Shown in pieces: positions 1 to 50,881 of a stretch of 50,881 bases of DNA. The translations under genes and the position numbers were made by a program. Location: positions 1 to 50,881 of the IMG/VR virus record IMGVR_UViG_3300046516_000490; one strand, 5' to 3'. This stretch comes from a virus. Numbering within the stretch: the stretch's first letter is position 1; each line of letters opens with the position of its first letter. Below the pieces are notes generated by a model, which worked only from the letters and a program-made list of their open reading frames with translations, searched no databases and was not told where the DNA came from.

Positions 1-182
1 GGGTGAACCCCTACGCGGCGGCGACGGCCTCGCTCCAGAAGGCGGGCGAGATGAAGCCGGGAACGCGCGAGCTAACCAAGAAGGGCGAGAAGCGGCAGGC
101 GAAGGGCGTAAAATGGCGCCACGCTCATCCGCTGGCGACTGGCGGCGCCGTCAAGCCATCGCTGGGGCGGGCCGGGCGGTGA
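1..182 (+). CDS. 3' end of an unidentified phage gene (truncated by window edge)
   Basis: An open frame runs from the left edge (reading from base 3) to a TGA at 180-182. The visible part encodes about 59 residues, very rich in Lys, Arg, Gly and Ala, ending KPSLGRAGR. That ending resembles GRAGR / GRPGR strings in the proteins at 18993 and 12588, so it may share the basic Gly-Arg motif of this phage. The next gene starts one base after the stop, which argues for one operon. A terminase would be expected upstream of the portal, but I see no terminase motif in this tail, so the function is left open. Confidence 0.55.
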   Translation, partial: VNPYAAATASLQKAGEMKPGTRELTKKGEKRQAKGVKWRHAHPLATGGAVKPSLGRAGR

Positions 183-183
183 G

Positions 184-750
184 ATGGCGGCGGAACCGAT
201 CTGGGTTGCGCTGAATGAGCATGAGCGCGCGATGGGTGCCAAGGAAGGGACCGCCCGTCAAGACGATGCGGTCAGGCGTGGCCTGAAAGACAAGTACGGC
301 TTCGAAGGCGACCCGCTGGAAATTCACATTAACGGCGCACGGGGCGAGATCGGCTTTGCAAAGGTTGTGGGCGCCCATTGGCGGAGTTCCGTAGGCACGT
401 TCAAATCCGGTTATGACGTTGGCAAGCTGCAAGTGCGAACGAGATCGCGGCACGATTACGAATTAATTTTTCGTCCCGATGATCAACCGATGGAGAGCCA
501 ACCCTTTGTCTTGGTACTCGGTAATTTCTCGCTGTTCTCTGTTGTCGGATGGATTATCGGCCGGGATGCGCGCCGGGACGAGTGGTTGCAGACCCACGCA
601 AACCGCCCCAAAGCATGGTTTGTGCCGCAGGAAAGGCTGCTCGACATACGCGAGCTGTCGCCGGATTTGACAGGCGGCACGGGACCACTTCGCCGCAGCA
701 TTGATTTGGCGGAGTGGGTGCGTGAGGCGTTCGAAAACGGCGACCAATGA
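184..750 (+). CDS. Conserved phage protein, possibly PD-(D/E)XK nuclease-like
   Basis: A 188-residue cytosolic protein with no membrane segment. The N-terminal third carries a GARGEIGFAK motif (about residues 51-60), followed by a Gly-Tyr-Asp-Val-Gly segment and QVRTRSRHDYEL (about 82-93). A hydrophobic strand (FVLVLGNF) and a GWIIGRDA motif come next. The order Glu, Asp, then Gln-x-Arg or Lys on neighbouring strands, followed by a GWIxG element, resembles phage proteins I recall with a restriction-endonuclease-like fold, but the usual E-x-K is not clean. It starts one base after the preceding stop and probably belongs to the upstream operon. The gene call is secure; the nuclease suggestion is an inference from motif order only. 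Confidence 0.75.
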   Translation: MAAEPIWVALNEHERAMGAKEGTARQDDAVRRGLKDKYGFEGDPLEIHINGARGEIGFAKVVGAHWRSSVGTFKSGYDVGKLQVRTRSRHDYELIFRPDDQPMESQPFVLVLGNFSLFSVVGWIIGRDARRDEWLQTHANRPKAWFVPQERLLDIRELSPDLTGGTGPLRRSIDLAEWVREAFENGDQ

Positions 751-771
751 CGGTCGCCGTCTCTGACAATA

Positions 772-1191
772 TCAACGACGCTTCGATGGCGTCGGATGCT
801 CGCCAGTCGGAATGGCGACGACCACCCAGCCGGTCACTGGAGTCCACGCGACTTTCAGTTCCCAGTTGGGAGCAGGCCCGCCGGAAGGCGGCGGCGGCAG
901 CACAATCGGGTGCTCGGGACGCACGTAGCCAGCATCCACGTCGATGCCATAACCGGGATCGACCGGATCGACCGGCGGCGGCGTTACCTCTACCGGGGGC
1001 GGCAGCACAATCGGGTTGGTCGGTCGCGGATCGGTTGGACCCCAGATGCCAAGACCAAGATCAATGCCATAGCCCGGATCGACCGGCTGATCGCCGCCTC
1101 CCGGCATCGGCCCGCCACCGATCTCAAGGCTGGGATCGACCGCCGCGACGACAACCGTCTCGCCAGCCTTCAACTTAATAGTCGTCCTCAT
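772..1191 (-). CDS. Proline-rich protein with VDPGYGID repeats
   Basis: A 139-residue minus-strand gene between plus-strand genes. The N-terminus (MRTTIKLKAGETVVVAAVDP) is followed by two copies of PVDPGYGID with linking proline and glycine runs (about residues 36-90). The C-terminal WELKVAWTPVTGWVVVAIPT segment looks like a small beta unit, and the protein ends in basic residues. I recall short phage proteins with the same VDPGYGI repeats and a W-x-V-x-W-x-P-x-x-G-W tail, without known function. A good ribosome binding site (AGGAG on the minus strand, 1200-1204) lies eight bases before the ATG. It appears to be an independently transcribed small accessory gene. Confidence 0.75.
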   Translation of the reverse strand: MRTTIKLKAGETVVVAAVDPSLEIGGGPMPGGGDQPVDPGYGIDLGLGIWGPTDPRPTNPIVLPPPVEVTPPPVDPVDPGYGIDVDAGYVRPEHPIVLPPPPSGGPAPNWELKVAWTPVTGWVVVAIPTGEHPTPSKRR

Positions 1192-1208
1192 TGTGGTTTC
1201 TCCTAGTG

Positions 1209-1223
1209 TTGCAACGATTGCAA
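1209..1223. repeat. Short palindromic repeat TTGCAA-CGA-TTGCAA
   Basis: Two copies of the self-complementary hexamer TTGCAA separated by CGA. They lie between the start of the minus-strand proline-rich gene and its candidate promoter. This could be an operator or a structured leader element; there is no further support. Confidence 0.4.
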
Positions 1224-1224
1224 C

Positions 1225-1252
1225 TTTATCACGCCTTTGTAACCAGCGTCAG
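1225..1252 (-). promoter_or_regulatory. Candidate promoter for the proline-rich minus-strand gene
   Basis: Read on the minus strand, a CTGACG box is followed after 16 bases by GATAAA. Both are four-of-six matches to the sigma-70 boxes, placed about 35 bases upstream of the start codon at 1191. It is weak evidence, but the gene is isolated on its strand and needs a promoter here. Confidence 0.3.
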
Positions 1253-1306
1253 ACTGCGCTAGAACCTTTTGCGAGGCGAGAGGAGGTGCGTTGAGGGAAT
1301 CCGCCC

Positions 1307-1936
1307 ATGGCTACGCCGTCCAAGCCCGCCGACAATCACAGGTCTGCGCAACACGCGCCCGCGAAGCACGAAGAGCCACCCAAGCCCGAAGCCCATAAGG
1401 CCCCCGCGCGCCGCGCGGCGCGTGCAGCGGACCCCTACCCCGTCCTGATCGATGCTGCGTCGCTGTACAAGAATGGCCACCGCATCGCCAAAGAGGGCGA
1501 CCCGCCCGAAAAATGGATGGTGATGGGCACACTCGGCGATGGTACGCCGGTTCATCAGGTGCCGCTGACGCCCGAGATTGAAGCGGAGATCAGGTCCGGG
1601 GCATTCTATTTGGCCGACGGGCTGACGACGGGGGACGCCGCGCCGCCCATGGGGCCGCCGGTTGTCGTTGATAAGCCCTATGTCGGCGGCGTTGCGACAG
1701 TCGGCAGCACGCTCGACTGCACCCAAGGCAACTGGACGAACGTCCCGACCAACAAGGTCTACCAGTGGCTACGCAGCGGGACGCCAATCGACGCTGCGAC
1801 GACCGCCAGCTACCTCCTCGTGGCGGACGATGTCGGGGCGATGATGTCGTGCGAGGTCACCGCGATCAACGCGAGCGGGCAGGCAAGCTCGACCAGCAAT
1901 GAAGTCGGCCCGGTTGCCGCGCTGGCTAGGAAGTAA
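1307..1936 (+). CDS. Ig-like domain protein, possible capsid or virion decoration
   Basis: A 209-residue protein. The first 40 residues are Ala/Pro/Lys/His-rich and probably disordered. Residues about 43-105 form a unit with PYPVLIDAASLYKNGHRIAKEG. The last 90 residues look like a bacterial immunoglobulin-like domain: GSTLDCTQGNW, a YQWLRSG core, a DVGAMMSCEVTA strand and a final NEVGPV. Such domains are common on phage virion surfaces and may bind carbohydrate weakly. An in-frame stop at 1292-1294 blocks any longer start; GAGGG at 1293-1297 is suitably spaced for the ATG. It lies just upstream of the portal gene. The virion role is an inference. Confidence 0.75.
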   Translation: MATPSKPADNHRSAQHAPAKHEEPPKPEAHKAPARRAARAADPYPVLIDAASLYKNGHRIAKEGDPPEKWMVMGTLGDGTPVHQVPLTPEIEAEIRSGAFYLADGLTTGDAAPPMGPPVVVDKPYVGGVATVGSTLDCTQGNWTNVPTNKVYQWLRSGTPIDAATTASYLLVADDVGAMMSCEVTAINASGQASSTSNEVGPVAALARK

Positions 1937-1942
1937 GCGCAA

Positions 1943-4687
1943 ATGGCGGCCGGACTGGGTGCGATTCGTTTGCCGGGATCGCTGGGCGACGGCATGGATG
2001 ACATGGCGCCGCAGCGCAACAACGCGCGTCAGGGCAGCGTCATCATCGATCTGAACGACGATGACGAGCCCGACATTCCCGATGTCGATACCGACAAGGG
2101 CGTCGAGATCGAGGGCGGCGGGGTCGTCGTCCGTATCGGCCCGGCGCTCGCCAAGCCGAAGGAAGACCTCAAGTTCTACGACAACCTTGCCGAAGCCCTG
2201 CCAAGAGAGGTTCTCGGCGGGGTCGCCGACGAGCTGCTGCTGCGCATCGAGGAGGACAACCGCTCGCGGCAGGAATGGCTCGACACTCGGGGGCGCGGCA
2301 TCAAGATCCTTGGCCTCAAGATCGAGGAGATGCGGTCGAGCGGGCCAGACGGCTCAGCGCCGCTGGAGGGCCAGTCGCAGATCCGCGCCAGCCTGCTGGC
2401 TGAGTCGGTCGTACGATTTGGGGCGAACGCCTTCGCCGAGATGTGCCCTATCGACGGCCCGGCCAAGGTCACTGAGGATACCGCCGCTGCGACCGTGGAG
2501 CTTGACGACCTCGCCGACGCCTTGGAGACGACCCTCAACCATTACCTGACGGTGGTCGATAAGCCGTGGGTTCCCGATACCGATTCGATGCTGCTGCGGA
2601 TCGGCGTCGACGGTTCGGTGTTCAAGAAGGTCTATCACGACCCCATTCTGCGCCGTCCGATCTCGCGCGCCGTCTATGGCGAAGACGTGATCATCAACAA
2701 TTCGGCGACCTCGATTTACGACGCCAAGCGGATCACCCACCGGGTGATGATGGCGCCCTCGACCCTCCGCCGCATGCAGCTCGCTGGCGCCTATCTCGAC
2801 ATCCCGATTGGCGATCCCGGCTGGAAGCAGAAGGATGCGCCCGAGCTACAGTCGGAGGAGGTCAGCGGCGTCCGCAAGAATGAGAGCCCCGAGCGCGACG
2901 ACCGCGATCACGAGATCTTCGAATGCTATTGCGAACTCGATCTTGAGGGTTTCGAGCACAAGACGAAGGGCAAGCCTGACGGGCTCGCGGTGCCTTACAA
3001 GGTCGCCATCGACCGTGAATCGCGTGAGGTGCTGGAGATCCGGCGGAATTACAACGAAGACGACGAGATGTGTCTGCCGAAGACCTTTTTTGTCCAGTTC
3101 CCGTTTATTCGCGGGTTCGGCATTTACGGCATCGGCCTCTCGCACCTTCTCGGCAACATCGCCAACGGCATCACCGCCGCGTGGCGGGAGTTCCTCGACG
3201 CCGGGATGTTCTCGAACTTCCCCGGCCTATTGGCTGCCAAGGGCTCGGGACGGCAGGACAATTCGGTCATCCGAATACCGCCCGGCGGCATGAAGGAGAT
3301 CGAAACCGGCGGCCTGCCGATCCAGCAAGTCGTGATGGGCATGCCCTACAAGAGCCCCGATGCGACCTTCGTCAGCTTCATCCAGCAACTGAATCAGGAA
3401 GGGCAGCGCCTCGGCGGCACGGCCGACATCATGGTCGGGGAAGGGCGGCAAGATGCACCTGTGGGCACGACGCTGGCACTCATCGAGCAAGCCATTAAGC
3501 CGCTCCTCGCCACCCACAAGCGACTGTGCGCCGCCCAGTCAGATGAGCTTCAACTTCTGGTCGAACGATTCCGAGAAGACCCCGAAGCCCTGTTCCGCCA
3601 CAAGCCGAGCGCCAGCGGCGTGTCGTGGGACGAGCAGCTCGTCGTCAAGGCGCTGAACACCTACCAGATCGTCACCCGCGCCGATCCGAACACCGCTTCG
3701 CACTTGCAGCGCATGCTGCGCAACGCCGCCCTCTACATGATGGCGAAGGACGACCCACCCGCCTTTGACCTCACCGCGATCCGGCGCACTTGCATCCGGG
3801 GCATTGGCTTCGCCAACCCCGACCAGTTCTTGAACCAGAACCCGCAGCCGCCGCCGCCATCGGCCAAGGATCAGGCCGCCGCGACCACCGCTCAAGCCGC
3901 GCTCCTCGACGCGCAGGCCAAGATGGGCCAGCTCCAGCTTGATACTAAGAACGCGCCGATGGAGGCGCAGGCGCGGCAGATGGACGCGCAGGCGAAGATC
4001 GTCGGCGCTAAGGCTGGCGTCCAGAAGCAGCAGATGGCCACCCACACGGCGACCATCCAAGCCCAGAACGAGCAGATGAAGCCCGCCATGGAGCAAATGA
4101 AGCACCAGCACGAATCGCAGGAGAACCAAGCAGATCGTCAGACCGAGCTGATCAAGGAGCAGATGCAGCATGCCCACGAGATGCGGCTTGCCGGGATCGA
4201 GCAGCAGGGCGACCTCCAGAAAGCCCAGACGGACCATGCGGGCCGTCTAGCGGAGGTTGGAGCTAAACACCAGACTGAGATTGCTAAAGCTGGGATGGAT
4301 CAGCAGGGGCGGATGCAGGAGGCCCAGTTCGGGCACCAAGCCGCGCTTGCCGAGGGCCAGCAGGCCCATCAGACGGCGATGGCGCAGGGCGCGCAGCAGG
4401 AGCATACCGCTCTCGCGCAGGGCGCACAGAAGCATGCCACCACCATGGCGCAGGGCGCGATGCAGCGCGACACGTCACTGGCGCAGGGCGAGCAGCAGAA
4501 CCAAGGCAAGCTTCAGCAGATCAAGGCGGCGCCCAAGCCAGCGGCTGGCGCGAAGAAGAAGCCGGGACGGGCGACCGGAGGCCGGGTGACGACGCCGTTC
4601 GGCGAGGCCCGTCAGGCGCCTGACGGCCACCACTACGTCAAGCACCCCCACACCGGGCAGTATTTCCGGGTGAAGAAGGGGGAGTGA
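1943..4687 (+). CDS. Portal protein with a long Gln/Ala-rich C-terminal extension
   Basis: A 914-residue protein. Residues about 60-620 have the character of a podovirus-type portal: acidic N-terminus, LADALETTLNHYL helix, an HRVMMAPSTLRRM segment, a long conserved stretch around LPKTFFVQFPFIRGFGIYGIG, and an ADIMVGEGRQDAPVGTTLALIEQA helix like those of large head-tail connectors. About 640-867 is an unusually long Gln/Ala/His-rich coiled coil with short repeats such as HQAALAEGQQAHQTAMAQGA. The last 40 residues carry GRATGGRVTTPFGE, one example of the GGR motif found in other virion proteins here. A portal dodecamer at the capsid vertex would be the DNA gate and packaging dock. AGGAAG at 1928-1933 precedes the ATG. 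Confidence 0.85.
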   Translation: MAAGLGAIRLPGSLGDGMDDMAPQRNNARQGSVIIDLNDDDEPDIPDVDTDKGVEIEGGGVVVRIGPALAKPKEDLKFYDNLAEALPREVLGGVADELLLRIEEDNRSRQEWLDTRGRGIKILGLKIEEMRSSGPDGSAPLEGQSQIRASLLAESVVRFGANAFAEMCPIDGPAKVTEDTAAATVELDDLADALETTLNHYLTVVDKPWVPDTDSMLLRIGVDGSVFKKVYHDPILRRPISRAVYGEDVIINNSATSIYDAKRITHRVMMAPSTLRRMQLAGAYLDIPIGDPGWKQKDAPELQSEEVSGVRKNESPERDDRDHEIFECYCELDLEGFEHKTKGKPDGLAVPYKVAIDRESREVLEIRRNYNEDDEMCLPKTFFVQFPFIRGFGIYGIGLSHLLGNIANGITAAWREFLDAGMFSNFPGLLAAKGSGRQDNSVIRIPPGGMKEIETGGLPIQQVVMGMPYKSPDATFVSFIQQLNQEGQRLGGTADIMVGEGRQDAPVGTTLALIEQAIKPLLATHKRLCAAQSDELQLLVERFREDPEALFRHKPSASGVSWDEQLVVKALNTYQIVTRADPNTASHLQRMLRNAALYMMAKDDPPAFDLTAIRRTCIRGIGFANPDQFLNQNPQPPPPSAKDQAAATTAQAALLDAQAKMGQLQLDTKNAPMEAQARQMDAQAKIVGAKAGVQKQQMATHTATIQAQNEQMKPAMEQMKHQHESQENQADRQTELIKEQMQHAHEMRLAGIEQQGDLQKAQTDHAGRLAEVGAKHQTEIAKAGMDQQGRMQEAQFGHQAALAEGQQAHQTAMAQGAQQEHTALAQGAQKHATTMAQGAMQRDTSLAQGEQQNQGKLQQIKAAPKPAAGAKKKPGRATGGRVTTPFGEARQAPDGHHYVKHPHTGQYFRVKKGE

Positions 4688-4688
4688 T

Positions 4689-7600
4689 GTGGCCGTTGAA
4701 GACCTCGGCGACGCTGGCGACTGGAGAGCCTTTCCGGTAGATCACGATCCGTTCGCGGACGTTCCCGATTCATCCGCGTCACAGGACCGAAATCGCGATT
4801 TGGGTTATCAGCGCTTTTCCGGCCATGTCGCGGCTGGCCCCAGCGGCTTTGGGCGCCTCGACCAGATGGTTCGGGAGAGCGCTGCGCCTGACGCGCCCGA
4901 GGCCCAGCCGCCAGAGAAGCAATACTACGGCGGCCAATATGGCGCAGCCCTAGAGCATGGCTTCCAGAACCTCGCCGGGGGGATTGGCGGCGCGATAGGC
5001 GGGGCAACCGATCTGGTGGGTCAGGGGGTTGGCAGGGTAGCGGGCGCAGTCGGCGTTCCAGATCCCGAGGGGTTGGGCCGCGCCGTCACCCAGATGCTCG
5101 ACTCCCCGGTTCATGGGCCGACGCCGAGTAGCGCCGCGCATGGGATGGCCGCCGCGCATGGGCTTGGCGGTCTGAGCGAATATGCTCCTGCCATGCTTCT
5201 AGGACCGCTGGCGCGGACGGCTGATCAAGGCAAGCTGGCGAAGGCCCAGACCATGTGGGCTCGTGGCGCTCTCCCGCAGGAAATATACGACGATACAAAG
5301 TGGCTCAAGACCCCGAAAGATCAGTGGCAGTTTGAAGCCCCAGATACCGCAGCCCGCTATGTCGAGGACAAGAAGGCTCGGATTCTCGGTGATGTCCTTC
5401 ACCTTCCAGAGACGTATGCGGCCTATCCGGGGCTCCAATACATTCCGCTCAGCTATATGCCGAAGGGCAAAGAGGGCGGGCTTCGTGGCAGCTTTACGGC
5501 TAGCAGGCAAGCGCCGGGGTCAATGCAGTTTCCGCCGGGGGAGATGGAGCTGAAGCAGGGTCTTGGTAGCCCGAGTGTGCCGTTGCATGAAGTCCAGCAT
5601 GGGGTGCAGTCGATAGAGCGTTTCCCCATGGGAGGAATGCCGAAGCGGCCATACGAGACTAATGCTAATTTCGATATGTGGGAGCAGTTCAGGCGCAACA
5701 ACCTAGATAAGCTGGTACTTAATCCGCCAAAGAATCCGGTCGAATGGGGGAAGTACATGGGGATAGAAGACCCGACGGCGGCAGAGTTCGAATATGATGA
5801 GTTCAAAAGAGCCCACGATCTAGGTGTGAAAACGAACAGCCTGTTGCCGAAAGTGATATCATACGCGGAAAGAAAGGCGAACCACGACTACTATCTCAGC
5901 CATTACGGCGAGGCCGAGGCCCGCAATGTTCAGCATCGCTGGGAGGAGGCGCAGAAGCTGGGCGGCTACGACAAGTTGCCCCACCCATACAAAACATTGG
6001 ACACGACTTATGTGAGCTTCCCGCCCTACGCGGGTGGCGGCCGGGTCGGTTTTGCGGACGGCGGCGTCCTGACCGACGACAACACCGTCTGGCCAGAGGA
6101 TCAGCCGGAACAGCGGCCTTCGAACGTCCCTCCGCCACAAGGCTTCCAGTGGAGCCCGATGAGTGCGCCGGGGCTTGTGGGCGGCCTCTACAACATGGCG
6201 AAGAGCGGGCTCGGCCTGACCGGCGATGTGGCCTCTGGCAAGGCCCGCATGGAAGACCCCGAGACGCAACGGCGCGTCAACGACATGGCGGGGCTGGTGA
6301 CGCTCGGCGCGGGCGCGATGCCTGCGGAGGCTGGCGCACTGAGCATGGGGGCGCGCAACCTGTCGCCGCTCGGGTTCTATTCGCACGGCGCCGATGTGGC
6401 GGCGAACTTGCCCCAGAAGGTCGGGACGACGCAGCAGATGAGGGCGGCGCTGGACAAGGCTGGCGTCAAGCCCGTCGAGATGGAGGGGGTTGGGCTGGGT
6501 GCGGAAGCGATGCCCTATGGGTGGAAGAACCCACCCGTCAACCCGTCCGTAAGCAGTGAAGAACTGGCGGGCCGGTTCCGGCAGGCCTCGCCGCAGCTTC
6601 AGGAGACGGTGCTGGCCAATAAGGGCTCTGGCAACAGTGCTCGCCGCTATCTTTATGTCGATCCCGAGACGGGCGCGCCAAGCCGCGCCGAGGGCGCGAC
6701 AAGGATCGACAACCCGGCATGGGCGCCGTGGCGTCCGCCGCCGCAATTCGAACAGCACTCCCTGCCCGGCGGGCAGAACTACCGCGAAGTGCTGATGCAC
6801 TTGCCAGCCAATCAGATCAGCGATGCGGACGCCCTAGCGGAGGCGCAAAGGTTTTCAAACCGCATCGGCGAAGATTGGAACAGGGTCGCGCCTGCCGATC
6901 AGGCCAGATACATCCAAACCGCTCGTGAGTCGCTGGCTGAACGAGGAGGCTCTCCAAGCAACTTCAAATCCTCCCACTGGGACCAGCCCAACGTTGTCGC
7001 CCATCTGCGGCTGAACGACCGCACGGGCGTGGCTGACCTAAACGATATCCGCAGTCGGGCGGCGAGCGCGCTTGGCGCTCGGCCACAGGATCTTGGCTCT
7101 GGCGCGGCGGCAGCGGCGGTCCAGAAAGGGGCCATAACCCCAGAAGAGGCCGCGTCGCTGTCCAATGCCTCTGGATGGATCAACGGCTTTAAGGGCAAGC
7201 CCGGGATCGAACCAAGGCTCCTGCACATGGAGGAGCTGCAAAGCGACTGGGGGCAGAAGGGGAGGGATGAGGGTTTTGCTGATCCCAAGGTGATCCAAGC
7301 GCATGAGGATTATGTCGCCGATATGCGTCGTCGGATGGCGGAAGGCATGACGCAGGACGGTATCGCTTCGGGTGTTGATCCTGTGAGATCGGGTCAACTG
7401 GCCAAAAGCACTGCTGAGAAGATGGAGCCGTGGCAGCTAGCTAAGTATTTGGGGGAAGATCAGACATTGCGTGATGTGTACGCCAAGCGGGTTGCGGAGG
7501 AGAAAAAGATCCCTCCCGGCCCCTACGTCACCAACACCAATAGCTGGACGGATCTCGGGCTCAAGCGGGCGCTGATCGAGGCCGCGCGCGGCGATTACAC

Positions 7601-10600
7601 CCACCTAAGCTGGACGCCCGGCGCCGATCAGGCGGCGCGCTACGATCTGAGCAAGCAGATCGATGAATTGCACTACACCCCCGCAATGTCTGGTGGTCTT
7701 TTGCGAGGAAAAAAGGACGGACAATGGGTTGTTACGCAGAAAGGCGTCTCGCCGGATGATCTCGCTGGGGCGGTTGGGAAAGAGGTAGCGGATAAGCTTC
7801 TTGCTGCACCGCTCAATCACGAGCGATTTGAGGCTGGCCCAACGCATGAATTAAAGGGTCAAGACCTTCAGGTCGGCGGCGAGGGGATGAAGGGGTTCTA
7901 CGACCGGCAAGTGCCCAATCAGCTCGCCAAACTCGCCAAGAAGCTCGACCCCAACGCCAAGATCGGCACGAGCCAGATCAATGCGCCAGTAAGGCGAGAC
8001 AATCCGATGGGCACCAAGACCGTCCCCTCGCTGGAGATTACGCCGCTGATGCACGAGCGGATCTTGCAGGGCCTGCCGCAATACCAGCGTGGCGGCCGGG
8101 TTGGGTTCGCAGACGGCGGCTCCACTGCCGCCGTCCCAGAGCATCCTGATACCTTGCGTCTCCAGCACGAAGCCCTAGTGAGCGGGAGAAAGGAGCTTGT
8201 CTTTTACCCCGGAGGCGAGGGCTTCAACAGAAATAACTTTGCCGGTGTGGGTTCCAATCTTGGCGTGGTGCAGTTCCCGAATAAGGATACGGCTGTTTTT
8301 CGTAAGGACGGCCCAAACAGGCTTACGCCTAAAGGCGTCAAGGCAGCGATTCGGGCGGGCAGGCTTCACCATTTACTTGGCTATCCGGTATCCCGCGAAG
8401 AGGCGGTCGCCCGCACCCAGCCGCCGTTTAACGAGCAAGGGCTCGGTATTGTCGAGCGCGCTCCTGATGGCACGGAGGCCAGAGCCGCTGCCGCGACAGA
8501 CGCCACTGCCGCTACTCAGGCGGCGGCAATGGAGAGGTCGAAGCTTTCGCCGGAAAACACGATAAGCGCCGAGTCCCCGGAAAAGGTTTTGGCTGGCCGG
8601 GCGGGGTTCGCAGACGGCGGCGCGCTGGAGCCGGTCGAGGGCAATCCATTCGAGGACATGAGCGCGACCCTGTCGGCGAGGCCCGCCCCGCTGCATGATC
8701 GTACGATGCGGCCGACCGATGTCGCGCGGGCCAAGGGCTTCCCCGAGCCGCGCTCGCCGATGCACGAGCGAATCGCCGCCGCGTCGCGGGATGATCTGGA
8801 AGACCCGTCGATCACCGCCCATGGCGGCTACGGCACGCCGATGAACTCGGCCGACATCCTCGCAGGGCGCGCCGGGCCGGTGCAGGAGATGCGACCCTAC
8901 GAAGATCCGACATTTAGCGGGCAGCTTGGCGCGGCGATGGAGCATGGCGCTGAGCGGCTGGGCGCGCCGATGTCAGTCGTACGGTCGGCTGGCGATATCG
9001 GGCAGACGGTGGGGGAGTTCACCGGCCTCGACATGCCGCATCACGCCGAGCAAGCCGTGCTCGCCGCGAAGCATGGCGACTACGGCGCGGCGGCAGGCGA
9101 GGCGCTCGGCGCGTTCCCAATGCTCCCTGCCGCTGGGGCTGCTCGTCTCCCGGTGCGGGGAAAGATCACGACGGCGATCCGCGAAGCCGCATCAAAAGGG
9201 AATGATGCTCGGGTGACGGCGTTGCAGACGATCCATGACGCCCAGCAAACAAGGCTCAATGAGGACATCGAGAGGCTCAACCAGCTTACGCCGGTCCCTG
9301 TTGCCCCGCGCCGCTCCCCCGGCGGGAGCCAGAACCCGGGCACGGCAATTCGCGACAAGCCATATGATGAGGCGCTCTCCTTGGCGGATACCGATCATCA
9401 CCTGATCCGCGATACGGGCGCCAACCCCAGCTCCTACTACGTCGGCGGCCCGACGACCGTGAAGAAGCCTGCCGATCTCACTGCGCTGCGTCGCCAGAAT
9501 TATGGCTATCTGGCGGGCAGGCCTGATGGGTGGGATTGGTACGACCGCTATCGCGCCACGCTTGGCGAGCTTCATGGCGACACGCCGCCGCCCGGCAATG
9601 CTGTCCCGGCCGGGACATGGTCAGCGAGCATGGAGGGCCAGTGGTCGGCCCAGCACCCTCCTGCGACCGAGTTCGGCATGGCGCAGAAGGAGCGCTCGGG
9701 GGCGATTGCTGGCATCCCGCAGCGCGCCAATACCGACGTGCAGCATGAAGCGTTCAACCGAGCCATCGCGACAGGTGACCCGAATGAAATGCAGCTAGGC
9801 AACAAGACAGGCCAGTACGCTCAATTGATTGAGGCGTCGCGCGGTTCTTTGCCGCCGCAGGCGACGGGGGTCAACGACTTTCGCCATGCCACGCAATTGG
9901 GTTACCGCGAACCGGACGGGAGCCCGTGGGACCGTGCTCTAGGCGAGGCTCAGCATCGCTTTGTCGATAATGAAACCGCCAAAATGGTGAAGTGGGCGAA
10001 TGACAACAGGATAGCAGGCAAGACCGACTGGACCGGCGAACAGGTGCAAGCTGCGATCTGGACCCGGCAGAAGGCCGAGCAGGAGATGGTTGACCGGCCA
10101 AATCTTGTTGAAGAGCGCATAAGGCAGGGAATGAGCCCAGAAGAGGCCTATGAGCATGCGTTCAACAATGAGGCATGGCCAGCGGGCAATGCGACGATAG
10201 CTGAACATCTGCCCGGGTTTACGACCTACACCACGCACGAAGCGCAGCCGGGCCTAGAGATCGCGAAGACTGGTCATCTGCCGAAGGCAGCGCAAATGAC
10301 CGACGAGGAGCGCCAGCAGTTCAAAGATAACCCCTTATCGAGCTGGCTGAGCCCGAAGGGGCATGACCGGGTGTATTCCGGCCTCGGCGTCGCCGGGACG
10401 CCGCAAGTGTCGATGATGACGCGGCCAGCGAGCCCGAGCCTTGGCAAGTTTCCTACCGATGCTGGCGTTGAATATAACCCGTCCACTACCGGGCGGGTCA
10501 TCACGGGGCATGGAGCGAGGGAGTCGGAAGAGAAGGGGGCGAAGGCCGTTGCGGCTTACAACCCCGCCGACGAGGCGATTTTGACGGCTGGCGAGACGTT

Positions 10601-11342
10601 GAGAGGTGCAATAGACGCCCAGAATGCGAGCGCAGCGCACCGGATCTTCAAGGGGGGATCACCAAAAGAGATGAACGCGCTCGATATTCCGCTTAGGGGC
10701 GCGACGCGCGAGCAACTGGCCCAGTTGGAAAATATAGGCAGTAAATATGGGCTACATGACGCTATCGACCGGGGGCAAAACGGCGTCACCCTAACCAGCT
10801 TCAGGGATCAACCTCCCGATCTCGCTGGGAGGTCGTATAGGGCGCTCCTCAACGATCTTCAGGCTGGCGGTTTTGACGCGAGCAAGATCGAGCGCGGCAA
10901 GATCGCCTCGATTTATGCTGATCTGGAAAAGCAATGGGCGGCAGGGCCGGGGTCCGGTCAGGTGACCCAGTTGATCCTCGATAAGCTCAGTACGCCAGAA
11001 ATGCGCGAGGCTTTTGCTCAGAACCCGCATCTTGCCGAGATCGCCCGCAACCGCATCCTGCGCGACGACGAGGCCGCCAAGCAATGGGGCGGCCAGCGCT
11101 TAGACCTACGCAACTTGCGGGCGATCATCGCAATGGGGAAGGACTGGCCCGACAGGCTTGAGCAAGCGCGTAAGTACGGGCTGAAAGCTCTTGTTCCAAC
11201 GGCAGCGGCGGCGGGTATCGCACTCTATCCCGAGGCAGGCCTCCCGGCGGGATTAGGGAATGATGCCAATACCAGCGATCAGACGCCGTCAGCACGGCCG
11301 ATGGCGGGGGCAGGCCGAGCGAGGCGAGATCAACTCCAATGA
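4689..11342 (+). CDS. Giant polyvalent protein (2,217 aa) with HExxH zincin and LPD-like modules
   Basis: A GTG start lies one base after the portal stop. Module one (to about residue 450) holds LHEVQHGVQ (HExxH at 300-304) and GEAEARNVQ (near 407), a pattern I recall from zincin-like metallopeptidase domains of phage polyvalent proteins. Module two (about 460-1140) has HMEELQSDWGQKGRDEG near 845, TNSWTDLGLKRAL near 950 and VGGEGMKGFYD near 1062, typical of large-polyvalent-protein-associated domains. Module three (about 1145-1300) ends in an EARAAAATD-type segment. The rest (to 2217) is unrecognised. GGRVGFADGG (near 450 and 1135) and AGRAGFADGG (near 1302) sit at the module borders. Known polyvalent proteins are thought to be injected with the DNA and to act on host defences. 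Enzyme activity here is inferred. Confidence 0.85.
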   Translation: MAVEDLGDAGDWRAFPVDHDPFADVPDSSASQDRNRDLGYQRFSGHVAAGPSGFGRLDQMVRESAAPDAPEAQPPEKQYYGGQYGAALEHGFQNLAGGIGGAIGGATDLVGQGVGRVAGAVGVPDPEGLGRAVTQMLDSPVHGPTPSSAAHGMAAAHGLGGLSEYAPAMLLGPLARTADQGKLAKAQTMWARGALPQEIYDDTKWLKTPKDQWQFEAPDTAARYVEDKKARILGDVLHLPETYAAYPGLQYIPLSYMPKGKEGGLRGSFTASRQAPGSMQFPPGEMELKQGLGSPSVPLHEVQHGVQSIERFPMGGMPKRPYETNANFDMWEQFRRNNLDKLVLNPPKNPVEWGKYMGIEDPTAAEFEYDEFKRAHDLGVKTNSLLPKVISYAERKANHDYYLSHYGEAEARNVQHRWEEAQKLGGYDKLPHPYKTLDTTYVSFPPYAGGGRVGFADGGVLTDDNTVWPEDQPEQRPSNVPPPQGFQWSPMSAPGLVGGLYNMAKSGLGLTGDVASGKARMEDPETQRRVNDMAGLVTLGAGAMPAEAGALSMGARNLSPLGFYSHGADVAANLPQKVGTTQQMRAALDKAGVKPVEMEGVGLGAEAMPYGWKNPPVNPSVSSEELAGRFRQASPQLQETVLANKGSGNSARRYLYVDPETGAPSRAEGATRIDNPAWAPWRPPPQFEQHSLPGGQNYREVLMHLPANQISDADALAEAQRFSNRIGEDWNRVAPADQARYIQTARESLAERGGSPSNFKSSHWDQPNVVAHLRLNDRTGVADLNDIRSRAASALGARPQDLGSGAAAAAVQKGAITPEEAASLSNASGWINGFKGKPGIEPRLLHMEELQSDWGQKGRDEGFADPKVIQAHEDYVADMRRRMAEGMTQDGIASGVDPVRSGQLAKSTAEKMEPWQLAKYLGEDQTLRDVYAKRVAEEKKIPPGPYVTNTNSWTDLGLKRALIEAARGDYTHLSWTPGADQAARYDLSKQIDELHYTPAMSGGLLRGKKDGQWVVTQKGVSPDDLAGAVGKEVADKLLAAPLNHERFEAGPTHELKGQDLQVGGEGMKGFYDRQVPNQLAKLAKKLDPNAKIGTSQINAPVRRDNPMGTKTVPSLEITPLMHERILQGLPQYQRGGRVGFADGGSTAAVPEHPDTLRLQHEALVSGRKELVFYPGGEGFNRNNFAGVGSNLGVVQFPNKDTAVFRKDGPNRLTPKGVKAAIRAGRLHHLLGYPVSREEAVARTQPPFNEQGLGIVERAPDGTEARAAAATDATAATQAAAMERSKLSPENTISAESPEKVLAGRAGFADGGALEPVEGNPFEDMSATLSARPAPLHDRTMRPTDVARAKGFPEPRSPMHERIAAASRDDLEDPSITAHGGYGTPMNSADILAGRAGPVQEMRPYEDPTFSGQLGAAMEHGAERLGAPMSVVRSAGDIGQTVGEFTGLDMPHHAEQAVLAAKHGDYGAAAGEALGAFPMLPAAGAARLPVRGKITTAIREAASKGNDARVTALQTIHDAQQTRLNEDIERLNQLTPVPVAPRRSPGGSQNPGTAIRDKPYDEALSLADTDHHLIRDTGANPSSYYVGGPTTVKKPADLTALRRQNYGYLAGRPDGWDWYDRYRATLGELHGDTPPPGNAVPAGTWSASMEGQWSAQHPPATEFGMAQKERSGAIAGIPQRANTDVQHEAFNRAIATGDPNEMQLGNKTGQYAQLIEASRGSLPPQATGVNDFRHATQLGYREPDGSPWDRALGEAQHRFVDNETAKMVKWANDNRIAGKTDWTGEQVQAAIWTRQKAEQEMVDRPNLVEERIRQGMSPEEAYEHAFNNEAWPAGNATIAEHLPGFTTYTTHEAQPGLEIAKTGHLPKAAQMTDEERQQFKDNPLSSWLSPKGHDRVYSGLGVAGTPQVSMMTRPASPSLGKFPTDAGVEYNPSTTGRVITGHGARESEEKGAKAVAAYNPADEAILTAGETLRGAIDAQNASAAHRIFKGGSPKEMNALDIPLRGATREQLAQLENIGSKYGLHDAIDRGQNGVTLTSFRDQPPDLAGRSYRALLNDLQAGGFDASKIERGKIASIYADLEKQWAAGPGSGQVTQLILDKLSTPEMREAFAQNPHLAEIARNRILRDDEAAKQWGGQRLDLRNLRAIIAMGKDWPDRLEQARKYGLKALVPTAAAAGIALYPEAGLPAGLGNDANTSDQTPSARPMAGAGRARRDQLQ
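8698..8707. repeat. Palindrome ATCGTACGAT inside the polyvalent gene
   Basis: An exact copy of the 10-base palindrome. Arg is encoded by CGT, which I do not see often elsewhere in the gene. Confidence 0.65.
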
Positions 11343-11511
11343 GATCGGCCTTGTCGCAGGCGACATGGAATGGGATGCTATGTGTCCCCCCAGACCACCA
11401 AAACTTTGGCCTCCAGACGCAAATTGGCATCAGGGCTTCAACCCTGACCACCGCTGGAGCGGCGATCAGGCTGATCAGTCCCGTGAGGAATCTCCGCCGG
11501 GGTAGGATCAT
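11125..11511 (-). CDS. Small exported protein with twin-arginine-like signal
   Basis: A 128-residue minus-strand gene, last of a five-gene island. It opens MILPRRRFLTGLISLIAAP: a twin Arg, Phe-Leu and hydrophobic core, like a Tat signal, with probable cleavage after an Ala-containing segment around residue 20-26. I recall many short proteins with this RRRFLTGL...AAPAIVR opening in Rhizobiales phages, without known function. GGAAGAG about eight bases upstream supports the start. Its last 218 bases overlap the 3' end of the giant polyvalent gene in antisense, so either tail may be poorly conserved; the first 60 residues are the best supported part. Confidence 0.6.
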   Translation of the reverse strand: MILPRRRFLTGLISLIAAPAVVRVEALMPICVWRPKFWWSGGTHSIPFHVACDKADLIGVDLASLGLPPPSAVLTASDRWYWHHSLIPPGGLPRDRVRYPPPLPLEQELSARTYALAQACRASPSPLR

Positions 11512-11635
11512 CGTTCAGCTCTTCCTCTATGTCGGGCTTCCAGTCGTCGGGCAGGCCGTACTTCTCCCGTAAGACCTCTTGGTATTCGAGGCCGGTGCAG
11601 ACCCAGACCTCCCACATGTCGTTCCAATGCATCAC
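11438..11635 (-). CDS. Small acidic protein of the minus-strand island
   Basis: A 65-residue protein starting MMHWNDMWEVWVCTGLEY; the middle is acidic (DIEEELNDDP) and the end polar. The first codon is GTG (11635) in a GTGA overlap with the stop of the preceding gene; an ATG follows immediately and could also serve. Its 3' end overlaps the start of the RR-signal gene by 74 bases in another frame. It has no signal peptide and no recognised family; the call rests on operon position and coupled start. Confidence 0.55.
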   Translation of the reverse strand: MMHWNDMWEVWVCTGLEYQEVLREKYGLPDDWKPDIEEELNDDPTPAEIPHGTDQPDRRSSGGQG

Positions 11636-12003
11636 TTGATCCCCACGGCCTGCTTGGCGGCTTCCTCGGCCTTCAGGATGATCATCAGCTTGTTGATCTC
11701 ATCCTTCTTGCCCGCGAGCGCCGCGTCATGCTCCTTCTGATCCGCGATCTGTTCAGGGGTGCGCGGGTCGGGTTCGCCAATGTTCTCAATCGCGGGAAGC
11801 GGCATGGTCTTGACCGGCGGCGCGGGGTCGGGCGGCGTTGCGGTGATCTCGACGTAGTACGACTTGTCGGGCGCGGGTGCGTGAAGCGAAACGTGCGTGA
11901 CGCCGCAGCGCTGCGGATAAGGGTATTTCCACACCGAAAAGCGATGGCAGGCGGTTGCGGGCTGGGCGCTGACCAGCAGCGTGGCGAGGGCGATCTTGAT
12001 CAT
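11632..12003 (-). CDS. Secreted CHRFSVW-type small protein
   Basis: A 123-residue protein from the ATG at 12003, chosen because it forms an ATGA overlap with the upstream stop; an ATG four codons earlier is possible. MIKIALATLLVSAQPATA is a clear signal sequence, followed by CHRFSVWKYPYPQRCGVT with two cysteines that could form a disulfide after export. The middle is proline-rich (TPPDPAPPVKTMPLP) and the C-terminal 45 residues are a charged helix. I recall similar ACHR(F/Y)S.W.YP.PQRC proteins in alphaproteobacterial phages and prophages, function unknown. A periplasmic role, for example in lysis or superinfection exclusion, is only a guess. Confidence 0.7.
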   Translation of the reverse strand: MIKIALATLLVSAQPATACHRFSVWKYPYPQRCGVTHVSLHAPAPDKSYYVEITATPPDPAPPVKTMPLPAIENIGEPDPRTPEQIADQKEHDAALAGKKDEINKLMIILKAEEAAKQAVGIK

Positions 12004-12248
12004 TGGCTGCACCATTCACAGTTGGGGGTTTCGCATTTGGCAACGCCGTAGTTCATGCGTTGCGCCACGTCGTCGAAGTCGGGCGTCCATGGCTGGCGGG
12101 AGCTATCGACCAGCTCGTGGATATCGGCGCATTTCCAGACATGGCCATGCGGCGCCTCGACCCGCAGCTCGTTGTGGCCAAATCCGCGATCATACTCCAC
12201 TGTCGCGCCAACAGCTTTGGCGAGGCTTTTGATGCCTCTAAGGTTCAC
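12000..12248 (-). CDS. Small conserved hypothetical protein
   Basis: An 82-residue protein with a GTG start in a GTGA overlap with the upstream stop. It carries GIKSLAKAVGATVEYDRGFGHNEL and a HVWKCADIHELVD segment, and ends CETPNCEWCSQ. The C-x4-C-x2-C end with an upstream Cys could bind a metal, but the spacing fits no family I can name. There is no signal peptide. It lies in the middle of the minus-strand island and is translationally coupled on both sides. Confidence 0.65.
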   Translation of the reverse strand: MNLRGIKSLAKAVGATVEYDRGFGHNELRVEAPHGHVWKCADIHELVDSSRQPWTPDFDDVAQRMNYGVAKCETPNCEWCSQ

Positions 12249-12469
12249 GGGGTCGTCTCCTTGGTTTCGAGGCCCTTGAGGGTCCAGCGGTGGGTGACCG
12301 GGTCGTCCGACTCGACGGCGCGCCGGTTCTCGGCCCCGGCCTTGCAGCCCATCCAGCGGTTCTGAAGGTCGATGGCGTAATTGATCGCCTCGCCTGCGGT
12401 GGCGAAGCGCAGGCCGTTGCCGACCCAGCTATTTTCGCCAACGCCTTTGATCTCGGGAATGAATGACAT
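12245..12469 (-). CDS. First gene of the minus-strand island, small hypothetical protein
   Basis: A 74-residue soluble protein (MSFIPEIKGVGENSWVGNGL...INYAIDLQNRWMGCKAGAENRRAVESDD). The layout, with a short helix AGEAINYAIDLQNRW and then a beta-like VTHRWTLKGL tail, resembles small phage proteins of unknown role. GAGGAG (minus strand, 12475-12480) is five bases from the ATG, the best ribosome binding site in the island, which marks this as the leader gene. The candidate promoter is at 12493-12521. Confidence 0.7.
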   Translation of the reverse strand: MSFIPEIKGVGENSWVGNGLRFATAGEAINYAIDLQNRWMGCKAGAENRRAVESDDPVTHRWTLKGLETKETTP

Positions 12470-12492
12470 GGGGGCTCCTCTTGTCGCAGTAA

Positions 12493-12521
12493 CAGCTACA
12501 CTCGACCCTCCTCATTGTCAA
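12493..12521 (-). promoter_or_regulatory. Candidate promoter of the minus-strand island
   Basis: On the minus strand a perfect TTGACA (12516-12521) is followed after 17 bases by TAGCTG, a poor -10 box. It is placed about 25-50 bases before the first gene of the island. Its -35 box overlaps the one proposed for the opposite strand, so the two transcripts may interfere. Confidence 0.45.
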
Positions 12522-12543
12522 CCATGAGATTTCCGCGTAGCAA
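12515..12543 (+). promoter_or_regulatory. Candidate divergent promoter for the head-gene operon
   Basis: TTGTCA (12515-12520), 17 bases, then TAGCAA. It reads toward the basic RGG-rich gene and the capsid genes and shares its -35 region with the minus-strand promoter. The -10 box is weak. Confidence 0.35.
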
Positions 12544-12587
12544 TTGCAGCGAGGCAGATGCGGGATGTGAGAACCGGGAGGCTCCCT

Positions 12588-13601
12588 ATGACGGGGCTGA
12601 CGCCGAAGGCTCATACCCAAGCGGTCCTCAAGAGGATGAATCTGGCGGGCTCTGTTCCGGGGAATTTGAACCGGGACAACGACGCCAGCGGCGACAATTA
12701 CGGCCTCGCCTCCGCGCGCTCATCCGACTCTTCCAGCTTCCAGATGGACGGCGCGCCGAAGAGCCCGCACATGGGCAGGCCCGGGCGCCAGAGCGGCGGG
12801 CGGATCTCTGGCGACCTCGTTCGCACCCGGCGCACCCCCGAGGAAACCGCAAGCGACATCGCGAATGAGGACAAGGTCGTCAACGCTCTGGCGAAGGATC
12901 GTCGCAGCGAAGGCGCTAGGGACGCTGTAAACGGGGCTAAGATTTTGCGTATGTCGCCAAGCCAGCGCGACGCCTACGCCAATGAAAAGGACGGGGGGCG
13001 GATTGGCCGCTGGAAGGGCGGGGCCGCTCGGGACAAGCTGGGGCAGAAAGACGCTTTGGCCTCGGATAACCCCGGTTACGGGGATGCGATGCCGGGCGAG
13101 CGAGAATATTACAACTTCATTCGCGGCGGCCTTGGCACGACGAAGGTCGGAGCGCCGATGGGCAAGGGCGGCGTCGGGTCTGACGCAACCGCCGAGCCGA
13201 CGAACCAAGCCAAGGGTGGCCGAGTCGGCCGCGCGCGGGGCGGGCGCACCAAGGGCAAGACGACCGTCAACGTGATCATCGGCGGGCAGAAGACGATGCC
13301 GCCGCCAGCTCCCATGATGCCTCCTCCGCCGATGGCGGCCTCCGGTCCCGTCGGCCCGCCACGGCCTCCCATGCCACCTCCCGGCATGGGTCCGCCGCCC
13401 GGCGGCGCGCCTCCGGGCATGGGGGGTGGACCCCCTCCCGGTATGCCTCCGATGCTCCGGGCGCGGGGTGGGCGAATCGAGATCTCGACCCCCGGCAAGC
13501 ACGACTACGGCAAGGCTGGCGTGCCGCACGGCAAGATCGATGAGAAGTACGGCGGCGGCTCTGGCCTCGGCCGACAGGCGAACGCGCGGCGCCAGAAATG
13601 A
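12588..13601 (+). CDS. Basic RGG-motif virion-type protein with proline-rich linker
   Basis: A 337-residue protein. The ATG at 12588 is preferred over one at 12558 because GGGAGG at 12576-12581 is ideally spaced. The sequence is low in hydrophobic residues and likely mostly disordered. It holds repeated Gly-Arg units: MGRPGRQSGGRISG, KDGGRIGRWKGG, AKGGRVGRARGGRTKGK and RARGGRIEI. A run of about 55 Pro/Met/Gly residues (roughly 245-300) separates the last units. The same GGR units occur in the portal tail and the giant proteins, suggesting a shared binding or processing signal. Its position after the portal block and before the capsid block fits a head component or nucleic-acid binder, but no family was recognised. 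Confidence 0.75.
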   Translation: MTGLTPKAHTQAVLKRMNLAGSVPGNLNRDNDASGDNYGLASARSSDSSSFQMDGAPKSPHMGRPGRQSGGRISGDLVRTRRTPEETASDIANEDKVVNALAKDRRSEGARDAVNGAKILRMSPSQRDAYANEKDGGRIGRWKGGAARDKLGQKDALASDNPGYGDAMPGEREYYNFIRGGLGTTKVGAPMGKGGVGSDATAEPTNQAKGGRVGRARGGRTKGKTTVNVIIGGQKTMPPPAPMMPPPPMAASGPVGPPRPPMPPPGMGPPPGGAPPGMGGGPPPGMPPMLRARGGRIEISTPGKHDYGKAGVPHGKIDEKYGGGSGLGRQANARRQK

Positions 13602-13828
13602 CAGACCAGACTTTCGGCGAGCGCGCGGTCGGGCTGTCGTTCAATCCGAGCGGCGACGACGCGGTGCATCTTTTGAAGAGCGCTGCGGCGTCGTTCATCG
13701 ACCTCTGCAATGAAGCGCGCGAGCTGACGCAAGACCCCGAGATCAAGCGGATGTACTCGATTGCGATCACCGAGGCGCAGACCGCGCAGATGTGGGGAGT
13801 CAAGGCGGCCACATGGAAGGCGGCCTGA
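13598..13828 (+). CDS. acb2: Acb2/Tad1-hairpin-like protein, candidate anti-CBASS cyclic-nucleotide sponge
   Basis: A 76-residue all-helical protein, ATGA-coupled to the previous gene. It shows the features I associate with the Acb2 / Tad1-hairpin family of phages: GERAVGLSFNPSG (FNPS at 15-18), a first helix DAVHLLKSAAASFIDLCNEA, a short turn TQDPE, and a second helix EIKRMYSIAITEAQTAQMW ending in GVKAAT (67-72). Family members form hexamers that soak up CBASS cyclic di- and trinucleotides and so block effector activation. The length and the two-helix layout agree. The assignment is by recalled motif, not by search. Its place among structural genes suggests late expression, unusual for an anti-defence gene. 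Confidence 0.75.
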   Translation: MTDQTFGERAVGLSFNPSGDDAVHLLKSAAASFIDLCNEARELTQDPEIKRMYSIAITEAQTAQMWGVKAATWKAA

Positions 13829-14047
13829 TTGGACGCCGCCAGCCTCTATTTCGGAGGCAAGCTCTTGGAGATCATCCGCGCCAAGCAGGCTGAGATGTCG
13901 AAGCCCTTATTGCTCGGGCAGGCGCTCGACTACCCCGACTACAAGGCCCGCGCCGGGTATCTGAAGGGCTTAGCCGATGTCGTCGGCTGGATGAAATCAA
14001 TCGACATGGAAGATAAGGAGACGGCGTCAGCATGGCGACAGGATTAG
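13829..14047 (+). CDS. Small helical phage protein (TTG start)
   Basis: A 72-residue protein (MDAASLYFGGKLLEIIRAKQAEMSKPLL, then DYKARAGYLKGLADVVGWMKSIDMED). It starts with TTG immediately after the stop of the Acb2-like gene; GGAAGG at 13815-13820 supports this start. I recall similar short phage proteins opening (M)DAA.LY.GGKLLEIIRA, placed near head genes, of unknown function. Two amphipathic helices are predicted by eye, with no membrane segment. Its end overlaps the cochaperonin start by 16 bases. Confidence 0.7.
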   Translation: MDAASLYFGGKLLEIIRAKQAEMSKPLLLGQALDYPDYKARAGYLKGLADVVGWMKSIDMEDKETASAWRQD

Positions 14048-14442
14048 TTCAGAAGCTAGCGCACAAGGAAGACCCAGCCACCGTGATCTGGCTCGCGCTG
14101 GGCAATGCGCTCGACGAGTTCGACATCGCCGCGCAAGGCGTCCTGATCGCCATGTATGAACGGCCGGATGACGTGAAGACCGAAGGCGGCATCCTCCTCC
14201 CGCACGCCCATGTGAAAGAGGACGAATATCAGAGCCGGGTCGCGCTGGTGGTGAAGCTCGGCCGCCGCGCCTTCACTGACGACGAGCATGTGAAGTGGGA
14301 CGGCTACCACTGCGAGGTCGGCGACTGGGTCGCGCTGCGTTCCAGCGACGGCATGAAGCTCAGCGTCAGGGGCGTCCACTGCCGCCTGATCTCTGATGTG
14401 TACCTGAAATTGAAGATCCCTCATGCGGATGCGGTGTTCTGA
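14032..14442 (+). CDS. GroES-like cochaperonin (Cpn10)
   Basis: A 136-residue protein. Residues about 36-58 (VLIAMYERPDDVKTEGGILLPH) match the Cpn10 pattern of a first beta strand, a mobile-loop region and the G-I-x-L-P element. RVALVVKLGRRAF (69-81) and CEVGDWVALRSSDG (94-107) fit the barrel strands. No GroEL gene is present, so it would cap the host chaperonin to help fold the capsid protein, as T4 gp31 does; that parallel is an inference. The N-terminal 30 residues (HKEDPATVIWLALG) are longer than in bacterial GroES, as is common in phage versions. It directly precedes the scaffold gene, with a stop-start overlap. Confidence 0.85.
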   Translation: MATGLVQKLAHKEDPATVIWLALGNALDEFDIAAQGVLIAMYERPDDVKTEGGILLPHAHVKEDEYQSRVALVVKLGRRAFTDDEHVKWDGYHCEVGDWVALRSSDGMKLSVRGVHCRLISDVYLKLKIPHADAVF

Positions 14443-15389
14443 TGCCCCCCGATGACGACGAGATCGCCAAGACCCAGAAGGAGCATGGCGCCTATTTTCG
14501 CGCTTCGACCGAGGAAGAGGAATCGCCAGAAGGGCGTTTCGATCCGGTCGATGTCGATCTGAACGCGCCAGAGAAGGGCGATAAGCCCGATACCGGCGCC
14601 GCCGCCGAGGAGCTGCGCGCCCAGCTAAGGCAGGCGCAGGAAGCCGCCGCCATGGCGACGCGCGCGGCGCAGGAACAAAGCCAGCGGGCGGCATACGCCG
14701 AGCAGCGCGCCGTCGGTTCGACGGTCGGCATGATCGATTCGGCGCTCGAAAACGCGCAGTCGGTCGCCGCCAACGCCAAGGCGAAATTCCAAGCCGCGCT
14801 CGATGCGGCGGACCACGCGGTCGCCGCGCAGGCGCAAGAGGAACTCTCCGACGCCCGCCATAACCTCCTTCGCCTGCAAGAACAGCGCGCGATGGTCGAG
14901 GCGCAACTGCGGCAAGCGCAGCAACAGCCGCAAAGGCAGCAACCGCCGCAAGAGCCGCAGAGCATCGACACGATCTCTCGCGATCTCGTCAACGCAGGCT
15001 ATCCCCGCTCGGCCGATTGGCTCCGCTCGCATCCCGAATGGGTGAGCAGGCCAGACCTCCTGAAGCGGGTGGCGAGCGCCGACAACCACCTCGTCGATAA
15101 CAAGGGGTTTGTGCGGGAGTCGGACGAGTATTTCGCCGCGCTGGAACAGGAGCTGGGCGTGAACCAACAGCAGCGGCGCCCTGATTACGGTCAACAGCGC
15201 CGCAGCGCCGCCGCCCCGACATCCAATTCCGCTCCGAGCCTGCGCACCGGCCAGCCGATGATGCGTTCGCACGTCACCCTGACCCCGGCGCAGCGCGAGG
15301 CGGCGGAACTGAGCGGCATGACCGAGCGCGAATACGCGCAGGAGTTCGAAACGGCGAGGGTCAACAACAAGCTGATTGGATATCGATGA
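14442..15389 (+). CDS. Scaffold-like capsid assembly protein
   Basis: A 315-residue acidic, Ala/Gln/Glu-rich protein. The disordered acidic N-terminus (MPPDDDEIAKTQKEHGAYF) is followed by a long coiled coil (about 55-165), a Gln/Pro hinge (QPQRQQPPQEPQ), a conserved unit around YPRSADWLRSHPEW, and a C-terminal helix TPAQREAAELSGMTEREYAQ. Position, length and composition fit a phage scaffolding protein, which guides capsid shell assembly and leaves before or during packaging. The start codon overlaps the cochaperonin stop (TGATG). No protease gene was recognised, so removal by cleavage is not supported here. Confidence 0.8.
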   Translation: MPPDDDEIAKTQKEHGAYFRASTEEEESPEGRFDPVDVDLNAPEKGDKPDTGAAAEELRAQLRQAQEAAAMATRAAQEQSQRAAYAEQRAVGSTVGMIDSALENAQSVAANAKAKFQAALDAADHAVAAQAQEELSDARHNLLRLQEQRAMVEAQLRQAQQQPQRQQPPQEPQSIDTISRDLVNAGYPRSADWLRSHPEWVSRPDLLKRVASADNHLVDNKGFVRESDEYFAALEQELGVNQQQRRPDYGQQRRSAAAPTSNSAPSLRTGQPMMRSHVTLTPAQREAAELSGMTEREYAQEFETARVNNKLIGYR

Positions 15390-15937
15390 TGAGCGACGCC
15401 GCCACCGCCCGAGTGGGCAATAAGGAAACCGTGCGCAGCGAGGCCGAGGTCGCGTCAGCCAAGCCGCAGATCGTCGATCACGAGGCCCGCGCCCGGGCGC
15501 GCGTCGCCGAGATCAGGGCAATCCATGGCGATGACGACTTCAGCGAGGTGTTCGTCGATAAATGGTATGCCGAAGCGCCTCCCGGCTGGGTCTACAACTG
15601 GAAGACGCACTCGGTTTGGAACAAAGAGTATCCGCAGTATCTGAGCAACATGCAGCACAATGGCTGGAGCCCGGTCCCGTCGCACCGCGTGCGCCACCTC
15701 CTCTACCCCGAGTATGACGCCGAGAACACCATCATCGACGGCATGATTCTGATGGAGCGGCCGAAGGAAATCAACGACCGGGTGAACAAGCGCGATCACC
15801 GTCTCGCCATCGACGCCGTTCGCAACAGCGAGAGGAAGCTCTCGGACGCACCGAGCGGCACCGCGCCGCGCACCGCCTTCGCGGACACAATGCCCAAGGT
15901 GCGTGGCCACGTCGGCCCGGTCACCATCGACGATTGA
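15386..15937 (+). CDS. Conserved phage head-region protein
   Basis: A 183-residue soluble protein. The hallmark is APPGWVYNWKTHSVWNKEYP followed by NGWSPVPSHRVRHLL, IIDGMILMERPKEINDRVNK and a helical basic segment. I recall a family with PGW.Y.WK...., GW.PVP and (V/M)LMERP motifs next to capsid genes of many short-tailed phages, of unknown function. ATGATG at the start overlaps the previous stop, so either ATG may be used. A structural or assembly role is inferred from the context only. Confidence 0.75.
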   Translation: MMSDAATARVGNKETVRSEAEVASAKPQIVDHEARARARVAEIRAIHGDDDFSEVFVDKWYAEAPPGWVYNWKTHSVWNKEYPQYLSNMQHNGWSPVPSHRVRHLLYPEYDAENTIIDGMILMERPKEINDRVNKRDHRLAIDAVRNSERKLSDAPSGTAPRTAFADTMPKVRGHVGPVTIDD

Positions 15938-15962
15938 CATAAATCGGTGATGTGCATTAAGA
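15934..15962 (+). promoter_or_regulatory. Candidate capsid-gene promoter
   Basis: A perfect TTGACA (15934-15939) overlaps the stop of the upstream gene; after 17 bases comes TTAAGA, a weak -10 box. The 149-base gap before the decoration-type gene (15938-16086) holds no reading frame and only short GC hairpins. A dedicated promoter for the abundant capsid proteins is plausible here. Confidence 0.4.
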
Positions 15963-16086
15963 CTTGCGCTTAGCCGGTCCTTCCGGCCTCACGGCCCCGT
16001 GGCGCTCTCGGGCTCGTGCATAATCCAAGCTCATTGGCGGCGCTCGTCGATGGCGATTCTTCTAACCCTTGCGGGAGAAGTTCGTC

Positions 16087-16749
16087 ATGGCGAATACGTT
16101 TGCCCCCTTTGGCTTCGCAGAATCCCACCGCCTCGGCGCTGCGCCGACCTACCAGCTCGGCGCCGCGCGCCGCTGGATTCTTTCCAGCAACACTACTGCG
16201 ATCTATTTTGGCGACCCCGTCATCCAGCTCTCGTCTGGCTACATTGGCCAAGCGGTCCCCGGGGCTAATCAAGTCAGCGGTATCTTCGCAGGCTGCGAGT
16301 ACATCTCCAAATCCGCCAAGAGGGTCATTTGGAGCCCATGGTGGCCGGGAACCGGCGATGCCGTAGCCGCTCCAGCAGGCGGCCAGAACACCGGCTTCGA
16401 CGTTATGGCGAAGGTGATCGACGACCCGATGACCGTCTTCCGCGTTCAGGCGAATGGCCAGCTCGCGGTGGGCCAGATCGGCATGAACGCCACCTTCACC
16501 TTCGGACTGACCGGGACCACGTTCAACGCGGCTGGCGCCCTCCCTGCGGCGAACCAGAGTAGCGGTATCAGCAACGTCGCGCTCGACATCACCCAGACTG
16601 CGCCTGCGGCGACCGCTGGGCTTCCCTTCCGCATCCTCGACTTCATCCGTGAGCCGCCGGGGGCGCCGGGAACGGACTTCACGAGCGCCTACGGATGGGC
16701 GTTCGTCACCTTCAACACTCAGGACTTCAAGACTTTAACCGGGATCTAA
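16087..16749 (+). CDS. Capsid decoration or minor structural protein
   Basis: A 220-residue protein. The ATG at 16087 is chosen because GGGAGAAG at about 16073-16080 is well spaced; a longer start at 16069 has no such signal. It begins MANTFAPFGFAESHRLGAAP, has IYFGDPVIQLSSGYIGQA and GIFAGCEYIS, and is beta-rich and Gly/Thr/Ala-rich afterwards. I recall phage structural proteins with the ANTFAPFGF opening and a YGDPV core, beside major capsid genes. It probably coats or stabilises the capsid; that is inference from location and composition. Confidence 0.75.
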   Translation: MANTFAPFGFAESHRLGAAPTYQLGAARRWILSSNTTAIYFGDPVIQLSSGYIGQAVPGANQVSGIFAGCEYISKSAKRVIWSPWWPGTGDAVAAPAGGQNTGFDVMAKVIDDPMTVFRVQANGQLAVGQIGMNATFTFGLTGTTFNAAGALPAANQSSGISNVALDITQTAPAATAGLPFRILDFIREPPGAPGTDFTSAYGWAFVTFNTQDFKTLTGI

Positions 16750-16800
16750 AACGATCTGTGACGGCCCTGTCCTGCCCGTCGCACATAGTGGAGAAGTTCA

Positions 16801-17715
16801 ATGGCCGTCTCCGTCGCGCAGGCGTATGATCTGCTCTTCCCGGGTTTGCGCAAAGTCGCGGGCGAGTACAAGGATATCGACCGGATCTACCCTAAGATCT
16901 ATCAGGTCGATAAGTCCTACATGGCCGTGGAGCGTACAGCCTCCATGAGGTTCCTCGGCCTTGCCGGTCTAAAGAACGAAGGCCAGCCAACTATTATTGA
17001 TAATCAGGCTGGCGAAAGGTATATCTACAATCAATACCATAAGGAGATCGGACTTGGATACGCTTTCACCAGAAGAATGGTAGACGATAATCTTTACAAA
17101 AGACAATGGCGGCCATCTAATCTTGGTCTTCAGAAGTCGTTCAACCAGACGAAGGAAATCTACGGGGCCACTCCACTCAATACGGCGACCGTCTATGACC
17201 CGTCCGTGCTTGGCGATCAGGTTTCGCTCTGCAATCTGAACCATCCGATTGATGGCGGGTCGATCCCAAATCGGTTCACGGTCGATATGGATCTCAACGA
17301 GGCCTCGCTCCTCAATGCGCAGGCGTCGATCAGGGGGCTCTTCCGCGACAATGCTGGCTTGCGCATGCAGGCGCGAGCGAAGAGGCTGATCGTCCCCATC
17401 GCTCTTGAGCCTATCGCCATCCGCCTCCTGAAGACTGTCCTAAGACCGGGCAGCTCCGACAATGATGTCAACGCAATTCTGGAAACAAGCGGCGGTATCC
17501 CTGACGGGTTCCTCGTCCACGACTACCTGACATCGCCGACGTTCTGGTTCGTATTGACAGATCAGGAAGGCCTGTTGTATTTGCAGCGCGTCGCCTTCGA
17601 AATGTCAATGCAAGTAGACTTCACAACCGACAACCTCCTTGTGAAGGGTTACGAGCGTTATAGTTTCGGATACTTTGATTGGCGAGCTATCTGGGGCTCG
17701 TTCCCGTCGCAATAA
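16801..17715 (+). CDS. Major capsid protein (Mu gpT-like style)
   Basis: A 304-residue protein. It has an N-terminal helix (VAQAYDLLFPGLRKVAGEY), MRFLGLAGLKNEGQPTIIDN, then GERYIYNQYHKEIGLGYAFT with TRRMVDDNLYK, an Asn/Ala-rich stretch leading to ARAKRLIVPIALEPIA, and a C-terminal domain ending LLVKGYERYSFGYFDWRAIW. The order of early helix, substrate-like strand (GLGYAFTRRMVDDN), spine-like helix and final GYERYSFG strand resembles Mu-type gpT / HK97-fold capsid proteins. It follows the cochaperonin, scaffold and decoration genes. GGAGAAG precedes the ATG. No cleavable delta domain is obvious. Confidence 0.8.
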   Translation: MAVSVAQAYDLLFPGLRKVAGEYKDIDRIYPKIYQVDKSYMAVERTASMRFLGLAGLKNEGQPTIIDNQAGERYIYNQYHKEIGLGYAFTRRMVDDNLYKRQWRPSNLGLQKSFNQTKEIYGATPLNTATVYDPSVLGDQVSLCNLNHPIDGGSIPNRFTVDMDLNEASLLNAQASIRGLFRDNAGLRMQARAKRLIVPIALEPIAIRLLKTVLRPGSSDNDVNAILETSGGIPDGFLVHDYLTSPTFWFVLTDQEGLLYLQRVAFEMSMQVDFTTDNLLVKGYERYSFGYFDWRAIWGSFPSQ

Positions 17716-17728
17716 CTGAGGCACATCT

Positions 17729-18982
17729 ATGGCCAAGGACACGTTTACTGGCCCGCTGATCGCCCTCGGTGGATTGGCTGGGGGATCTGGCGTCAGTTCG
17801 CCGAGGGAATACTCGGACGAAATCGGTCCCTCGATCTTCTGGGGCGGCGTGGCGATCCCGGCGAGCAGCGGGCCAGCTAGCAAGGATCGCACCGGCCCCG
17901 GCTCAATTGCGTCGGTTTACTGCGCCAGCCCGATCAGGACGATCAACTGCGCCCCGGTGGCAGGCGCCGTTAACCTGACCGTAGCCGGTCTGCCGACGCT
18001 TGGCACGCCGCTGGTCAATGTCACGACCTATGCCGCCGGGATTGGGGTCGGTACGCCGGTTCTCACCTCTGGCGGCGTTGCGACGACCGGCATCGCGCTC
18101 GACATGGGGCTCGATCTCGCCACGTTTGCGGCCACAGGCGGCTCGCCAAGTGGCGGCACGGCGACGCTGACGGGAACGTCGGCAGGCAATGCGTGGCGCT
18201 ATCAGGTCGGTCAGTGGATTGGCCTCCTGAACGGCGGCACGGCTGGCGTGACGCGCATGTCGCAGATCGTAGGGATTGCGGGCGCCGTCCTCTCGGTTAA
18301 CCCCGCCCCGGTGGCTGCGAGCGGCCAGATCACCCTCTCCAACCGCTACAACCCCAACCAGTATGGCGCGAGCCAGACGACGCCTACCTCAATCTCCTCG
18401 ACGGCGTCGGCTGGCTCGGCGCGCATTCTGATCCCCGAGCTGGGCACCACACGCGGCGTCGGCGTCACCGCAGCGGCGTCAACGAATGGGCAAGTCCTCA
18501 TTCAGGGCATTGGCGCTTTCGGCATGCAAGTAAGCGAGATCATCACCGCAGTTGCTGGCACGACTGTCTGGGGCAAGAAGACCTACGACATCTTCATTTC
18601 GGCAACGCCGCTGTTCAGTGACCCCACTGGCGGCCACAATCTGACCGTGAAGACATCGGACTTCATCGGCTTCCCAATGTCGGTCATGGACGCAAGCAGC
18701 ATCGTCTCGGCGACCTTCGCGGGGACGCAATTGGTTTATACCGGCACCTCGACCGCGATCATCATTCCGGCTGATCTGACCTACCCGGCGACGACCATAA
18801 CAGGCGATCCGAGGGGTGGGCTCCAGTTGAGCGCCAATGGGCCAGTGACCGGGCCGACGGGGACGCCGCCGGTCCTCAACGGCACCAACCTTCTGGTTGT
18901 CGATCAGCGGCTCAATCCGCTGCAAGTGGCGTTGTCTACTACGATCAATCCCGGGCCGCTGCTCGGCGTTCCCGGGGTCTGA
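17729..18982 (+). CDS. Large beta-rich structural protein of unknown role
   Basis: A 417-residue protein, rich in Gly, Thr, Ser and Ala, with many alternating hydrophobic stretches. It opens MAKDTFTGPLIALGGLAGGS, shows TVAGLPTLGTPLVNVTTYA, TATLTGTSAGNAWRYQVGQW and a long beta-like C-terminus. GAGG at 17718-17721 supports the start. Lying directly after the major capsid gene it is likely a virion protein (surface or head-completion), but I recognise no family. Confidence 0.7.
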   Translation: MAKDTFTGPLIALGGLAGGSGVSSPREYSDEIGPSIFWGGVAIPASSGPASKDRTGPGSIASVYCASPIRTINCAPVAGAVNLTVAGLPTLGTPLVNVTTYAAGIGVGTPVLTSGGVATTGIALDMGLDLATFAATGGSPSGGTATLTGTSAGNAWRYQVGQWIGLLNGGTAGVTRMSQIVGIAGAVLSVNPAPVAASGQITLSNRYNPNQYGASQTTPTSISSTASAGSARILIPELGTTRGVGVTAAASTNGQVLIQGIGAFGMQVSEIITAVAGTTVWGKKTYDIFISATPLFSDPTGGHNLTVKTSDFIGFPMSVMDASSIVSATFAGTQLVYTGTSTAIIIPADLTYPATTITGDPRGGLQLSANGPVTGPTGTPPVLNGTNLLVVDQRLNPLQVALSTTINPGPLLGVPGV

Positions 18983-18992
18983 GGAGGTTTCA

Positions 18993-19373
18993 ATGGATCG
19001 CGAAGGCAGAGCCAAAGGCGGCGTCGTTTATGCTGGCAAGGGCTCAGTTCCGGCCAAGATCTTCAAGGGTAACAAGCGCTCGCCCAACACGCCTGATGCG
19101 AGCCTGAAGCGCGGCGCGGGGCCGATCTTCCGCAAGCGCGGCGGCAGGCTTCCCGAGGCGTTCAAGGAACATGAGGGCGACCCGGAAGATCGCGATGACA
19201 AGGCGACGGGCGGCGCCATCTCTGGCGGCAGCTCCAAGCCGAGCATGGGCCGTGCTGGCCGCAAGACCGGCGGCGCGTGCGGCAAGGCCGACATGAAGCC
19301 GACAACCTATCCTGAGACGCCGTCGATGCCGAAGGGCACGAAACTGATGGGAGATAGCGAAAGGGTTCCCTGA
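18993..19373 (+). CDS. Small basic RGG-motif protein
   Basis: A 126-residue protein. The start at 18993 is preferred because GAGGAGG (18981-18987) lies five bases upstream; a longer frame from 18897 overlaps the previous gene heavily. It is rich in Lys, Gly and Arg, with GRAKGGVVYAGKG, RKRGGRLPEAF, KATGGAISGG and SMGRAGRKTGGACGK. These are the same Gly-Arg units seen in the portal tail, the 12588 gene and the giant proteins. The protein is probably disordered and binds something polyanionic or is itself a processing substrate. It is the last gene before two terminators. Confidence 0.75.
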   Translation: MDREGRAKGGVVYAGKGSVPAKIFKGNKRSPNTPDASLKRGAGPIFRKRGGRLPEAFKEHEGDPEDRDDKATGGAISGGSSKPSMGRAGRKTGGACGKADMKPTTYPETPSMPKGTKLMGDSERVP

Positions 19374-19381
19374 TTTCGCAT

Positions 19382-19413
19382 CCCCTCTGCCTCAACGACA
19401 GGGGGCCTTTTCG
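19382..19413 (+). terminator. Candidate terminator 1 after head genes
   Basis: CCCCTCTG pairs with CAGGGGG (one T bulged) across a nine-base loop and is followed by CCTTTT. It lies nine bases after the stop of the small basic gene. Confidence 0.55.
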
Positions 19414-19427
19414 CAGAACCTGTTAGC

Positions 19428-19471
19428 TCGCCGCCGTTCCTTTTCCGCAAAAGGGCGGCGGCGATTTTGTT
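19428..19471 (+). terminator. Candidate terminator 2 after head genes
   Basis: TCGCCGCC (19428-19435) pairs with GGCGGCGA (19457-19464), with an inner CCTTTT/AAAAGG stem closing on CCGC. TTTTGTT follows. This is a strong rho-independent terminator separating the head block from the tail block. Confidence 0.75.
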
Positions 19472-19485
19472 AGAGGATGAACGCG

Positions 19486-19743
19486 ATGTGTGGCTTTGGC
19501 ATCAACACGATTTTTCAGGTGGCGATTTTCGTCATCGTCGTCCTCGTCGTTCTGGCGTTGCTGCGCGCCCTTCTGGGTGATTTCTTCACCAGCATTACCA
19601 GCGCGCCCTACTGGAACATCATCCAGATCGTCATCGGCGGCGTCGTTGCGATCCTGATCCTGCTGTTCCTGTGGCGGCTGGCGGAATGCGCGGGCTTGTT
19701 CGGCGGGCGGGTTGGGGAGATGCTGCTCCCCGCTCTAACGTAA
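19486..19743 (+). CDS. Two-helix membrane protein
   Basis: An 85-residue protein; the ATG at 19486 is preferred because AGAGG at 19472-19476 would be too close to the ATG at 19477. It begins MCGFGINTIFQVAIFVIVVL and has two membrane helices (about 8-28 and 46-66) with a polar loop DFFTSITSAPYWN between. The C-terminus (AECAGLFGG) is short. Two-helix phage proteins can be holins, and I recall similar MCGFGI-type small proteins in tailed phages, but no lysis genes are adjacent, so holin is only one possibility. Confidence 0.7.
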   Translation: MCGFGINTIFQVAIFVIVVLVVLALLRALLGDFFTSITSAPYWNIIQIVIGGVVAILILLFLWRLAECAGLFGGRVGEMLLPALT

Positions 19744-19753
19744 GAGGCTAGGC

Positions 19754-20422
19754 ATGCGCCCGATTTCCGTCACCCTTGGCCCCTACGCCGCTGGCGTCGC
19801 CAACAACATTGCGACAGCCCAAACGCTGACCGGGACGCCGCCTTTCGCATTCGCGATCAATGGCGCTCTGCTCAGCGGCCCGGCGGCGGTTCTCGACGCT
19901 CCCCGCCAAGTCGCGATCACCTCGGCCGGAAACGATAGCGGCGTCATTTTCACCGTCAACGGGACCAACGCCAATGGCGATCCGATAGGTGAGCAAGTGC
20001 GCGGGGCCAGCGGCGCCGTGGCGACGACGAACACTCTGTTCAAGAGGGTCTATGCCGTATCGGCGAGCGGCCCGACGACCAGCGTGACCATCGGCACGGC
20101 GGCGGCGCCTTGGTTTAGTTCACCGATCAGGCTTGATGAGTGGGCGGAGCCCCAAATCGGCGTTCAGGTCGCGGTGACTGGCACGGTCAACTACACCGTC
20201 CAGTCAAGCTTCGATGAGGGGCCGGATTCGCTGACCAATCCAATTCCTCTAGCTTCGATGACTTGGGATACGAGCACGGCTATCGGCCTGCCCGCAGCGG
20301 CGGGGACGGCGACGGCTTCATTCGGACTGACGGTTGCGCCGCTATGGCTTAGGATTGCGCTCAACAGCGGCACCGGCTCGGTGAGAATGAACGTGGTGCA
20401 GTACAACAACTACACGACCTAG
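19754..20422 (+). CDS. Beta-rich virion protein
   Basis: A 222-residue protein rich in Thr, Ala, Gly and Ser (MRPISVTLGPYAAGVANNIA..., RQVAITSAGNDSGVIFTVNG, RLDEWAEPQIGVQVAVTGTVNYTV and a final NVVQYNNYTT). I recall phage structural proteins with TLGPYA and ITSAGN(D/N)S motifs upstream of adaptor genes. AGAGG at 19743-19747 supports the start. The role is unknown; position suggests a head-to-tail or capsid surface component. Confidence 0.7.
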   Translation: MRPISVTLGPYAAGVANNIATAQTLTGTPPFAFAINGALLSGPAAVLDAPRQVAITSAGNDSGVIFTVNGTNANGDPIGEQVRGASGAVATTNTLFKRVYAVSASGPTTSVTIGTAAAPWFSSPIRLDEWAEPQIGVQVAVTGTVNYTVQSSFDEGPDSLTNPIPLASMTWDTSTAIGLPAAAGTATASFGLTVAPLWLRIALNSGTGSVRMNVVQYNNYTT

Positions 20423-20423
20423 G

Positions 20424-20433
20424 ATCGTACGAT
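20424..20433. repeat. Palindrome ATCGTACGAT, intergenic copy
   Basis: A perfect 10-base palindrome in the 21-base gap between two virion genes. It is the only intergenic member of four exact copies and shares 14 bases (ATCGTACGATTGAG) with the copy at 48516. See findings. Confidence 0.7.
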
Positions 20434-20443
20434 TGAGGACTAG

Positions 20444-21136
20444 ATGGTTGACCTTAACCTCACCGAAACCTTCGACTTCGCGCCGTCGGTTGGCGAGGTC
20501 GTCCTCAATGGGCTGAGCCGCATCCAAATTCGCGGCCCGATGGTCAAGACCCCGATGCTCCAGATGGCCAATCAAGAGGCCAATCTGATGCAAGTCGAGT
20601 GGTCGAACCGGGGTCCGAACTTGTGGACGGTCGATGCGCAGGAAGTCGATACCGTTCCCGGCTATGCGACCTATTCCGTCGATCCTTCGACCATTGCCAT
20701 CTTGGAGGCGACGCTCGGGCAGGGCGACCCGCCGAACGAAACGCAGATCCTGCTGACCTCGATCAGCCGCACCGAGTACATGGCTTACCCAAACAAGGCG
20801 ACGCCGGGACGCCCGACCGTCTACTGGTACGACATCCTGATTGCGCCGACGATCACCCTGTGGCCAGTGCCTGACCGGGTCTACCATCTGCACTTCAGCC
20901 GCTACCGGCAGCAGATGGATGCGACGATGCGCCGCGCCGGGAACTTCGAAGTGCCCTATCGGTGGCTCGATGTGGCCTGTGCTGGCATGGCGCACCGGCT
21001 TGCGCGCCACTATGCGCCAGCATTGGAGCAGCAGCGCAAGGCCGACTACAACGAGGCCTACGAACACGCCGCCAGCCGCGACAAGGAGAACGCGCCGATC
21101 TATCTCTCGCCGATGATCGAGTACTACCATGCCTGA
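20444..21136 (+). CDS. Head-tail adaptor-like protein (first of two)
   Basis: A 230-residue soluble protein. The segment RTEYMAYPNKATPGRPTVYWYD, then ITLWPVPDRVYHLHFSRYRQQMDA, and a C-terminal helical part with RWLDVACAGMAHRLARHYAP, resembles the P22 gp4-like adaptors that sit below podovirus portals. GAGGA precedes the ATG. A second protein of the same style lies at 27720. The pair probably forms successive rings of the portal-tail joint; that is inferred. Confidence 0.65.
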   Translation: MVDLNLTETFDFAPSVGEVVLNGLSRIQIRGPMVKTPMLQMANQEANLMQVEWSNRGPNLWTVDAQEVDTVPGYATYSVDPSTIAILEATLGQGDPPNETQILLTSISRTEYMAYPNKATPGRPTVYWYDILIAPTITLWPVPDRVYHLHFSRYRQQMDATMRRAGNFEVPYRWLDVACAGMAHRLARHYAPALEQQRKADYNEAYEHAASRDKENAPIYLSPMIEYYHA

Positions 21137-21152
21137 CAAGAAAGAATGAGCC

Positions 21153-21539
21153 ATGGGATGGGCGAGCCAATCTGGCCGGGCGATCACAAATCCAGAAGCG
21201 CCGCGCGCCTTCGCGGTCTGCGACAATTGCGGCTTCTGGTACAACCATTCCGCGCTGAAATGGAACATGGAATGGCAGGGGACGCAGCTCGTCAACTCGG
21301 GCTTCTTGGTCTGTTACCGCTGCAACGACAGGCCAAACCCGCAGCTCAAGGCGCGGCTGATGCCGCCAGACCCGGTGCCGATCCGCAATCCTCGGCCCGA
21401 GCAATATCTCTATTCGAGCCCGGTCAGGCACCTCGGGACCGAGCAGCAGCCTCCTCCGCCGCAGGGGTCTGCGATCTCGACTGAGCCGGATCGGCGCAAG
21501 AATTGGCCTGCTGGCGTGCCGCTGGAGATCGAGCCGTGA
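21153..21539 (+). CDS. Zinc-ribbon-like phage protein
   Basis: A 128-residue protein. [15 protein letters not shown] and [16 protein letters not shown] supply a C-x2-C...C-x2-C set (about residues 23-26 and 54-57), fit for one zinc ion. I recall a family in short-tailed phages with AVCDRCGF.Y....L.W and LVC..C.D.PQ, followed by DPVP(I/V).NPR, located between adaptor and fibre genes. Here [13 protein letters not shown] is present as well. The role is unknown, probably in virion assembly. An earlier ATG is in another frame. The last bases overlap the next gene's GTG start. Confidence 0.7.
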
Positions 21540-23839
21540 ACGACTTCTCCGAGAGCAAGTTCGCGTGGAAGGGGCCGTTCGACAAGGCCAGCTCCAGACT
21601 GGCGACCTCGACGCGCCAGACGCCTGTAGGGCTTGATCAGGGCGTCCCGCCGCCAATTGAGCTTGAGATCCCGATCTCGCAGCTCCCGCTCGCCGGGCCG
21701 CTGTTCGGCGACGAGCTGGTCGCCATCGTCCAGAACGGCATCACGATGCGCTCGACGACGGCGGTCGTTGGCGCCCAAGGCGAGACGCCGGTCTTCATCT
21801 ACAAGACCGCACAATTGGTCTATTCGGCCACGGTCGGGCAGACGGTATTCTCACTCTCGGTGCCGGATCACTACGGCAAGTTCTTTCGCCTGACAGATGC
21901 TGACGCGCTTCAAGTCACGGTTGGCGGCATCCGCTTCATTCAGGATGACGGCAGCGGCACGTTTGGCCAGTACACCGTCGATCTGCTGAACAACCGGGTT
22001 ATCCTCCTCACGCCGTTCAGCACCGATTCGGTGGTCATCGTTGGCGATGGCGATGTGGCGGTGTTCGATATTTTCACCCTGACCGCGCCTGCCAGCGGCG
22101 GCGGGGGCGGCGGTGGGGGTGGGGGTGGGGGCGGCGCCACCATCCAGATTCATACGCAGGCGCTGGTTCTTGCGACCGTAAACACCTTCCCCGATCTGGA
22201 TCTCTCGCCCGACGGCGGCATGATCATCATGTACGTCAATGGTGTGGCGTTCTCCAACGATTCGATCCCGCCCGCCTTTGAAGTGTCCGGCCGTACGATC
22301 ACTTGGCTGAACACCGACTACTCCGTCTATCCAGCCGATGAAGTGGTGATCGCCTACAGCTATGGCGGCACGCCGTCCACAACGACAATGATGGATGGGA
22401 GAGGCGGTGGGCGGAGCGGCATTTCCCTGTTCGATGCTGGCACCGTGTCCGGGCTCAATACCGAGGGCTTGACCATTGCGACGGTGAATGTCTTTCCGTC
22501 GCTGGCGCTCGCCCCTAACGGGCAAATGATCATTGTTTACGTCAATGGCCGGGCATTCTCCAACAGCGCGGCGACGCCCGATTTTAGCGTGGCTGGCCAG
22601 ACGATCACTTGGCTAAACGAAGATTATTCCGTCTACCCGTCTGACGAGGTCGTGGCCTGCTACACTTACGGCTCGACTTCCGGGGGAGGCGGCGGAGGAG
22701 GAGGGGGCATCCCCGAGGCGCCAGCCGATAACCAGCAATATGGCCGGGAGAATTTCGCGTGGACGGTAATCACGCCGTCAATCGGCGACGCCCCGAGCGA
22801 TAGCGTCCTTTACGGCCGGGAGAACGGCGACTGGGTTGCGGTATCGACCTCCGGTAGCGGCATCCCCGATGCGCCCGGCGGGGCTGGCGTCGCCTACGCT
22901 CGTAGGGACTTTGGCTGGTCTACGCTGACGCATTCCGACATCACCGACTGGAACGCGAGCGTCCCCCCGGCCTACAGCCTTCCTCCAGCCTCTACGGTGC
23001 TGCGTGGCGGGGTGAGAGTCGATGGCACGACAATCACCGTCAGCGGCGACATGATCTCGTCCACGGGCGGCTACACGCTTCCCACAGCCTCCACGAGTGT
23101 TCTGGGCGGCGTCAAGATCGACGGCACCTCGATCACCATCGCCAGCGGCGTGATTTCATCTAATTATTCCCTCCCCACCGCATCCACCTCAGTGCTCGGC
23201 GGCGTCAAGATCGACGGGACGACGGTCACGATAAGTGTTGGCGGCGTCATCTCTGCTTCGCCCGGCGGCTACAGCCTTCCGGCGGCTACCACGTCGGTGC
23301 GCGGGGGCGTGAGGGTAGATGGCACGTCGATCACCACAAGTAGCGGCGACATCATCTCGGCGACTGCCTACACGCTTCCTACGGCCTCTACGAGCGTGCT
23401 CGGCGGCGTGAAGGTGGATGGCACCTCGGTCACCATTGCGAGCGGGGTGATTTCGGTCGCGGCGGTCGGCTACGCCGCGCTCCCGACGGAGGTGCAGCAA
23501 GTCCCGGTCAGCTTCATCTTCAGCGGCGTGCCCGCGACCGGGGCGGTGGTGAACGTGCCGATTGCGATGGCTCTGACCGTGCCTGCGAGCCTCGCCGGGA
23601 CGAAGGTTTACGACAGCGTGCTATCGACCGGCTCTCCTAGCTTTACGGTGAACAAGATTTCGGGCGGCTCGACCACCGGGATTGGCACGGTGCAAATCAC
23701 CAATGGTAGCCACACCTCGGCGACGCTCGGGGGGTCGGGCGGGTCATTGGCGGCGGGCGACGTGCTCCAGATCCTCGCGCCGACGGCGGATGCGACGCTC
23801 GCCGATCTCGGGATCACGCTTTTGCTGACGAGGGTCTGA
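21536..23839 (+). CDS. Tail fibre protein with glycine linkers and repeated GGVKxDGT modules
   Basis: The GTG start at 21536 forms a GTGA overlap with the previous stop; the frame is open further upstream but has no reason to start there. The protein has about 767 residues. The N-terminal [12 protein letters not shown] and following part is a probable anchor. After a poly-Gly linker come two near-identical modules (TVNxFPxLxLxPxG...YVNGxAFSN...ITWLNxDYSVYPxDEVV), another poly-Gly linker, YGREN units, and at least five [17 protein letters not shown] repeats. A final 110-residue domain is beta-rich. This is the classic build of a trimeric receptor-binding fibre. Host receptor unknown. Confidence 0.85.
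22150..22675 (+). repeat. Tandem duplication of a fibre module
   Basis: Two copies of a module of about 70 residues lie at about 22150-22372 and 22463-22675 with a short linker between. Both carry ATVNxFP, the YVNG strand, AFSN and an ITWLNxDYSVYPxDEVV core. DNA identity is lower than protein similarity, so the duplication is not recent. Confidence 0.7.
22975..23465 (+). repeat. Array of GGVKxDGT fibre repeats
   Basis: At least five repeats of about 27-35 residues with consensus [17 protein letters not shown] and a following hydrophobic ITIxSGVIS. Such repeats build the trimeric shaft of phage fibres and may change number by recombination. Confidence 0.8.
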
Positions 23840-24303
23840 TGGCTACCGAGAAATGGATCGCAGGCGCGGTATCGTGGACGGCGTGCTTTGGCTCGGAGGT
23901 CAACTCATGCGCCAGTGGCAGCTCGGTCCTGTCGTCGAGCGTTCTCACCAATACCGCTGGGGACATGTTCGCCGACGTGTCGTTCGCCCTTGGATCGATG
24001 ACAACTCTCGCGCCAAACACGCTTTCCTTATTTCTCTACCCGCTAAACCAAGACGGCTCGACCTACGGCGACAGTCAGTTGACGACCTCGCCGCAGGCGA
24101 AGACGCCATCCGCGACGTTGTTCGCCGGTCAGTTCAGCTCGCCGATTGTCACGACCACGCCGCTCACCGGCTTCATTACGCGCATCATCCTGCCAACCAT
24201 TGGCGAGAGTTTCTGTTTCGCCATCCAAAACAATCTGGGCAACGCCATCGCGGCGAGCGCCAACACGATCAAGTGGCAGACATACAACCGACAAGTGGTA
24301 TGA
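23839..24303 (+). CDS. Small beta-rich tail protein
   Basis: A 154-residue protein ([31 protein letters not shown]..., DVSFALGSMTTLAPNTLSLFLYPLNQDG, final IKWQTYNRQVV). Ser/Thr-rich and beta-like by eye. The start codon overlaps the stop of the fibre gene (TGATGG). It could be an adhesin or a fibre-associated protein, since it lies between a fibre and a LamG-domain gene. I recall similar short proteins with W..GAVSW.A CFGSE in phage fibre clusters. Confidence 0.7.
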   Translation: MATEKWIAGAVSWTACFGSEVNSCASGSSVLSSSVLTNTAGDMFADVSFALGSMTTLAPNTLSLFLYPLNQDGSTYGDSQLTTSPQAKTPSATLFAGQFSSPIVTTTPLTGFITRIILPTIGESFCFAIQNNLGNAIAASANTIKWQTYNRQVV

Positions 24304-24304
24304 C

Positions 24305-25078
24305 GTGCTCACATTTGACGGGAGGCTCGACCGCTACGACCGCGTTCCAGACCTTAGCCCGCCGCATCTGCGGTACGGGCTTGTCGGATGGTGGCGCGGC
24401 AGCAGCGGCCAAGATTATTCCGGCTACGGCAATCACGTCATTCCCGGCTCGTCATCGACTACGCGCCAAGCGCCGTTTGGAATAGGCAGCGCCTATTTCC
24501 TGAACGCCACGGTGGCCACTGCCCTGATTGGCGCGACTTCGAGGCCGTCAATAAACACTCAAGCCCTCACCTATGCGGCGTGGATAAATCTAGGCGCGAC
24601 CGGACTGTTTAAGGTTGTGTATGGCGGCAACACCGCCACCCGCAACCCGCAAATGCTGACCAATAACGCCAATCCGGCGACAATTGGCTTTAGCGTCAAC
24701 GGGAGTGGCTCTACCCTTAACAGCCCCGCAACCTTGACGACGGGGAAATGGTATCATGTCGCCGCGTCCTATATTTTTGCTGGAGATGAATGCTGCGTCT
24801 ACCTGAATGGGGTACGGGTCGCTCATTCAAAACCATTCGGCAATAGCTCTGCCCTTGTTTACACAGGAGGGCAGATGGGCATCGGGGGAAATAGTAGCTT
24901 TATCTTCAACGGTCAGATAGCCGACATGCGGGTATACAACCGTGTGCTTGCCGATGCCGAAGTGTACCAGATTTATGCGCTGCCGTTCGTGACCGGGTTT
25001 GAATCAATCGAGCTGTCGCTGATGCCGCCGCCGCCCCCAGCCACGGGACGGAAGACGCAGGCAATGATAATGGCTTGA
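24305..25078 (+). CDS. LamG / concanavalin-like domain adhesin
   Basis: A 257-residue protein; the GTG at 24305, one base after the previous stop, is preferred because the upstream part of this frame lies inside the preceding gene. Residues about 25-225 show the LamG pattern: GLVGWWRGSSGQDYSGYGNH, LTYAAWINLG, KWYHVAASYIF, CCVYLNGVRVAHSKPFG and FNGQIADMRVYNRVLADAEV. LamG domains bind carbohydrates or proteins. A small adhesin in the fibre block, perhaps a fibre tip or capsid-surface protein. The start is not certain because no strong ribosome binding site is visible. Confidence 0.75.
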   Translation: MLTFDGRLDRYDRVPDLSPPHLRYGLVGWWRGSSGQDYSGYGNHVIPGSSSTTRQAPFGIGSAYFLNATVATALIGATSRPSINTQALTYAAWINLGATGLFKVVYGGNTATRNPQMLTNNANPATIGFSVNGSGSTLNSPATLTTGKWYHVAASYIFAGDECCVYLNGVRVAHSKPFGNSSALVYTGGQMGIGGNSSFIFNGQIADMRVYNRVLADAEVYQIYALPFVTGFESIELSLMPPPPPATGRKTQAMIMA

Positions 25079-25115
25079 GGGCGCCATATGGCGCATTTCT
25101 GGAGGCTAGATAGCC

Positions 25116-27716
25116 ATGAACCGGGTCCAAACCCTACGCTCTTCGATCACCGGCTGGGCGCCTGTCGCGGGGACGCGCCAGCCCGGTGAGATTTATGTGA
25201 ACTGGGCCGATCAGGCCTTGGGGGTCATCGACGCCTCCAAGACTGCGATGGATCTGATCGCGGTGCGGTACTGGAGCATCCAAGCAAATTACGCTGCGGG
25301 CGCGCACGTCATTTACAGTGGGGCAATGTATAAGGCGCTCGTGCCGATAACGGCCGGGCCGTTCGACCCGACGCAATGGGGAAGCATCGTCGTTGGGGGC
25401 GTCGAGGAAGCGCCGCTGGACGGTCAGCAGTATGCCCGTCAGAGCGGGGACTGGTCAGTGGTGACCGGCCCCGGCGGCGCCTTCCTGCCCATCACGGGAG
25501 GCACGCTCACCGGGGATCTGGTCATTGCCGAGGCAACCGGCAACTCCTCGCTCATCATCAATAAGTTTGCCGCTGGTCATCTCGCCCAGCTCGAAGGTCG
25601 TACGAATACCGGGCTTCGCTGGGCCATCACGCTCGGCGATCAAACCCTTGAAACCGGGTCGAACGCCGGGTCGAATTTCAGCATCAACGCCTTCGCCGAC
25701 GGCCCTGCCGACATTACGGGCCAGACCCCGCTGATCCATACGCCGCTGTTCATTGATCGCGCGAGCGGGCTGATCAGGGTCACGAATGATCCGCAGGACA
25801 CGTACGGCGTCGCCACCAAGAACTACGTCGATCTGCACGCATGGCGCGAGGCGCCGACTGGCGGCGCGATCTATGGCCGCCAGAGCGCGTCGTGGGTGGT
25901 TATCCCGGGCAGCAGCATCTCCTATTTGCCGCTCGCGGGCGGCACCCTCACGGGCAACCTAGGTATCGCCCCGCCTGCGGGCAATCCCACTATTGCCCTA
26001 AGCAAGTATTCCGGCACTGCCGGTCTGGACAATGTGATTTACGGAGCGACAGCGGGCAGCGTCCGCTGGGTTATCGTTCCGGGTGATGACACCCCTGAAG
26101 GCCCCGGCAACGTCGGGTCGAATTTTGAAATTAATCCTGTCGCCAACGACGGCGTGACGGCTGGAGCCTCGGCGATCTCCATTGCGCGCTCCACCGGCCA
26201 AGTGTCAGTCGCGCACGATCCTCTCCCGGGCATACCGCTTGGCGTCGCCACCAAGCAATACGTCGATTCCACCGCCACGACCGTCGTCCGTGAGGCGCCG
26301 ACGGATGGCCAGATTTATGGCCGCAAGAGCGCGGGATGGGCGGTGGTCCCGACCGGCGGTGGCCCCAGCGGCTCCTACCTTCCTCTGACCGGCGGCACCC
26401 TCACGGGCGACCTGACGGTTGCGGAGGCGACGGGCAACTCCACGATCATCATCAGCAAAGTCGGTAGCACGCATCTCGCTCAGCTAGAGGGGCGGACTGG
26501 CTCCAATATTCGCTGGGACATGACGCTTGGCGATCAGACGCCTGAGGCTGGCGGCAATGCGGGATCGGACTTCAGCCTCAATGCCTTTGCTGACGGCGCG
26601 GTCGATGGCTCGGCGCCGCTCTCCACGCCGATCTTCATTAGTCGCTCGACTGGGTACGTACAGTTTCCGGTGGGCGACCCTGTTTCTCCAACCGGCGCCG
26701 CGACCAAGCACTATGTCGATCAGCAAGTGGCGACGGTGAGCAGCGGCGGCTTTAACAACAACCTCATCGACAATGGCGACATGTCGATCTCCCAGCGCGG
26801 CACTGGCACACTCGTGGTGACGAGCGGTCAACCCCGGTTTTGGGTTGATCGCTGGGCGGGCGTTGCGACCGCGACGCGGTTTACCATGGGGCAGAACTAT
26901 AACGGCCTCCCGCCTCCGACGGGGTTCGCAAATTTCCTTGGCGCGCGATGCACAACGAGTGGAACGCCCGGCTCAACCGACTATTTTGCCTTTCAGCACG
27001 GGTTTGAGGGGACGACCCTCAACGGGCTCAATTGGGGCACGGCATCGGCGCAGTCCCTGACCCTATCGTTCTGGGCGTGCTCGGATCGGACAGGCACGTT
27101 CTCAGGCGCAATCAACAATGCTGCGAGCACGAGGTCGTTCGTTTTCACGTTTGTGCTCTCCGTCGCCAATACGCCAGCCCGCTTTACCGTCACCATCCCC
27201 GGCGACACCACTGGGACATGGATCAACAGCGGCACCGGGCTTGCGATGTGGCTGTTTTTCAATCTTGGGTCGGGTACGAGCCTGTACACCGGCACGACCG
27301 GCTCATGGGTCGCGGGCAATTTTATCGGCGCGACCGGCTCGAACGGGATTATCGGGCATCTCAATTCGAACTTCTATGTGACCGGGGTCAAGCTGGAGCC
27401 GGGCAGCACCGCGACGGCGTTCGCGTATGATCCGCCAGCGGTCAGATTGCAGCGTTGCCAGAGGTACTACCAAGTTCTCGGACAGGTCATCTGCGACGGA
27501 TATGGCGGACAAGGATTTATGACCATGTCGCACACATTCGTCTGCCAAATGCGGGATATCCCGTCGGCGAATGTCGTCGGCAGCGTCACCTACAGCAACG
27601 CCAATTCGTTCCAGTTTTTTACGAGAACCACGAACACGGTGACGGTGGGAGCCGTCACGACCGGCACCGGGGAGTCGGGGGCGTCGGCGACGGTTGAGCT
27701 GACGGCGGAGATATAG
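25116..27716 (+). CDS. Large tail fibre / receptor-binding protein
   Basis: An 866-residue protein. Residues about 45-92 (YWSIQANYAAGAHVIYSGAMYKALV...DPTQW) look like a small carbohydrate-binding type 5/12 module. Three repeats of about 150 residues follow (from about 122, 268 and 419), each with PLTGGTLTGDL, a LGDQTxE/NAGSxFxxNAFAD core, and ATKxYVD. The next part opens NNLIDNGDMSISQRGTGT, and the last 90 residues (LQRCQRYYQVLG...) resemble receptor-binding tips of many phage fibres. YGRxSAxWxVV linkers are also shared with the fibre at 21536. GGAGG about 10 bases upstream supports the ATG. Confidence 0.85.
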   Translation: MNRVQTLRSSITGWAPVAGTRQPGEIYVNWADQALGVIDASKTAMDLIAVRYWSIQANYAAGAHVIYSGAMYKALVPITAGPFDPTQWGSIVVGGVEEAPLDGQQYARQSGDWSVVTGPGGAFLPITGGTLTGDLVIAEATGNSSLIINKFAAGHLAQLEGRTNTGLRWAITLGDQTLETGSNAGSNFSINAFADGPADITGQTPLIHTPLFIDRASGLIRVTNDPQDTYGVATKNYVDLHAWREAPTGGAIYGRQSASWVVIPGSSISYLPLAGGTLTGNLGIAPPAGNPTIALSKYSGTAGLDNVIYGATAGSVRWVIVPGDDTPEGPGNVGSNFEINPVANDGVTAGASAISIARSTGQVSVAHDPLPGIPLGVATKQYVDSTATTVVREAPTDGQIYGRKSAGWAVVPTGGGPSGSYLPLTGGTLTGDLTVAEATGNSTIIISKVGSTHLAQLEGRTGSNIRWDMTLGDQTPEAGGNAGSDFSLNAFADGAVDGSAPLSTPIFISRSTGYVQFPVGDPVSPTGAATKHYVDQQVATVSSGGFNNNLIDNGDMSISQRGTGTLVVTSGQPRFWVDRWAGVATATRFTMGQNYNGLPPPTGFANFLGARCTTSGTPGSTDYFAFQHGFEGTTLNGLNWGTASAQSLTLSFWACSDRTGTFSGAINNAASTRSFVFTFVLSVANTPARFTVTIPGDTTGTWINSGTGLAMWLFFNLGSGTSLYTGTTGSWVAGNFIGATGSNGIIGHLNSNFYVTGVKLEPGSTATAFAYDPPAVRLQRCQRYYQVLGQVICDGYGGQGFMTMSHTFVCQMRDIPSANVVGSVTYSNANSFQFFTRTTNTVTVGAVTTGTGESGASATVELTAEI
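25483..26730 (+). repeat. Three tandem fibre modules
   Basis: Three units of about 440-450 bases start near 25483, 25921 and 26374. Units one and three are closest (TVAEATGNSTIIISK, HLAQLEGRTGSN); unit two has diverged. Each ends in a G(V/A)ATKxYVD element, also present in the gene at 30036. Confidence 0.75.
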
Positions 27717-27719
27717 GCC

Positions 27720-28469
27720 ATGAGCTACACCTATGACACTTTCCAGACGGCGCTCGCCATCGAGATGGCGGTGCCCAACAACGACCCTACCGATCCGCAG
27801 TTCATCGCCATCCTGCCAACCCTGATCGATCAGGCCGAGCAGCGCTGCTACCGCGATCTCGACCTATTGTACCTCACAACCACGCACAACATCACGCTCG
27901 TCCCCAACACCAACAATGTCGATATCTCCCTGTACCAGCCGCAAGTGCTGATCCTTGAGGATGTCTGGGTCATTCTCCCGGCTGGCGTTACCAATCCAGA
28001 CCTCGCTGAAATCGTCCCGGTCTACCCGGCCAGCTTCGAATGGGTGCGGATGGTCTACGGAAACTCGGCGCAGAAGGGGCCGCCAAATTATTATTTTATG
28101 ATCTCTGACCACCTCGTTGGGTGGGGTCCGTTCCCTGACGCCGCGTACACGGTGATCATCAAGGGCAAATATCGCCCGGCGCCTCTCTATTCGGCCGCGC
28201 CAAATAATGGGACACAGAGCACCGTGCTGACAACGCTCGTGCCGGATCTCTTCCTTGCGGCCGCGATGTCGGCCGCCGCCGCCTATCAGCACAACTGGGG
28301 CGCGCAGAGCGACGACCCGCGCTCGGCGATGTCGTGGGAGACAAGCTACCAGACCCTGCTGGTGGGCGCGCAGATTGAGGAAATGAGGAAGAAGATGCAC
28401 GGCTGGATGCAGATGACCTCCGAGACGCCGCCGATGCCAATGCGGCCGGGAACGCCGGGACCAACCTGA
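27720..28469 (+). CDS. Head-tail adaptor-like protein (second of two)
   Basis: A 249-residue protein. TYDTFQTALAIEMAVPNNDP and FIAILPTLIDQAEQRCYRDLDLL, then EWVRMVYG...PNYYFMISDHLVGWGPFPD and YTVIIKGKYRPAPL, followed by a helix LVPDLFLAAAMSAAAAYQ. This is the layout of phage gp4-like / DUF6682-type adaptors. The C-terminal tail is Met/Pro-rich (TPPMPMRPGTPGPT). It is ATGA-like coupled to the next gene (TGATG). It probably forms part of the ring under the portal or joins the stabilisation protein. Confidence 0.7.
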   Translation: MSYTYDTFQTALAIEMAVPNNDPTDPQFIAILPTLIDQAEQRCYRDLDLLYLTTTHNITLVPNTNNVDISLYQPQVLILEDVWVILPAGVTNPDLAEIVPVYPASFEWVRMVYGNSAQKGPPNYYFMISDHLVGWGPFPDAAYTVIIKGKYRPAPLYSAAPNNGTQSTVLTTLVPDLFLAAAMSAAAAYQHNWGAQSDDPRSAMSWETSYQTLLVGAQIEEMRKKMHGWMQMTSETPPMPMRPGTPGPT

Positions 28470-30034
28470 TGCCTTTCCAGACCGTCAAGCTGATGCCCGG
28501 GGTGCGCGCTGAGCAAACGCCCCTCCTGTTGCAGGCGGGGGTTGTCCAGTCGAACCTCATTCGGTGGCGTGACGGCCTGCCGGAAAAGTATGGCGGCTGG
28601 AAGCGGTTCAATTACGTCAGCGCCGGGCCGCCGCCGATCAACATCGCGCCGCCGCCGCTGGCGGGACCGCTCCGCGAGATGTGGCCATGGTCTGATTTCG
28701 TCGGCAATCTGCGCCTCGCTTGCGGCGGCGATCAGGGGCTCTTTGTCGTTCAGACAGGCGCGGTCGCCAACATCACCCCGACCGGCGCCGAGACGAGCAC
28801 CGACTGGTGCTTGGTCAACTTCGGCGAAGACCTGATTGCCCAGCCGGAAGGCCAAGGCTTGTTCGTTTGGGTTGTGACGAACGGCGTCCCAGCCGGGCCA
28901 ATCGCCGTGCCGATTGCCGAGGCGCCGCAGATCGCCACCGGGTTCTTCCTCGCGATGCCGCAGCAGCAGCTCGTGGCCTATGGCGCCTCGACCGGCACCG
29001 GCAGCGTGCAAGACCCGATGCTGGTGCGCTGGTGCGACAATGCCGACTATCACGACTGGACGGCGGCGGTGAACAATCAGGCGGGCAGCTTCCGCCTCGC
29101 GCGCGGCTCGCGGATCGTCGGCGGCATGCAGACGCCAATGCAGGCGATGCTATGGACCGATATCGGCATGTGGCTAATGACCTATATCGGCTACCCCGAT
29201 GTCTGGGGTTTCAGCGAAATCGCGCAGGAGTGCGGCCTGATCGCCAAGAAGGCGGTCGCGGTGTGCGGCACGCAAGTGTTCTGGATGTCGCAGGACAGGT
29301 TCTGGACCTTCGTTGGCGGTCAAGCTGCGCCTCTTCCCTGCGAAGTTTACGACGCCGTCTTCCAGAACCTCAATCTCGCTCTTCTCCACAAGATCAGGTG
29401 CGGAACGAACGCTGGCTTCGACGAGATCACTTGGTTCTACCCATCGTTGGCGACCACGCGGGAGGGCGCGATCCAAGAGAACGATTCATACGTCAAATTT
29501 AACAGGGTGACGGGCGAGTGGGACTATGGAACGCCGATTGATGTCTTCGGCGGCGGCGCGAGCGGCGGCCTGATGGTTTCGGACTGGGTCGATTTCAATG
29601 TGTTCGGCCACCCGATCTCAGCAATGACGCTCTCGGACGGCATGACTTCGCAGATCATGTGGATGGAGATGGGCCGGGACGCCGATGTTGCGCCGATGAA
29701 CTGGTGGTTCAGGACCGGATTTTTTCTCCTCAACGACGGCGAGGACTTTTTGTTCATCGACCGCGTGCGGCCTGACTTTCGGTGGCGGAAGTTCGGCGAC
29801 GACCCGGTGAGAACCAGCGCGCAGATTCTGATCACGCTCTACACCCAGAGCGACCCGGCCAGCACCCGCCCCGCGACCTATGGGCCGTTCCTTGTGAATG
29901 CGCAGAAAGTGGAATTTGACCCGCGCTGCCGGGGGCGGTACTTCTCGCTCAAGGTAGAGGGTGACGATCTGGGATCTTTTGCCCGCTTAGGCGCGGTGAA
30001 GTTCCGTTTCGGCGTCGATGGGCGAGCGGGTTGA
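28469..30034 (+). CDS. P22 gp10-like packaged-DNA stabilisation / tail hub protein
   Basis: A 521-residue protein. LMPGVRAEQTPLLLQAGVVQ and RWRDGLPEKYGGWKRF at the start, blade-like repeats through the middle (QGLFVVQTGAVANITPTG, MLVRWCDNADYHDWTAAVNN, GFSEIAQECGLIAKKAVAVCGTQVFWMSQDRFWTF), and FGVDGRAG at the end match the beta-propeller stabilisation proteins of podoviruses (P22 gp10 type). Such proteins seal the portal after packaging and anchor fibres. The match is by recalled pattern. Its neighbours (adaptor upstream, C1q-like fibre downstream) support it. Confidence 0.75.
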   Translation: MPFQTVKLMPGVRAEQTPLLLQAGVVQSNLIRWRDGLPEKYGGWKRFNYVSAGPPPINIAPPPLAGPLREMWPWSDFVGNLRLACGGDQGLFVVQTGAVANITPTGAETSTDWCLVNFGEDLIAQPEGQGLFVWVVTNGVPAGPIAVPIAEAPQIATGFFLAMPQQQLVAYGASTGTGSVQDPMLVRWCDNADYHDWTAAVNNQAGSFRLARGSRIVGGMQTPMQAMLWTDIGMWLMTYIGYPDVWGFSEIAQECGLIAKKAVAVCGTQVFWMSQDRFWTFVGGQAAPLPCEVYDAVFQNLNLALLHKIRCGTNAGFDEITWFYPSLATTREGAIQENDSYVKFNRVTGEWDYGTPIDVFGGGASGGLMVSDWVDFNVFGHPISAMTLSDGMTSQIMWMEMGRDADVAPMNWWFRTGFFLLNDGEDFLFIDRVRPDFRWRKFGDDPVRTSAQILITLYTQSDPASTRPATYGPFLVNAQKVEFDPRCRGRYFSLKVEGDDLGSFARLGAVKFRFGVDGRAG

Positions 30035-30035
30035 T

Positions 30036-30680
30036 ATGGCTCCCTTTACCGCTGGCGTGCAGGGCGATCTTCAGCCCGTCATCGCCGCGCTTCAAGCGAT
30101 CACGGTCAAGCTGGGCGATCTCATCCGGCAACTGAACCTGTCGTTTCCGCCCGGAGGCAGCCCCTACGTCCTCAGTGCCGGGGGGACCATGACGGCAGAC
30201 CCTACCGTCCCGCTCGGAGTGGCCACTAAGAGCTACGTCGATCACTTGACTAGCGGCCATTACGTCAGGGTCCGCGCCGCAAACAACACGCTCAACGCTA
30301 CCGTCGCCAATGGCGCGGTCTTGCAGTTCGACACGGTCGATACCGACACCAATGGATACGCGCCGGGAACGACGCCGTTCAGTACGATCACGATCCCGGT
30401 GGGCTACGGCGGCGCCTACGTCATCAACGGATGGTCGAGCGGCACCGGCACTCAGGCGACGACGCTGGGCATGGGCATTATGATCAACGGCGGCGCCCTT
30501 TCCGGCACCAACCAGTCGATCACCGGACCCGCCAGCGTCACTTATGTCTTGGACAATGCGGCAGTCTCGGTCCTGCATCTGAGCGCGGGCGACACTGTCC
30601 AGTTGGTCAACAACAGCGTGAGCGCCGGGACGAACGCCTTCACCGCCGTCTTCCTGTCTCTGGCTTGGCTAGGAGGCTAA
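30036..30680 (+). CDS. C1q/TNF-like trimeric fibre protein
   Basis: A 214-residue protein from the ATG at 30036, two bases after the previous stop (a longer start at 30018 overlaps it). An N-terminal helix (LQPVIAALQAITVKLGDLIRQLN) is followed by PLGVATKSYVDHLTSGHYV, a fibre element shared with the gene at 25116. The C-terminal 135 residues form a jelly-roll-like C1q pattern: ANGAVLQFDTVDTDTNGY, ITIPVGYGGAYVINGW, ASVTYVLDNAAVSVLHLSAG and AFTAVFLSLAWLG. C1q-like domains trimerise and often form the tip of phage head or tail fibres. Receptor unknown. Confidence 0.75.
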   Translation: MAPFTAGVQGDLQPVIAALQAITVKLGDLIRQLNLSFPPGGSPYVLSAGGTMTADPTVPLGVATKSYVDHLTSGHYVRVRAANNTLNATVANGAVLQFDTVDTDTNGYAPGTTPFSTITIPVGYGGAYVINGWSSGTGTQATTLGMGIMINGGALSGTNQSITGPASVTYVLDNAAVSVLHLSAGDTVQLVNNSVSAGTNAFTAVFLSLAWLGG

Positions 30681-30681
30681 G

Positions 30682-31374
30682 GTGCCCGGTTTCAACCCTG
30701 TCCCCAGCTCGATCCAGATCTCACGCATGCTGCGCCGTCAACCGCCCATCGGCGGGATTGCGTTCAAATCTGGCGTGACGCAGCGTCCATTCCCGTTGAA
30801 GCGCGCGACTGGCGGTGGCATTCCCGAGGTCATTCCAGACGATCCGAGCACGCCGGTTATCGGGGGGATCAACACCGCTACCCCCGGCCGCGCCGATGCC
30901 CATCCGACGCACGTTCCGAAGGGCAGCTACGTCATGCCAGCCCACATTGTTTCGATGATGGGCGAGGGCAATACTGCGGCAGGGCTTGCGATGCTCACGA
31001 AGATGTTCCTGCCGCTGAAGGCGCAGGCGGGGCAGCAGATCACCATGATGGGGCAGCATGCTCCCTACGGGGCGACTGGCGCGCCCTATGGGGCGCAGAT
31101 GCCGGGGCTGCACATGGGTCCGGGCGTTGGCATCCCGTCCCCTCCCCGCGCGCCGGTTCAATACGCGGGCGGCGCCGTGCCGGGCCAGCCTGATGAGGCG
31201 CTGGGCACGCCGATCAACATCAGCGGCGGCGAGTTCGTCATTCCGCCGGATGAGGTGAAGCGCAGGGGGCAGGGCAACATCAATTTGGGCCACGAGGTTC
31301 TCGACCGCTGGGTCAACGATCTTCAGGCCCACCACATCAAAACGCTGAAGCGCTTACCCGGCCCGGCCAAATGA
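30682..31374 (+). CDS. Conserved virion-type protein with HVPKGSYVMPA motif
   Basis: A 230-residue protein with a GTG start one base after the previous stop. N-terminal IGGIAFKSG and LKRATGGGIPEVIP contain Gly-Gly units of the kind found in the giant proteins. HPTHVPKGSYVMPAHIVSMMGEGNT and GTPINISGGEFVIPPDEVKRRGQGN are two copies of a G-S/E-(Y/F)-V-(M/I)-P-x-(H/D)-x-V unit; I recall both in phage proteins of unknown function near ejection protein genes. The middle is Gly/Pro/Met-rich (APYGATGAPYGAQMPG). It is ATGA-coupled to the GNAT-like gene. Confidence 0.7.
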   Translation: MPGFNPVPSSIQISRMLRRQPPIGGIAFKSGVTQRPFPLKRATGGGIPEVIPDDPSTPVIGGINTATPGRADAHPTHVPKGSYVMPAHIVSMMGEGNTAAGLAMLTKMFLPLKAQAGQQITMMGQHAPYGATGAPYGAQMPGLHMGPGVGIPSPPRAPVQYAGGAVPGQPDEALGTPINISGGEFVIPPDEVKRRGQGNINLGHEVLDRWVNDLQAHHIKTLKRLPGPAK

Positions 31375-31928
31375 GCAAGACCTTCAGCCACAACGACCGG
31401 CCGCCCAAGTCGCCTACGGATCTCTCTCACATCCGCCTCGCGGGCGAGGCCGACGAGATGCAGATCTTCTCGCTGTTCAGCCTGATGCATGCGGAAGTTT
31501 CGCAGCACCGGCTTTCATGGCCAAAGGTCGCTGCAATGATCCGGCTTGCGACCCAGCGCACGAGAGGGATCATTGGCGTCATTGGCGAGACGCATGACAT
31601 CAAGGCGGCGCTGTTCGCGGTGATCGAGCCGGTCTGGTACTCGGACGAGTTCGTCCTCATCGAGTACTTCAACTACGTCAGGCCAGACGCGCGCCGCTCA
31701 ACCTATGCGACCGACCTCCTCGCCTATGGCAAGCGGTGCGCCGAGGATCTGGGGATCGATTTTGTTTGCGGCGTATATTCGACTGTTCGTACAGAAGCAA
31801 AGTGTAGGCTGTACCGCCGGGTGATGCCGAAGATGGGCGAGTTCTATCGCTATCGGCCGCAGGGCGAGGTGACGGCGCGGACGCCTCTATCGCGGGCGAC
31901 CCCCGCAAACCAAGTCGCGGCGGAGTAG
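31371..31928 (+). CDS. GNAT-family acetyltransferase-like protein
   Basis: A 185-residue protein. IRLAGEADEMQIFSLFSLM (about 21-40), GIIGVIGETHDIKAALFAVI, then WYSDEFVLIEYFNYVRPDARRSTYATDLLAYGKRCAEDLGI, with a final YRRVMPKMGEFYRY. The order of helix, two strands, V-x-P-x-x-R/K-x-S/G-x-x-A region and terminal strand matches GNAT acetyltransferases that I recall in phage tail regions. The V-R-P-D-A-R-R-S-T segment stands where acetyl-CoA binds. Target unknown; a host-modification or virion role is possible. Confidence 0.75.
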   Translation: MSKTFSHNDRPPKSPTDLSHIRLAGEADEMQIFSLFSLMHAEVSQHRLSWPKVAAMIRLATQRTRGIIGVIGETHDIKAALFAVIEPVWYSDEFVLIEYFNYVRPDARRSTYATDLLAYGKRCAEDLGIDFVCGVYSTVRTEAKCRLYRRVMPKMGEFYRYRPQGEVTARTPLSRATPANQVAAE

Positions 31929-31932
31929 AGCG

Positions 31933-34900
31933 ATGGGCAGCGTACTGGCTGGCGGCAGCAACACATCGACGACATCGAGTTCACCACCGCCACAGGTCTT
32001 GGCCAATTATCAAGGCTTGGTGAACCGCGCGACCGGCGTCGCGAACACGCCTTACACTCCCTACCCGGGCGAGATGGTCGCCGCGCTGAGCGATCAGACA
32101 TTGCAGGGCCTTGGCGGCGTCAACCAGTACGCGGGGGCCGCCCAGCCGTATCTTCAGCAAGCTGGCCAGATGGTGCAGCAGGGCAGTCAGAATCTTGGCC
32201 AAGCTGGCCAGATGACCCAGCAGGCGGCCAATAGCCCAGTGACGCCGCAGGCATTTTCTGGCAGCGAGATCGACAAGTACTCCAATCCGTTCACCAAGTC
32301 GGTGATCGATGCGACGCAGGCCGAGTTCAACAATCAGAACGCGCAGCAGGCGCAGTTCTTAAACTCGCAGAACATTGGAGCTGGAGCGTTCGGCGGCGAC
32401 CGGGCCGGGATCAGTCAAGACATCCTCGCCAATCAGCAGAACCTCGCCCAAGCCCCGGTGATCGCTGGCCTTAACCAGTCGAATTACAATCAGGCTCTGG
32501 CTGAGTTCAACAACCAGCAGCAAACTGGCCTTGGCGCGCAAGAGTACAACAACAGCATGCTTGGCCAGATGGCCAATCAGTACGGCAACATCGGCACGGC
32601 GTTAGGCACCCTCGGTGGGCAGTACGGCAATGTCGGCACGGGGATACAAAACGCCGGGATGCAGGGCTCGAACGCGCAAGTCCAATCCGGCATGATCCCG
32701 CAGGCGGAGCAGCAAGCAGTTGATACCTCTCTCCAGAATGTCTGGAATCAGGGGCAGGCCTATCCGTTCCAGACGACCGACTTCCTCGGCAACATCATCG
32801 AGGGCACCGGAACCAATAGCGGCGGGACATCGCAGTCAACGTCGCCGGGGCCTAGCGCGCTTGGGCAGACCATAGGCCTCGGGACAGCAGGCCTCGGCGC
32901 GCTTTCCAATCCGGCCGTCACCAGCGGCATTGGCGCCGCATTCGCGGCTCTGCCGTTCATGGCGCGAGGGGGAAGAACCCCGTCGGATCGTGAGAATGTG
33001 AGGACGGTAGGAAAGACGTTCGACGGTCAGGATATCCAGAGCTACAACTTCGCGGGCGATCCGCGCACCCATTACGATAGCGGCGGCAGCGTCTCGCCGG
33101 GCCAGATCTACAACCTCGGCGTTGGTAAGGCGGCATCCCCGGCGGGCGCGCTGGCGCTGTTGGCTCCCAGTTCTGGCGCGGAAGCCGGGACGGGAAAATT
33201 TGGCAAGGGCTCGCTGGCGCTGACGCCGGGCGGCACGATCATGCAGGCGACCCCCGCACCGTCTCAATGGGCGCCGGGGCCTCAGTCTGTTCAGCCGGAA
33301 TGGGGCGGCGGGGCAGCGTCACCCGCGAACCCCTTGCCAGCGGGTCCGATGCAGCAAGCTTCGGGGCCGAGGCCTCCGTTGCGGCCGGGGCCGATGGTGG
33401 ACCCGCGACAGGTGGCGGCGGCGGACGGCGGGCGGATTGGCCGCGCGACTGGCGGGACGGCAATCGGCGGCGGCGCTCCTCAGATGTCGAACTGGGCCGT
33501 CTATCCGTTTCTCGACACGGCAACGCCGGGGGCGATAGCGCAGGGCTACGGCGTGCCATCGCCGTTATCCGGCCTCGCCCAGATGGAATATTCCGCCCTT
33601 ACTGGCGGCGCGGCCCCCGGCTCCACTTTGCCAGCCAACGCCTTCACCCAGACTGGCAATGAATCGCTGTCGCCATCGCTGCCGAACACCTCGGGCGCCG
33701 CGCCCGGCACGGTGTTCAATCCAATCAATTACATGGACCCCACCCAGAATTTCCAGACGGCGGCGGCAGCGAATAGCGCCAACACGGCGAATGACATTGC
33801 CCTGCGAGGCATCGATCCCGCTTCCATGGGGCCGAACGCTTTTATCGGCTCGAACCCGCCGGGTGGGAGCCACCTTCCCCAGAACCCCGCAGCCGCTGCC
33901 GCTGGACCTCCGGTCAATCTGCTTGGCTCTGGTTCGGGTGGCGGGGGAGGCGGTGGGGGTGGGGGCGGAGGTGGCGGGGGTGGAGGCGGTTCAGGCTCTG
34001 GGGGCTCTGGCTCTCATAGCAGCACCTCGGGCTCGGGCTCCCAGAGCAACAGCAGTAGCGCTCCTAAATGGCTGGGCACTCCCATCAGCTCGATCCTCGA
34101 TTTGGAGGGCAAAAACTATGTTGGGCCGACGATATCGGGCGGTTGGGTTGGCACGCCTTATAACCAGCTTTCGCCCACGCAGCAGGCATGGGCGGATCAG
34201 CAGAGGAGTGTAACCAGCCAGATAAAGAACATGAGCCCCAGCGAAGTTCTGAGCAAACTCACCTTGATGCCTTCCAAGGCTTACGGCGGCAGGACCGGGC
34301 GGCAGGACGGCGGCGGGCTCGGCGACCTAAGCTATTACACGCCGACCACCGGCAACGCGCGCGGGGCGACCTACCATCCGCCGATTCCGCCCCTCGCGCC
34401 GCCGCCCACCCCGCAGCCGATATATACGCCGCAGCATCACGCGCCGCACCGCGCTCCCCCGAGAGCGCAAGTTCCCTTGCCTCCGCCCCGGCCCCTGACG
34501 CCGCCGTCGCCAATGACGCCGCAGCCCGTTGCGTCCGCGCCTGCGCCGATATCGTTGCCCATCCTCAATCCCGACGAGACGAAAGATCCGTTCATCCATT
34601 ATCCAGACGCCAGCTTCCCGCAGCCGTCATCGCGTCAGCCTGACGCCAATCCCGATGATGATCCAGCCGCACGTGAGCGCGGCCTCGACGCGCTCAAGGC
34701 TCTGCTGGGCGGCGGGCGACCCGGCTTCAACATGGGCGGCGCGAATGCGGGCATGCTGGGCCAAATGCCGCTCGCGGGCGCCACCGGCTACACGCCGCCG
34801 GGACAGGGCGTCACCGGCATGGATTCGCAGGGTTCGCCGATGGGCTCGGGCAGCGCCAAGGCCGCAGGCTTCGACGGTCTGTTCGGCTCTGGGTTCCAGA

Positions 34901-37900
34901 GAGGCGGGCGGATCGGCTTCGCGGAGGGCGGGCTGGCCGGGCTCGGGATGGACCCGTCGCAATCCACCGATCTCTCTGCTCTCCTTGCGGCGATTGGACA
35001 GCCGCTGCCAATGGGGCCGGGCGTCCATATCCCGAGGCCCCCAGAGCAGAAGGACCAGAAGCAGTCGGACTCGGGTTTCGGGGGGCTTGGCGACGCTCTC
35101 AGCAAACTTGGCCAGACCCATAAGGGAGGCGGCCTTGGGCCGGGCCAGACCGGGGCCGGGCTGGGCGCTCTGGCCAATCCGCCTGACGCCGACATCTCGG
35201 GCATGAACGTCGATATGAACCCGGCCGACTTCGCCGAATTTAGTGGCGGCGAGTTCGCCCAAGGCGGCATCGTACGACCAAGATTTCAGGATGGCGGCGT
35301 CGGCGATGGCACAAACGGCACCACCGCAGCGGTAGGCGATCCCGGTGTTGGAACGCCGGGGCCGGGCAACCCCGGGGGACTGGGGTTCGGCATCAGCGGC
35401 GCCACGAGTGGCTCGGGCTCGGCGAACGCGGGTAATGCAGTGGGGGGTCACGGGGGCGGCGCCGCCGCCAGCGGCAGTGACGGCTTCGGTGCTGGCGGCA
35501 ATCCCGGCAACCAAGGCAATGTGTCGCCCGCGCAAGTGGCGCTCGATCAGCAAAGTTTAGCGCACGCCGCAGCCGTACATGCTGCGCAAAATCAGGGCGT
35601 ACAGGGCCTCAACCCCGCAGTTCAGAACCCACTTACTGTGGCAGCGCAGTTGGGCCTTGGTCACCTCGGTGCTCTAAGCAATGTGAGCCTCGCCCATCCG
35701 ACGCCTCAAGTGACGGTTTCGCCGCTCGCGCCGCCGCCGTTCCATATTAACCCTGATGTGGTGACGCAGCTCAACAACCAATTTAATCCTCTGCACGATA
35801 TGCGCCGGGGCCTGTTCGGCCCGCAGGCCTCTCCCTCCACTTCGCATGTCGCCACGGTCGCCAACCCGGGACAGGGGCCGCATGGGCCGAGCACGGCGGT
35901 TACCGGCGGGGCGAACAACAGCGGCGGGCCGGGGGCTGGGATAGCGGGGATTGCCGCAGCTCCCGCGTCGGTGGGGAACACGGGCGTCGCGAACAATAAC
36001 TTCGGGCGCGGGTACATTCCTGCCAGCGCAGTCTCCAACCCGAACACTGGCGGTCGCGGCTTCGGCTTTGGAGGGATCGTACGACCGGGGTTTGATGATG
36101 GCGGCGTTGCTGCTGCCGCTGCGGGTGATCCTGCTGGCGGTGTTGGCGGCCTCGGCGGCGCTGGCACCGGCGGTCCATCAAGCACTGGCTCATTTGGCGG
36201 AATTAGCGGCGTTGGCGGCACTGGTGGCGGTCTTGGCGGCGCTGGTGGCTTTGGCTTTGGAAACAGCACCGGAAGCTTCGGCGGGGGCGATAGCGTTGGC
36301 ATCGGCGCTCCCGCTGGTCCTGCTGGCCCCGGCGGCGCTGGCGCGGGCGGCGGCACAGGCTCTGGCAGCAGCGCGGGCGGCGACGGCGCATCAGCGTCTG
36401 GTGGCCCGGGTGCGGGAACCTCGGGCACTGGCGGCGGGAGCACAGGCAGCGTCGGCGGCGGCGGTCATGGCGGCGGGACGGCCTCTGGACCCGGCTCTCA
36501 GTATGGGGTTCTCGCCTCTGGGGCGCACACCGCGCTGGTTGCTCTCCAGCATGGATTGGCGATATCGCCCGATGTGGCGCTGCGGGCGGCGCAAGCGATA
36601 CAGAACGGATTGGTGAGCCCGGCAGACGCGAAGTCACTTTCGCTCAACAACGCGATCAACCACCAGTTAACTCAGCTACGCGGGAGCGGCGGCGTGGGGC
36701 CTGCAACCACTTCGAATGTTGTCAGCAACCCAAACCAACAAGCCCAGTACAACGCTATTCAAGCTCTCCTTGGCCACCTTGGTCAGCCATCATTGCCCGG
36801 GCTTAGTGGAGAGGCGCCCGGGCTTTCGCCGGGCATGTCGATGGGGTTCCCGGCATTTAACCCTTCCCTCGGCGCGCACGGCATACAGGGCACGCCTGCC
36901 CCGGCCGGGACGCTGGGACCGGCTCATAATTTTGGCGGCACGGGTGGTGCGAACAACACAGGAGGGCTTGGGGCGGGAATCGCGGGTAATTCTACGGCTG
37001 CGCCGAGCATGGCGGTTACCGGCGGGGCGGACAACAGCGGCGGGCCGGGCGCAGGCATCAGCGGTAACGCCACGGCGCTTGCGCCGGGGCCGGGGCCGTC
37101 CACGAGCCATACCCAAAATATGACGCTAGGGATGCTGGCTGCGCCCGCGACAGCACAAGCATTGATGGGGCAACTTGGCCCTGCTTCGGCAGGGTTGGGC
37201 ACGGTCGGGACCGGCGGAGCGAACAATTCTGGCGGCCGGGGCGCCGGGCTCATGGGTAACCAAGTCTCCGGTGGTCGCGGCTTCGGGCTCGGAGGCATCG
37301 TGCGGCCGGGTTTTTTGGAAGGGGGCGACGCACCGGCTGACGCGCCCCCGACTGCGCCTGAAGCCGCCCCTGCGCCGCTAGACCCCAATACAGCCGACCT
37401 CTCCAAGCGGATCATCGGCGTCGAGAGCGGCGGGAAGAACCTCGTCAGCCCGGCGGGAGCGCGCGGGCCGGGCCAGATCATGCCCGGAACCTTCGCTCAG
37501 TATGCCCGACCCGGCGAGAGCATCGATAATCCGAAAGACAACATGGCGGTCCACGACCGGATCATGGCCGACTACGCGCAGCGCTGGCCCAATGATGCGG
37601 CGCGTCAAGCGACCGCCTATTTTTCCGGTCCCGGCAATGTCGCGCCTCCCGGCTCGGCAACGCCGTGGAAGCGCAACGTCAGCGACGTTAACGAAAACGT
37701 GTCGAAGTACGTCGATAGCGTCGGGGCAGGCGGCGGCAATGGCTTAGGGGGTGCCGGAACGCTGGCCTATGCTGGCGCGGACCAGAACCAGCAGCAGCGG
37801 CAGTTCCAACCGAGCGCCCTTGCCCATGCCGACCCGGAGACGCAGATCGGCGCGGCGATGGATGACGCCGCCCGCGCGCCCGACAAGCAGCTATTGCAGT

Positions 37901-39399
37901 CCAATTTCAGCAACGCCTTGATGCAGGCGGGCTTTGCGATGATGGCGAGCCGGTCGTCACATCCCGGGGTCGCCATCGGCGAAGGCGCAATGGCTGGCAT
38001 GAAGTACATGCAGGACCAGCAAACGCTCGACCGCGCGTGGAAACTGAACCAAGCCAAGATCCAAGAGCTGGGCAGCGAGTCGCGCTATCACGACGAGCAG
38101 ACCTCGCTCGGGGCGGCGAACCTGACGCTGGAATGGTACAAGGCTCAGCGCGATAACTGGAACGTCCAGTATCAGGCTTATCTGGCGAACGGCGCTCATG
38201 GCGATCCGCCGCCATATCCGCCGATGCCGCCGCTCCCCAATTTGGGCGGGGGCGGGGGCGGCTCAGCGCCTGCTTCTGTGGCGGCGCCCGCTGCGTCAAC
38301 ACCAGCGCCTTCGGCGGCCCAGCCGCCGGTTCCGGCTGCTTCTGGCGAGGTTGTCCAACCTCCTAAGAAGGCCGCTGAAGCTCCTCCGGTTCAGGCCCCT
38401 CCTGCTCCTGCCCCCGACACGGCGAAGCCGCCCAGCGAGGCTCCTGCGCCCGCTGATGCAGCCACGCAAAGGGAGGGGCCTGATTGGTTCAAGGCGCAGG
38501 GCATCCCAGACGATCAGAACCCGTACGAAATGTACCGCTTGGCCAAGGCATACCAAGCCGCCGCTGGCGTAAACCCAGAGAACGCCAAGACAGCGGAGGA
38601 GTATCGCAAGCGGGGTGACGCCATCTGGAACAGCGGGATGGCCGGTGGCGTCCAGATCCCGAGCGTCGCCAGAGCCAAGCAGCAGATCGAAGCGCAGACC
38701 AAGTACGGCGGCGCGATGGGTGAGACGGCAGGCAAGAACGAGGGCGAGATTCAGGCGAAAATGGATTCGCGCGCCTCGACTGACCAGAGCCTTGAGAGAA
38801 TGCAGGACATCATGCTGCATTTCACTCCCGAGCGCTTCGCTGAAGACAAGGCTGGCATCACCGCAGCGTTGGTATCGATATTCGGTCAGGATGCTGTGAG
38901 CGCATCCGCACTGGATCAAGCGCAAAGCTACCAAGAGTTCAACAAGGATGCCTACAAGCTGGTTATGAACCAAGCCAAGGAGCAGGGCGGGCGGCTGCTT
39001 GCCCAAGAGATCCAAACCTTCGCGAAGGCATCGGCGCAGCCGGGACTAACGCCGGGGGCGGCGGCGGCGATCATCGCCCAGACCCGTGGCCTCCTGCATT
39101 GGCAGGACGCCCACGACAGCGCATTCCTCGACTGGAGGGATCAGCATCCCGCTGACAATCCGGCCAAGTTTGATCGCGAATGGCTGAACCCCAAAACGCA
39201 CCCCGAAAACCGGCCCAAGGCCTTTATCGATAAGGCGCGGAAGAACTTCCCCTATCAACATGACATGGACAATCTGACGAAGGAGCAGCTTGAAGACGGG
39301 CGCGCCTACATGACGACAGATCAGACGACGGGGGAGCAGAAGCCAATGCGGTGGAACGCCAAGAAGCAGCGGTTCCTCACCTATACGCCGGAAGAGTGA
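31933..39399 (+). CDS. Giant internal virion protein (2,488 aa) with embedded lytic transglycosylase
   Basis: N-terminal 340 residues (SSSPPPQVLANYQGLVNRATG..., GAGAFGGDRAGISQDILANQQ, AYPFQTTDFLGN) resemble known ejection-type phage proteins. Poly-Gly (about 675-690) and Pro-rich linkers follow. About 1100-1800 is Gly-rich with repeats. Residues about 1820-1940 are a lytic transglycosylase: LSKRIIGVESGG with catalytic Glu at 1831, AGARGPGQIMPGTF and ATAYFSGPGN. The C-terminal 550 residues are helical with Pro/Ala linkers. GGRIGFAEGG and three GGIVRP..F..GG units mark the borders. It probably crosses the cell envelope during infection, cutting peptidoglycan like T7 gp16 (an analogy). It is followed closely by a second ejection-type gene. 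Confidence 0.85.
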   Translation: MGSVLAGGSNTSTTSSSPPPQVLANYQGLVNRATGVANTPYTPYPGEMVAALSDQTLQGLGGVNQYAGAAQPYLQQAGQMVQQGSQNLGQAGQMTQQAANSPVTPQAFSGSEIDKYSNPFTKSVIDATQAEFNNQNAQQAQFLNSQNIGAGAFGGDRAGISQDILANQQNLAQAPVIAGLNQSNYNQALAEFNNQQQTGLGAQEYNNSMLGQMANQYGNIGTALGTLGGQYGNVGTGIQNAGMQGSNAQVQSGMIPQAEQQAVDTSLQNVWNQGQAYPFQTTDFLGNIIEGTGTNSGGTSQSTSPGPSALGQTIGLGTAGLGALSNPAVTSGIGAAFAALPFMARGGRTPSDRENVRTVGKTFDGQDIQSYNFAGDPRTHYDSGGSVSPGQIYNLGVGKAASPAGALALLAPSSGAEAGTGKFGKGSLALTPGGTIMQATPAPSQWAPGPQSVQPEWGGGAASPANPLPAGPMQQASGPRPPLRPGPMVDPRQVAAADGGRIGRATGGTAIGGGAPQMSNWAVYPFLDTATPGAIAQGYGVPSPLSGLAQMEYSALTGGAAPGSTLPANAFTQTGNESLSPSLPNTSGAAPGTVFNPINYMDPTQNFQTAAAANSANTANDIALRGIDPASMGPNAFIGSNPPGGSHLPQNPAAAAAGPPVNLLGSGSGGGGGGGGGGGGGGGGGGSGSGGSGSHSSTSGSGSQSNSSSAPKWLGTPISSILDLEGKNYVGPTISGGWVGTPYNQLSPTQQAWADQQRSVTSQIKNMSPSEVLSKLTLMPSKAYGGRTGRQDGGGLGDLSYYTPTTGNARGATYHPPIPPLAPPPTPQPIYTPQHHAPHRAPPRAQVPLPPPRPLTPPSPMTPQPVASAPAPISLPILNPDETKDPFIHYPDASFPQPSSRQPDANPDDDPAARERGLDALKALLGGGRPGFNMGGANAGMLGQMPLAGATGYTPPGQGVTGMDSQGSPMGSGSAKAAGFDGLFGSGFQRGGRIGFAEGGLAGLGMDPSQSTDLSALLAAIGQPLPMGPGVHIPRPPEQKDQKQSDSGFGGLGDALSKLGQTHKGGGLGPGQTGAGLGALANPPDADISGMNVDMNPADFAEFSGGEFAQGGIVRPRFQDGGVGDGTNGTTAAVGDPGVGTPGPGNPGGLGFGISGATSGSGSANAGNAVGGHGGGAAASGSDGFGAGGNPGNQGNVSPAQVALDQQSLAHAAAVHAAQNQGVQGLNPAVQNPLTVAAQLGLGHLGALSNVSLAHPTPQVTVSPLAPPPFHINPDVVTQLNNQFNPLHDMRRGLFGPQASPSTSHVATVANPGQGPHGPSTAVTGGANNSGGPGAGIAGIAAAPASVGNTGVANNNFGRGYIPASAVSNPNTGGRGFGFGGIVRPGFDDGGVAAAAAGDPAGGVGGLGGAGTGGPSSTGSFGGISGVGGTGGGLGGAGGFGFGNSTGSFGGGDSVGIGAPAGPAGPGGAGAGGGTGSGSSAGGDGASASGGPGAGTSGTGGGSTGSVGGGGHGGGTASGPGSQYGVLASGAHTALVALQHGLAISPDVALRAAQAIQNGLVSPADAKSLSLNNAINHQLTQLRGSGGVGPATTSNVVSNPNQQAQYNAIQALLGHLGQPSLPGLSGEAPGLSPGMSMGFPAFNPSLGAHGIQGTPAPAGTLGPAHNFGGTGGANNTGGLGAGIAGNSTAAPSMAVTGGADNSGGPGAGISGNATALAPGPGPSTSHTQNMTLGMLAAPATAQALMGQLGPASAGLGTVGTGGANNSGGRGAGLMGNQVSGGRGFGLGGIVRPGFLEGGDAPADAPPTAPEAAPAPLDPNTADLSKRIIGVESGGKNLVSPAGARGPGQIMPGTFAQYARPGESIDNPKDNMAVHDRIMADYAQRWPNDAARQATAYFSGPGNVAPPGSATPWKRNVSDVNENVSKYVDSVGAGGGNGLGGAGTLAYAGADQNQQQRQFQPSALAHADPETQIGAAMDDAARAPDKQLLQSNFSNALMQAGFAMMASRSSHPGVAIGEGAMAGMKYMQDQQTLDRAWKLNQAKIQELGSESRYHDEQTSLGAANLTLEWYKAQRDNWNVQYQAYLANGAHGDPPPYPPMPPLPNLGGGGGGSAPASVAAPAASTPAPSAAQPPVPAASGEVVQPPKKAAEAPPVQAPPAPAPDTAKPPSEAPAPADAATQREGPDWFKAQGIPDDQNPYEMYRLAKAYQAAAGVNPENAKTAEEYRKRGDAIWNSGMAGGVQIPSVARAKQQIEAQTKYGGAMGETAGKNEGEIQAKMDSRASTDQSLERMQDIMLHFTPERFAEDKAGITAALVSIFGQDAVSASALDQAQSYQEFNKDAYKLVMNQAKEQGGRLLAQEIQTFAKASAQPGLTPGAAAAIIAQTRGLLHWQDAHDSAFLDWRDQHPADNPAKFDREWLNPKTHPENRPKAFIDKARKNFPYQHDMDNLTKEQLEDGRAYMTTDQTTGEQKPMRWNAKKQRFLTYTPEE
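35890..37320 (+). repeat. Dispersed TGGANNSGGxGAGI and GGIVRPGF repeats inside the giant gene
   Basis: The unit TGGANNSGGPGAGIAG (and ADNSGG, ANNTGG variants) occurs near 35898-35952, 36945-36985, 37017-37065 and 37210-37257. Two DNA copies are almost identical over about 40 bases (about 35900-35940 and 37018-37058). FGFGGIVRPGF-type units follow at about 36060-36110 and 37280-37320. Homologous recombination between copies could change the length of this Gly-rich region. Confidence 0.75.
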
Positions 39400-39400
39400 C

Positions 39401-42400
39401 GTGGCCGACGATGAAGAGGGCGTGACGTTTGAGCAGGCAACGGGTCGAGCCGCGCCTGCGCCAGCCCCGGAGCAAGCGGCTCAGCCGACGACTGGTCAGG
39501 TTATCGTCCACGCACGTCCGAAGCCGAAGGCGCCGCCCGCGCCGATCCCGCCTCACGAGGCCGCGCCGCTCTCGGTCCAGCCCACTGTCGCCGCGCCCTC
39601 CGCAGAAGGGCAGCAGCCGCCCGAACCATCTAAAATTGCGCGCGAAGAAGAGGGCGTGCCGTTCGAACAGGTCGCCCCGCCACGCTACCCGGGACTGGCC
39701 ACCGATATCGGCAAGGGGGCGTGGGGCGGCCTCGCGGAGGGAACCGAGGGGATCTTCGGCTTGCCGCACGATCTCCCTAATATTGCCGACTACGGCATTG
39801 ATTGGGCGGCGGCCCATGCCCGCTCGGCGGTTACCGGCGAAGACCCGCAAAGCTTGCTCAAGAGCACCCATGGTTCAGCCATGCGGGTGATCTTCGGCGA
39901 CGACGCTGCTGATGCCTTGGGGAAGTTTTCTCCGCTGACCTACTGGCCGGGCGCCGCCAAGTGGAAGGCAGGCGCCAAGAGTATCGGCCTCGATCCCGAT
40001 TATACACCGCAGAGCATAGGCGGGCGGTACGCCCATGAGATCGCTGCGTTCCTCCCCGGCGCGGCCTTGCCAATCGGCGAGGCGGGCCTGCTCACGCGGC
40101 TCGGGCAGTCTGTCGGCCCGGCCATTGGTTCCGAGACGCTTGGCCATGCGGTGCAGGGCACTGGGTGGGAACCGGCGGCGCGGCTCATTGGGGCCGGGGC
40201 TGGCGGCCTTGGGCAGTACGGCGCAACCGAGGCTGGGACGGCGGCGAGATCGTGGGCGGAACCGCTGACCACTTCAGGGAAATTGAACAGAGCAGCGAGG
40301 GATTTCCAACGGGGGACTGACGACCCCGATGCGGCGCTTCAGGCGATCAGGCAAGCCCGCTCGCAGACGCCGCCGGGTGGCGCGACCGGCGAGAACATCC
40401 CCGGCTCCAAGCCAACGACCCCTCAAGTCACGGGCGACTATGGTCAAGCCGACATGGAGCGCCAGCTCCAGATGGCGAACCCGGCTCAGCACGCCAAGCA
40501 GATGCAGGCGCAACGCGCCGCCCAGACGACGGCCCTCAAGGGGGTTCAGGCGACGGGGGCGCCAGAAACCGTCGCCGACCTGATCACCCAGCGCCTGCAA
40601 CAGATCGACCAGAACCATGAGGCACAGGTCGAGATGGCGCGGCAACTGCACGAGGAGGGGCAGCAACTGCACGGGCAGGGGGTCGCCCAAGCGGAGGAGG
40701 CGGCGCGCGGCGCGACTGGTCAGGTCGCTCGGCAGGGCGAGCCGGAAACTCTCGGCGCGCGGGCGAGGAAGGCCATTGCCGATTCGATGGCGGCGCGAAG
40801 GGCCGAGGAGAAGAGGCTTTGGGATGCGATAGGGGCCGACAAGATCGGCGTTCGACCTCACCAGATCGGGGGTCAGGCCAGAAGGCTTCAGCGCCAAGTG
40901 GGGCGAATGCAAAAGCCGATGGAGGGCGACGAAAGGCGGATCTTCGACAATGCCTCCCAGCTCGGCAAGGACGTGACGAAGCTTTCGGACATCACTGACC
41001 TCACGTCCGATCTCAAAACGGCAATGCGCAAGGAGCGGATGACCAACGGCAAGACGCCAGCTCTCGCGCGGATGGCAGAACTTCTCAAGACGGCCGAAAA
41101 CGTCATCAAGAACGCCGCCACCCGGCAGAGCGCCAAGGAGGCAGAGGAGGGTATGGGGCGCCTGCGCGCCATGACCCCGCAGGACCGCGCCAACATTATG
41201 AAGGCGCGGGCGGCGAGCAGGGCGCGCGGCGACATCGAGCGCGGGCCAGCCGGGGCGATCACCCGGCAGGGCGCGACGGCGGATTCCTATCGTACGATGG
41301 AGTCGCAAGTCCCCGGCAAGATCTTCGCCAAGGGTCCGACCGGCTACCAGAAGGCCAAGGCCTACGCCGATGCGACCGGCAAGCCGTGGCTCGACCCGTT
41401 TACGGACATCGTCTCCGACTCGATGGCGCGGCATGCGGCGCCGGATGGCGTGATCGATCCGGCCAAGCTCGCCAAATGGCAGCAGGATTACGGCGAAGCG
41501 CTGCGCGCCTTGCCCGACGAGGTGCGCGAGAACTACGTCAAGGGGCCTGCCGAGGCAGCGGCGCAATTGGCGAAGGATGCAGCGGGCCGACGGACTGCGA
41601 TGGTCGCTCATGGCAAGATCGATATCGTCAAGCAGATGGGCAAGACCTCGCCAGAGGCCGCCGCGCTGCGCGCCAATCCAGCGTTCAAGGCTTTCGAAGG
41701 CCTGACCAGCGCCGATGATGTCCAGAGGGCCGTCGGCGGCCTTCTCGGTCGCACGGATTCGGTCACACGGCTGCGTGAGCTACGACAGTTTCTCGCCCAG
41801 CAGCCCGATGGCGCGGCGGCGCTCGACGGGTTGAAGCGCGCCACTCTTGATCATGTCATCCAGAAGGTCATTAGCCAGACCGAGGCAGGGATGACGGGGA
41901 TCAAGCAACTGAAGCCGGGAATGACGCAGAAGCTCATCGCCGATGACCGGGCGCGCCTTGAGGCGGCGGGGCTCGACCAGCGGCAGCTCGCCGCGCTTGA
42001 CGGGATCGCGGCCGATATCGAGCGGCAGCAGCGGTTCTTCGCCACCAAGGCCGCCGGGCAGTCGAACACGCCGCAGGATTTGTTCAGGATGATGAAGAAG
42101 GCATCCCAGACCGAGCACGGCATCGGCTTCTGGGGTAAGCTGTTTGCGGCCCATGAGACAGGTGGCTGGCGCGCCGCAGGGCTCTATCTTGGCAGCGAAG
42201 CCGTCAACCATATGCGGAACGCTGGCCTTGAGAAGGTTGAGCAGCTTTTACAGAATGCGGTGCTGAACCCAGATCAGGCAGAGGCCTTACTGACCCACAA
42301 GGCGCCGATGATTTCCAACCGTGGGTGGCAGAAGCGCTTGTCTTCTTCGCTCAAACGCAACGCCATGTACGGCACGCTCGCGGCGGAGCGCCATCAGGCC

Positions 42401-42463
42401 TTGGATCGGCCGGGGCCTGCTGGCCGCGACGTGTACGTCAGAAAGTCCGGTGCCTTGCAATAG
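39401..42463 (+). CDS. Ejection-type internal virion protein (1,020 aa)
   Basis: A GTG start one base after the giant gene. The N-terminus is Ala/Pro-rich with two EEGVxFEQ units (residues about 5-12 and 84-91), like a repeat used to bind a partner. A glycine/alanine-rich hydrophobic segment (about 200-290; IAAFLPGAALPIGEAG, LIGAGAGGLGQYG) could insert in membranes. From about 330 it is a long helical, Gln/Ala/Arg-rich protein with a final basic tail. These features match DNA-ejection proteins of short-tailed phages that build the channel through the envelope together with a transglycosylase-bearing partner. Family by style only. Its last 26 bases overlap the opposing operon. Confidence 0.75.
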   Translation: MADDEEGVTFEQATGRAAPAPAPEQAAQPTTGQVIVHARPKPKAPPAPIPPHEAAPLSVQPTVAAPSAEGQQPPEPSKIAREEEGVPFEQVAPPRYPGLATDIGKGAWGGLAEGTEGIFGLPHDLPNIADYGIDWAAAHARSAVTGEDPQSLLKSTHGSAMRVIFGDDAADALGKFSPLTYWPGAAKWKAGAKSIGLDPDYTPQSIGGRYAHEIAAFLPGAALPIGEAGLLTRLGQSVGPAIGSETLGHAVQGTGWEPAARLIGAGAGGLGQYGATEAGTAARSWAEPLTTSGKLNRAARDFQRGTDDPDAALQAIRQARSQTPPGGATGENIPGSKPTTPQVTGDYGQADMERQLQMANPAQHAKQMQAQRAAQTTALKGVQATGAPETVADLITQRLQQIDQNHEAQVEMARQLHEEGQQLHGQGVAQAEEAARGATGQVARQGEPETLGARARKAIADSMAARRAEEKRLWDAIGADKIGVRPHQIGGQARRLQRQVGRMQKPMEGDERRIFDNASQLGKDVTKLSDITDLTSDLKTAMRKERMTNGKTPALARMAELLKTAENVIKNAATRQSAKEAEEGMGRLRAMTPQDRANIMKARAASRARGDIERGPAGAITRQGATADSYRTMESQVPGKIFAKGPTGYQKAKAYADATGKPWLDPFTDIVSDSMARHAAPDGVIDPAKLAKWQQDYGEALRALPDEVRENYVKGPAEAAAQLAKDAAGRRTAMVAHGKIDIVKQMGKTSPEAAALRANPAFKAFEGLTSADDVQRAVGGLLGRTDSVTRLRELRQFLAQQPDGAAALDGLKRATLDHVIQKVISQTEAGMTGIKQLKPGMTQKLIADDRARLEAAGLDQRQLAALDGIAADIERQQRFFATKAAGQSNTPQDLFRMMKKASQTEHGIGFWGKLFAAHETGGWRAAGLYLGSEAVNHMRNAGLEKVEQLLQNAVLNPDQAEALLTHKAPMISNRGWQKRLSSSLKRNAMYGTLAAERHQALDRPGPAGRDVYVRKSGALQ
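41289..41298. repeat. Palindrome ATCGTACGAT inside the ejection-type gene
   Basis: An exact copy within Tyr-Arg-Thr-Met codons. The four 10-base copies lie at 8698, 20424, 41289 and 48516; four further copies of the core TCGTACGA lie at 2409, 25598, 35270 and 36077. Confidence 0.65.
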
Positions 42464-42788
42464 GGGCTGGGTCGAGCACCTCGACATCGATTGGCCTACC
42501 GCGCTCGTCCCATGCCTGCCACCAACGGAGCAGGGTCCGGTGCTTGAAGGCTGCGATCAGAACTAGGATTGTGAACCAGAACAGAAAGGCGAATTGCCAA
42601 GGCGGCAGGCGACCGTGCGTCACCGCGTCGAACTGCAACGCCCCTAACACGACGAGCTGGAAGGCGCTGTACCACGCGAGCGTATAGCGCCATTGTTCGC
42701 TCTGTAAGAGGCGCCCAAAGGCCGCGAGCACGCCCCCGATGATGAGGGCGAGGCCGCAGATGCCAAGAATGGAGCCAAGCACAACCAT
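42438..42788 (-). CDS. Small membrane protein at the end of the recombination operon
   Basis: A 116-residue protein from the ATG at 42788, chosen because it overlaps the previous stop (TGATG); a longer start at 42821 lacks support. Three hydrophobic stretches (MVVLGSILGICGLALIIGGV, YTLAWYSAFQLVVLGALQF, FAFLFWFTILVLIAAF) give three membrane helices, followed by a polar WQAWDERGRPIDVEVLD tail. It could be a holin or an early membrane-acting host-takeover protein; the operon context does not decide. No lysis enzyme is next to it. Confidence 0.65.
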   Translation of the reverse strand: MVVLGSILGICGLALIIGGVLAAFGRLLQSEQWRYTLAWYSAFQLVVLGALQFDAVTHGRLPPWQFAFLFWFTILVLIAAFKHRTLLRWWQAWDERGRPIDVEVLDPAPIARHRTF

Positions 42789-43000
42789 CACGGCTCCTCG
42801 GGGAACAGGGTCTGCGACCACTTCGCGGTGACCATCGCGCCCTCTAGCTGCTGCTTAGCGTCGTTGAGATGCCGCCACGCATCCTTCGGGCGCCCGTCGG
42901 TCATCGCCTCCTCCGCGTCGAGGAGGAGATCCTTCACCTCGCGAACGCGCTCGGCGACCTCACTGATGGCGCGCGAGTAGTTCTTCGCCGGGGTGGTCAT
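42788..43000 (-). CDS. Small helical protein
   Basis: A 70-residue protein (MTTPAKNYSRAISEVAERVREVKDLLLDAEEAMTDGRPKDAWRHLNDAKQQL...). It is predicted as two amphipathic helices, acidic/basic mixed, with no motif I can name. Its ATG overlaps the stop of the preceding 55-residue gene (ATGA), so translation is coupled. Confidence 0.65.
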   Translation of the reverse strand: MTTPAKNYSRAISEVAERVREVKDLLLDAEEAMTDGRPKDAWRHLNDAKQQLEGAMVTAKWSQTLFPEEP

Positions 43001-43164
43001 TTAGAAACCCATGGCGCCGGGATCGCCCATTTCGCCATGCGCCGCCGTTTCATACGCCCATATCTGACGAACAGGCGTTTCCGCCATGCGGCCTGTTCCT
43101 CGGGGGTGCGTTGGTAATTGCGCTGCCATGCGTTTATCCATTTTTTGGTGCCATAGATGGTCAT
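42997..43164 (-). CDS. Very small basic protein (55 aa)
   Basis: A 55-residue gene whose ends both form ATGA overlaps: start at 43164 with the stop of the 384-residue gene, stop at 42997 with the start of the 70-residue gene. It encodes MTIYGTKKWINAWQRNYQRT, then an acidic/aromatic PEEQAAWRKRLFVRYGRM and a strongly basic KRRRMAKW segment. The perfect overlap on both sides is the main evidence that it is real. A nucleic-acid-binding role is suggested only by charge. Confidence 0.6.
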   Translation of the reverse strand: MTIYGTKKWINAWQRNYQRTPEEQAAWRKRLFVRYGRMKRRRMAKWAIPAPWVSK

Positions 43165-44315
43165 CCCGTCGCCCTCTCAGCGATGTCCCGCCAGCGCTTC
43201 TCCATCGCCGAGGTCACCCGCGCGATCTCGTCACTGGTGAGAAAGTCCATCCACTCATCGAGAAACCGCGTTCCCTTGGCCGCAGCAGCGTCGCCGTCTG
43301 CCTGAAGGCGCTCCTCCAAGGACGGCTTGCGCGCGGCGCGCGGGGCGCGCGGCGGCGGTTCGGGGGAAACGGGAGCCGCCGGGCTGGGGGGCAAAACAGC
43401 GGCTCCCGCCCCATCCGGCGTCGGTGCGCTGACGCCAGATTCTTTGATCTCGCCCGTTACCGGGTCCACCTTGGAGATCGCCTTGAGCTTCTCTTCCAGC
43501 GTCTCGGGCGTCGGCCCTGCCGCCCGCTCTTCGGGGAAGAGCTGGTCGAGCGTGGACTCGCCGGTCTTCAGCGCCGCTCGCATGCCGCCAAGATCGACAA
43601 GGTGGTCGAGCGTAACGTCGTCGAGGTGGCTGATCTCCAGAGCCCGCAAGACCCGCTCGGTCTGGACCCCCATCTTGTTGAAGTAGGAGATGGCGGCGTC
43701 GCGCCTCTCGACCAGCGTCTTCTGGTCGCCCTTGATGACGCTCTCGACGCTCTCTAGCGCTCGCCTCCATACTGTCTTGGGGATCGCCCCGAGGATGGCG
43801 TTGCGCCTTGCGACCGAGATCGCCGCCGCGCCAGCGATCTGGATCATGTCGGCATCGACGCTCTTTCGGCCTCGCTTCAGCTCGATGCGGCGCCGCGCGC
43901 GGGCGACGTAGCCGACATTGCTTTCCAGATCATGGACGAGAGCCTCGGCCTCGACGTAGCGCTCGATGCGGTCCTCGTGCGTGACGCGCGCCGCGCAACG
44001 CACATTGCCCCACGCGCTCAAAACAACTTCCGCAAACCTGATGCTCGGACCTCTGATCTGCTTGCCGCCACGCGGCACGCTGTAGATGCATTCCTCCGCC
44101 ATCTGCGGGTCGAAGGTGGCAAGGCTGATCATCATGTCGCGAGCCCGAGCTGGCGAGCGCGGCCACGCATGGGCCGTGGCGATCTGCTGGTCGATCTCGG
44201 CTTTCGTCAGCGTCGCAGCGAGCGATACCGGCACGAGCGGGTTCTCGACCTCGGGCGCCGGGGCCGGGCCAGTGAGCACCGGCATCTCTTCGTCTTGGTA
44301 GCGTTGGTCGCTCAT
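43161..44315 (-). CDS. Conserved phage protein, candidate single-strand annealing partner of the exonuclease
   Basis: A 384-residue protein. The core (about 35-240) has EIDQQIATAHAWPRSPARARD, ECIYSVPRGGKQIRGPSIRFAE, SAWGNVRCAARV, MIQIAGAAAISVARRNAI and IPKTVWRRALE. I recall a family with the same PR(S/A).....F, (F/Y)Y.(L/V)PR.GK.I.GPS.R.AE and A.S.ALRNA.....P motifs, often next to YqaJ exonucleases, where a RecT-like annealing role is suspected. The C-terminal third is disordered and Pro/Ala-rich (about 280-345) with a helical end. The ATGA-coupled start supports co-expression. The annealing role is inference. Confidence 0.75.
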   Translation of the reverse strand: MSDQRYQDEEMPVLTGPAPAPEVENPLVPVSLAATLTKAEIDQQIATAHAWPRSPARARDMMISLATFDPQMAEECIYSVPRGGKQIRGPSIRFAEVVLSAWGNVRCAARVTHEDRIERYVEAEALVHDLESNVGYVARARRRIELKRGRKSVDADMIQIAGAAAISVARRNAILGAIPKTVWRRALESVESVIKGDQKTLVERRDAAISYFNKMGVQTERVLRALEISHLDDVTLDHLVDLGGMRAALKTGESTLDQLFPEERAAGPTPETLEEKLKAISKVDPVTGEIKESGVSAPTPDGAGAAVLPPSPAAPVSPEPPPRAPRAARKPSLEERLQADGDAAAAKGTRFLDEWMDFLTSDEIARVTSAMEKRWRDIAERATG

Positions 44316-44500
44316 GGCTGTTGTTCTCCGGGGGTTTCAGGGACAGGGCCGTAGAGCACCTCGCGGATGCGCCGCAGGGCTTCCTCGCCGTCGCACTCGT
44401 TGAGGATGGCGTGGATGTCGGCTCTCGTTGTGTCGGGCTTCGGCTTTGGCTTACGCACAACTCTCTTCGCAATCTTCTTCTTTACGACCTTCTTAACCAT
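44312..44500 (-). CDS. Small basic-acidic protein
   Basis: A 62-residue protein with a very basic start (MVKKVVKKKIAKRVVRKPKP) and an acidic helix (HAILNECDGEEALRRIREVL). It overlaps the previous gene by eight bases and the next by ATGA. The Lys/Arg tail could bind nucleic acid. Unrecognised. Confidence 0.6.
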   Translation of the reverse strand: MVKKVVKKKIAKRVVRKPKPKPDTTRADIHAILNECDGEEALRRIREVLYGPVPETPGEQQP

Positions 44501-44951
44501 CTGCTTCCTCCTTCCAAATCAGCACGCCCGGCAGATCGCGCACGCCGAGCAGGATGCCCATCTTGATGGCGTCATCAACGGCGGACGCCCGAAAGTACGG
44601 CTTGAGCCGCTCAAACTGGAGCGCCTCGAAATTGGTGATCTTGTACACCCAGTGGGCTGCTTCAGTTTCCTCTGGCGGCTTCGGGGTATTCTCCGCGAAC
44701 TTGCGGTAGAACGAGATGATACGCCGCATCCGCTTCGACAGCGGGCCGAAGAAGGCGTTGTTCTGGTTGCCGCCCCGGCTCTTGCGCCATGCGTCGCCGA
44801 TGCGCAGGAGCGCAGCTTCAGCGCCTTCAAGGATGGCGGCGGCGTGCGGCTTCGGGTCGTTGCGCGCGGCATTGGCGCGCTCGGCCACCAGTTCGATGTC
44901 AGCGAGCAGCTCACCGTATTTCTCAGCCAGAGCGGGCGCATGAATATTCAC
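44493..44951 (-). CDS. Conserved hypothetical helical protein in recombination operon
   Basis: A 152-residue protein (MNIHAPALAEKYGELLADIE..., RIGDAWRKSRGGNQNNAFFGPLSKRMRRIISFYRKFAE, VYKITNFEALQFERLKPYFR, AIKMGILLGVRDLPGVLIW). It is mostly helical with a final beta-like GVLIW. The start overlaps the exonuclease stop (ATGA), so both proteins should be made together. It is not a family I can name; co-translation suggests a partner of the nuclease or of the downstream conserved protein. Confidence 0.65.
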   Translation of the reverse strand: MNIHAPALAEKYGELLADIELVAERANAARNDPKPHAAAILEGAEAALLRIGDAWRKSRGGNQNNAFFGPLSKRMRRIISFYRKFAENTPKPPEETEAAHWVYKITNFEALQFERLKPYFRASAVDDAIKMGILLGVRDLPGVLIWKEEADG

Positions 44952-45886
44952 GACTTCACCTTAACCGAGCGATATGAGGTCGGCTCGACCGTGTAGCCCT
45001 TCCGGCGCACCGTCTTGGCTTCGACCAGCCGCCCGTCGAGCAGCCTGCCCTTGGCGTAATTGCCCAAGATCGAGATGATCTCGGCGTCAACCGGCCGCCG
45101 CGCCTTGGCTGCGGCGTTGCCATCGTCTTCCAGCCGCTTCAGCCCTTCGCGCATGTCGCATAGCGGCCCGATCCGCTCGTTGGCGGCGAGATCGACGATT
45201 GCGCCGTCGTCGTTGCGATAGATGTCCAAGACGGTCGCGGCGTCCTTCCCCCAGTCTATGCCGTAGGGGTCTTTCTCCGCGACGCGGCGCCAGAAATCCG
45301 CCGCTAGCTCGCGGAATTTGTCCATTAGAGCGGGCATGAGCGGCACGTCGATGATCTCAACGTCGAGCCCGGCGTCGCCGATGGTGATCGCGGTCACCGC
45401 TGCCCACTTTGCTTCCGCCAGAGCCGCCTCGATGGAAACCTGTATGGCGATCCACAACGGCAGCGCGACCTCGCCGGTATCGCGATCCTTCCATGCGCGG
45501 AAAGCCTGCTGCCCGACGCTCTTGACCTGAATGACGCCGGGGCCTTCGATATCAAGGCGCCACGCTACGAGGTCGGGCGTCGCGCCGATCCGCGCCTCGG
45601 TATCGCGGTAGTAGTGGATATTGTGGTGAACGATCCACTCTGGCCGCTCTTCCTCAATGATGCTGGGCGCAATCTTCTCGATGACATCGCCACGGCGGGC
45701 GAGCCGCGCGTCGATGATGTCAGGCTTGGGGACGAGGCCGCTCTTCTGCGCCCACAATTGATAGGCTGAAACATAGGGGTGAATGTCATCTCCGAAGAGG
45801 GCGGCGGCCACTGACGCCGTCAGGTCTTCTTTGCGCCACTCCAGCCACTCTGGCCGGTTGGTGATCTCGCGGCGCTCAATTGGCAT
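44948..45886 (-). CDS. YqaJ-like phage exonuclease (lambda Exo-type PD-(D/E)XK fold)
   Basis: A 312-residue protein from the ATG at 45886, chosen over an upstream start at 45973 because only this removes a long overlap. It shows the YqaJ layout: RPEWLEWRKEDLTASVAAALFG, LWAQKSG, RRGDVIEKIAP (E70), IGATPDLVAW (D105), PGVIQVKSV (Q120, K122), then LWIAIQVSIEAAL (Q149) and a helical C-terminal half. The usual E-x-K is Q-x-K here, which I recall from related alphaproteobacterial phages; whether it is fully active is open. The enzyme would resect double-strand ends for recombination. It overlaps the upstream gene by 11 bases. Confidence 0.75.
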   Translation of the reverse strand: MPIERREITNRPEWLEWRKEDLTASVAAALFGDDIHPYVSAYQLWAQKSGLVPKPDIIDARLARRGDVIEKIAPSIIEEERPEWIVHHNIHYYRDTEARIGATPDLVAWRLDIEGPGVIQVKSVGQQAFRAWKDRDTGEVALPLWIAIQVSIEAALAEAKWAAVTAITIGDAGLDVEIIDVPLMPALMDKFRELAADFWRRVAEKDPYGIDWGKDAATVLDIYRNDDGAIVDLAANERIGPLCDMREGLKRLEDDGNAAAKARRPVDAEIISILGNYAKGRLLDGRLVEAKTVRRKGYTVEPTSYRSVKVKS

Positions 45887-46070
45887 CTGTGGCCTCTGGC
45901 TCGGCCTTGAACGCCGCCATCCGGCGCAGCAGCTCGCAGGCGACGCCGAGCCGTTCGTAGCCCTTCTGCTCAAAGACGTAACCGAGCATCTCCGAGAACC
46001 GCTCGACCCCGAGGTGGTCGATGATCACCCCGATCAGATCTTCCCAATGCTTATTGTCGAGCGTGTGCAT
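45876..46070 (-). CDS. First small gene of the minus-strand operon
   Basis: A 64-residue protein (MHTLDNKHWEDLIGVIIDHLGVERFSEMLGYVFEQKGYERLGVACELLRRMAAF...), helical and acidic, with no recognised family. The ATG at 46070 is chosen over a start at 46253 because GGGGAG lies about six bases upstream and the longer frame would run through the hairpin region. As first gene of the operon its ribosome binding site sits in a possible RNA switch (46075-46121). Confidence 0.65.
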   Translation of the reverse strand: MHTLDNKHWEDLIGVIIDHLGVERFSEMLGYVFEQKGYERLGVACELLRRMAAFKAEPEATDAN

Positions 46071-46074
46071 ATTG

Positions 46075-46121
46075 CTCCCCCCTCTTGGGGCGGGGATAAC
46101 GAGCGCCGCAGTCCCCGCCCC
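46075..46121 (-). promoter_or_regulatory. Possible two-state hairpin over the ribosome binding site
   Basis: On the minus strand a 10-base stem GGGGCGGGGA / TCCCCGCCCC (positions 46112-46121 with 46087-46096) encloses a 15-base loop. The 3' CCCC of this stem can instead pair with the GGGG of the ribosome binding site (CCCC-AAGA-GGGG, 46079-46090). The two folds exclude each other, so one would expose and the other hide the binding site of the first gene of the operon. Folding is by eye. Confidence 0.45.
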
Positions 46122-46186
46122 GTTGATCAGGCCCATGCCCGGCGCTCCCCCGGAACGCCGCCTCCCGGCTGCGGCCCGATTTCCGC

Positions 46187-46215
46187 TATGTAGCAGCAAG
46201 CGCGACATAAGGCAA
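46187..46215 (-). promoter_or_regulatory. Candidate promoter of the recombination operon
   Basis: On the minus strand TTGCCT (46210-46215) is followed after 17 bases by TACATA. It is a moderate match about 115 bases upstream of the first gene, allowing a structured leader. Confidence 0.4.
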
Positions 46216-46220
46216 ATCCG

Positions 46221-46249
46221 TTGGTTGACCTTGCGACGCAAGATATGAG
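46221..46249 (+). promoter_or_regulatory. Candidate promoter with palindrome TTGCGACGCAA
   Basis: TTGGTT and TATGAG are 17 bases apart (a moderate match), 15 bases before the HTH gene start, which leaves almost no leader. The perfect inverted repeat TTGCG-A-CGCAA at 46231-46241 lies inside the spacer, the place for an operator of the adjacent Cro/CI-like protein. The promoter itself is weakly supported; the palindrome is plain. Confidence 0.4.
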
Positions 46250-46263
46250 ACAAGAGGGCCGCA

Positions 46264-46488
46264 ATGCGCCTTGACCGCTACCTTGAAGCACACAACACGC
46301 CAGTTGAACGGTTCGCCGAGTCTATCGGGGTCCACAGAACGAGCGTCTACAGATTTATGAAAGGGCTGGCGTTCCCCCGGCCCAGTACGATTGAGCGCAT
46401 CACCGAGGTGACCAAGGGCAACGTGACCGCCAACGACTTCATCGCCCTGCTGCCAAGCAAGGACCGCCGACTGACCGCTGTCGGTTGA
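46264..46488 (+). CDS. Cro/CI-like helix-turn-helix regulator
   Basis: A 74-residue protein, almost exactly one HTH domain: MRLDRYLEAHNTPVERFAESIGV, then HRTSVYRFMKGLAFPRPSTIERI (the recognition helix region), ending in VTANDFIAL. The SxxxxxRxxxGxxxPxxxTIxxI pattern is typical of Cro/CI-type folds. GAGGG precedes the ATG by five bases. It sits at the divergence of two operons next to the palindrome at 46231, so it probably controls itself and the neighbouring operon. No integrase or repressor partner is seen, so a lysogeny role is not supported. Confidence 0.8.
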   Translation: MRLDRYLEAHNTPVERFAESIGVHRTSVYRFMKGLAFPRPSTIERITEVTKGNVTANDFIALLPSKDRRLTAVG

Positions 46489-46492
46489 CCCC

Positions 46493-46978
46493 ATGATCGT
46501 CGCTGGCATCGACATTGGCGTCAGTGGGGCTATTGCGGTCCTCTCATCCAGCGGCTCGATCATCGAAATCCACGACATGCCGGTCCTCAAGGACGGCCCA
46601 AAGCACCGCAACAGCGTCAACGCGCCATTGCTCGCCGACATCCTCGCCAACAGCCGTGCTGAGCGCGTCCTGATCGAGTGGGTGGGTGTGCGGCCCGGCG
46701 AGGGCGCGGTAGGAGCATTCGCATTCGGCCGGTCACGCGGCGTCTGCGAGGGCGTTTGCGCCGGGCTCAATCTGCCCGTCCAGTTCATCTCCAGCCCGCA
46801 GTGGAAGCGGCTGCACAACATTCCGCCGGGCAAGGACGGGACCAAAGACCTCGCCCGCTCGAAAGCAATCGCCCGCTGGCCAGCCCGCGCCGATCTCTTC
46901 AAGCGGGTTAAGGACGACGGGCGCGCGGAGGCCGCTCTGATCGCCGCCGCCGGGTTCATGTTGGAGGGCGCGGCTTGA
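46493..46978 (+). CDS. RuvC-like Holliday junction resolvase
   Basis: A 161-residue protein. MIVAGIDIGVSGAIAVLSS (D7) is the first catalytic strand of the RuvC/RNase H fold; RVLIEWVG (E62) the second; DDGRAEAALIAAAG (D141/D142, E146) the C-terminal acidic helix. GAFAFGRSRGVCEGVCAG fits the RuvC helix. It would resolve branched DNA during replication and packaging. It starts four bases after the HTH stop. Length matches bacterial RuvC. Conserved acidic positions are visible. Confidence 0.85.
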   Translation: MIVAGIDIGVSGAIAVLSSSGSIIEIHDMPVLKDGPKHRNSVNAPLLADILANSRAERVLIEWVGVRPGEGAVGAFAFGRSRGVCEGVCAGLNLPVQFISSPQWKRLHNIPPGKDGTKDLARSKAIARWPARADLFKRVKDDGRAEAALIAAAGFMLEGAA

Positions 46979-47280
46979 CCTCTTTCGCAGCCATGAAGGG
47001 CGGCGATGTCCTTTGCTATGTCCGCGACGCCCTCCTCAAGGTGGCGGCGGACAAGCGGTCCTTTCTGGAGCAGTCGGCGGCGATTGGCGGCGTCCCGCTC
47101 AAAGACGAGGAGCTGGCGGAGGTCAATGCGCTCGGCGCGGCGGCTGACCTTGTCCAGTACGCGGTGACCGCCGGGCAAGCCGCGAAGGGCAAGGAGCGGC
47201 CCCCGCCCGGCTGGGTCATGGGAATGGCGGCGCAGGCGCGGGTGGCGCTCAGTTCGCCGGAAGGAGAGAACCAAGGCTAA
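46975..47280 (+). CDS. Small helical protein between resolvase and primase
   Basis: A 101-residue protein. The TTG start overlaps the resolvase stop (TTGA), supported by GGAGGG six bases upstream; an ATG at 46993 is an alternative. Mostly helical (DVLCYVRDALLKVAADKRSFL, DEELAEVNALGAAADLVQYAV), with a short disordered tail. No recognised family. Position in the replication operon suggests an accessory role. Confidence 0.65.
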   Translation: MTSFAAMKGGDVLCYVRDALLKVAADKRSFLEQSAAIGGVPLKDEELAEVNALGAAADLVQYAVTAGQAAKGKERPPPGWVMGMAAQARVALSSPEGENQG

Positions 47281-47292
47281 GGCGAGGAAAAA

Positions 47293-48507
47293 ATGTCAGC
47301 GGCGCAATGGACTGCATGGGTCGATCAAGCTCGCAACGCCGACATCCTCGCAACGGCTCAAAGCCTCGGCGCCCGGTTGAAGAAGTCGAGCACCACCGAA
47401 TGGGAAGGCCCCTGTCTGGTCTGCGGCGGGACTGACCGCTTCTCGATCAACGTCAAAAAGCGCATTTTCAATTGCCGAAAATGCGGCATTGCGGGCAACG
47501 TCATCGGTCTTGTGCAAGCGGCCACCGGGGCCGCTTTCTTAGAGGCCTGCGAGCACCTCAACGGCACGCCGCGTCCTGACCGCTCTCGCGACGAAACGGC
47601 GGAACAGCGCAGCTCCCGCCTCGCTGAGAACGCCGCGCGCAATGCGGCCTACCAGCAGCGTCAGGAGGAAGATCGCGCCGCCGAGGCGGCTCGGGCTCGC
47701 CACACCGAGCAAATAATATCGGCGGTCCTCGACCGGGCCGTGCCGATCTCGGGGACGCATGGCGAGGCCTATCTCAGGGGGCGCGGGCTCAACCCGCATA
47801 AGCGGTTCGTCGGTGACATCAAGTTCGTTCCTGATCTCGACTACTGGGGTGTGAGCGACAACGGCACCCGAAGCATTGTCCACCTCGCCACACTGCCAGC
47901 CATCGTCGCCGTCATCCGCAATTTTGCCAGCGACATTATCGGCATCAGCCAGACCTATCTCGATCCGGTCGAGCCACGCAAATGGACCCCAACCGGCTCG
48001 CCAACCAATTCCCCCACCAAAATCAGGGGGGAAAAAAGGGGGGGAATGATCCGCCTTGGGAAGATCGGCGAAGTGCTGGCGCTCGGCGAGGGCTGGGCTA
48101 ACTGCCTCGCATGGCATCAGCTTGGCCACGGCCCGGAGAACGTGACGCTCGCTGCCGCTATTGATCTTGGCAATCTGGCGGGCGGCGCGACAGGACATGT
48201 GGATCATCCCGTCGCCACAGACGCTGATGGGCGGAAGCTCAAAATTAAAAACGGCGTTCCCGACCCAAAGTCGCCGGGGGTGATCCTGCCAGACGGAGCG
48301 GAGGTCAAGCAAATCATCTTGCTCGCCGATCTCGATAGCGAAACCTATTCCACCGCCGCCCATCTCCGCACTGCGGCCAAGCGATTTTTGGCCAAGGGCA
48401 TCTCGGTCGAACTGGCGTGGCCAGACCGGGCGACCGATTGGAATGACGTGCTCATCCGAGAGATGATGATGGAGGCCGGTCATGGGGTCGCCGCCGCCAG
48501 TCCTTGA
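47293..48507 (+). CDS. DnaG-type primase (CHC2 zinc finger plus Toprim)
   Basis: A 404-residue protein. The zinc finger is C41-x2-C44 and C61-x2-C64 (CLVCGGTDRF, FNCRKCG). The central RGRGL, DYWG and VAVIRNF segments lead to a Toprim domain: VLALGEGWANCLAW (E266), IILLADLDSE (D346, D348) and DWNDVL near 382. The arrangement matches plasmid and phage primases that make RNA primers for DNA replication. GAGGA five bases upstream supports the ATG. Its last 26 bases overlap the helicase gene, so the two proteins are likely made together. Confidence 0.85.
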   Translation: MSAAQWTAWVDQARNADILATAQSLGARLKKSSTTEWEGPCLVCGGTDRFSINVKKRIFNCRKCGIAGNVIGLVQAATGAAFLEACEHLNGTPRPDRSRDETAEQRSSRLAENAARNAAYQQRQEEDRAAEAARARHTEQIISAVLDRAVPISGTHGEAYLRGRGLNPHKRFVGDIKFVPDLDYWGVSDNGTRSIVHLATLPAIVAVIRNFASDIIGISQTYLDPVEPRKWTPTGSPTNSPTKIRGEKRGGMIRLGKIGEVLALGEGWANCLAWHQLGHGPENVTLAAAIDLGNLAGGATGHVDHPVATDADGRKLKIKNGVPDPKSPGVILPDGAEVKQIILLADLDSETYSTAAHLRTAAKRFLAKGISVELAWPDRATDWNDVLIREMMMEAGHGVAAASP

Positions 48508-49798
48508 CCATCCATATCGTACGATTGAGAGCGCCGAAGACTTTTTAAAGCGCACCGATTGGATTTTTCAGCCGCCGGTCAAAAGCCGGTTCGGCGCCAT
48601 CAGCCTCGACCAGCTCGACGATCAGGGCGAGCAGTTCGACTGGCTGGTCAGCGGCTGGCTGTCGAGCCGCGACCGCTCGGTGCTGGCGGGCGACAGCAAG
48701 GCTGGCAAATCGTTCTTCGCGCTGGAGCTGGCGCTATGCGTCGCGTTCGGCCGTGACCTGTTTGGTTTACCGACCAAAAAAGGAGGGGTGGTTTACCAAG
48801 TCGGCGAAGGCTTGCTTGGGTTCAAAAAGCGGCTGCGCGCGTGGCGCGCCTACTACGGCGCCGACTTCACCCGAGAGGTGCCGTTCAGGTTATTTCAAAG
48901 GGGGATCGATATCTATCGCGACTTTGATCAGGTGGACGCGCTGATCGAGGAGATTTTGCAGCATGCCGCGCTGTTCGACGTGCCCCTGCGCCTCGTCGTG
49001 ATCGACACGCTCGCCAAGGCTTCCATCGGCGCCGATGAGAACGCCGTGAAAGACATGGGCGTGGTGATGAGAAATGTGGAAAAAATCAACGAGCGAACCG
49101 GCGCGCATGTGATGCTCATCCATCATCTCACCAAAGGCGGCGTCGTGCGTGGATCGACCAGCGTCTACGCGGGCGTGGATCAAGTTTTGCTGCTGACGCG
49201 CGATGAGCAAACCAAGCTGCGCACGCTGTCCCTCGACAAGCAGAAAGACGACGAGGAGGGCGTCTCGCTCAGCTTCGAACTGGAGAAGGTGGCGCTAGGC
49301 ACCGACGAGGACGGGAGACAGGTCACCTCATGCATATGCCAAGCGGTGAGCGACCGCGACCGCATCCGCCGCGAGGAGGAGCTGCGAGGCATGCGGATGT
49401 CGGTCGCGCTGGAGGTGTTCGTCAAAGCGTTCTTTGAGGCCGAGAGGCGCTACGGGATGCCCGTGCCGCCCCAGCTCGACCTACCGCCGTCTGTCCGTTC
49501 AGTGGCCTCGTGGGAGGACGTAAAGCGGGTCTACGGCGACATGGCGCCGAGCGACGCCCTCACCCGCGAGGAGCGCACGACCGACGAGCAGGAGGCGCTG
49601 ACCGAAAAGCACTTCCAGATGCTGAAGTCGAGGCTCCGCCGGTTCCGCGAGGAGTCGATTGCGCATGGTATTTTGAAATTTGACACGCTGGAAAACAGGG
49701 CGCTCTGCTGGTGGACAGGGAAGCCACTGCGGGCCTTTCCGCATACCCAGCCGCCGAAGAAAGAGGATATTGATCCGATCTACGCGGTCGAGTTCTAG
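48482..49798 (+). CDS. RepA-like hexameric replicative helicase
   Basis: A 438-residue protein. Walker A is GDSKAGKS (70-77), Walker B VVID (D175), and the later VMLIHHLTKGG and RGSTSVYAGVDQVLLL segments match the RepA/DnaB-like ATPases that phages use as helicases. The C-terminal 150 residues form a helical, acidic domain ending FDTLENRALCWWTGKPLR. GGAGG lies five to six bases before the ATG. Pairing with the upstream primase suggests a primase-helicase unit, as in many podoviruses. No phage DNA polymerase was seen in the window. Confidence 0.85.
   Translation: MGSPPPVLDHPYRTIESAEDFLKRTDWIFQPPVKSRFGAISLDQLDDQGEQFDWLVSGWLSSRDRSVLAGDSKAGKSFFALELALCVAFGRDLFGLPTKKGGVVYQVGEGLLGFKKRLRAWRAYYGADFTREVPFRLFQRGIDIYRDFDQVDALIEEILQHAALFDVPLRLVVIDTLAKASIGADENAVKDMGVVMRNVEKINERTGAHVMLIHHLTKGGVVRGSTSVYAGVDQVLLLTRDEQTKLRTLSLDKQKDDEEGVSLSFELEKVALGTDEDGRQVTSCICQAVSDRDRIRREEELRGMRMSVALEVFVKAFFEAERRYGMPVPPQLDLPPSVRSVASWEDVKRVYGDMAPSDALTREERTTDEQEALTEKHFQMLKSRLRRFREESIAHGILKFDTLENRALCWWTGKPLRAFPHTQPPKKEDIDPIYAVEF
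48516..48525. repeat. Palindrome ATCGTACGAT inside the helicase gene
   Basis: An exact copy near the 5' end of the helicase gene (codons for Tyr-Arg-Thr-Ile), sharing ATCGTACGATTGAG with the intergenic copy at 20424. Confidence 0.7.
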
Positions 49799-49800
49799 GG

Positions 49801-50881
49801 CTACCTTTTCGCCCTACGCGCCTCCTGCACTGCCCTCTTTCGCGCTTCCCAGTCGGCGGGCGTTTTGGGCAGGGACGGGATTCTCATTTGTTCAATATCT
49901 TTTTCGTCCGCTGAGCGAAGAAGAAATTCCTTCTTCTTGAAGAGGATGAAGGCCTCGGTGCGTTTGACGCTCTGGGCGTCTGGGTGCAATGCCGAAAGCA
50001 CAAGCTTGTATTCGTCATTGGTGAACGGCGGACGCACTCGACCCGTCGTTCTGGAAAGCAATTCCTTGCACTTCTCCAGCAGCTCACCATCCGCCTCGTC
50101 GCGCTGCGCTAGTCGTTTATCGACCCCGTCCCGTACTCGCTGCTCAAATGAAATTTCAAGTTGGGCCGCCAGCACCTTAAGTCGCGCCTCGACATGGGTG
50201 CCTTGCGCCTTGGACAGCTTATTAGGCTGCTGCGGCGCTATGTTATCTTCGGCAACCACCTCCCCAAGCGCCCGCTCCACCACAATGCGGGAGCGCCCGC
50301 TTTCTTTCTCGGCTTGGATGACGGTGGGGTAGACCCCATGCATGGCCTTGTGCGCGCGAATAACATTTTTGGCCTCATCGCGTACCTGTGTTGGGCGCGG
50401 TGTGGCGGGAGCCTTTTTTCTAGCCCGCACTTTGTCGGCGATGGCGCGCATCCCTGCCTTGCCTGATTTCGCAGAGGCAATCTCTTCCGGCGTGCCACCC
50501 TTCAGGATGGTTTTCGCAGATTCGATGGTGGTTCTCGGCACGTCCAGCTTCTCGGCTGCATCATCAATAAAGACTGCATTTGCAGTTTTTTCCTTGGGCG
50601 GGCGACCATGCGCCGCCGTCACTAACGCTGCCGCTACAAATGCACGCTCGGCTACGGTCATATGCCTCCGGGTCATGTTCTTGCTGAGCGAGAACGCGAA
50701 GGGGTCACCTTCGTGAACAACTGTCATTGGTTCGACGCCCGCCATCACACAGGCGCGTTCTCGATTGCGCCCATCGAGGAGCTTGCCGTCAGGCGTCAAT
50801 GTGAGTGGTTCAAGCAGACCGTTGGCAGCGATGTCATCGGCAAGCGCGCTGAGCTCAGTCGGCCCCATCTCTGGCCATGCG
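49801..50881 (-). CDS. ParB-like nuclease/HTH-type protein (5' end beyond window)
   Basis: The frame remains open to the right edge: reading upstream of the first ATG (50868) gives AWPE before MGPTELSALADDIAANGL, the usual ParB opening, so the start lies outside the window. Then come GKLLDGRNRERACVMAGV (the GxRR/GRNR box of ParB/Srx folds) and LSKNMTRRHMTVAERAFVAAAL, followed by a helix-turn-helix-like segment (EKLDVPRTTIESAKTIL). The rest is a basic helical region that I do not recognise. ParB-like phage proteins bind DNA sites, modify DNA or regulate transcription; no ParA is seen. It converges on the helicase gene with a two-base gap. Confidence 0.8.
   Translation of the reverse strand, partial: AWPEMGPTELSALADDIAANGLLEPLTLTPDGKLLDGRNRERACVMAGVEPMTVVHEGDPFAFSLSKNMTRRHMTVAERAFVAAALVTAAHGRPPKEKTANAVFIDDAAEKLDVPRTTIESAKTILKGGTPEEIASAKSGKAGMRAIADKVRARKKAPATPRPTQVRDEAKNVIRAHKAMHGVYPTVIQAEKESGRSRIVVERALGEVVAEDNIAPQQPNKLSKAQGTHVEARLKVLAAQLEISFEQRVRDGVDKRLAQRDEADGELLEKCKELLSRTTGRVRPPFTNDEYKLVLSALHPDAQSVKRTEAFILFKKKEFLLRSADEKDIEQMRIPSLPKTPADWEARKRAVQEARRAKR

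Follow-up and report, generated by a model that had tools for sequence, protein, structure and literature searches.

A modular polyvalent protein encoded beside the portal gene of an uncultured tailed phage, probably carried in the phage head and ejected along with the DNA

Main finding

The virus record IMGVR_UViG_3300046516_000490 encodes, directly after its portal gene, a 2217-aa protein (P0001) which we read as a polyvalent protein that most likely travels in the phage head and is expelled together with the DNA, with module A as a putative metallopeptidase and modules B and D as putative effectors. We give this reading a probability of about 0.72. It is favoured because P0001 carries an LPD23 domain above cut-off, an HExxH motif and a later Glu kept in about 88 relatives, and a match to MPTase-PolyVal; because the conserved portal-side slot holds swapped cargo, and the modules are split or fused in relatives; and because a homologue of module A, H66 gp60, is annotated in the virion and the class has been described (PMC5512222). 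It is weakened because H66 gp60 has only module A in common with P0001, because the AF2 models gave no significant match in the PDB, and because proximity to virion genes would also fit a purely structural head protein.

Polyvalent proteins are large multidomain phage proteins with LPD and zincin MPTase domains, which are located among virion genes and are probably injected (PMC5512222). Like them, P0001 is large, has LPD and zincin-like domains and lies among virion genes, and it holds disparate domains in one long chain: LPD23, the zincin-like module A, module B and a DUF7178-like module D. The preliminary description had called it a polyvalent protein, and the name is borne out by LPD23, by the zincin and by a portal-side slot that holds ART-PolyVal, InPase, PBECR5, M15 and GNAT domains in relatives. 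P0001 is thus a further example of an already known class, to which this analysis adds two features, a conserved slot for cargo and a motif at the module junctions.

The gene and its position

The window, meaning the whole stretch of DNA that was analysed, is 50,881 nucleotides of a linear virus record. The window ORFs that were searched included none recognisable as a terminase gene, so the window is probably incomplete.

1943..4687, plus strand: portal gene, directly upstream of P0001 (phrog_1216, E 5.6e-19)
4689..11342, plus strand: P0001, polyvalent ORF of 2217 aa with a GTG start
14032..14442, plus strand: GroES-like gene, end of the cargo slot (phrog_3188, E 2.7e-8)

The 2,217-residue ORF just after the portal, as previously described, was verified together with the portal itself. 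The portal stop is at 4687 and P0001 starts one base further on, with a Shine-Dalgarno-like, purine-rich AGAAGGGGGAG just 5' of the GTG. The reading frame is not a chance one, since homologous domains lie in frame and the longest ORF on the opposite strand across P0001 is only 313 aa. P0001 is located among late/virion genes, with the portal before it and the GroES-like gene and major head genes after it. The roughly 1.2 kb past the polyvalent gene (11343-12557) hold no convincing long gene.

Module A

5184..5987, plus strand: module A, LPD23 and zincin-like metallopeptidase domain, about residues 166-433 (family profile, hhalign, AF2)
5202..5357, plus strand: LPD23, residues 172-223 (PF18838, E 1.3e-8, 34.9 bits against a gathering cut-off of 27)
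5586..5600, plus strand: HEVQH, residues 300-304 (HE in 88/88 and H304 in 88/89 aligned rows)
5907..5933, plus strand: GEAEARNVQ, residues 407-415 (E408 in 88/88 and R412 in 84/88)

The HExxH and GEAEARNVQ motifs noted earlier are both present, at residues 300-304 and 407-415. R417 is kept in all 89 aligned rows, and E408 is a candidate third zinc ligand. A profile of residues 160-455 matched 88 ORFs in the retrieved loci, and at least 350 IMG/VR stretches were confirmed in a scan that started from an alignment; in phages the module is found as a stand-alone gene or as part of long proteins.

Compared by hhalign with MPTase-PolyVal (PF18818), using a profile that is an alignment of sequences collected in this analysis, module A matched with 81.5% probability (E 1e-5) across a strand and the HExxH helix, while the GNAT and glycosylase controls reached 0.3% at most. 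The likeness is confined to 41 columns; past HExxH module A has another motif, and LPD23 is fused ahead of it. Among the relatives, a few match Peptidase_M78 and DUF6782 ("putative metallopeptidase"). Confidence in the AF2 model is high for LPD23 and lower around the active site; the model places strands ahead of the HEVQH helix and E408 on a helix, and has no significant PDB match. The earlier zincin claim is therefore well supported at the level of sequence and profile, and stands without a significant fold match.

A known counterpart is gp60 of Pseudomonas phage H66 (YP_009638975.1; Hollowayvirus, with F116-like relatives), which also has an LPD23 + HExxH + GExEAR module and is annotated as a virion protein verified by mass spectrometry. 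It differs in being 3787 aa long, in its other domains, and in its identity to P0001, which is about 30% and falls within module A only. Its gene lies just upstream of a holin, where portal adjacency is not evident, unlike that of P0001.

Module B

6354..8090, plus strand: module B, unnamed enzyme-like domain, residues 556-1134 (IMG/VR matches, conserved polar residues, AF2)

Module B, which is highly conserved, was confirmed in at least 597 IMG/VR stretches and matched in one phage record at 34% identity. A Pfam search of its aligned rows gave no family match, and the rows do match some PHROG models built from very long proteins. The preliminary description had counted at least two LPD-type blocks; LPD23 is the only formal LPD domain, and the second block corresponds to module B. 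Its near-invariant residues (in up to 99 rows) are E597, N697-Y698-R699-E700, H763, R774, E849, Q851-S852-D853, G858-R859, W953, R984, G1063 and Y1071-D1072, a pattern that is enzyme-like. A portal-like ORF adjoins module B relatives in 46 of the 93 evaluable loci.

The AF2 model is good across most of the domain, with PDB fold matches that are all below significance. Some of these sub-threshold matches were to acetyltransferases; a GNAT identity was rejected, since hhalign gave 0.6% at most. As both AF2 models fall short of a significant match in the PDB, catalysis in P0001 remains predicted.

The C-terminal half and module D

9426..10223, plus strand: module D1, divergent DUF7178-like all-helical domain, residues 1580-1845 (phmmer, Pfam via relatives, AF2)
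10224..11078, plus strand: module D2, alpha/beta companion domain, residues 1846-2130 (D-unit profile, AF2, BFVD matches)

The C-terminal half had been described as holding no known domains, which is understandable, since a single-sequence search with this half gave no match in viral contigs or phage records. The family was reached with a degenerate pattern for its W...[QE][VI]QAAIW motif, which found at least 120 stretches with the motif inside long open frames. Residues 1580-2130 proved to be homologous to a unit in more than 120 viral contigs, and DUF7178 (PF23802) is matched by 45 of 50 aligned members, so the earlier view does not hold.

P0001 itself has no match to DUF7178 in a Pfam search, and its homology runs through intermediates. 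With residues 1521-2217 as query, phmmer matched L089 (1.7e-33), L157 (6e-24) and L100 (1.7e-8), E-values that are relative to a small ORF set, and L100, like other relatives, matches DUF7178 above cut-off, in its case at E 1.3e-13. P0001 and DUF7178 share the G.K, Asp and W...QVQAAIW motifs, and all 50 rows keep G1704, K1706, D1730, W1781, Q1787 and W1791. The context of the Asp is GVND in P0001, L089 and L242, as opposed to VT.D.W in DUF7178; L242 also has A and D fused in one ORF. Conservation extends over a unit of about 550 residues, against 193 for the Pfam model; this unit consists of the all-helical DUF7178-like part and an alpha/beta part, the D-unit profile extending over D2 in most relatives.

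The BFVD fold matches of module D are phage proteins, some of them named as polyvalent-associated, and its AF2 model has no significant match in the PDB. PDB sequence searches with P0001, module A and module D gave nothing meaningful, and the literature search found no paper on DUF7178. For D2, ferredoxin-like, SOUL-like and phage SAM-lyase-like folds were considered and are not claimed, the best PDB probability being 0.18 (6zm9); one relative has a weak SOUL match. The earlier suggestion that the last 900 residues may hold new effector domains stands in that their function is unassigned, and is qualified in that they comprise a recognisable, divergent DUF7178 and a conserved companion domain.

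Module D seems to be essentially viral, since it was found in only 1 of 398 Pseudomonadota genomes. The sole match there (L404, in G087) is a 3606-aa open frame, probably on a prophage or phage contig.

Cassettes and the cargo slot

4710..5168, plus strand: Gly/Ala-rich header of cassette A, residues 8-160 (repeated ahead of cassette D)
8718..9110, plus strand: header of cassette D, residues 1344-1474 (repeat of the cassette A header)
8124..8588, plus strand: segment C, short and unnamed, residues 1146-1300 (single weak relative L250, E 5.5e-5)

The header ahead of module D repeats the one ahead of module A (local alignment score 91, maximum of 80 in 2000 shuffles), which suggests that separate cassettes were joined; a comparison of headers A0 and B0 gave no significant repeat. 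Among relatives, the modules lie in split, adjacent genes as A then B (L012, L028) or B then D (L111, L171, L195), and are fused in one ORF as A+B (L014, L271), B+D (L163) or A+D (L242). As read from these ORFs, the relatives show directly that separate cassettes were joined in different combinations. The combination of LPD23-zincin, B, DUF7178 and D2 occurs in no other record examined and, together with modules that end in GG(R/K)-type junction motifs, sets P0001 apart from the polyvalent proteins described so far.

The portal, a GroES-like gene and the modules occur together in 15 loci, with the modules mostly between the two genes and sometimes just before the portal. A related case is MW202675.1 (Caudoviricetes sp. 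ct7L0027), a complete genome whose head, tail and ejection genes are syntenic with those of the window, with 62% identity for the MCP and 47% for the portal, its "head to tail connecting protein". Its slot likewise runs from portal to GroES, and its module B is 34% identical and followed by GGRVGFAQGG. It differs in having three slot ORFs in place of one, namely a GNAT + M15 + ART-PolyVal protein, the B protein and a protein with InPase, so that GNAT, M15, ART-PolyVal and InPase replace A and D. Elsewhere the slot holds B, two copies of A, Hydrolase_2 and a weak ART match (L209); PBECR5, Hydrolase_2 and A (L263); or ART-PolyVal and M15 ahead of DUF7178 (L111). These gene orders indicate that predicted effector cargo is exchanged at a fixed portal-adjacent position among related phages. 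The slot offers a simple handle for finding more injected effectors in uncultured phages.

Two further observations may be added. The GroES-like co-chaperonin gene is a conserved feature, with the cargo slot on one side of it and the capsid genes on the other. In another protein (P0004, L002:8574-11270), the N-terminal part contains GIGTAKAGF...PTLDARQ, which recalls a helix-hairpin-helix glycosylase; Pfam matches its C-terminal InPase only.

The junction motif and alternative readings

6036..6065, plus strand: junction motif 1, GGRVGFADGG, residues 450-459
8091..8120, plus strand: junction motif 2, GGRVGFADGG, residues 1135-1144 (abuts the end of module B)
8592..8621, plus strand: junction motif 3, AGRAGFADGG, residues 1302-1311
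12558..13601, plus strand: proline-rich, GG[RK][VI]-rich neighbour, 347 aa (4 motif copies against 0.44 expected, P 0.0005)
31933..39399, plus strand: ejection/SLT protein, 2488 aa (phrog_4287 DNA ejection, E 1.4e-13; SLT, E 6e-7)

A short G-[LIV]-P-x-[YF]..GG.[VI] stretch closes module B in many relatives. Of 99 B ORFs, 52 have GG.[VI] within -25 to +60 of the module end, where the density elsewhere is 0.065 per 85 aa, and of 88 A ORFs, 19 have it close to the end of module A, where 0.09 is expected. The motif also occurs in the window at the portal C-end and in the ejection protein (GGRIG/GGRPG), whose N-terminus is of the DNA-ejection type and which carries an SLT domain at about residue 1850 along with three GG[RK]-type motifs; most of its length is unassigned. 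The neighbour at 12558-13601, which has no Pfam match, corresponds to "yenB" of MW202675.1, where a looser pattern finds 7 copies, and it recurs beside module genes in many loci. A literature search on the GGRIG motif gave no paper among the matches listed.

The location of the motif at module boundaries raises the possibility that P0001 is a self-processing polyprotein, in which the module A zincin would cut the GGRxGF junctions and free A, B and D before packaging or after injection. Relatives encode these modules as separate genes, zincin autoprocessing has been proposed for polyvalent proteins, and DdrB of phage P1 is processed ahead of packaging (PMC5512222). We nevertheless regard this as doubtful: the slot proteins of MW202675.1 are rich in GG motifs while module A is absent from the whole searched record, which argues against module A as the dedicated junction protease, and the motifs are found in the GG-rich neighbour and the ejection protein, which need no cutting. 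The same distribution would suit a GG(R/K)(V/I) tag that is no cleavage site and that serves in packaging or docking, bringing slot cargo, ejection proteins and the GG-rich neighbour together inside the head. In MW202675.1, copies of GG[RK][VI] are few outside the slot and cluster within it, in "yenB" and in the M15, B and HhH/InPase proteins; in the window the copies lie in the portal C-end, P0001, the neighbour and the ejection protein; and motif-rich neighbours recur in L209, L111, L132, L171, L195, L131, L105 and L191. This tag can be put forward only tentatively, because enrichment across all genes is modest (147 against 54.5 and 70 against 34.0 in shuffles) and GG[RK][VIAP] within P0001 alone does not exceed shuffles (2 against 0.79). 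Whether for cargo packaging or processing, the motif is a testable signal.

Two other readings concern the nature of the domains. D1 might be an HhH-GPD-type DNA glycosylase/lyase, since its order of G.KT..F..N followed by an invariant Asp and W..R recalls the endonuclease III region, and a local hhalign match to Nth covers exactly the G.KT..F..N/Asp segment. We consider this improbable and keep it as a weak rival, as the probability is 0.5% against a profile of 31 diverse HhH-GPD sequences with Nth and MutY, no glycosylase is among the PDB fold matches listed, and P0001 has R, not W, two residues past the Asp. Least probable is that P0001 is a structural inner-head or scaffold-like protein with relic enzyme-like domains. 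It is large and portal-adjacent, and its headers and linkers are Gly/Ala-rich, but A, B and D all keep nearly invariant residues of catalytic type over highly diverged phages, and slot cargo is exchanged among related phages.

Proposed role

For P0001 as a head-packaged polyvalent protein, we infer packaging, injection, proteolysis and targets from the class (PMC5512222) and from the location of the gene. Injection, and the counter-defence role named in the preliminary description, are putative. Each cassette would consist of a header, an enzyme-like module and a GG(R/K)-type tail, and the cassettes would be joined in a single chain. After expression from the portal-side cargo slot, P0001 would be packaged in the head and would leave it along with the DNA by way of the internal/ejection proteins. 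Inside the host cell, module A may act as a metallopeptidase that releases other modules or cuts host proteins, and modules B and D may act as early effectors.

Environmental phages commonly carry module B and the DUF7178-D2 unit, neither of which has an assigned function; for B there is not even a Pfam model. As a speculation that we think rather unlikely, GG(R/K)(V/I) could be a general address label that loads the portal-side effector slot, or a cut site within it, and B and DUF7178-D2 could be two unclassified injected enzyme families of many uncultured phages.

The ejection protein has two neighbours of its own. Straight after it lies a 1020-aa ORF (39401-42463) for which PHROG gave no match and Pfam none that is credible, and directly ahead of it is an acetyltransferase-like gene (31371-31928), which MW202675.1 has too.

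What the first reader, a model, noticed from the sequence alone, without database searches (positions are those of the whole stretch)
13598..13828. Acb2-like cyclic-nucleotide sponge, candidate anti-CBASS gene inside the head operon
The 76-residue protein carries the motifs I associate with the Acb2/Tad1 hairpin family (GER.V..SFNPS near the start, GVKAAT at the end of helix two). Family members bind CBASS cyclic nucleotides and so protect the phage. Here it is coupled to a basic structural-type gene and followed by GroES and scaffold genes, a late-gene setting that is odd for an anti-defence factor. If it is packaged or made late, it may protect progeny maturation rather than early infection.
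Basis: partly seen in the sequence, partly recalled or inferred. Interest (0 to 1): 0.72.

Follow-up and report, generated by a model that had tools for sequence, protein, structure and literature searches.

The report
Swappable phage nucleotide-sponge gene
This phage carries, between its head-building genes, a small protein of a family that soaks up the chemical alarm signals bacteria use against phages, and in related phages the same spot is empty or holds a very different member of that family, as if it were a plug-in slot.

Summary
The 76-aa ORF at 13598-13828 is a real, selected gene and a sequence member of the Acb2/Tad1 hairpin family: PF24729, 39.1 bits against a cut-off of 27; 35 of 35 aligned sequences match the same model. 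AlphaFold gives a confident short helix plus a long two-helix hairpin. A lysine and a threonine that align with Acb2 pocket residues are kept in 35/35 and 34/35 rows; the pocket tyrosine has no clear counterpart, so ligand preference may differ. Structure searches did not discriminate. Binding and CBASS inhibition are untested.

New here: the gene is an optional cassette. Of 28 related contigs that show both slot borders, 7 carry this type, 9 a divergent PF24729 type nearer to PaMx33 Acb2, and 12 neither (8 of them empty). Four flanking-gene trees need 8-11 state changes. Both types also alternate at one slot in two other phage lineages. This favours a shared sponge function over a structural role. 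A head-gene setting is frequent in this subfamily, not odd; packaging has no support. Best reading: a nucleotide sponge, probably anti-CBASS.

The parts
13598..13828 (+). Acb2-like sponge gene ('type A', 76 aa)
   Evidence: PF24729 39.1 bits; 39 IMG/VR relatives; hairpin model pLDDT 95.4; purifying selection; absent or replaced at the same place in relatives
12558..13601 (+). 347-aa gene of unknown function, left border of the slot; stop overlaps the sponge start (ATGA)
   Evidence: No family match; conserved at the slot in 28 loci
13829..14047 (+). 72-aa gene of unknown function, right border of the slot
   Evidence: No family match; conserved at the slot in 28 loci
14032..14442 (+). GroES-like co-chaperonin gene
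   Evidence: Cpn10 22.2 bits, cut-off 21.1; PHROG GroES E 2.7e-08
14442..15389 (+). 315-aa gene, putative scaffold (inferred from position only)
   Evidence: PHROG of unknown function E 8.9e-06; Pfam match below cut-off
15386..15937 (+). 183-aa conserved head-operon gene; in L053 and L054 a type-B sponge gene lies right after it
16069..16749 (+). 226-aa conserved head-operon gene before the head protein
   Evidence: PHROG of unknown function E 2.4e-08; conserved
16801..17715 (+). major head protein, used to fetch relatives
   Evidence: PHROG major head protein E 3.5e-05; 62% to an annotated major capsid protein
1943..4687 (+). portal protein
   Evidence: PHROG portal E 5.6e-19

Best explanation
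The gene makes a small cyclic-nucleotide sponge of the Acb2 family. It most likely assembles as known members do (a hexamer of helical hairpins) and binds, without cutting, second messengers of host abortive-infection systems, CBASS first of all, so that the effectors are not switched on. It is an optional cassette between portal and capsid genes, probably translated together with its neighbours, so the sponge would be made at about the time when head proteins appear. Shown here: family membership by sequence, predicted hairpin fold, purifying selection, optional presence, and replacement by a divergent member of the same family at the same place. Inferred: hexamer, nucleotide binding, CBASS as the target, and co-expression with the capsid.
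For: PF24729 at 39.1 bits, cut-off 27; 35 of 35 type-A rows match it. Model pLDDT 95.4 with helices 6-10, 21-43, 47-71, the layout reviews give for Acb2 (passages). K27 and T58 align with PaMx33 K26 and T4 T68 in 35/35 and 34/35 rows. The same slot in relatives holds a second PF24729 branch (57.3-66.7 bits for four tested) whose profile finds only Acb2, Tad1 and Vs.4 chains among its ten PDB hits at E<=10 and which keeps Y and K of PaMx33 Acb2 in 7/7. A/B/neither changes 8-11 times on four flanking-gene trees and A/B alternate in two further lineages. 33 of 79 ORFs found by the type-B profile also score with the type-A profile at E<=1e-3, linking the branches.
Against: No binding data. The tyrosine whose loss disables T4 Acb2 falls on a gap in all 35 type-A rows. 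Direct links to solved Acb2 are weak: no PDB hit for the single sequence; with the family profile T4 Vs.4 comes third at E 0.12, behind two designed proteins; hhalign probability 26% to T4 Vs.4 and 7% to PaMx33 Acb2 and 82% to type B over only 26 columns; BLASTP to type B finds nothing. Foldseek has no PDB match at E<=0.001, and VIA-align ranks Vs.4 third at Z 7.3 among unrelated helical proteins. The host and its defences are unknown.
Confidence: 0.75

Rival explanations
1. A sponge of the same fold whose main target is not a CBASS signal: gcADPR of Thoeris, cyclic oligoadenylate of type III CRISPR, or another nucleotide.
For: The Pfam family also holds Tad1, described as binding gcADPR and cyclic trinucleotides (passages of PMC12043709). 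The tyrosine position differs in type A, so the dinucleotide pocket may differ.
Against: Type A has no beta-sheet domain such as the one described for Tad1. The other occupant of the slot resembles PaMx33 Acb2, including Y and K.
Confidence: 0.15
2. A head-assembly or structural accessory protein, as the position between portal and capsid genes suggests.
For: Position between portal and head genes; frequent head-gene neighbours elsewhere.
Against: Missing in 12 of 28 syntenic loci counting the type-B-free ones, cleanly so in L049, whose head protein is 96% identical; replaced by a divergent PF24729 protein in 9 of 28; found in unrelated neighbourhoods including early and replication regions; no head family match.
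Confidence: 0.04
3. A hairpin protein that has lost nucleotide binding and does something else.
For: The tyrosine position is not kept in type A.
Against: K27, R51, Q64, M65, V68, K69, A70, T72 and W73 are invariant over 35 rows; purifying selection; repeated exchange with type B.
Confidence: 0.06

Closest known systems
Acb2 of Pseudomonas phage PaMx33 (ORF24; matches PDB 8h2j and 8ixz, deposited as p26)
   Same: Same Pfam hairpin family as the window protein by PF24729 and by T4 Vs.4's match to it; short helix plus two long helices; aligned pocket lysine K26 = K27
   Different: Hardly alignable directly (hhalign 7%); window protein is shorter (76 against 93 aa) and lacks a clear counterpart of Y11
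Acb2 of phage T4 (Vs.4; PDB 7uq2)
   Same: PF24729 71.4 bits; threonine T68 = T58; best natural PDB hit of the family profile, though only E 0.12
   Different: Y8 has no clear counterpart; T4 gene lies outside the head genes, next to regB
Type-B Acb2-like proteins at the same slot (e.g. L066:4665-4895, L071:4489-4773)
   Same: Same place in the head operon, same Pfam family
   Different: BLASTP finds no alignment; type B keeps the Y and K of PaMx33
Tad1 (Thoeris anti-defence 1)
   Same: Shares the hairpin domain; the Pfam model is named for both
   Different: Tad1 is described with an N-terminal beta-sheet domain (passage); the window protein has no strand

Membership tests
Acb2/Tad1 hairpin family (PF24729) | Match to the curated model above its cut-off | tested here: met
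   39.1 bits, cut-off 27, model 3-57 of 58; 35 of 35 type-A rows match
[quoted passage not shown]
   AlphaFold model, helices 6-10, 21-43, 47-71, pLDDT 95.4; layout of Acb2 from review passages. Prediction only; PDB comparison did not discriminate
Acb2 | Pocket lysine (PaMx33 K26; its role is recalled, from no call) | tested here: met
   K27 aligned with it in 35/35 type-A rows
Acb2 | Threonine T68 of T4 (T68M lowers binding; legend in PMC12657230) | tested here: met
   T58 aligned with it in 34/35 type-A rows
Acb2 | Pocket tyrosine (T4 Y8, Y8A is binding-deficient; PaMx33 Y11, role recalled) | tested here: inconclusive
   MAFFT puts a gap there in 35/35 type-A rows; Pfam match offsets would put invariant F15 there. 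No type-A row has a tyrosine at the position
Acb2 | Homo-hexamer | not testable with these tools
   Only monomers could be predicted
Acb2 | Binds cyclic di- and trinucleotides and inhibits CBASS | not testable with these tools
   Needs experiment
Tad1 | N-terminal antiparallel beta-sheet domain before the hairpin | tested here: not met
   76 aa, no strand in the model
Phage head or assembly protein | Match to a head or packaging family | tested here: not met
   Only PF24729 in Pfam; PHROG matches all of unknown function; nothing in NCBIfam
Phage head or assembly protein | Kept in close relatives that share the head operon | tested here: not met
   Type A in 7, type B in 9, neither in 12 of 28 syntenic loci, including the nearest relatives L049 and L050

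The most novel reading that the evidence does not exclude
The head operon of this phage clade has a dedicated, repeatedly reused cassette site at which divergent nucleotide sponges with different ligand preferences are swapped, placed so that the sponge is made with the capsid genes because head components are what triggers CBASS or Thoeris signalling. Type A (FNPSG motif, no clear pocket tyrosine) would then be a sponge subfamily with its own ligand spectrum.
Probability: 0.33. Interest if true: 0.68.

Novelty: new member of a known kind. Interest (0 to 1): 0.5.

Why it matters
The protein adds a divergent, apparently untested branch to a known sponge family. The wider point is a natural experiment: in three phage lineages two hardly alignable branches of one sponge family replace each other at the same place, and in one of them the place is also often empty. 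If the branches bind different signals, the exchange would tell which signals phages meet, and the capsid-operon position makes it directly testable whether phages time their sponges to the trigger.

Tried and rejected
Structural or assembly role: judged unlikely because close relatives lack the gene cleanly and other neighbourhoods carry it.

Tad1: rejected as a membership, no beta-sheet domain in the model.

Packaged or virion-delivered sponge: nothing found for it; not tested.

Fold comparison with the PDB: uninformative. Foldseek had 116 matches at E<=10 and none at E<=0.001. VIA-align put T4 Vs.4 third of 196 aligned chains at Z 7.3, rmsd 2.6 over 61 residues, not above unrelated helical proteins.

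Transcription signals: no sigma-70-like promoter in 11300-18000 (shuffles 1.4), and three terminator-like sites, fewer than in shuffles (5.0), all at 16031-16176, that is between the sponge and the head gene. If one of them were real it would weaken co-transcription with the capsid; such scans decide nothing.

A small ORF beside the sponge in relatives (LGDRxR family): no Pfam match for L067 or PHROG match for three members, and a poor model, pLDDT 65.5; no fold search was made.

Literature: searches listed no paper that by title or abstract describes sponge genes exchanging at a head-operon slot; I read passages of some, none whole. The held library lacks most subscription papers; the original Acb2 papers and the prohead-protease paper were not held.

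Rows set aside: of the 80 head-protein loci (best 80 of 110), 52 did not show both slot borders and were left out of the 28 counted; L077 (type A) and L087 (type B) of these 52 were used in the trees. The 28 hold near-copies: identical in the head gene are L049/L050, L067/L074 and L086/L088 (with L087), and L092/L093 nearly so. Type-A neighbours were taken from 32 of 39 loci; of the 122 neighbours listed there 95 were scanned: 21 on the other strand were left out on purpose and 6 on the same strand by oversight. Near-copies such as L008/L010 are in that tally. No background frequency of head-gene neighbours was measured. For type B only the best 80 of 370 loci were kept. In one search the gene picker did not label the sponge in L002, L183 and L184 (nor in L168, L173, L174, L175, L181); their places are.

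Full report
OBSERVATION. The ORF at 13598-13828 exists as described. Its start overlaps the stop of the upstream 347-aa ORF (ATGA), and the next gene starts directly after its stop. The window is a virus record of 50,881 bases. The gene is under purifying selection: against L001, 88% identical, pN/pS is 0.15; over 45 type-A pairs the median is 0.49 and the maximum 0.88, most of these pairs being distant.

FAMILY. Pfam PF24729, Acb2/Tad1 hairpin domain, matches at 39.1 bits (cut-off 27, E 8.5e-10, model 3-57 of 58) and is the only family listed at E<=10. NCBIfam gives nothing; PHROGs give families of unknown function. It is the only PF24729 match in the window. Relatives are encoded by 39 IMG/VR loci, 158 phage records at E<=1, 146 of them of Flavobacterium phages, and 34 bacterial genome loci. 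I aligned 34 relatives with it (A1); all 35 rows match PF24729. Direct comparison with solved sponges is weak: no PDB hit for the single sequence; with the profile, T4 Vs.4 is third at E 0.12 behind two designed proteins.

FOLD AND POCKET. AlphaFold2 on A1 gives pLDDT 95.4 and pTM 0.83, with helices 6-10, 21-43 and 47-71, the layout that review passages give for Acb2 (PMC10419184; PMC12043709). PDB fold comparison did not discriminate. In an alignment of type A, type B, 33 bridging sequences, T4 Vs.4 and PaMx33 Acb2, K27 falls on PaMx33 K26 in 35/35 type-A rows and T58 on T4 T68 in 34/35. The tyrosine (T4 Y8, PaMx33 Y11) falls on a gap in all 35. Pfam match offsets suggest that invariant F15 may stand there (T4 residue 7 is model position 1 and L066 residue 22 position 2; window residue 16 is position 3), so the point is open. 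Y8A is called binding-deficient, and T68M is said to lower binding, in legends of PMC12657230 (passages); the roles of Y11 and K26 of PaMx33 are recalled and come from no call.

THE SLOT. With the head protein as query I fetched 80 related loci (best 80 of 110) and searched them with the window's genes and the A1 profile. 28 show both borders, the 347-aa and the 72-aa gene. In 7 the slot holds type A (L061, L076, L078, L079, L081, L083, L089). In 9 it holds a different small gene, 'type B' (L066, L067, L068, L071, L073, L074, L085, L086, L088). In 12 it holds neither: 8 are empty (gap of 29 bases or less) and 4 hold other ORFs (L064, L065, L082, L097), that of L097 an HNH endonuclease (PHROG E 4.8e-66). 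Counts are and contain near-copies. In L049, whose head protein is 96% identical, the flanks match the window at about 80% DNA identity on both sides and the gene is missing exactly between its neighbours: window 13597 and 13830 correspond to L049 5008 and 5013.

TYPE B IS ALSO A SPONGE-FAMILY GENE. Four type-B proteins score 57.3-66.7 bits to PF24729. The ten PDB sequences that their profile finds at E<=10 are all Acb2, Tad1 or Vs.4; the best is 'Acb2 homolog 43' at E 0.00092, the others are at 0.06 or above. Two points needed other calls: the entry labelled 'ABC transporter ATPase' shares its sequence with 8smd, a Tad1 structure (PMC11722364), and 'p26' is PaMx33-type Acb2. Type B keeps the Y and K of PaMx33 in 7/7. 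BLASTP finds no alignment with the window protein, but 33 of 79 ORFs found by the type-B profile also score with the type-A profile at E<=1e-3. In L053 and L054, type B lies at a second place in the same operon, between the 183-aa and 226-aa genes.

EXCHANGE. On a head-gene DNA tree the three states (A 9, B 10, neither 12 rows, window included) need 8 changes; on groES 8, on the 183-aa gene 9, on the 226-aa gene 11. Starred branches include window (A) with L049/L050 (neither), 100/97, and L071 (B) with L077 and L083 (A), 100/99. Gain, loss or exchange is therefore repeated; the flanking genes recombine too, the trees differ in detail, and direction cannot be read from the counts. Two other lineages show A/B alternation at one slot. 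L002, L003 and L007 (A) and L183 and L185 (B) share flanking proteins 34-71% identical, one of them primase-like, and the other two with a match hit families of unknown function, so a head module is not shown there. L012 (A) and L184 (B) share a terminase (75%), a portal (72%) and a scaffold-like gene (55%) around the slot.

NEIGHBOURHOOD. Of 95 same-strand neighbours within two genes of type-A loci, the commonest named families are portal (6), terminase large subunit (4) and scaffold (3); exonuclease, helicase, single-strand binding and other replication families occur once each (first 25 of 123 families shown; examples). In phage records, relatives lie before the terminase (Pmp11), between terminase and GroES-portal (DSL-LC05), in the early region of an N4-like phage (EcP1), among internal virion proteins (PS3), upstream of the terminase (PSTCR8lys) and near a single-strand binding protein (FCV-1). 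A late or head setting is frequent but not obligatory. No background frequency was measured.

MECHANISM. Most likely: hexameric sponge, sequestration of cyclic nucleotides, no effector activation. Shown: membership, predicted fold, selection, optional cassette, exchange with a second branch. Inferred: oligomer, ligand, CBASS target. The head position would fit reports that head components are sensed: prohead protease of Bas13 interacting with a CBASS sensor (passage of the review PMC12409349), the major capsid protein activating Thoeris (abstract of PMC11312562), and capsid mutations in CBASS escape of acb2-deleted phages (PMC10419184). Against it, the same passage of PMC10419184 says that the wild-type capsid gene alone did not induce CBASS-dependent toxicity. 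The timing link is a hypothesis that nothing here tests.

NOVELTY. The protein is a new member of a known kind. The exchange of two deeply diverged branches at one slot, in three lineages, is what I consider new; searches listed no description of it in the held library, which lacks most subscription papers.

Noticed in passing
L067:4777-4986, L068:806-1039, L079:730-963, L073:4763-5014 and others (not found in the window): A second small gene of unknown family (LGDRxR motif, about 70-84 aa) follows the sponge gene, or stands alone, in the slot of many relatives: 20 ORFs at E<=1e-3. No Pfam or PHROG match in the members tested; poor model, pLDDT 65.5.
   Followed up: partly
L053:1389-1628 and L054:6741-6971: In two relatives a type-B sponge gene lies at another place of the same head operon, just before the 226-aa gene and the head protein.
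   Followed up: partly
L097:3278-3877: The slot of one relative holds an HNH endonuclease gene, as if the place were also used by homing elements.
   Followed up: no
window 1307-1936; L002, L003, L007, L183, L185, L198, L219, L220: Relatives of the window's 209-aa gene (weak matches to virion structural and Ig-like families) lie directly or closely upstream of type-A or type-B sponge genes in eight loci of other phages, while in the window it lies before the portal.
   Followed up: partly
window 4689-11342: A 2217-aa ORF between portal and slot region matches a large polyvalent protein-associated domain (LPD23, 34.9 bits, cut-off 27).
   Followed up: no
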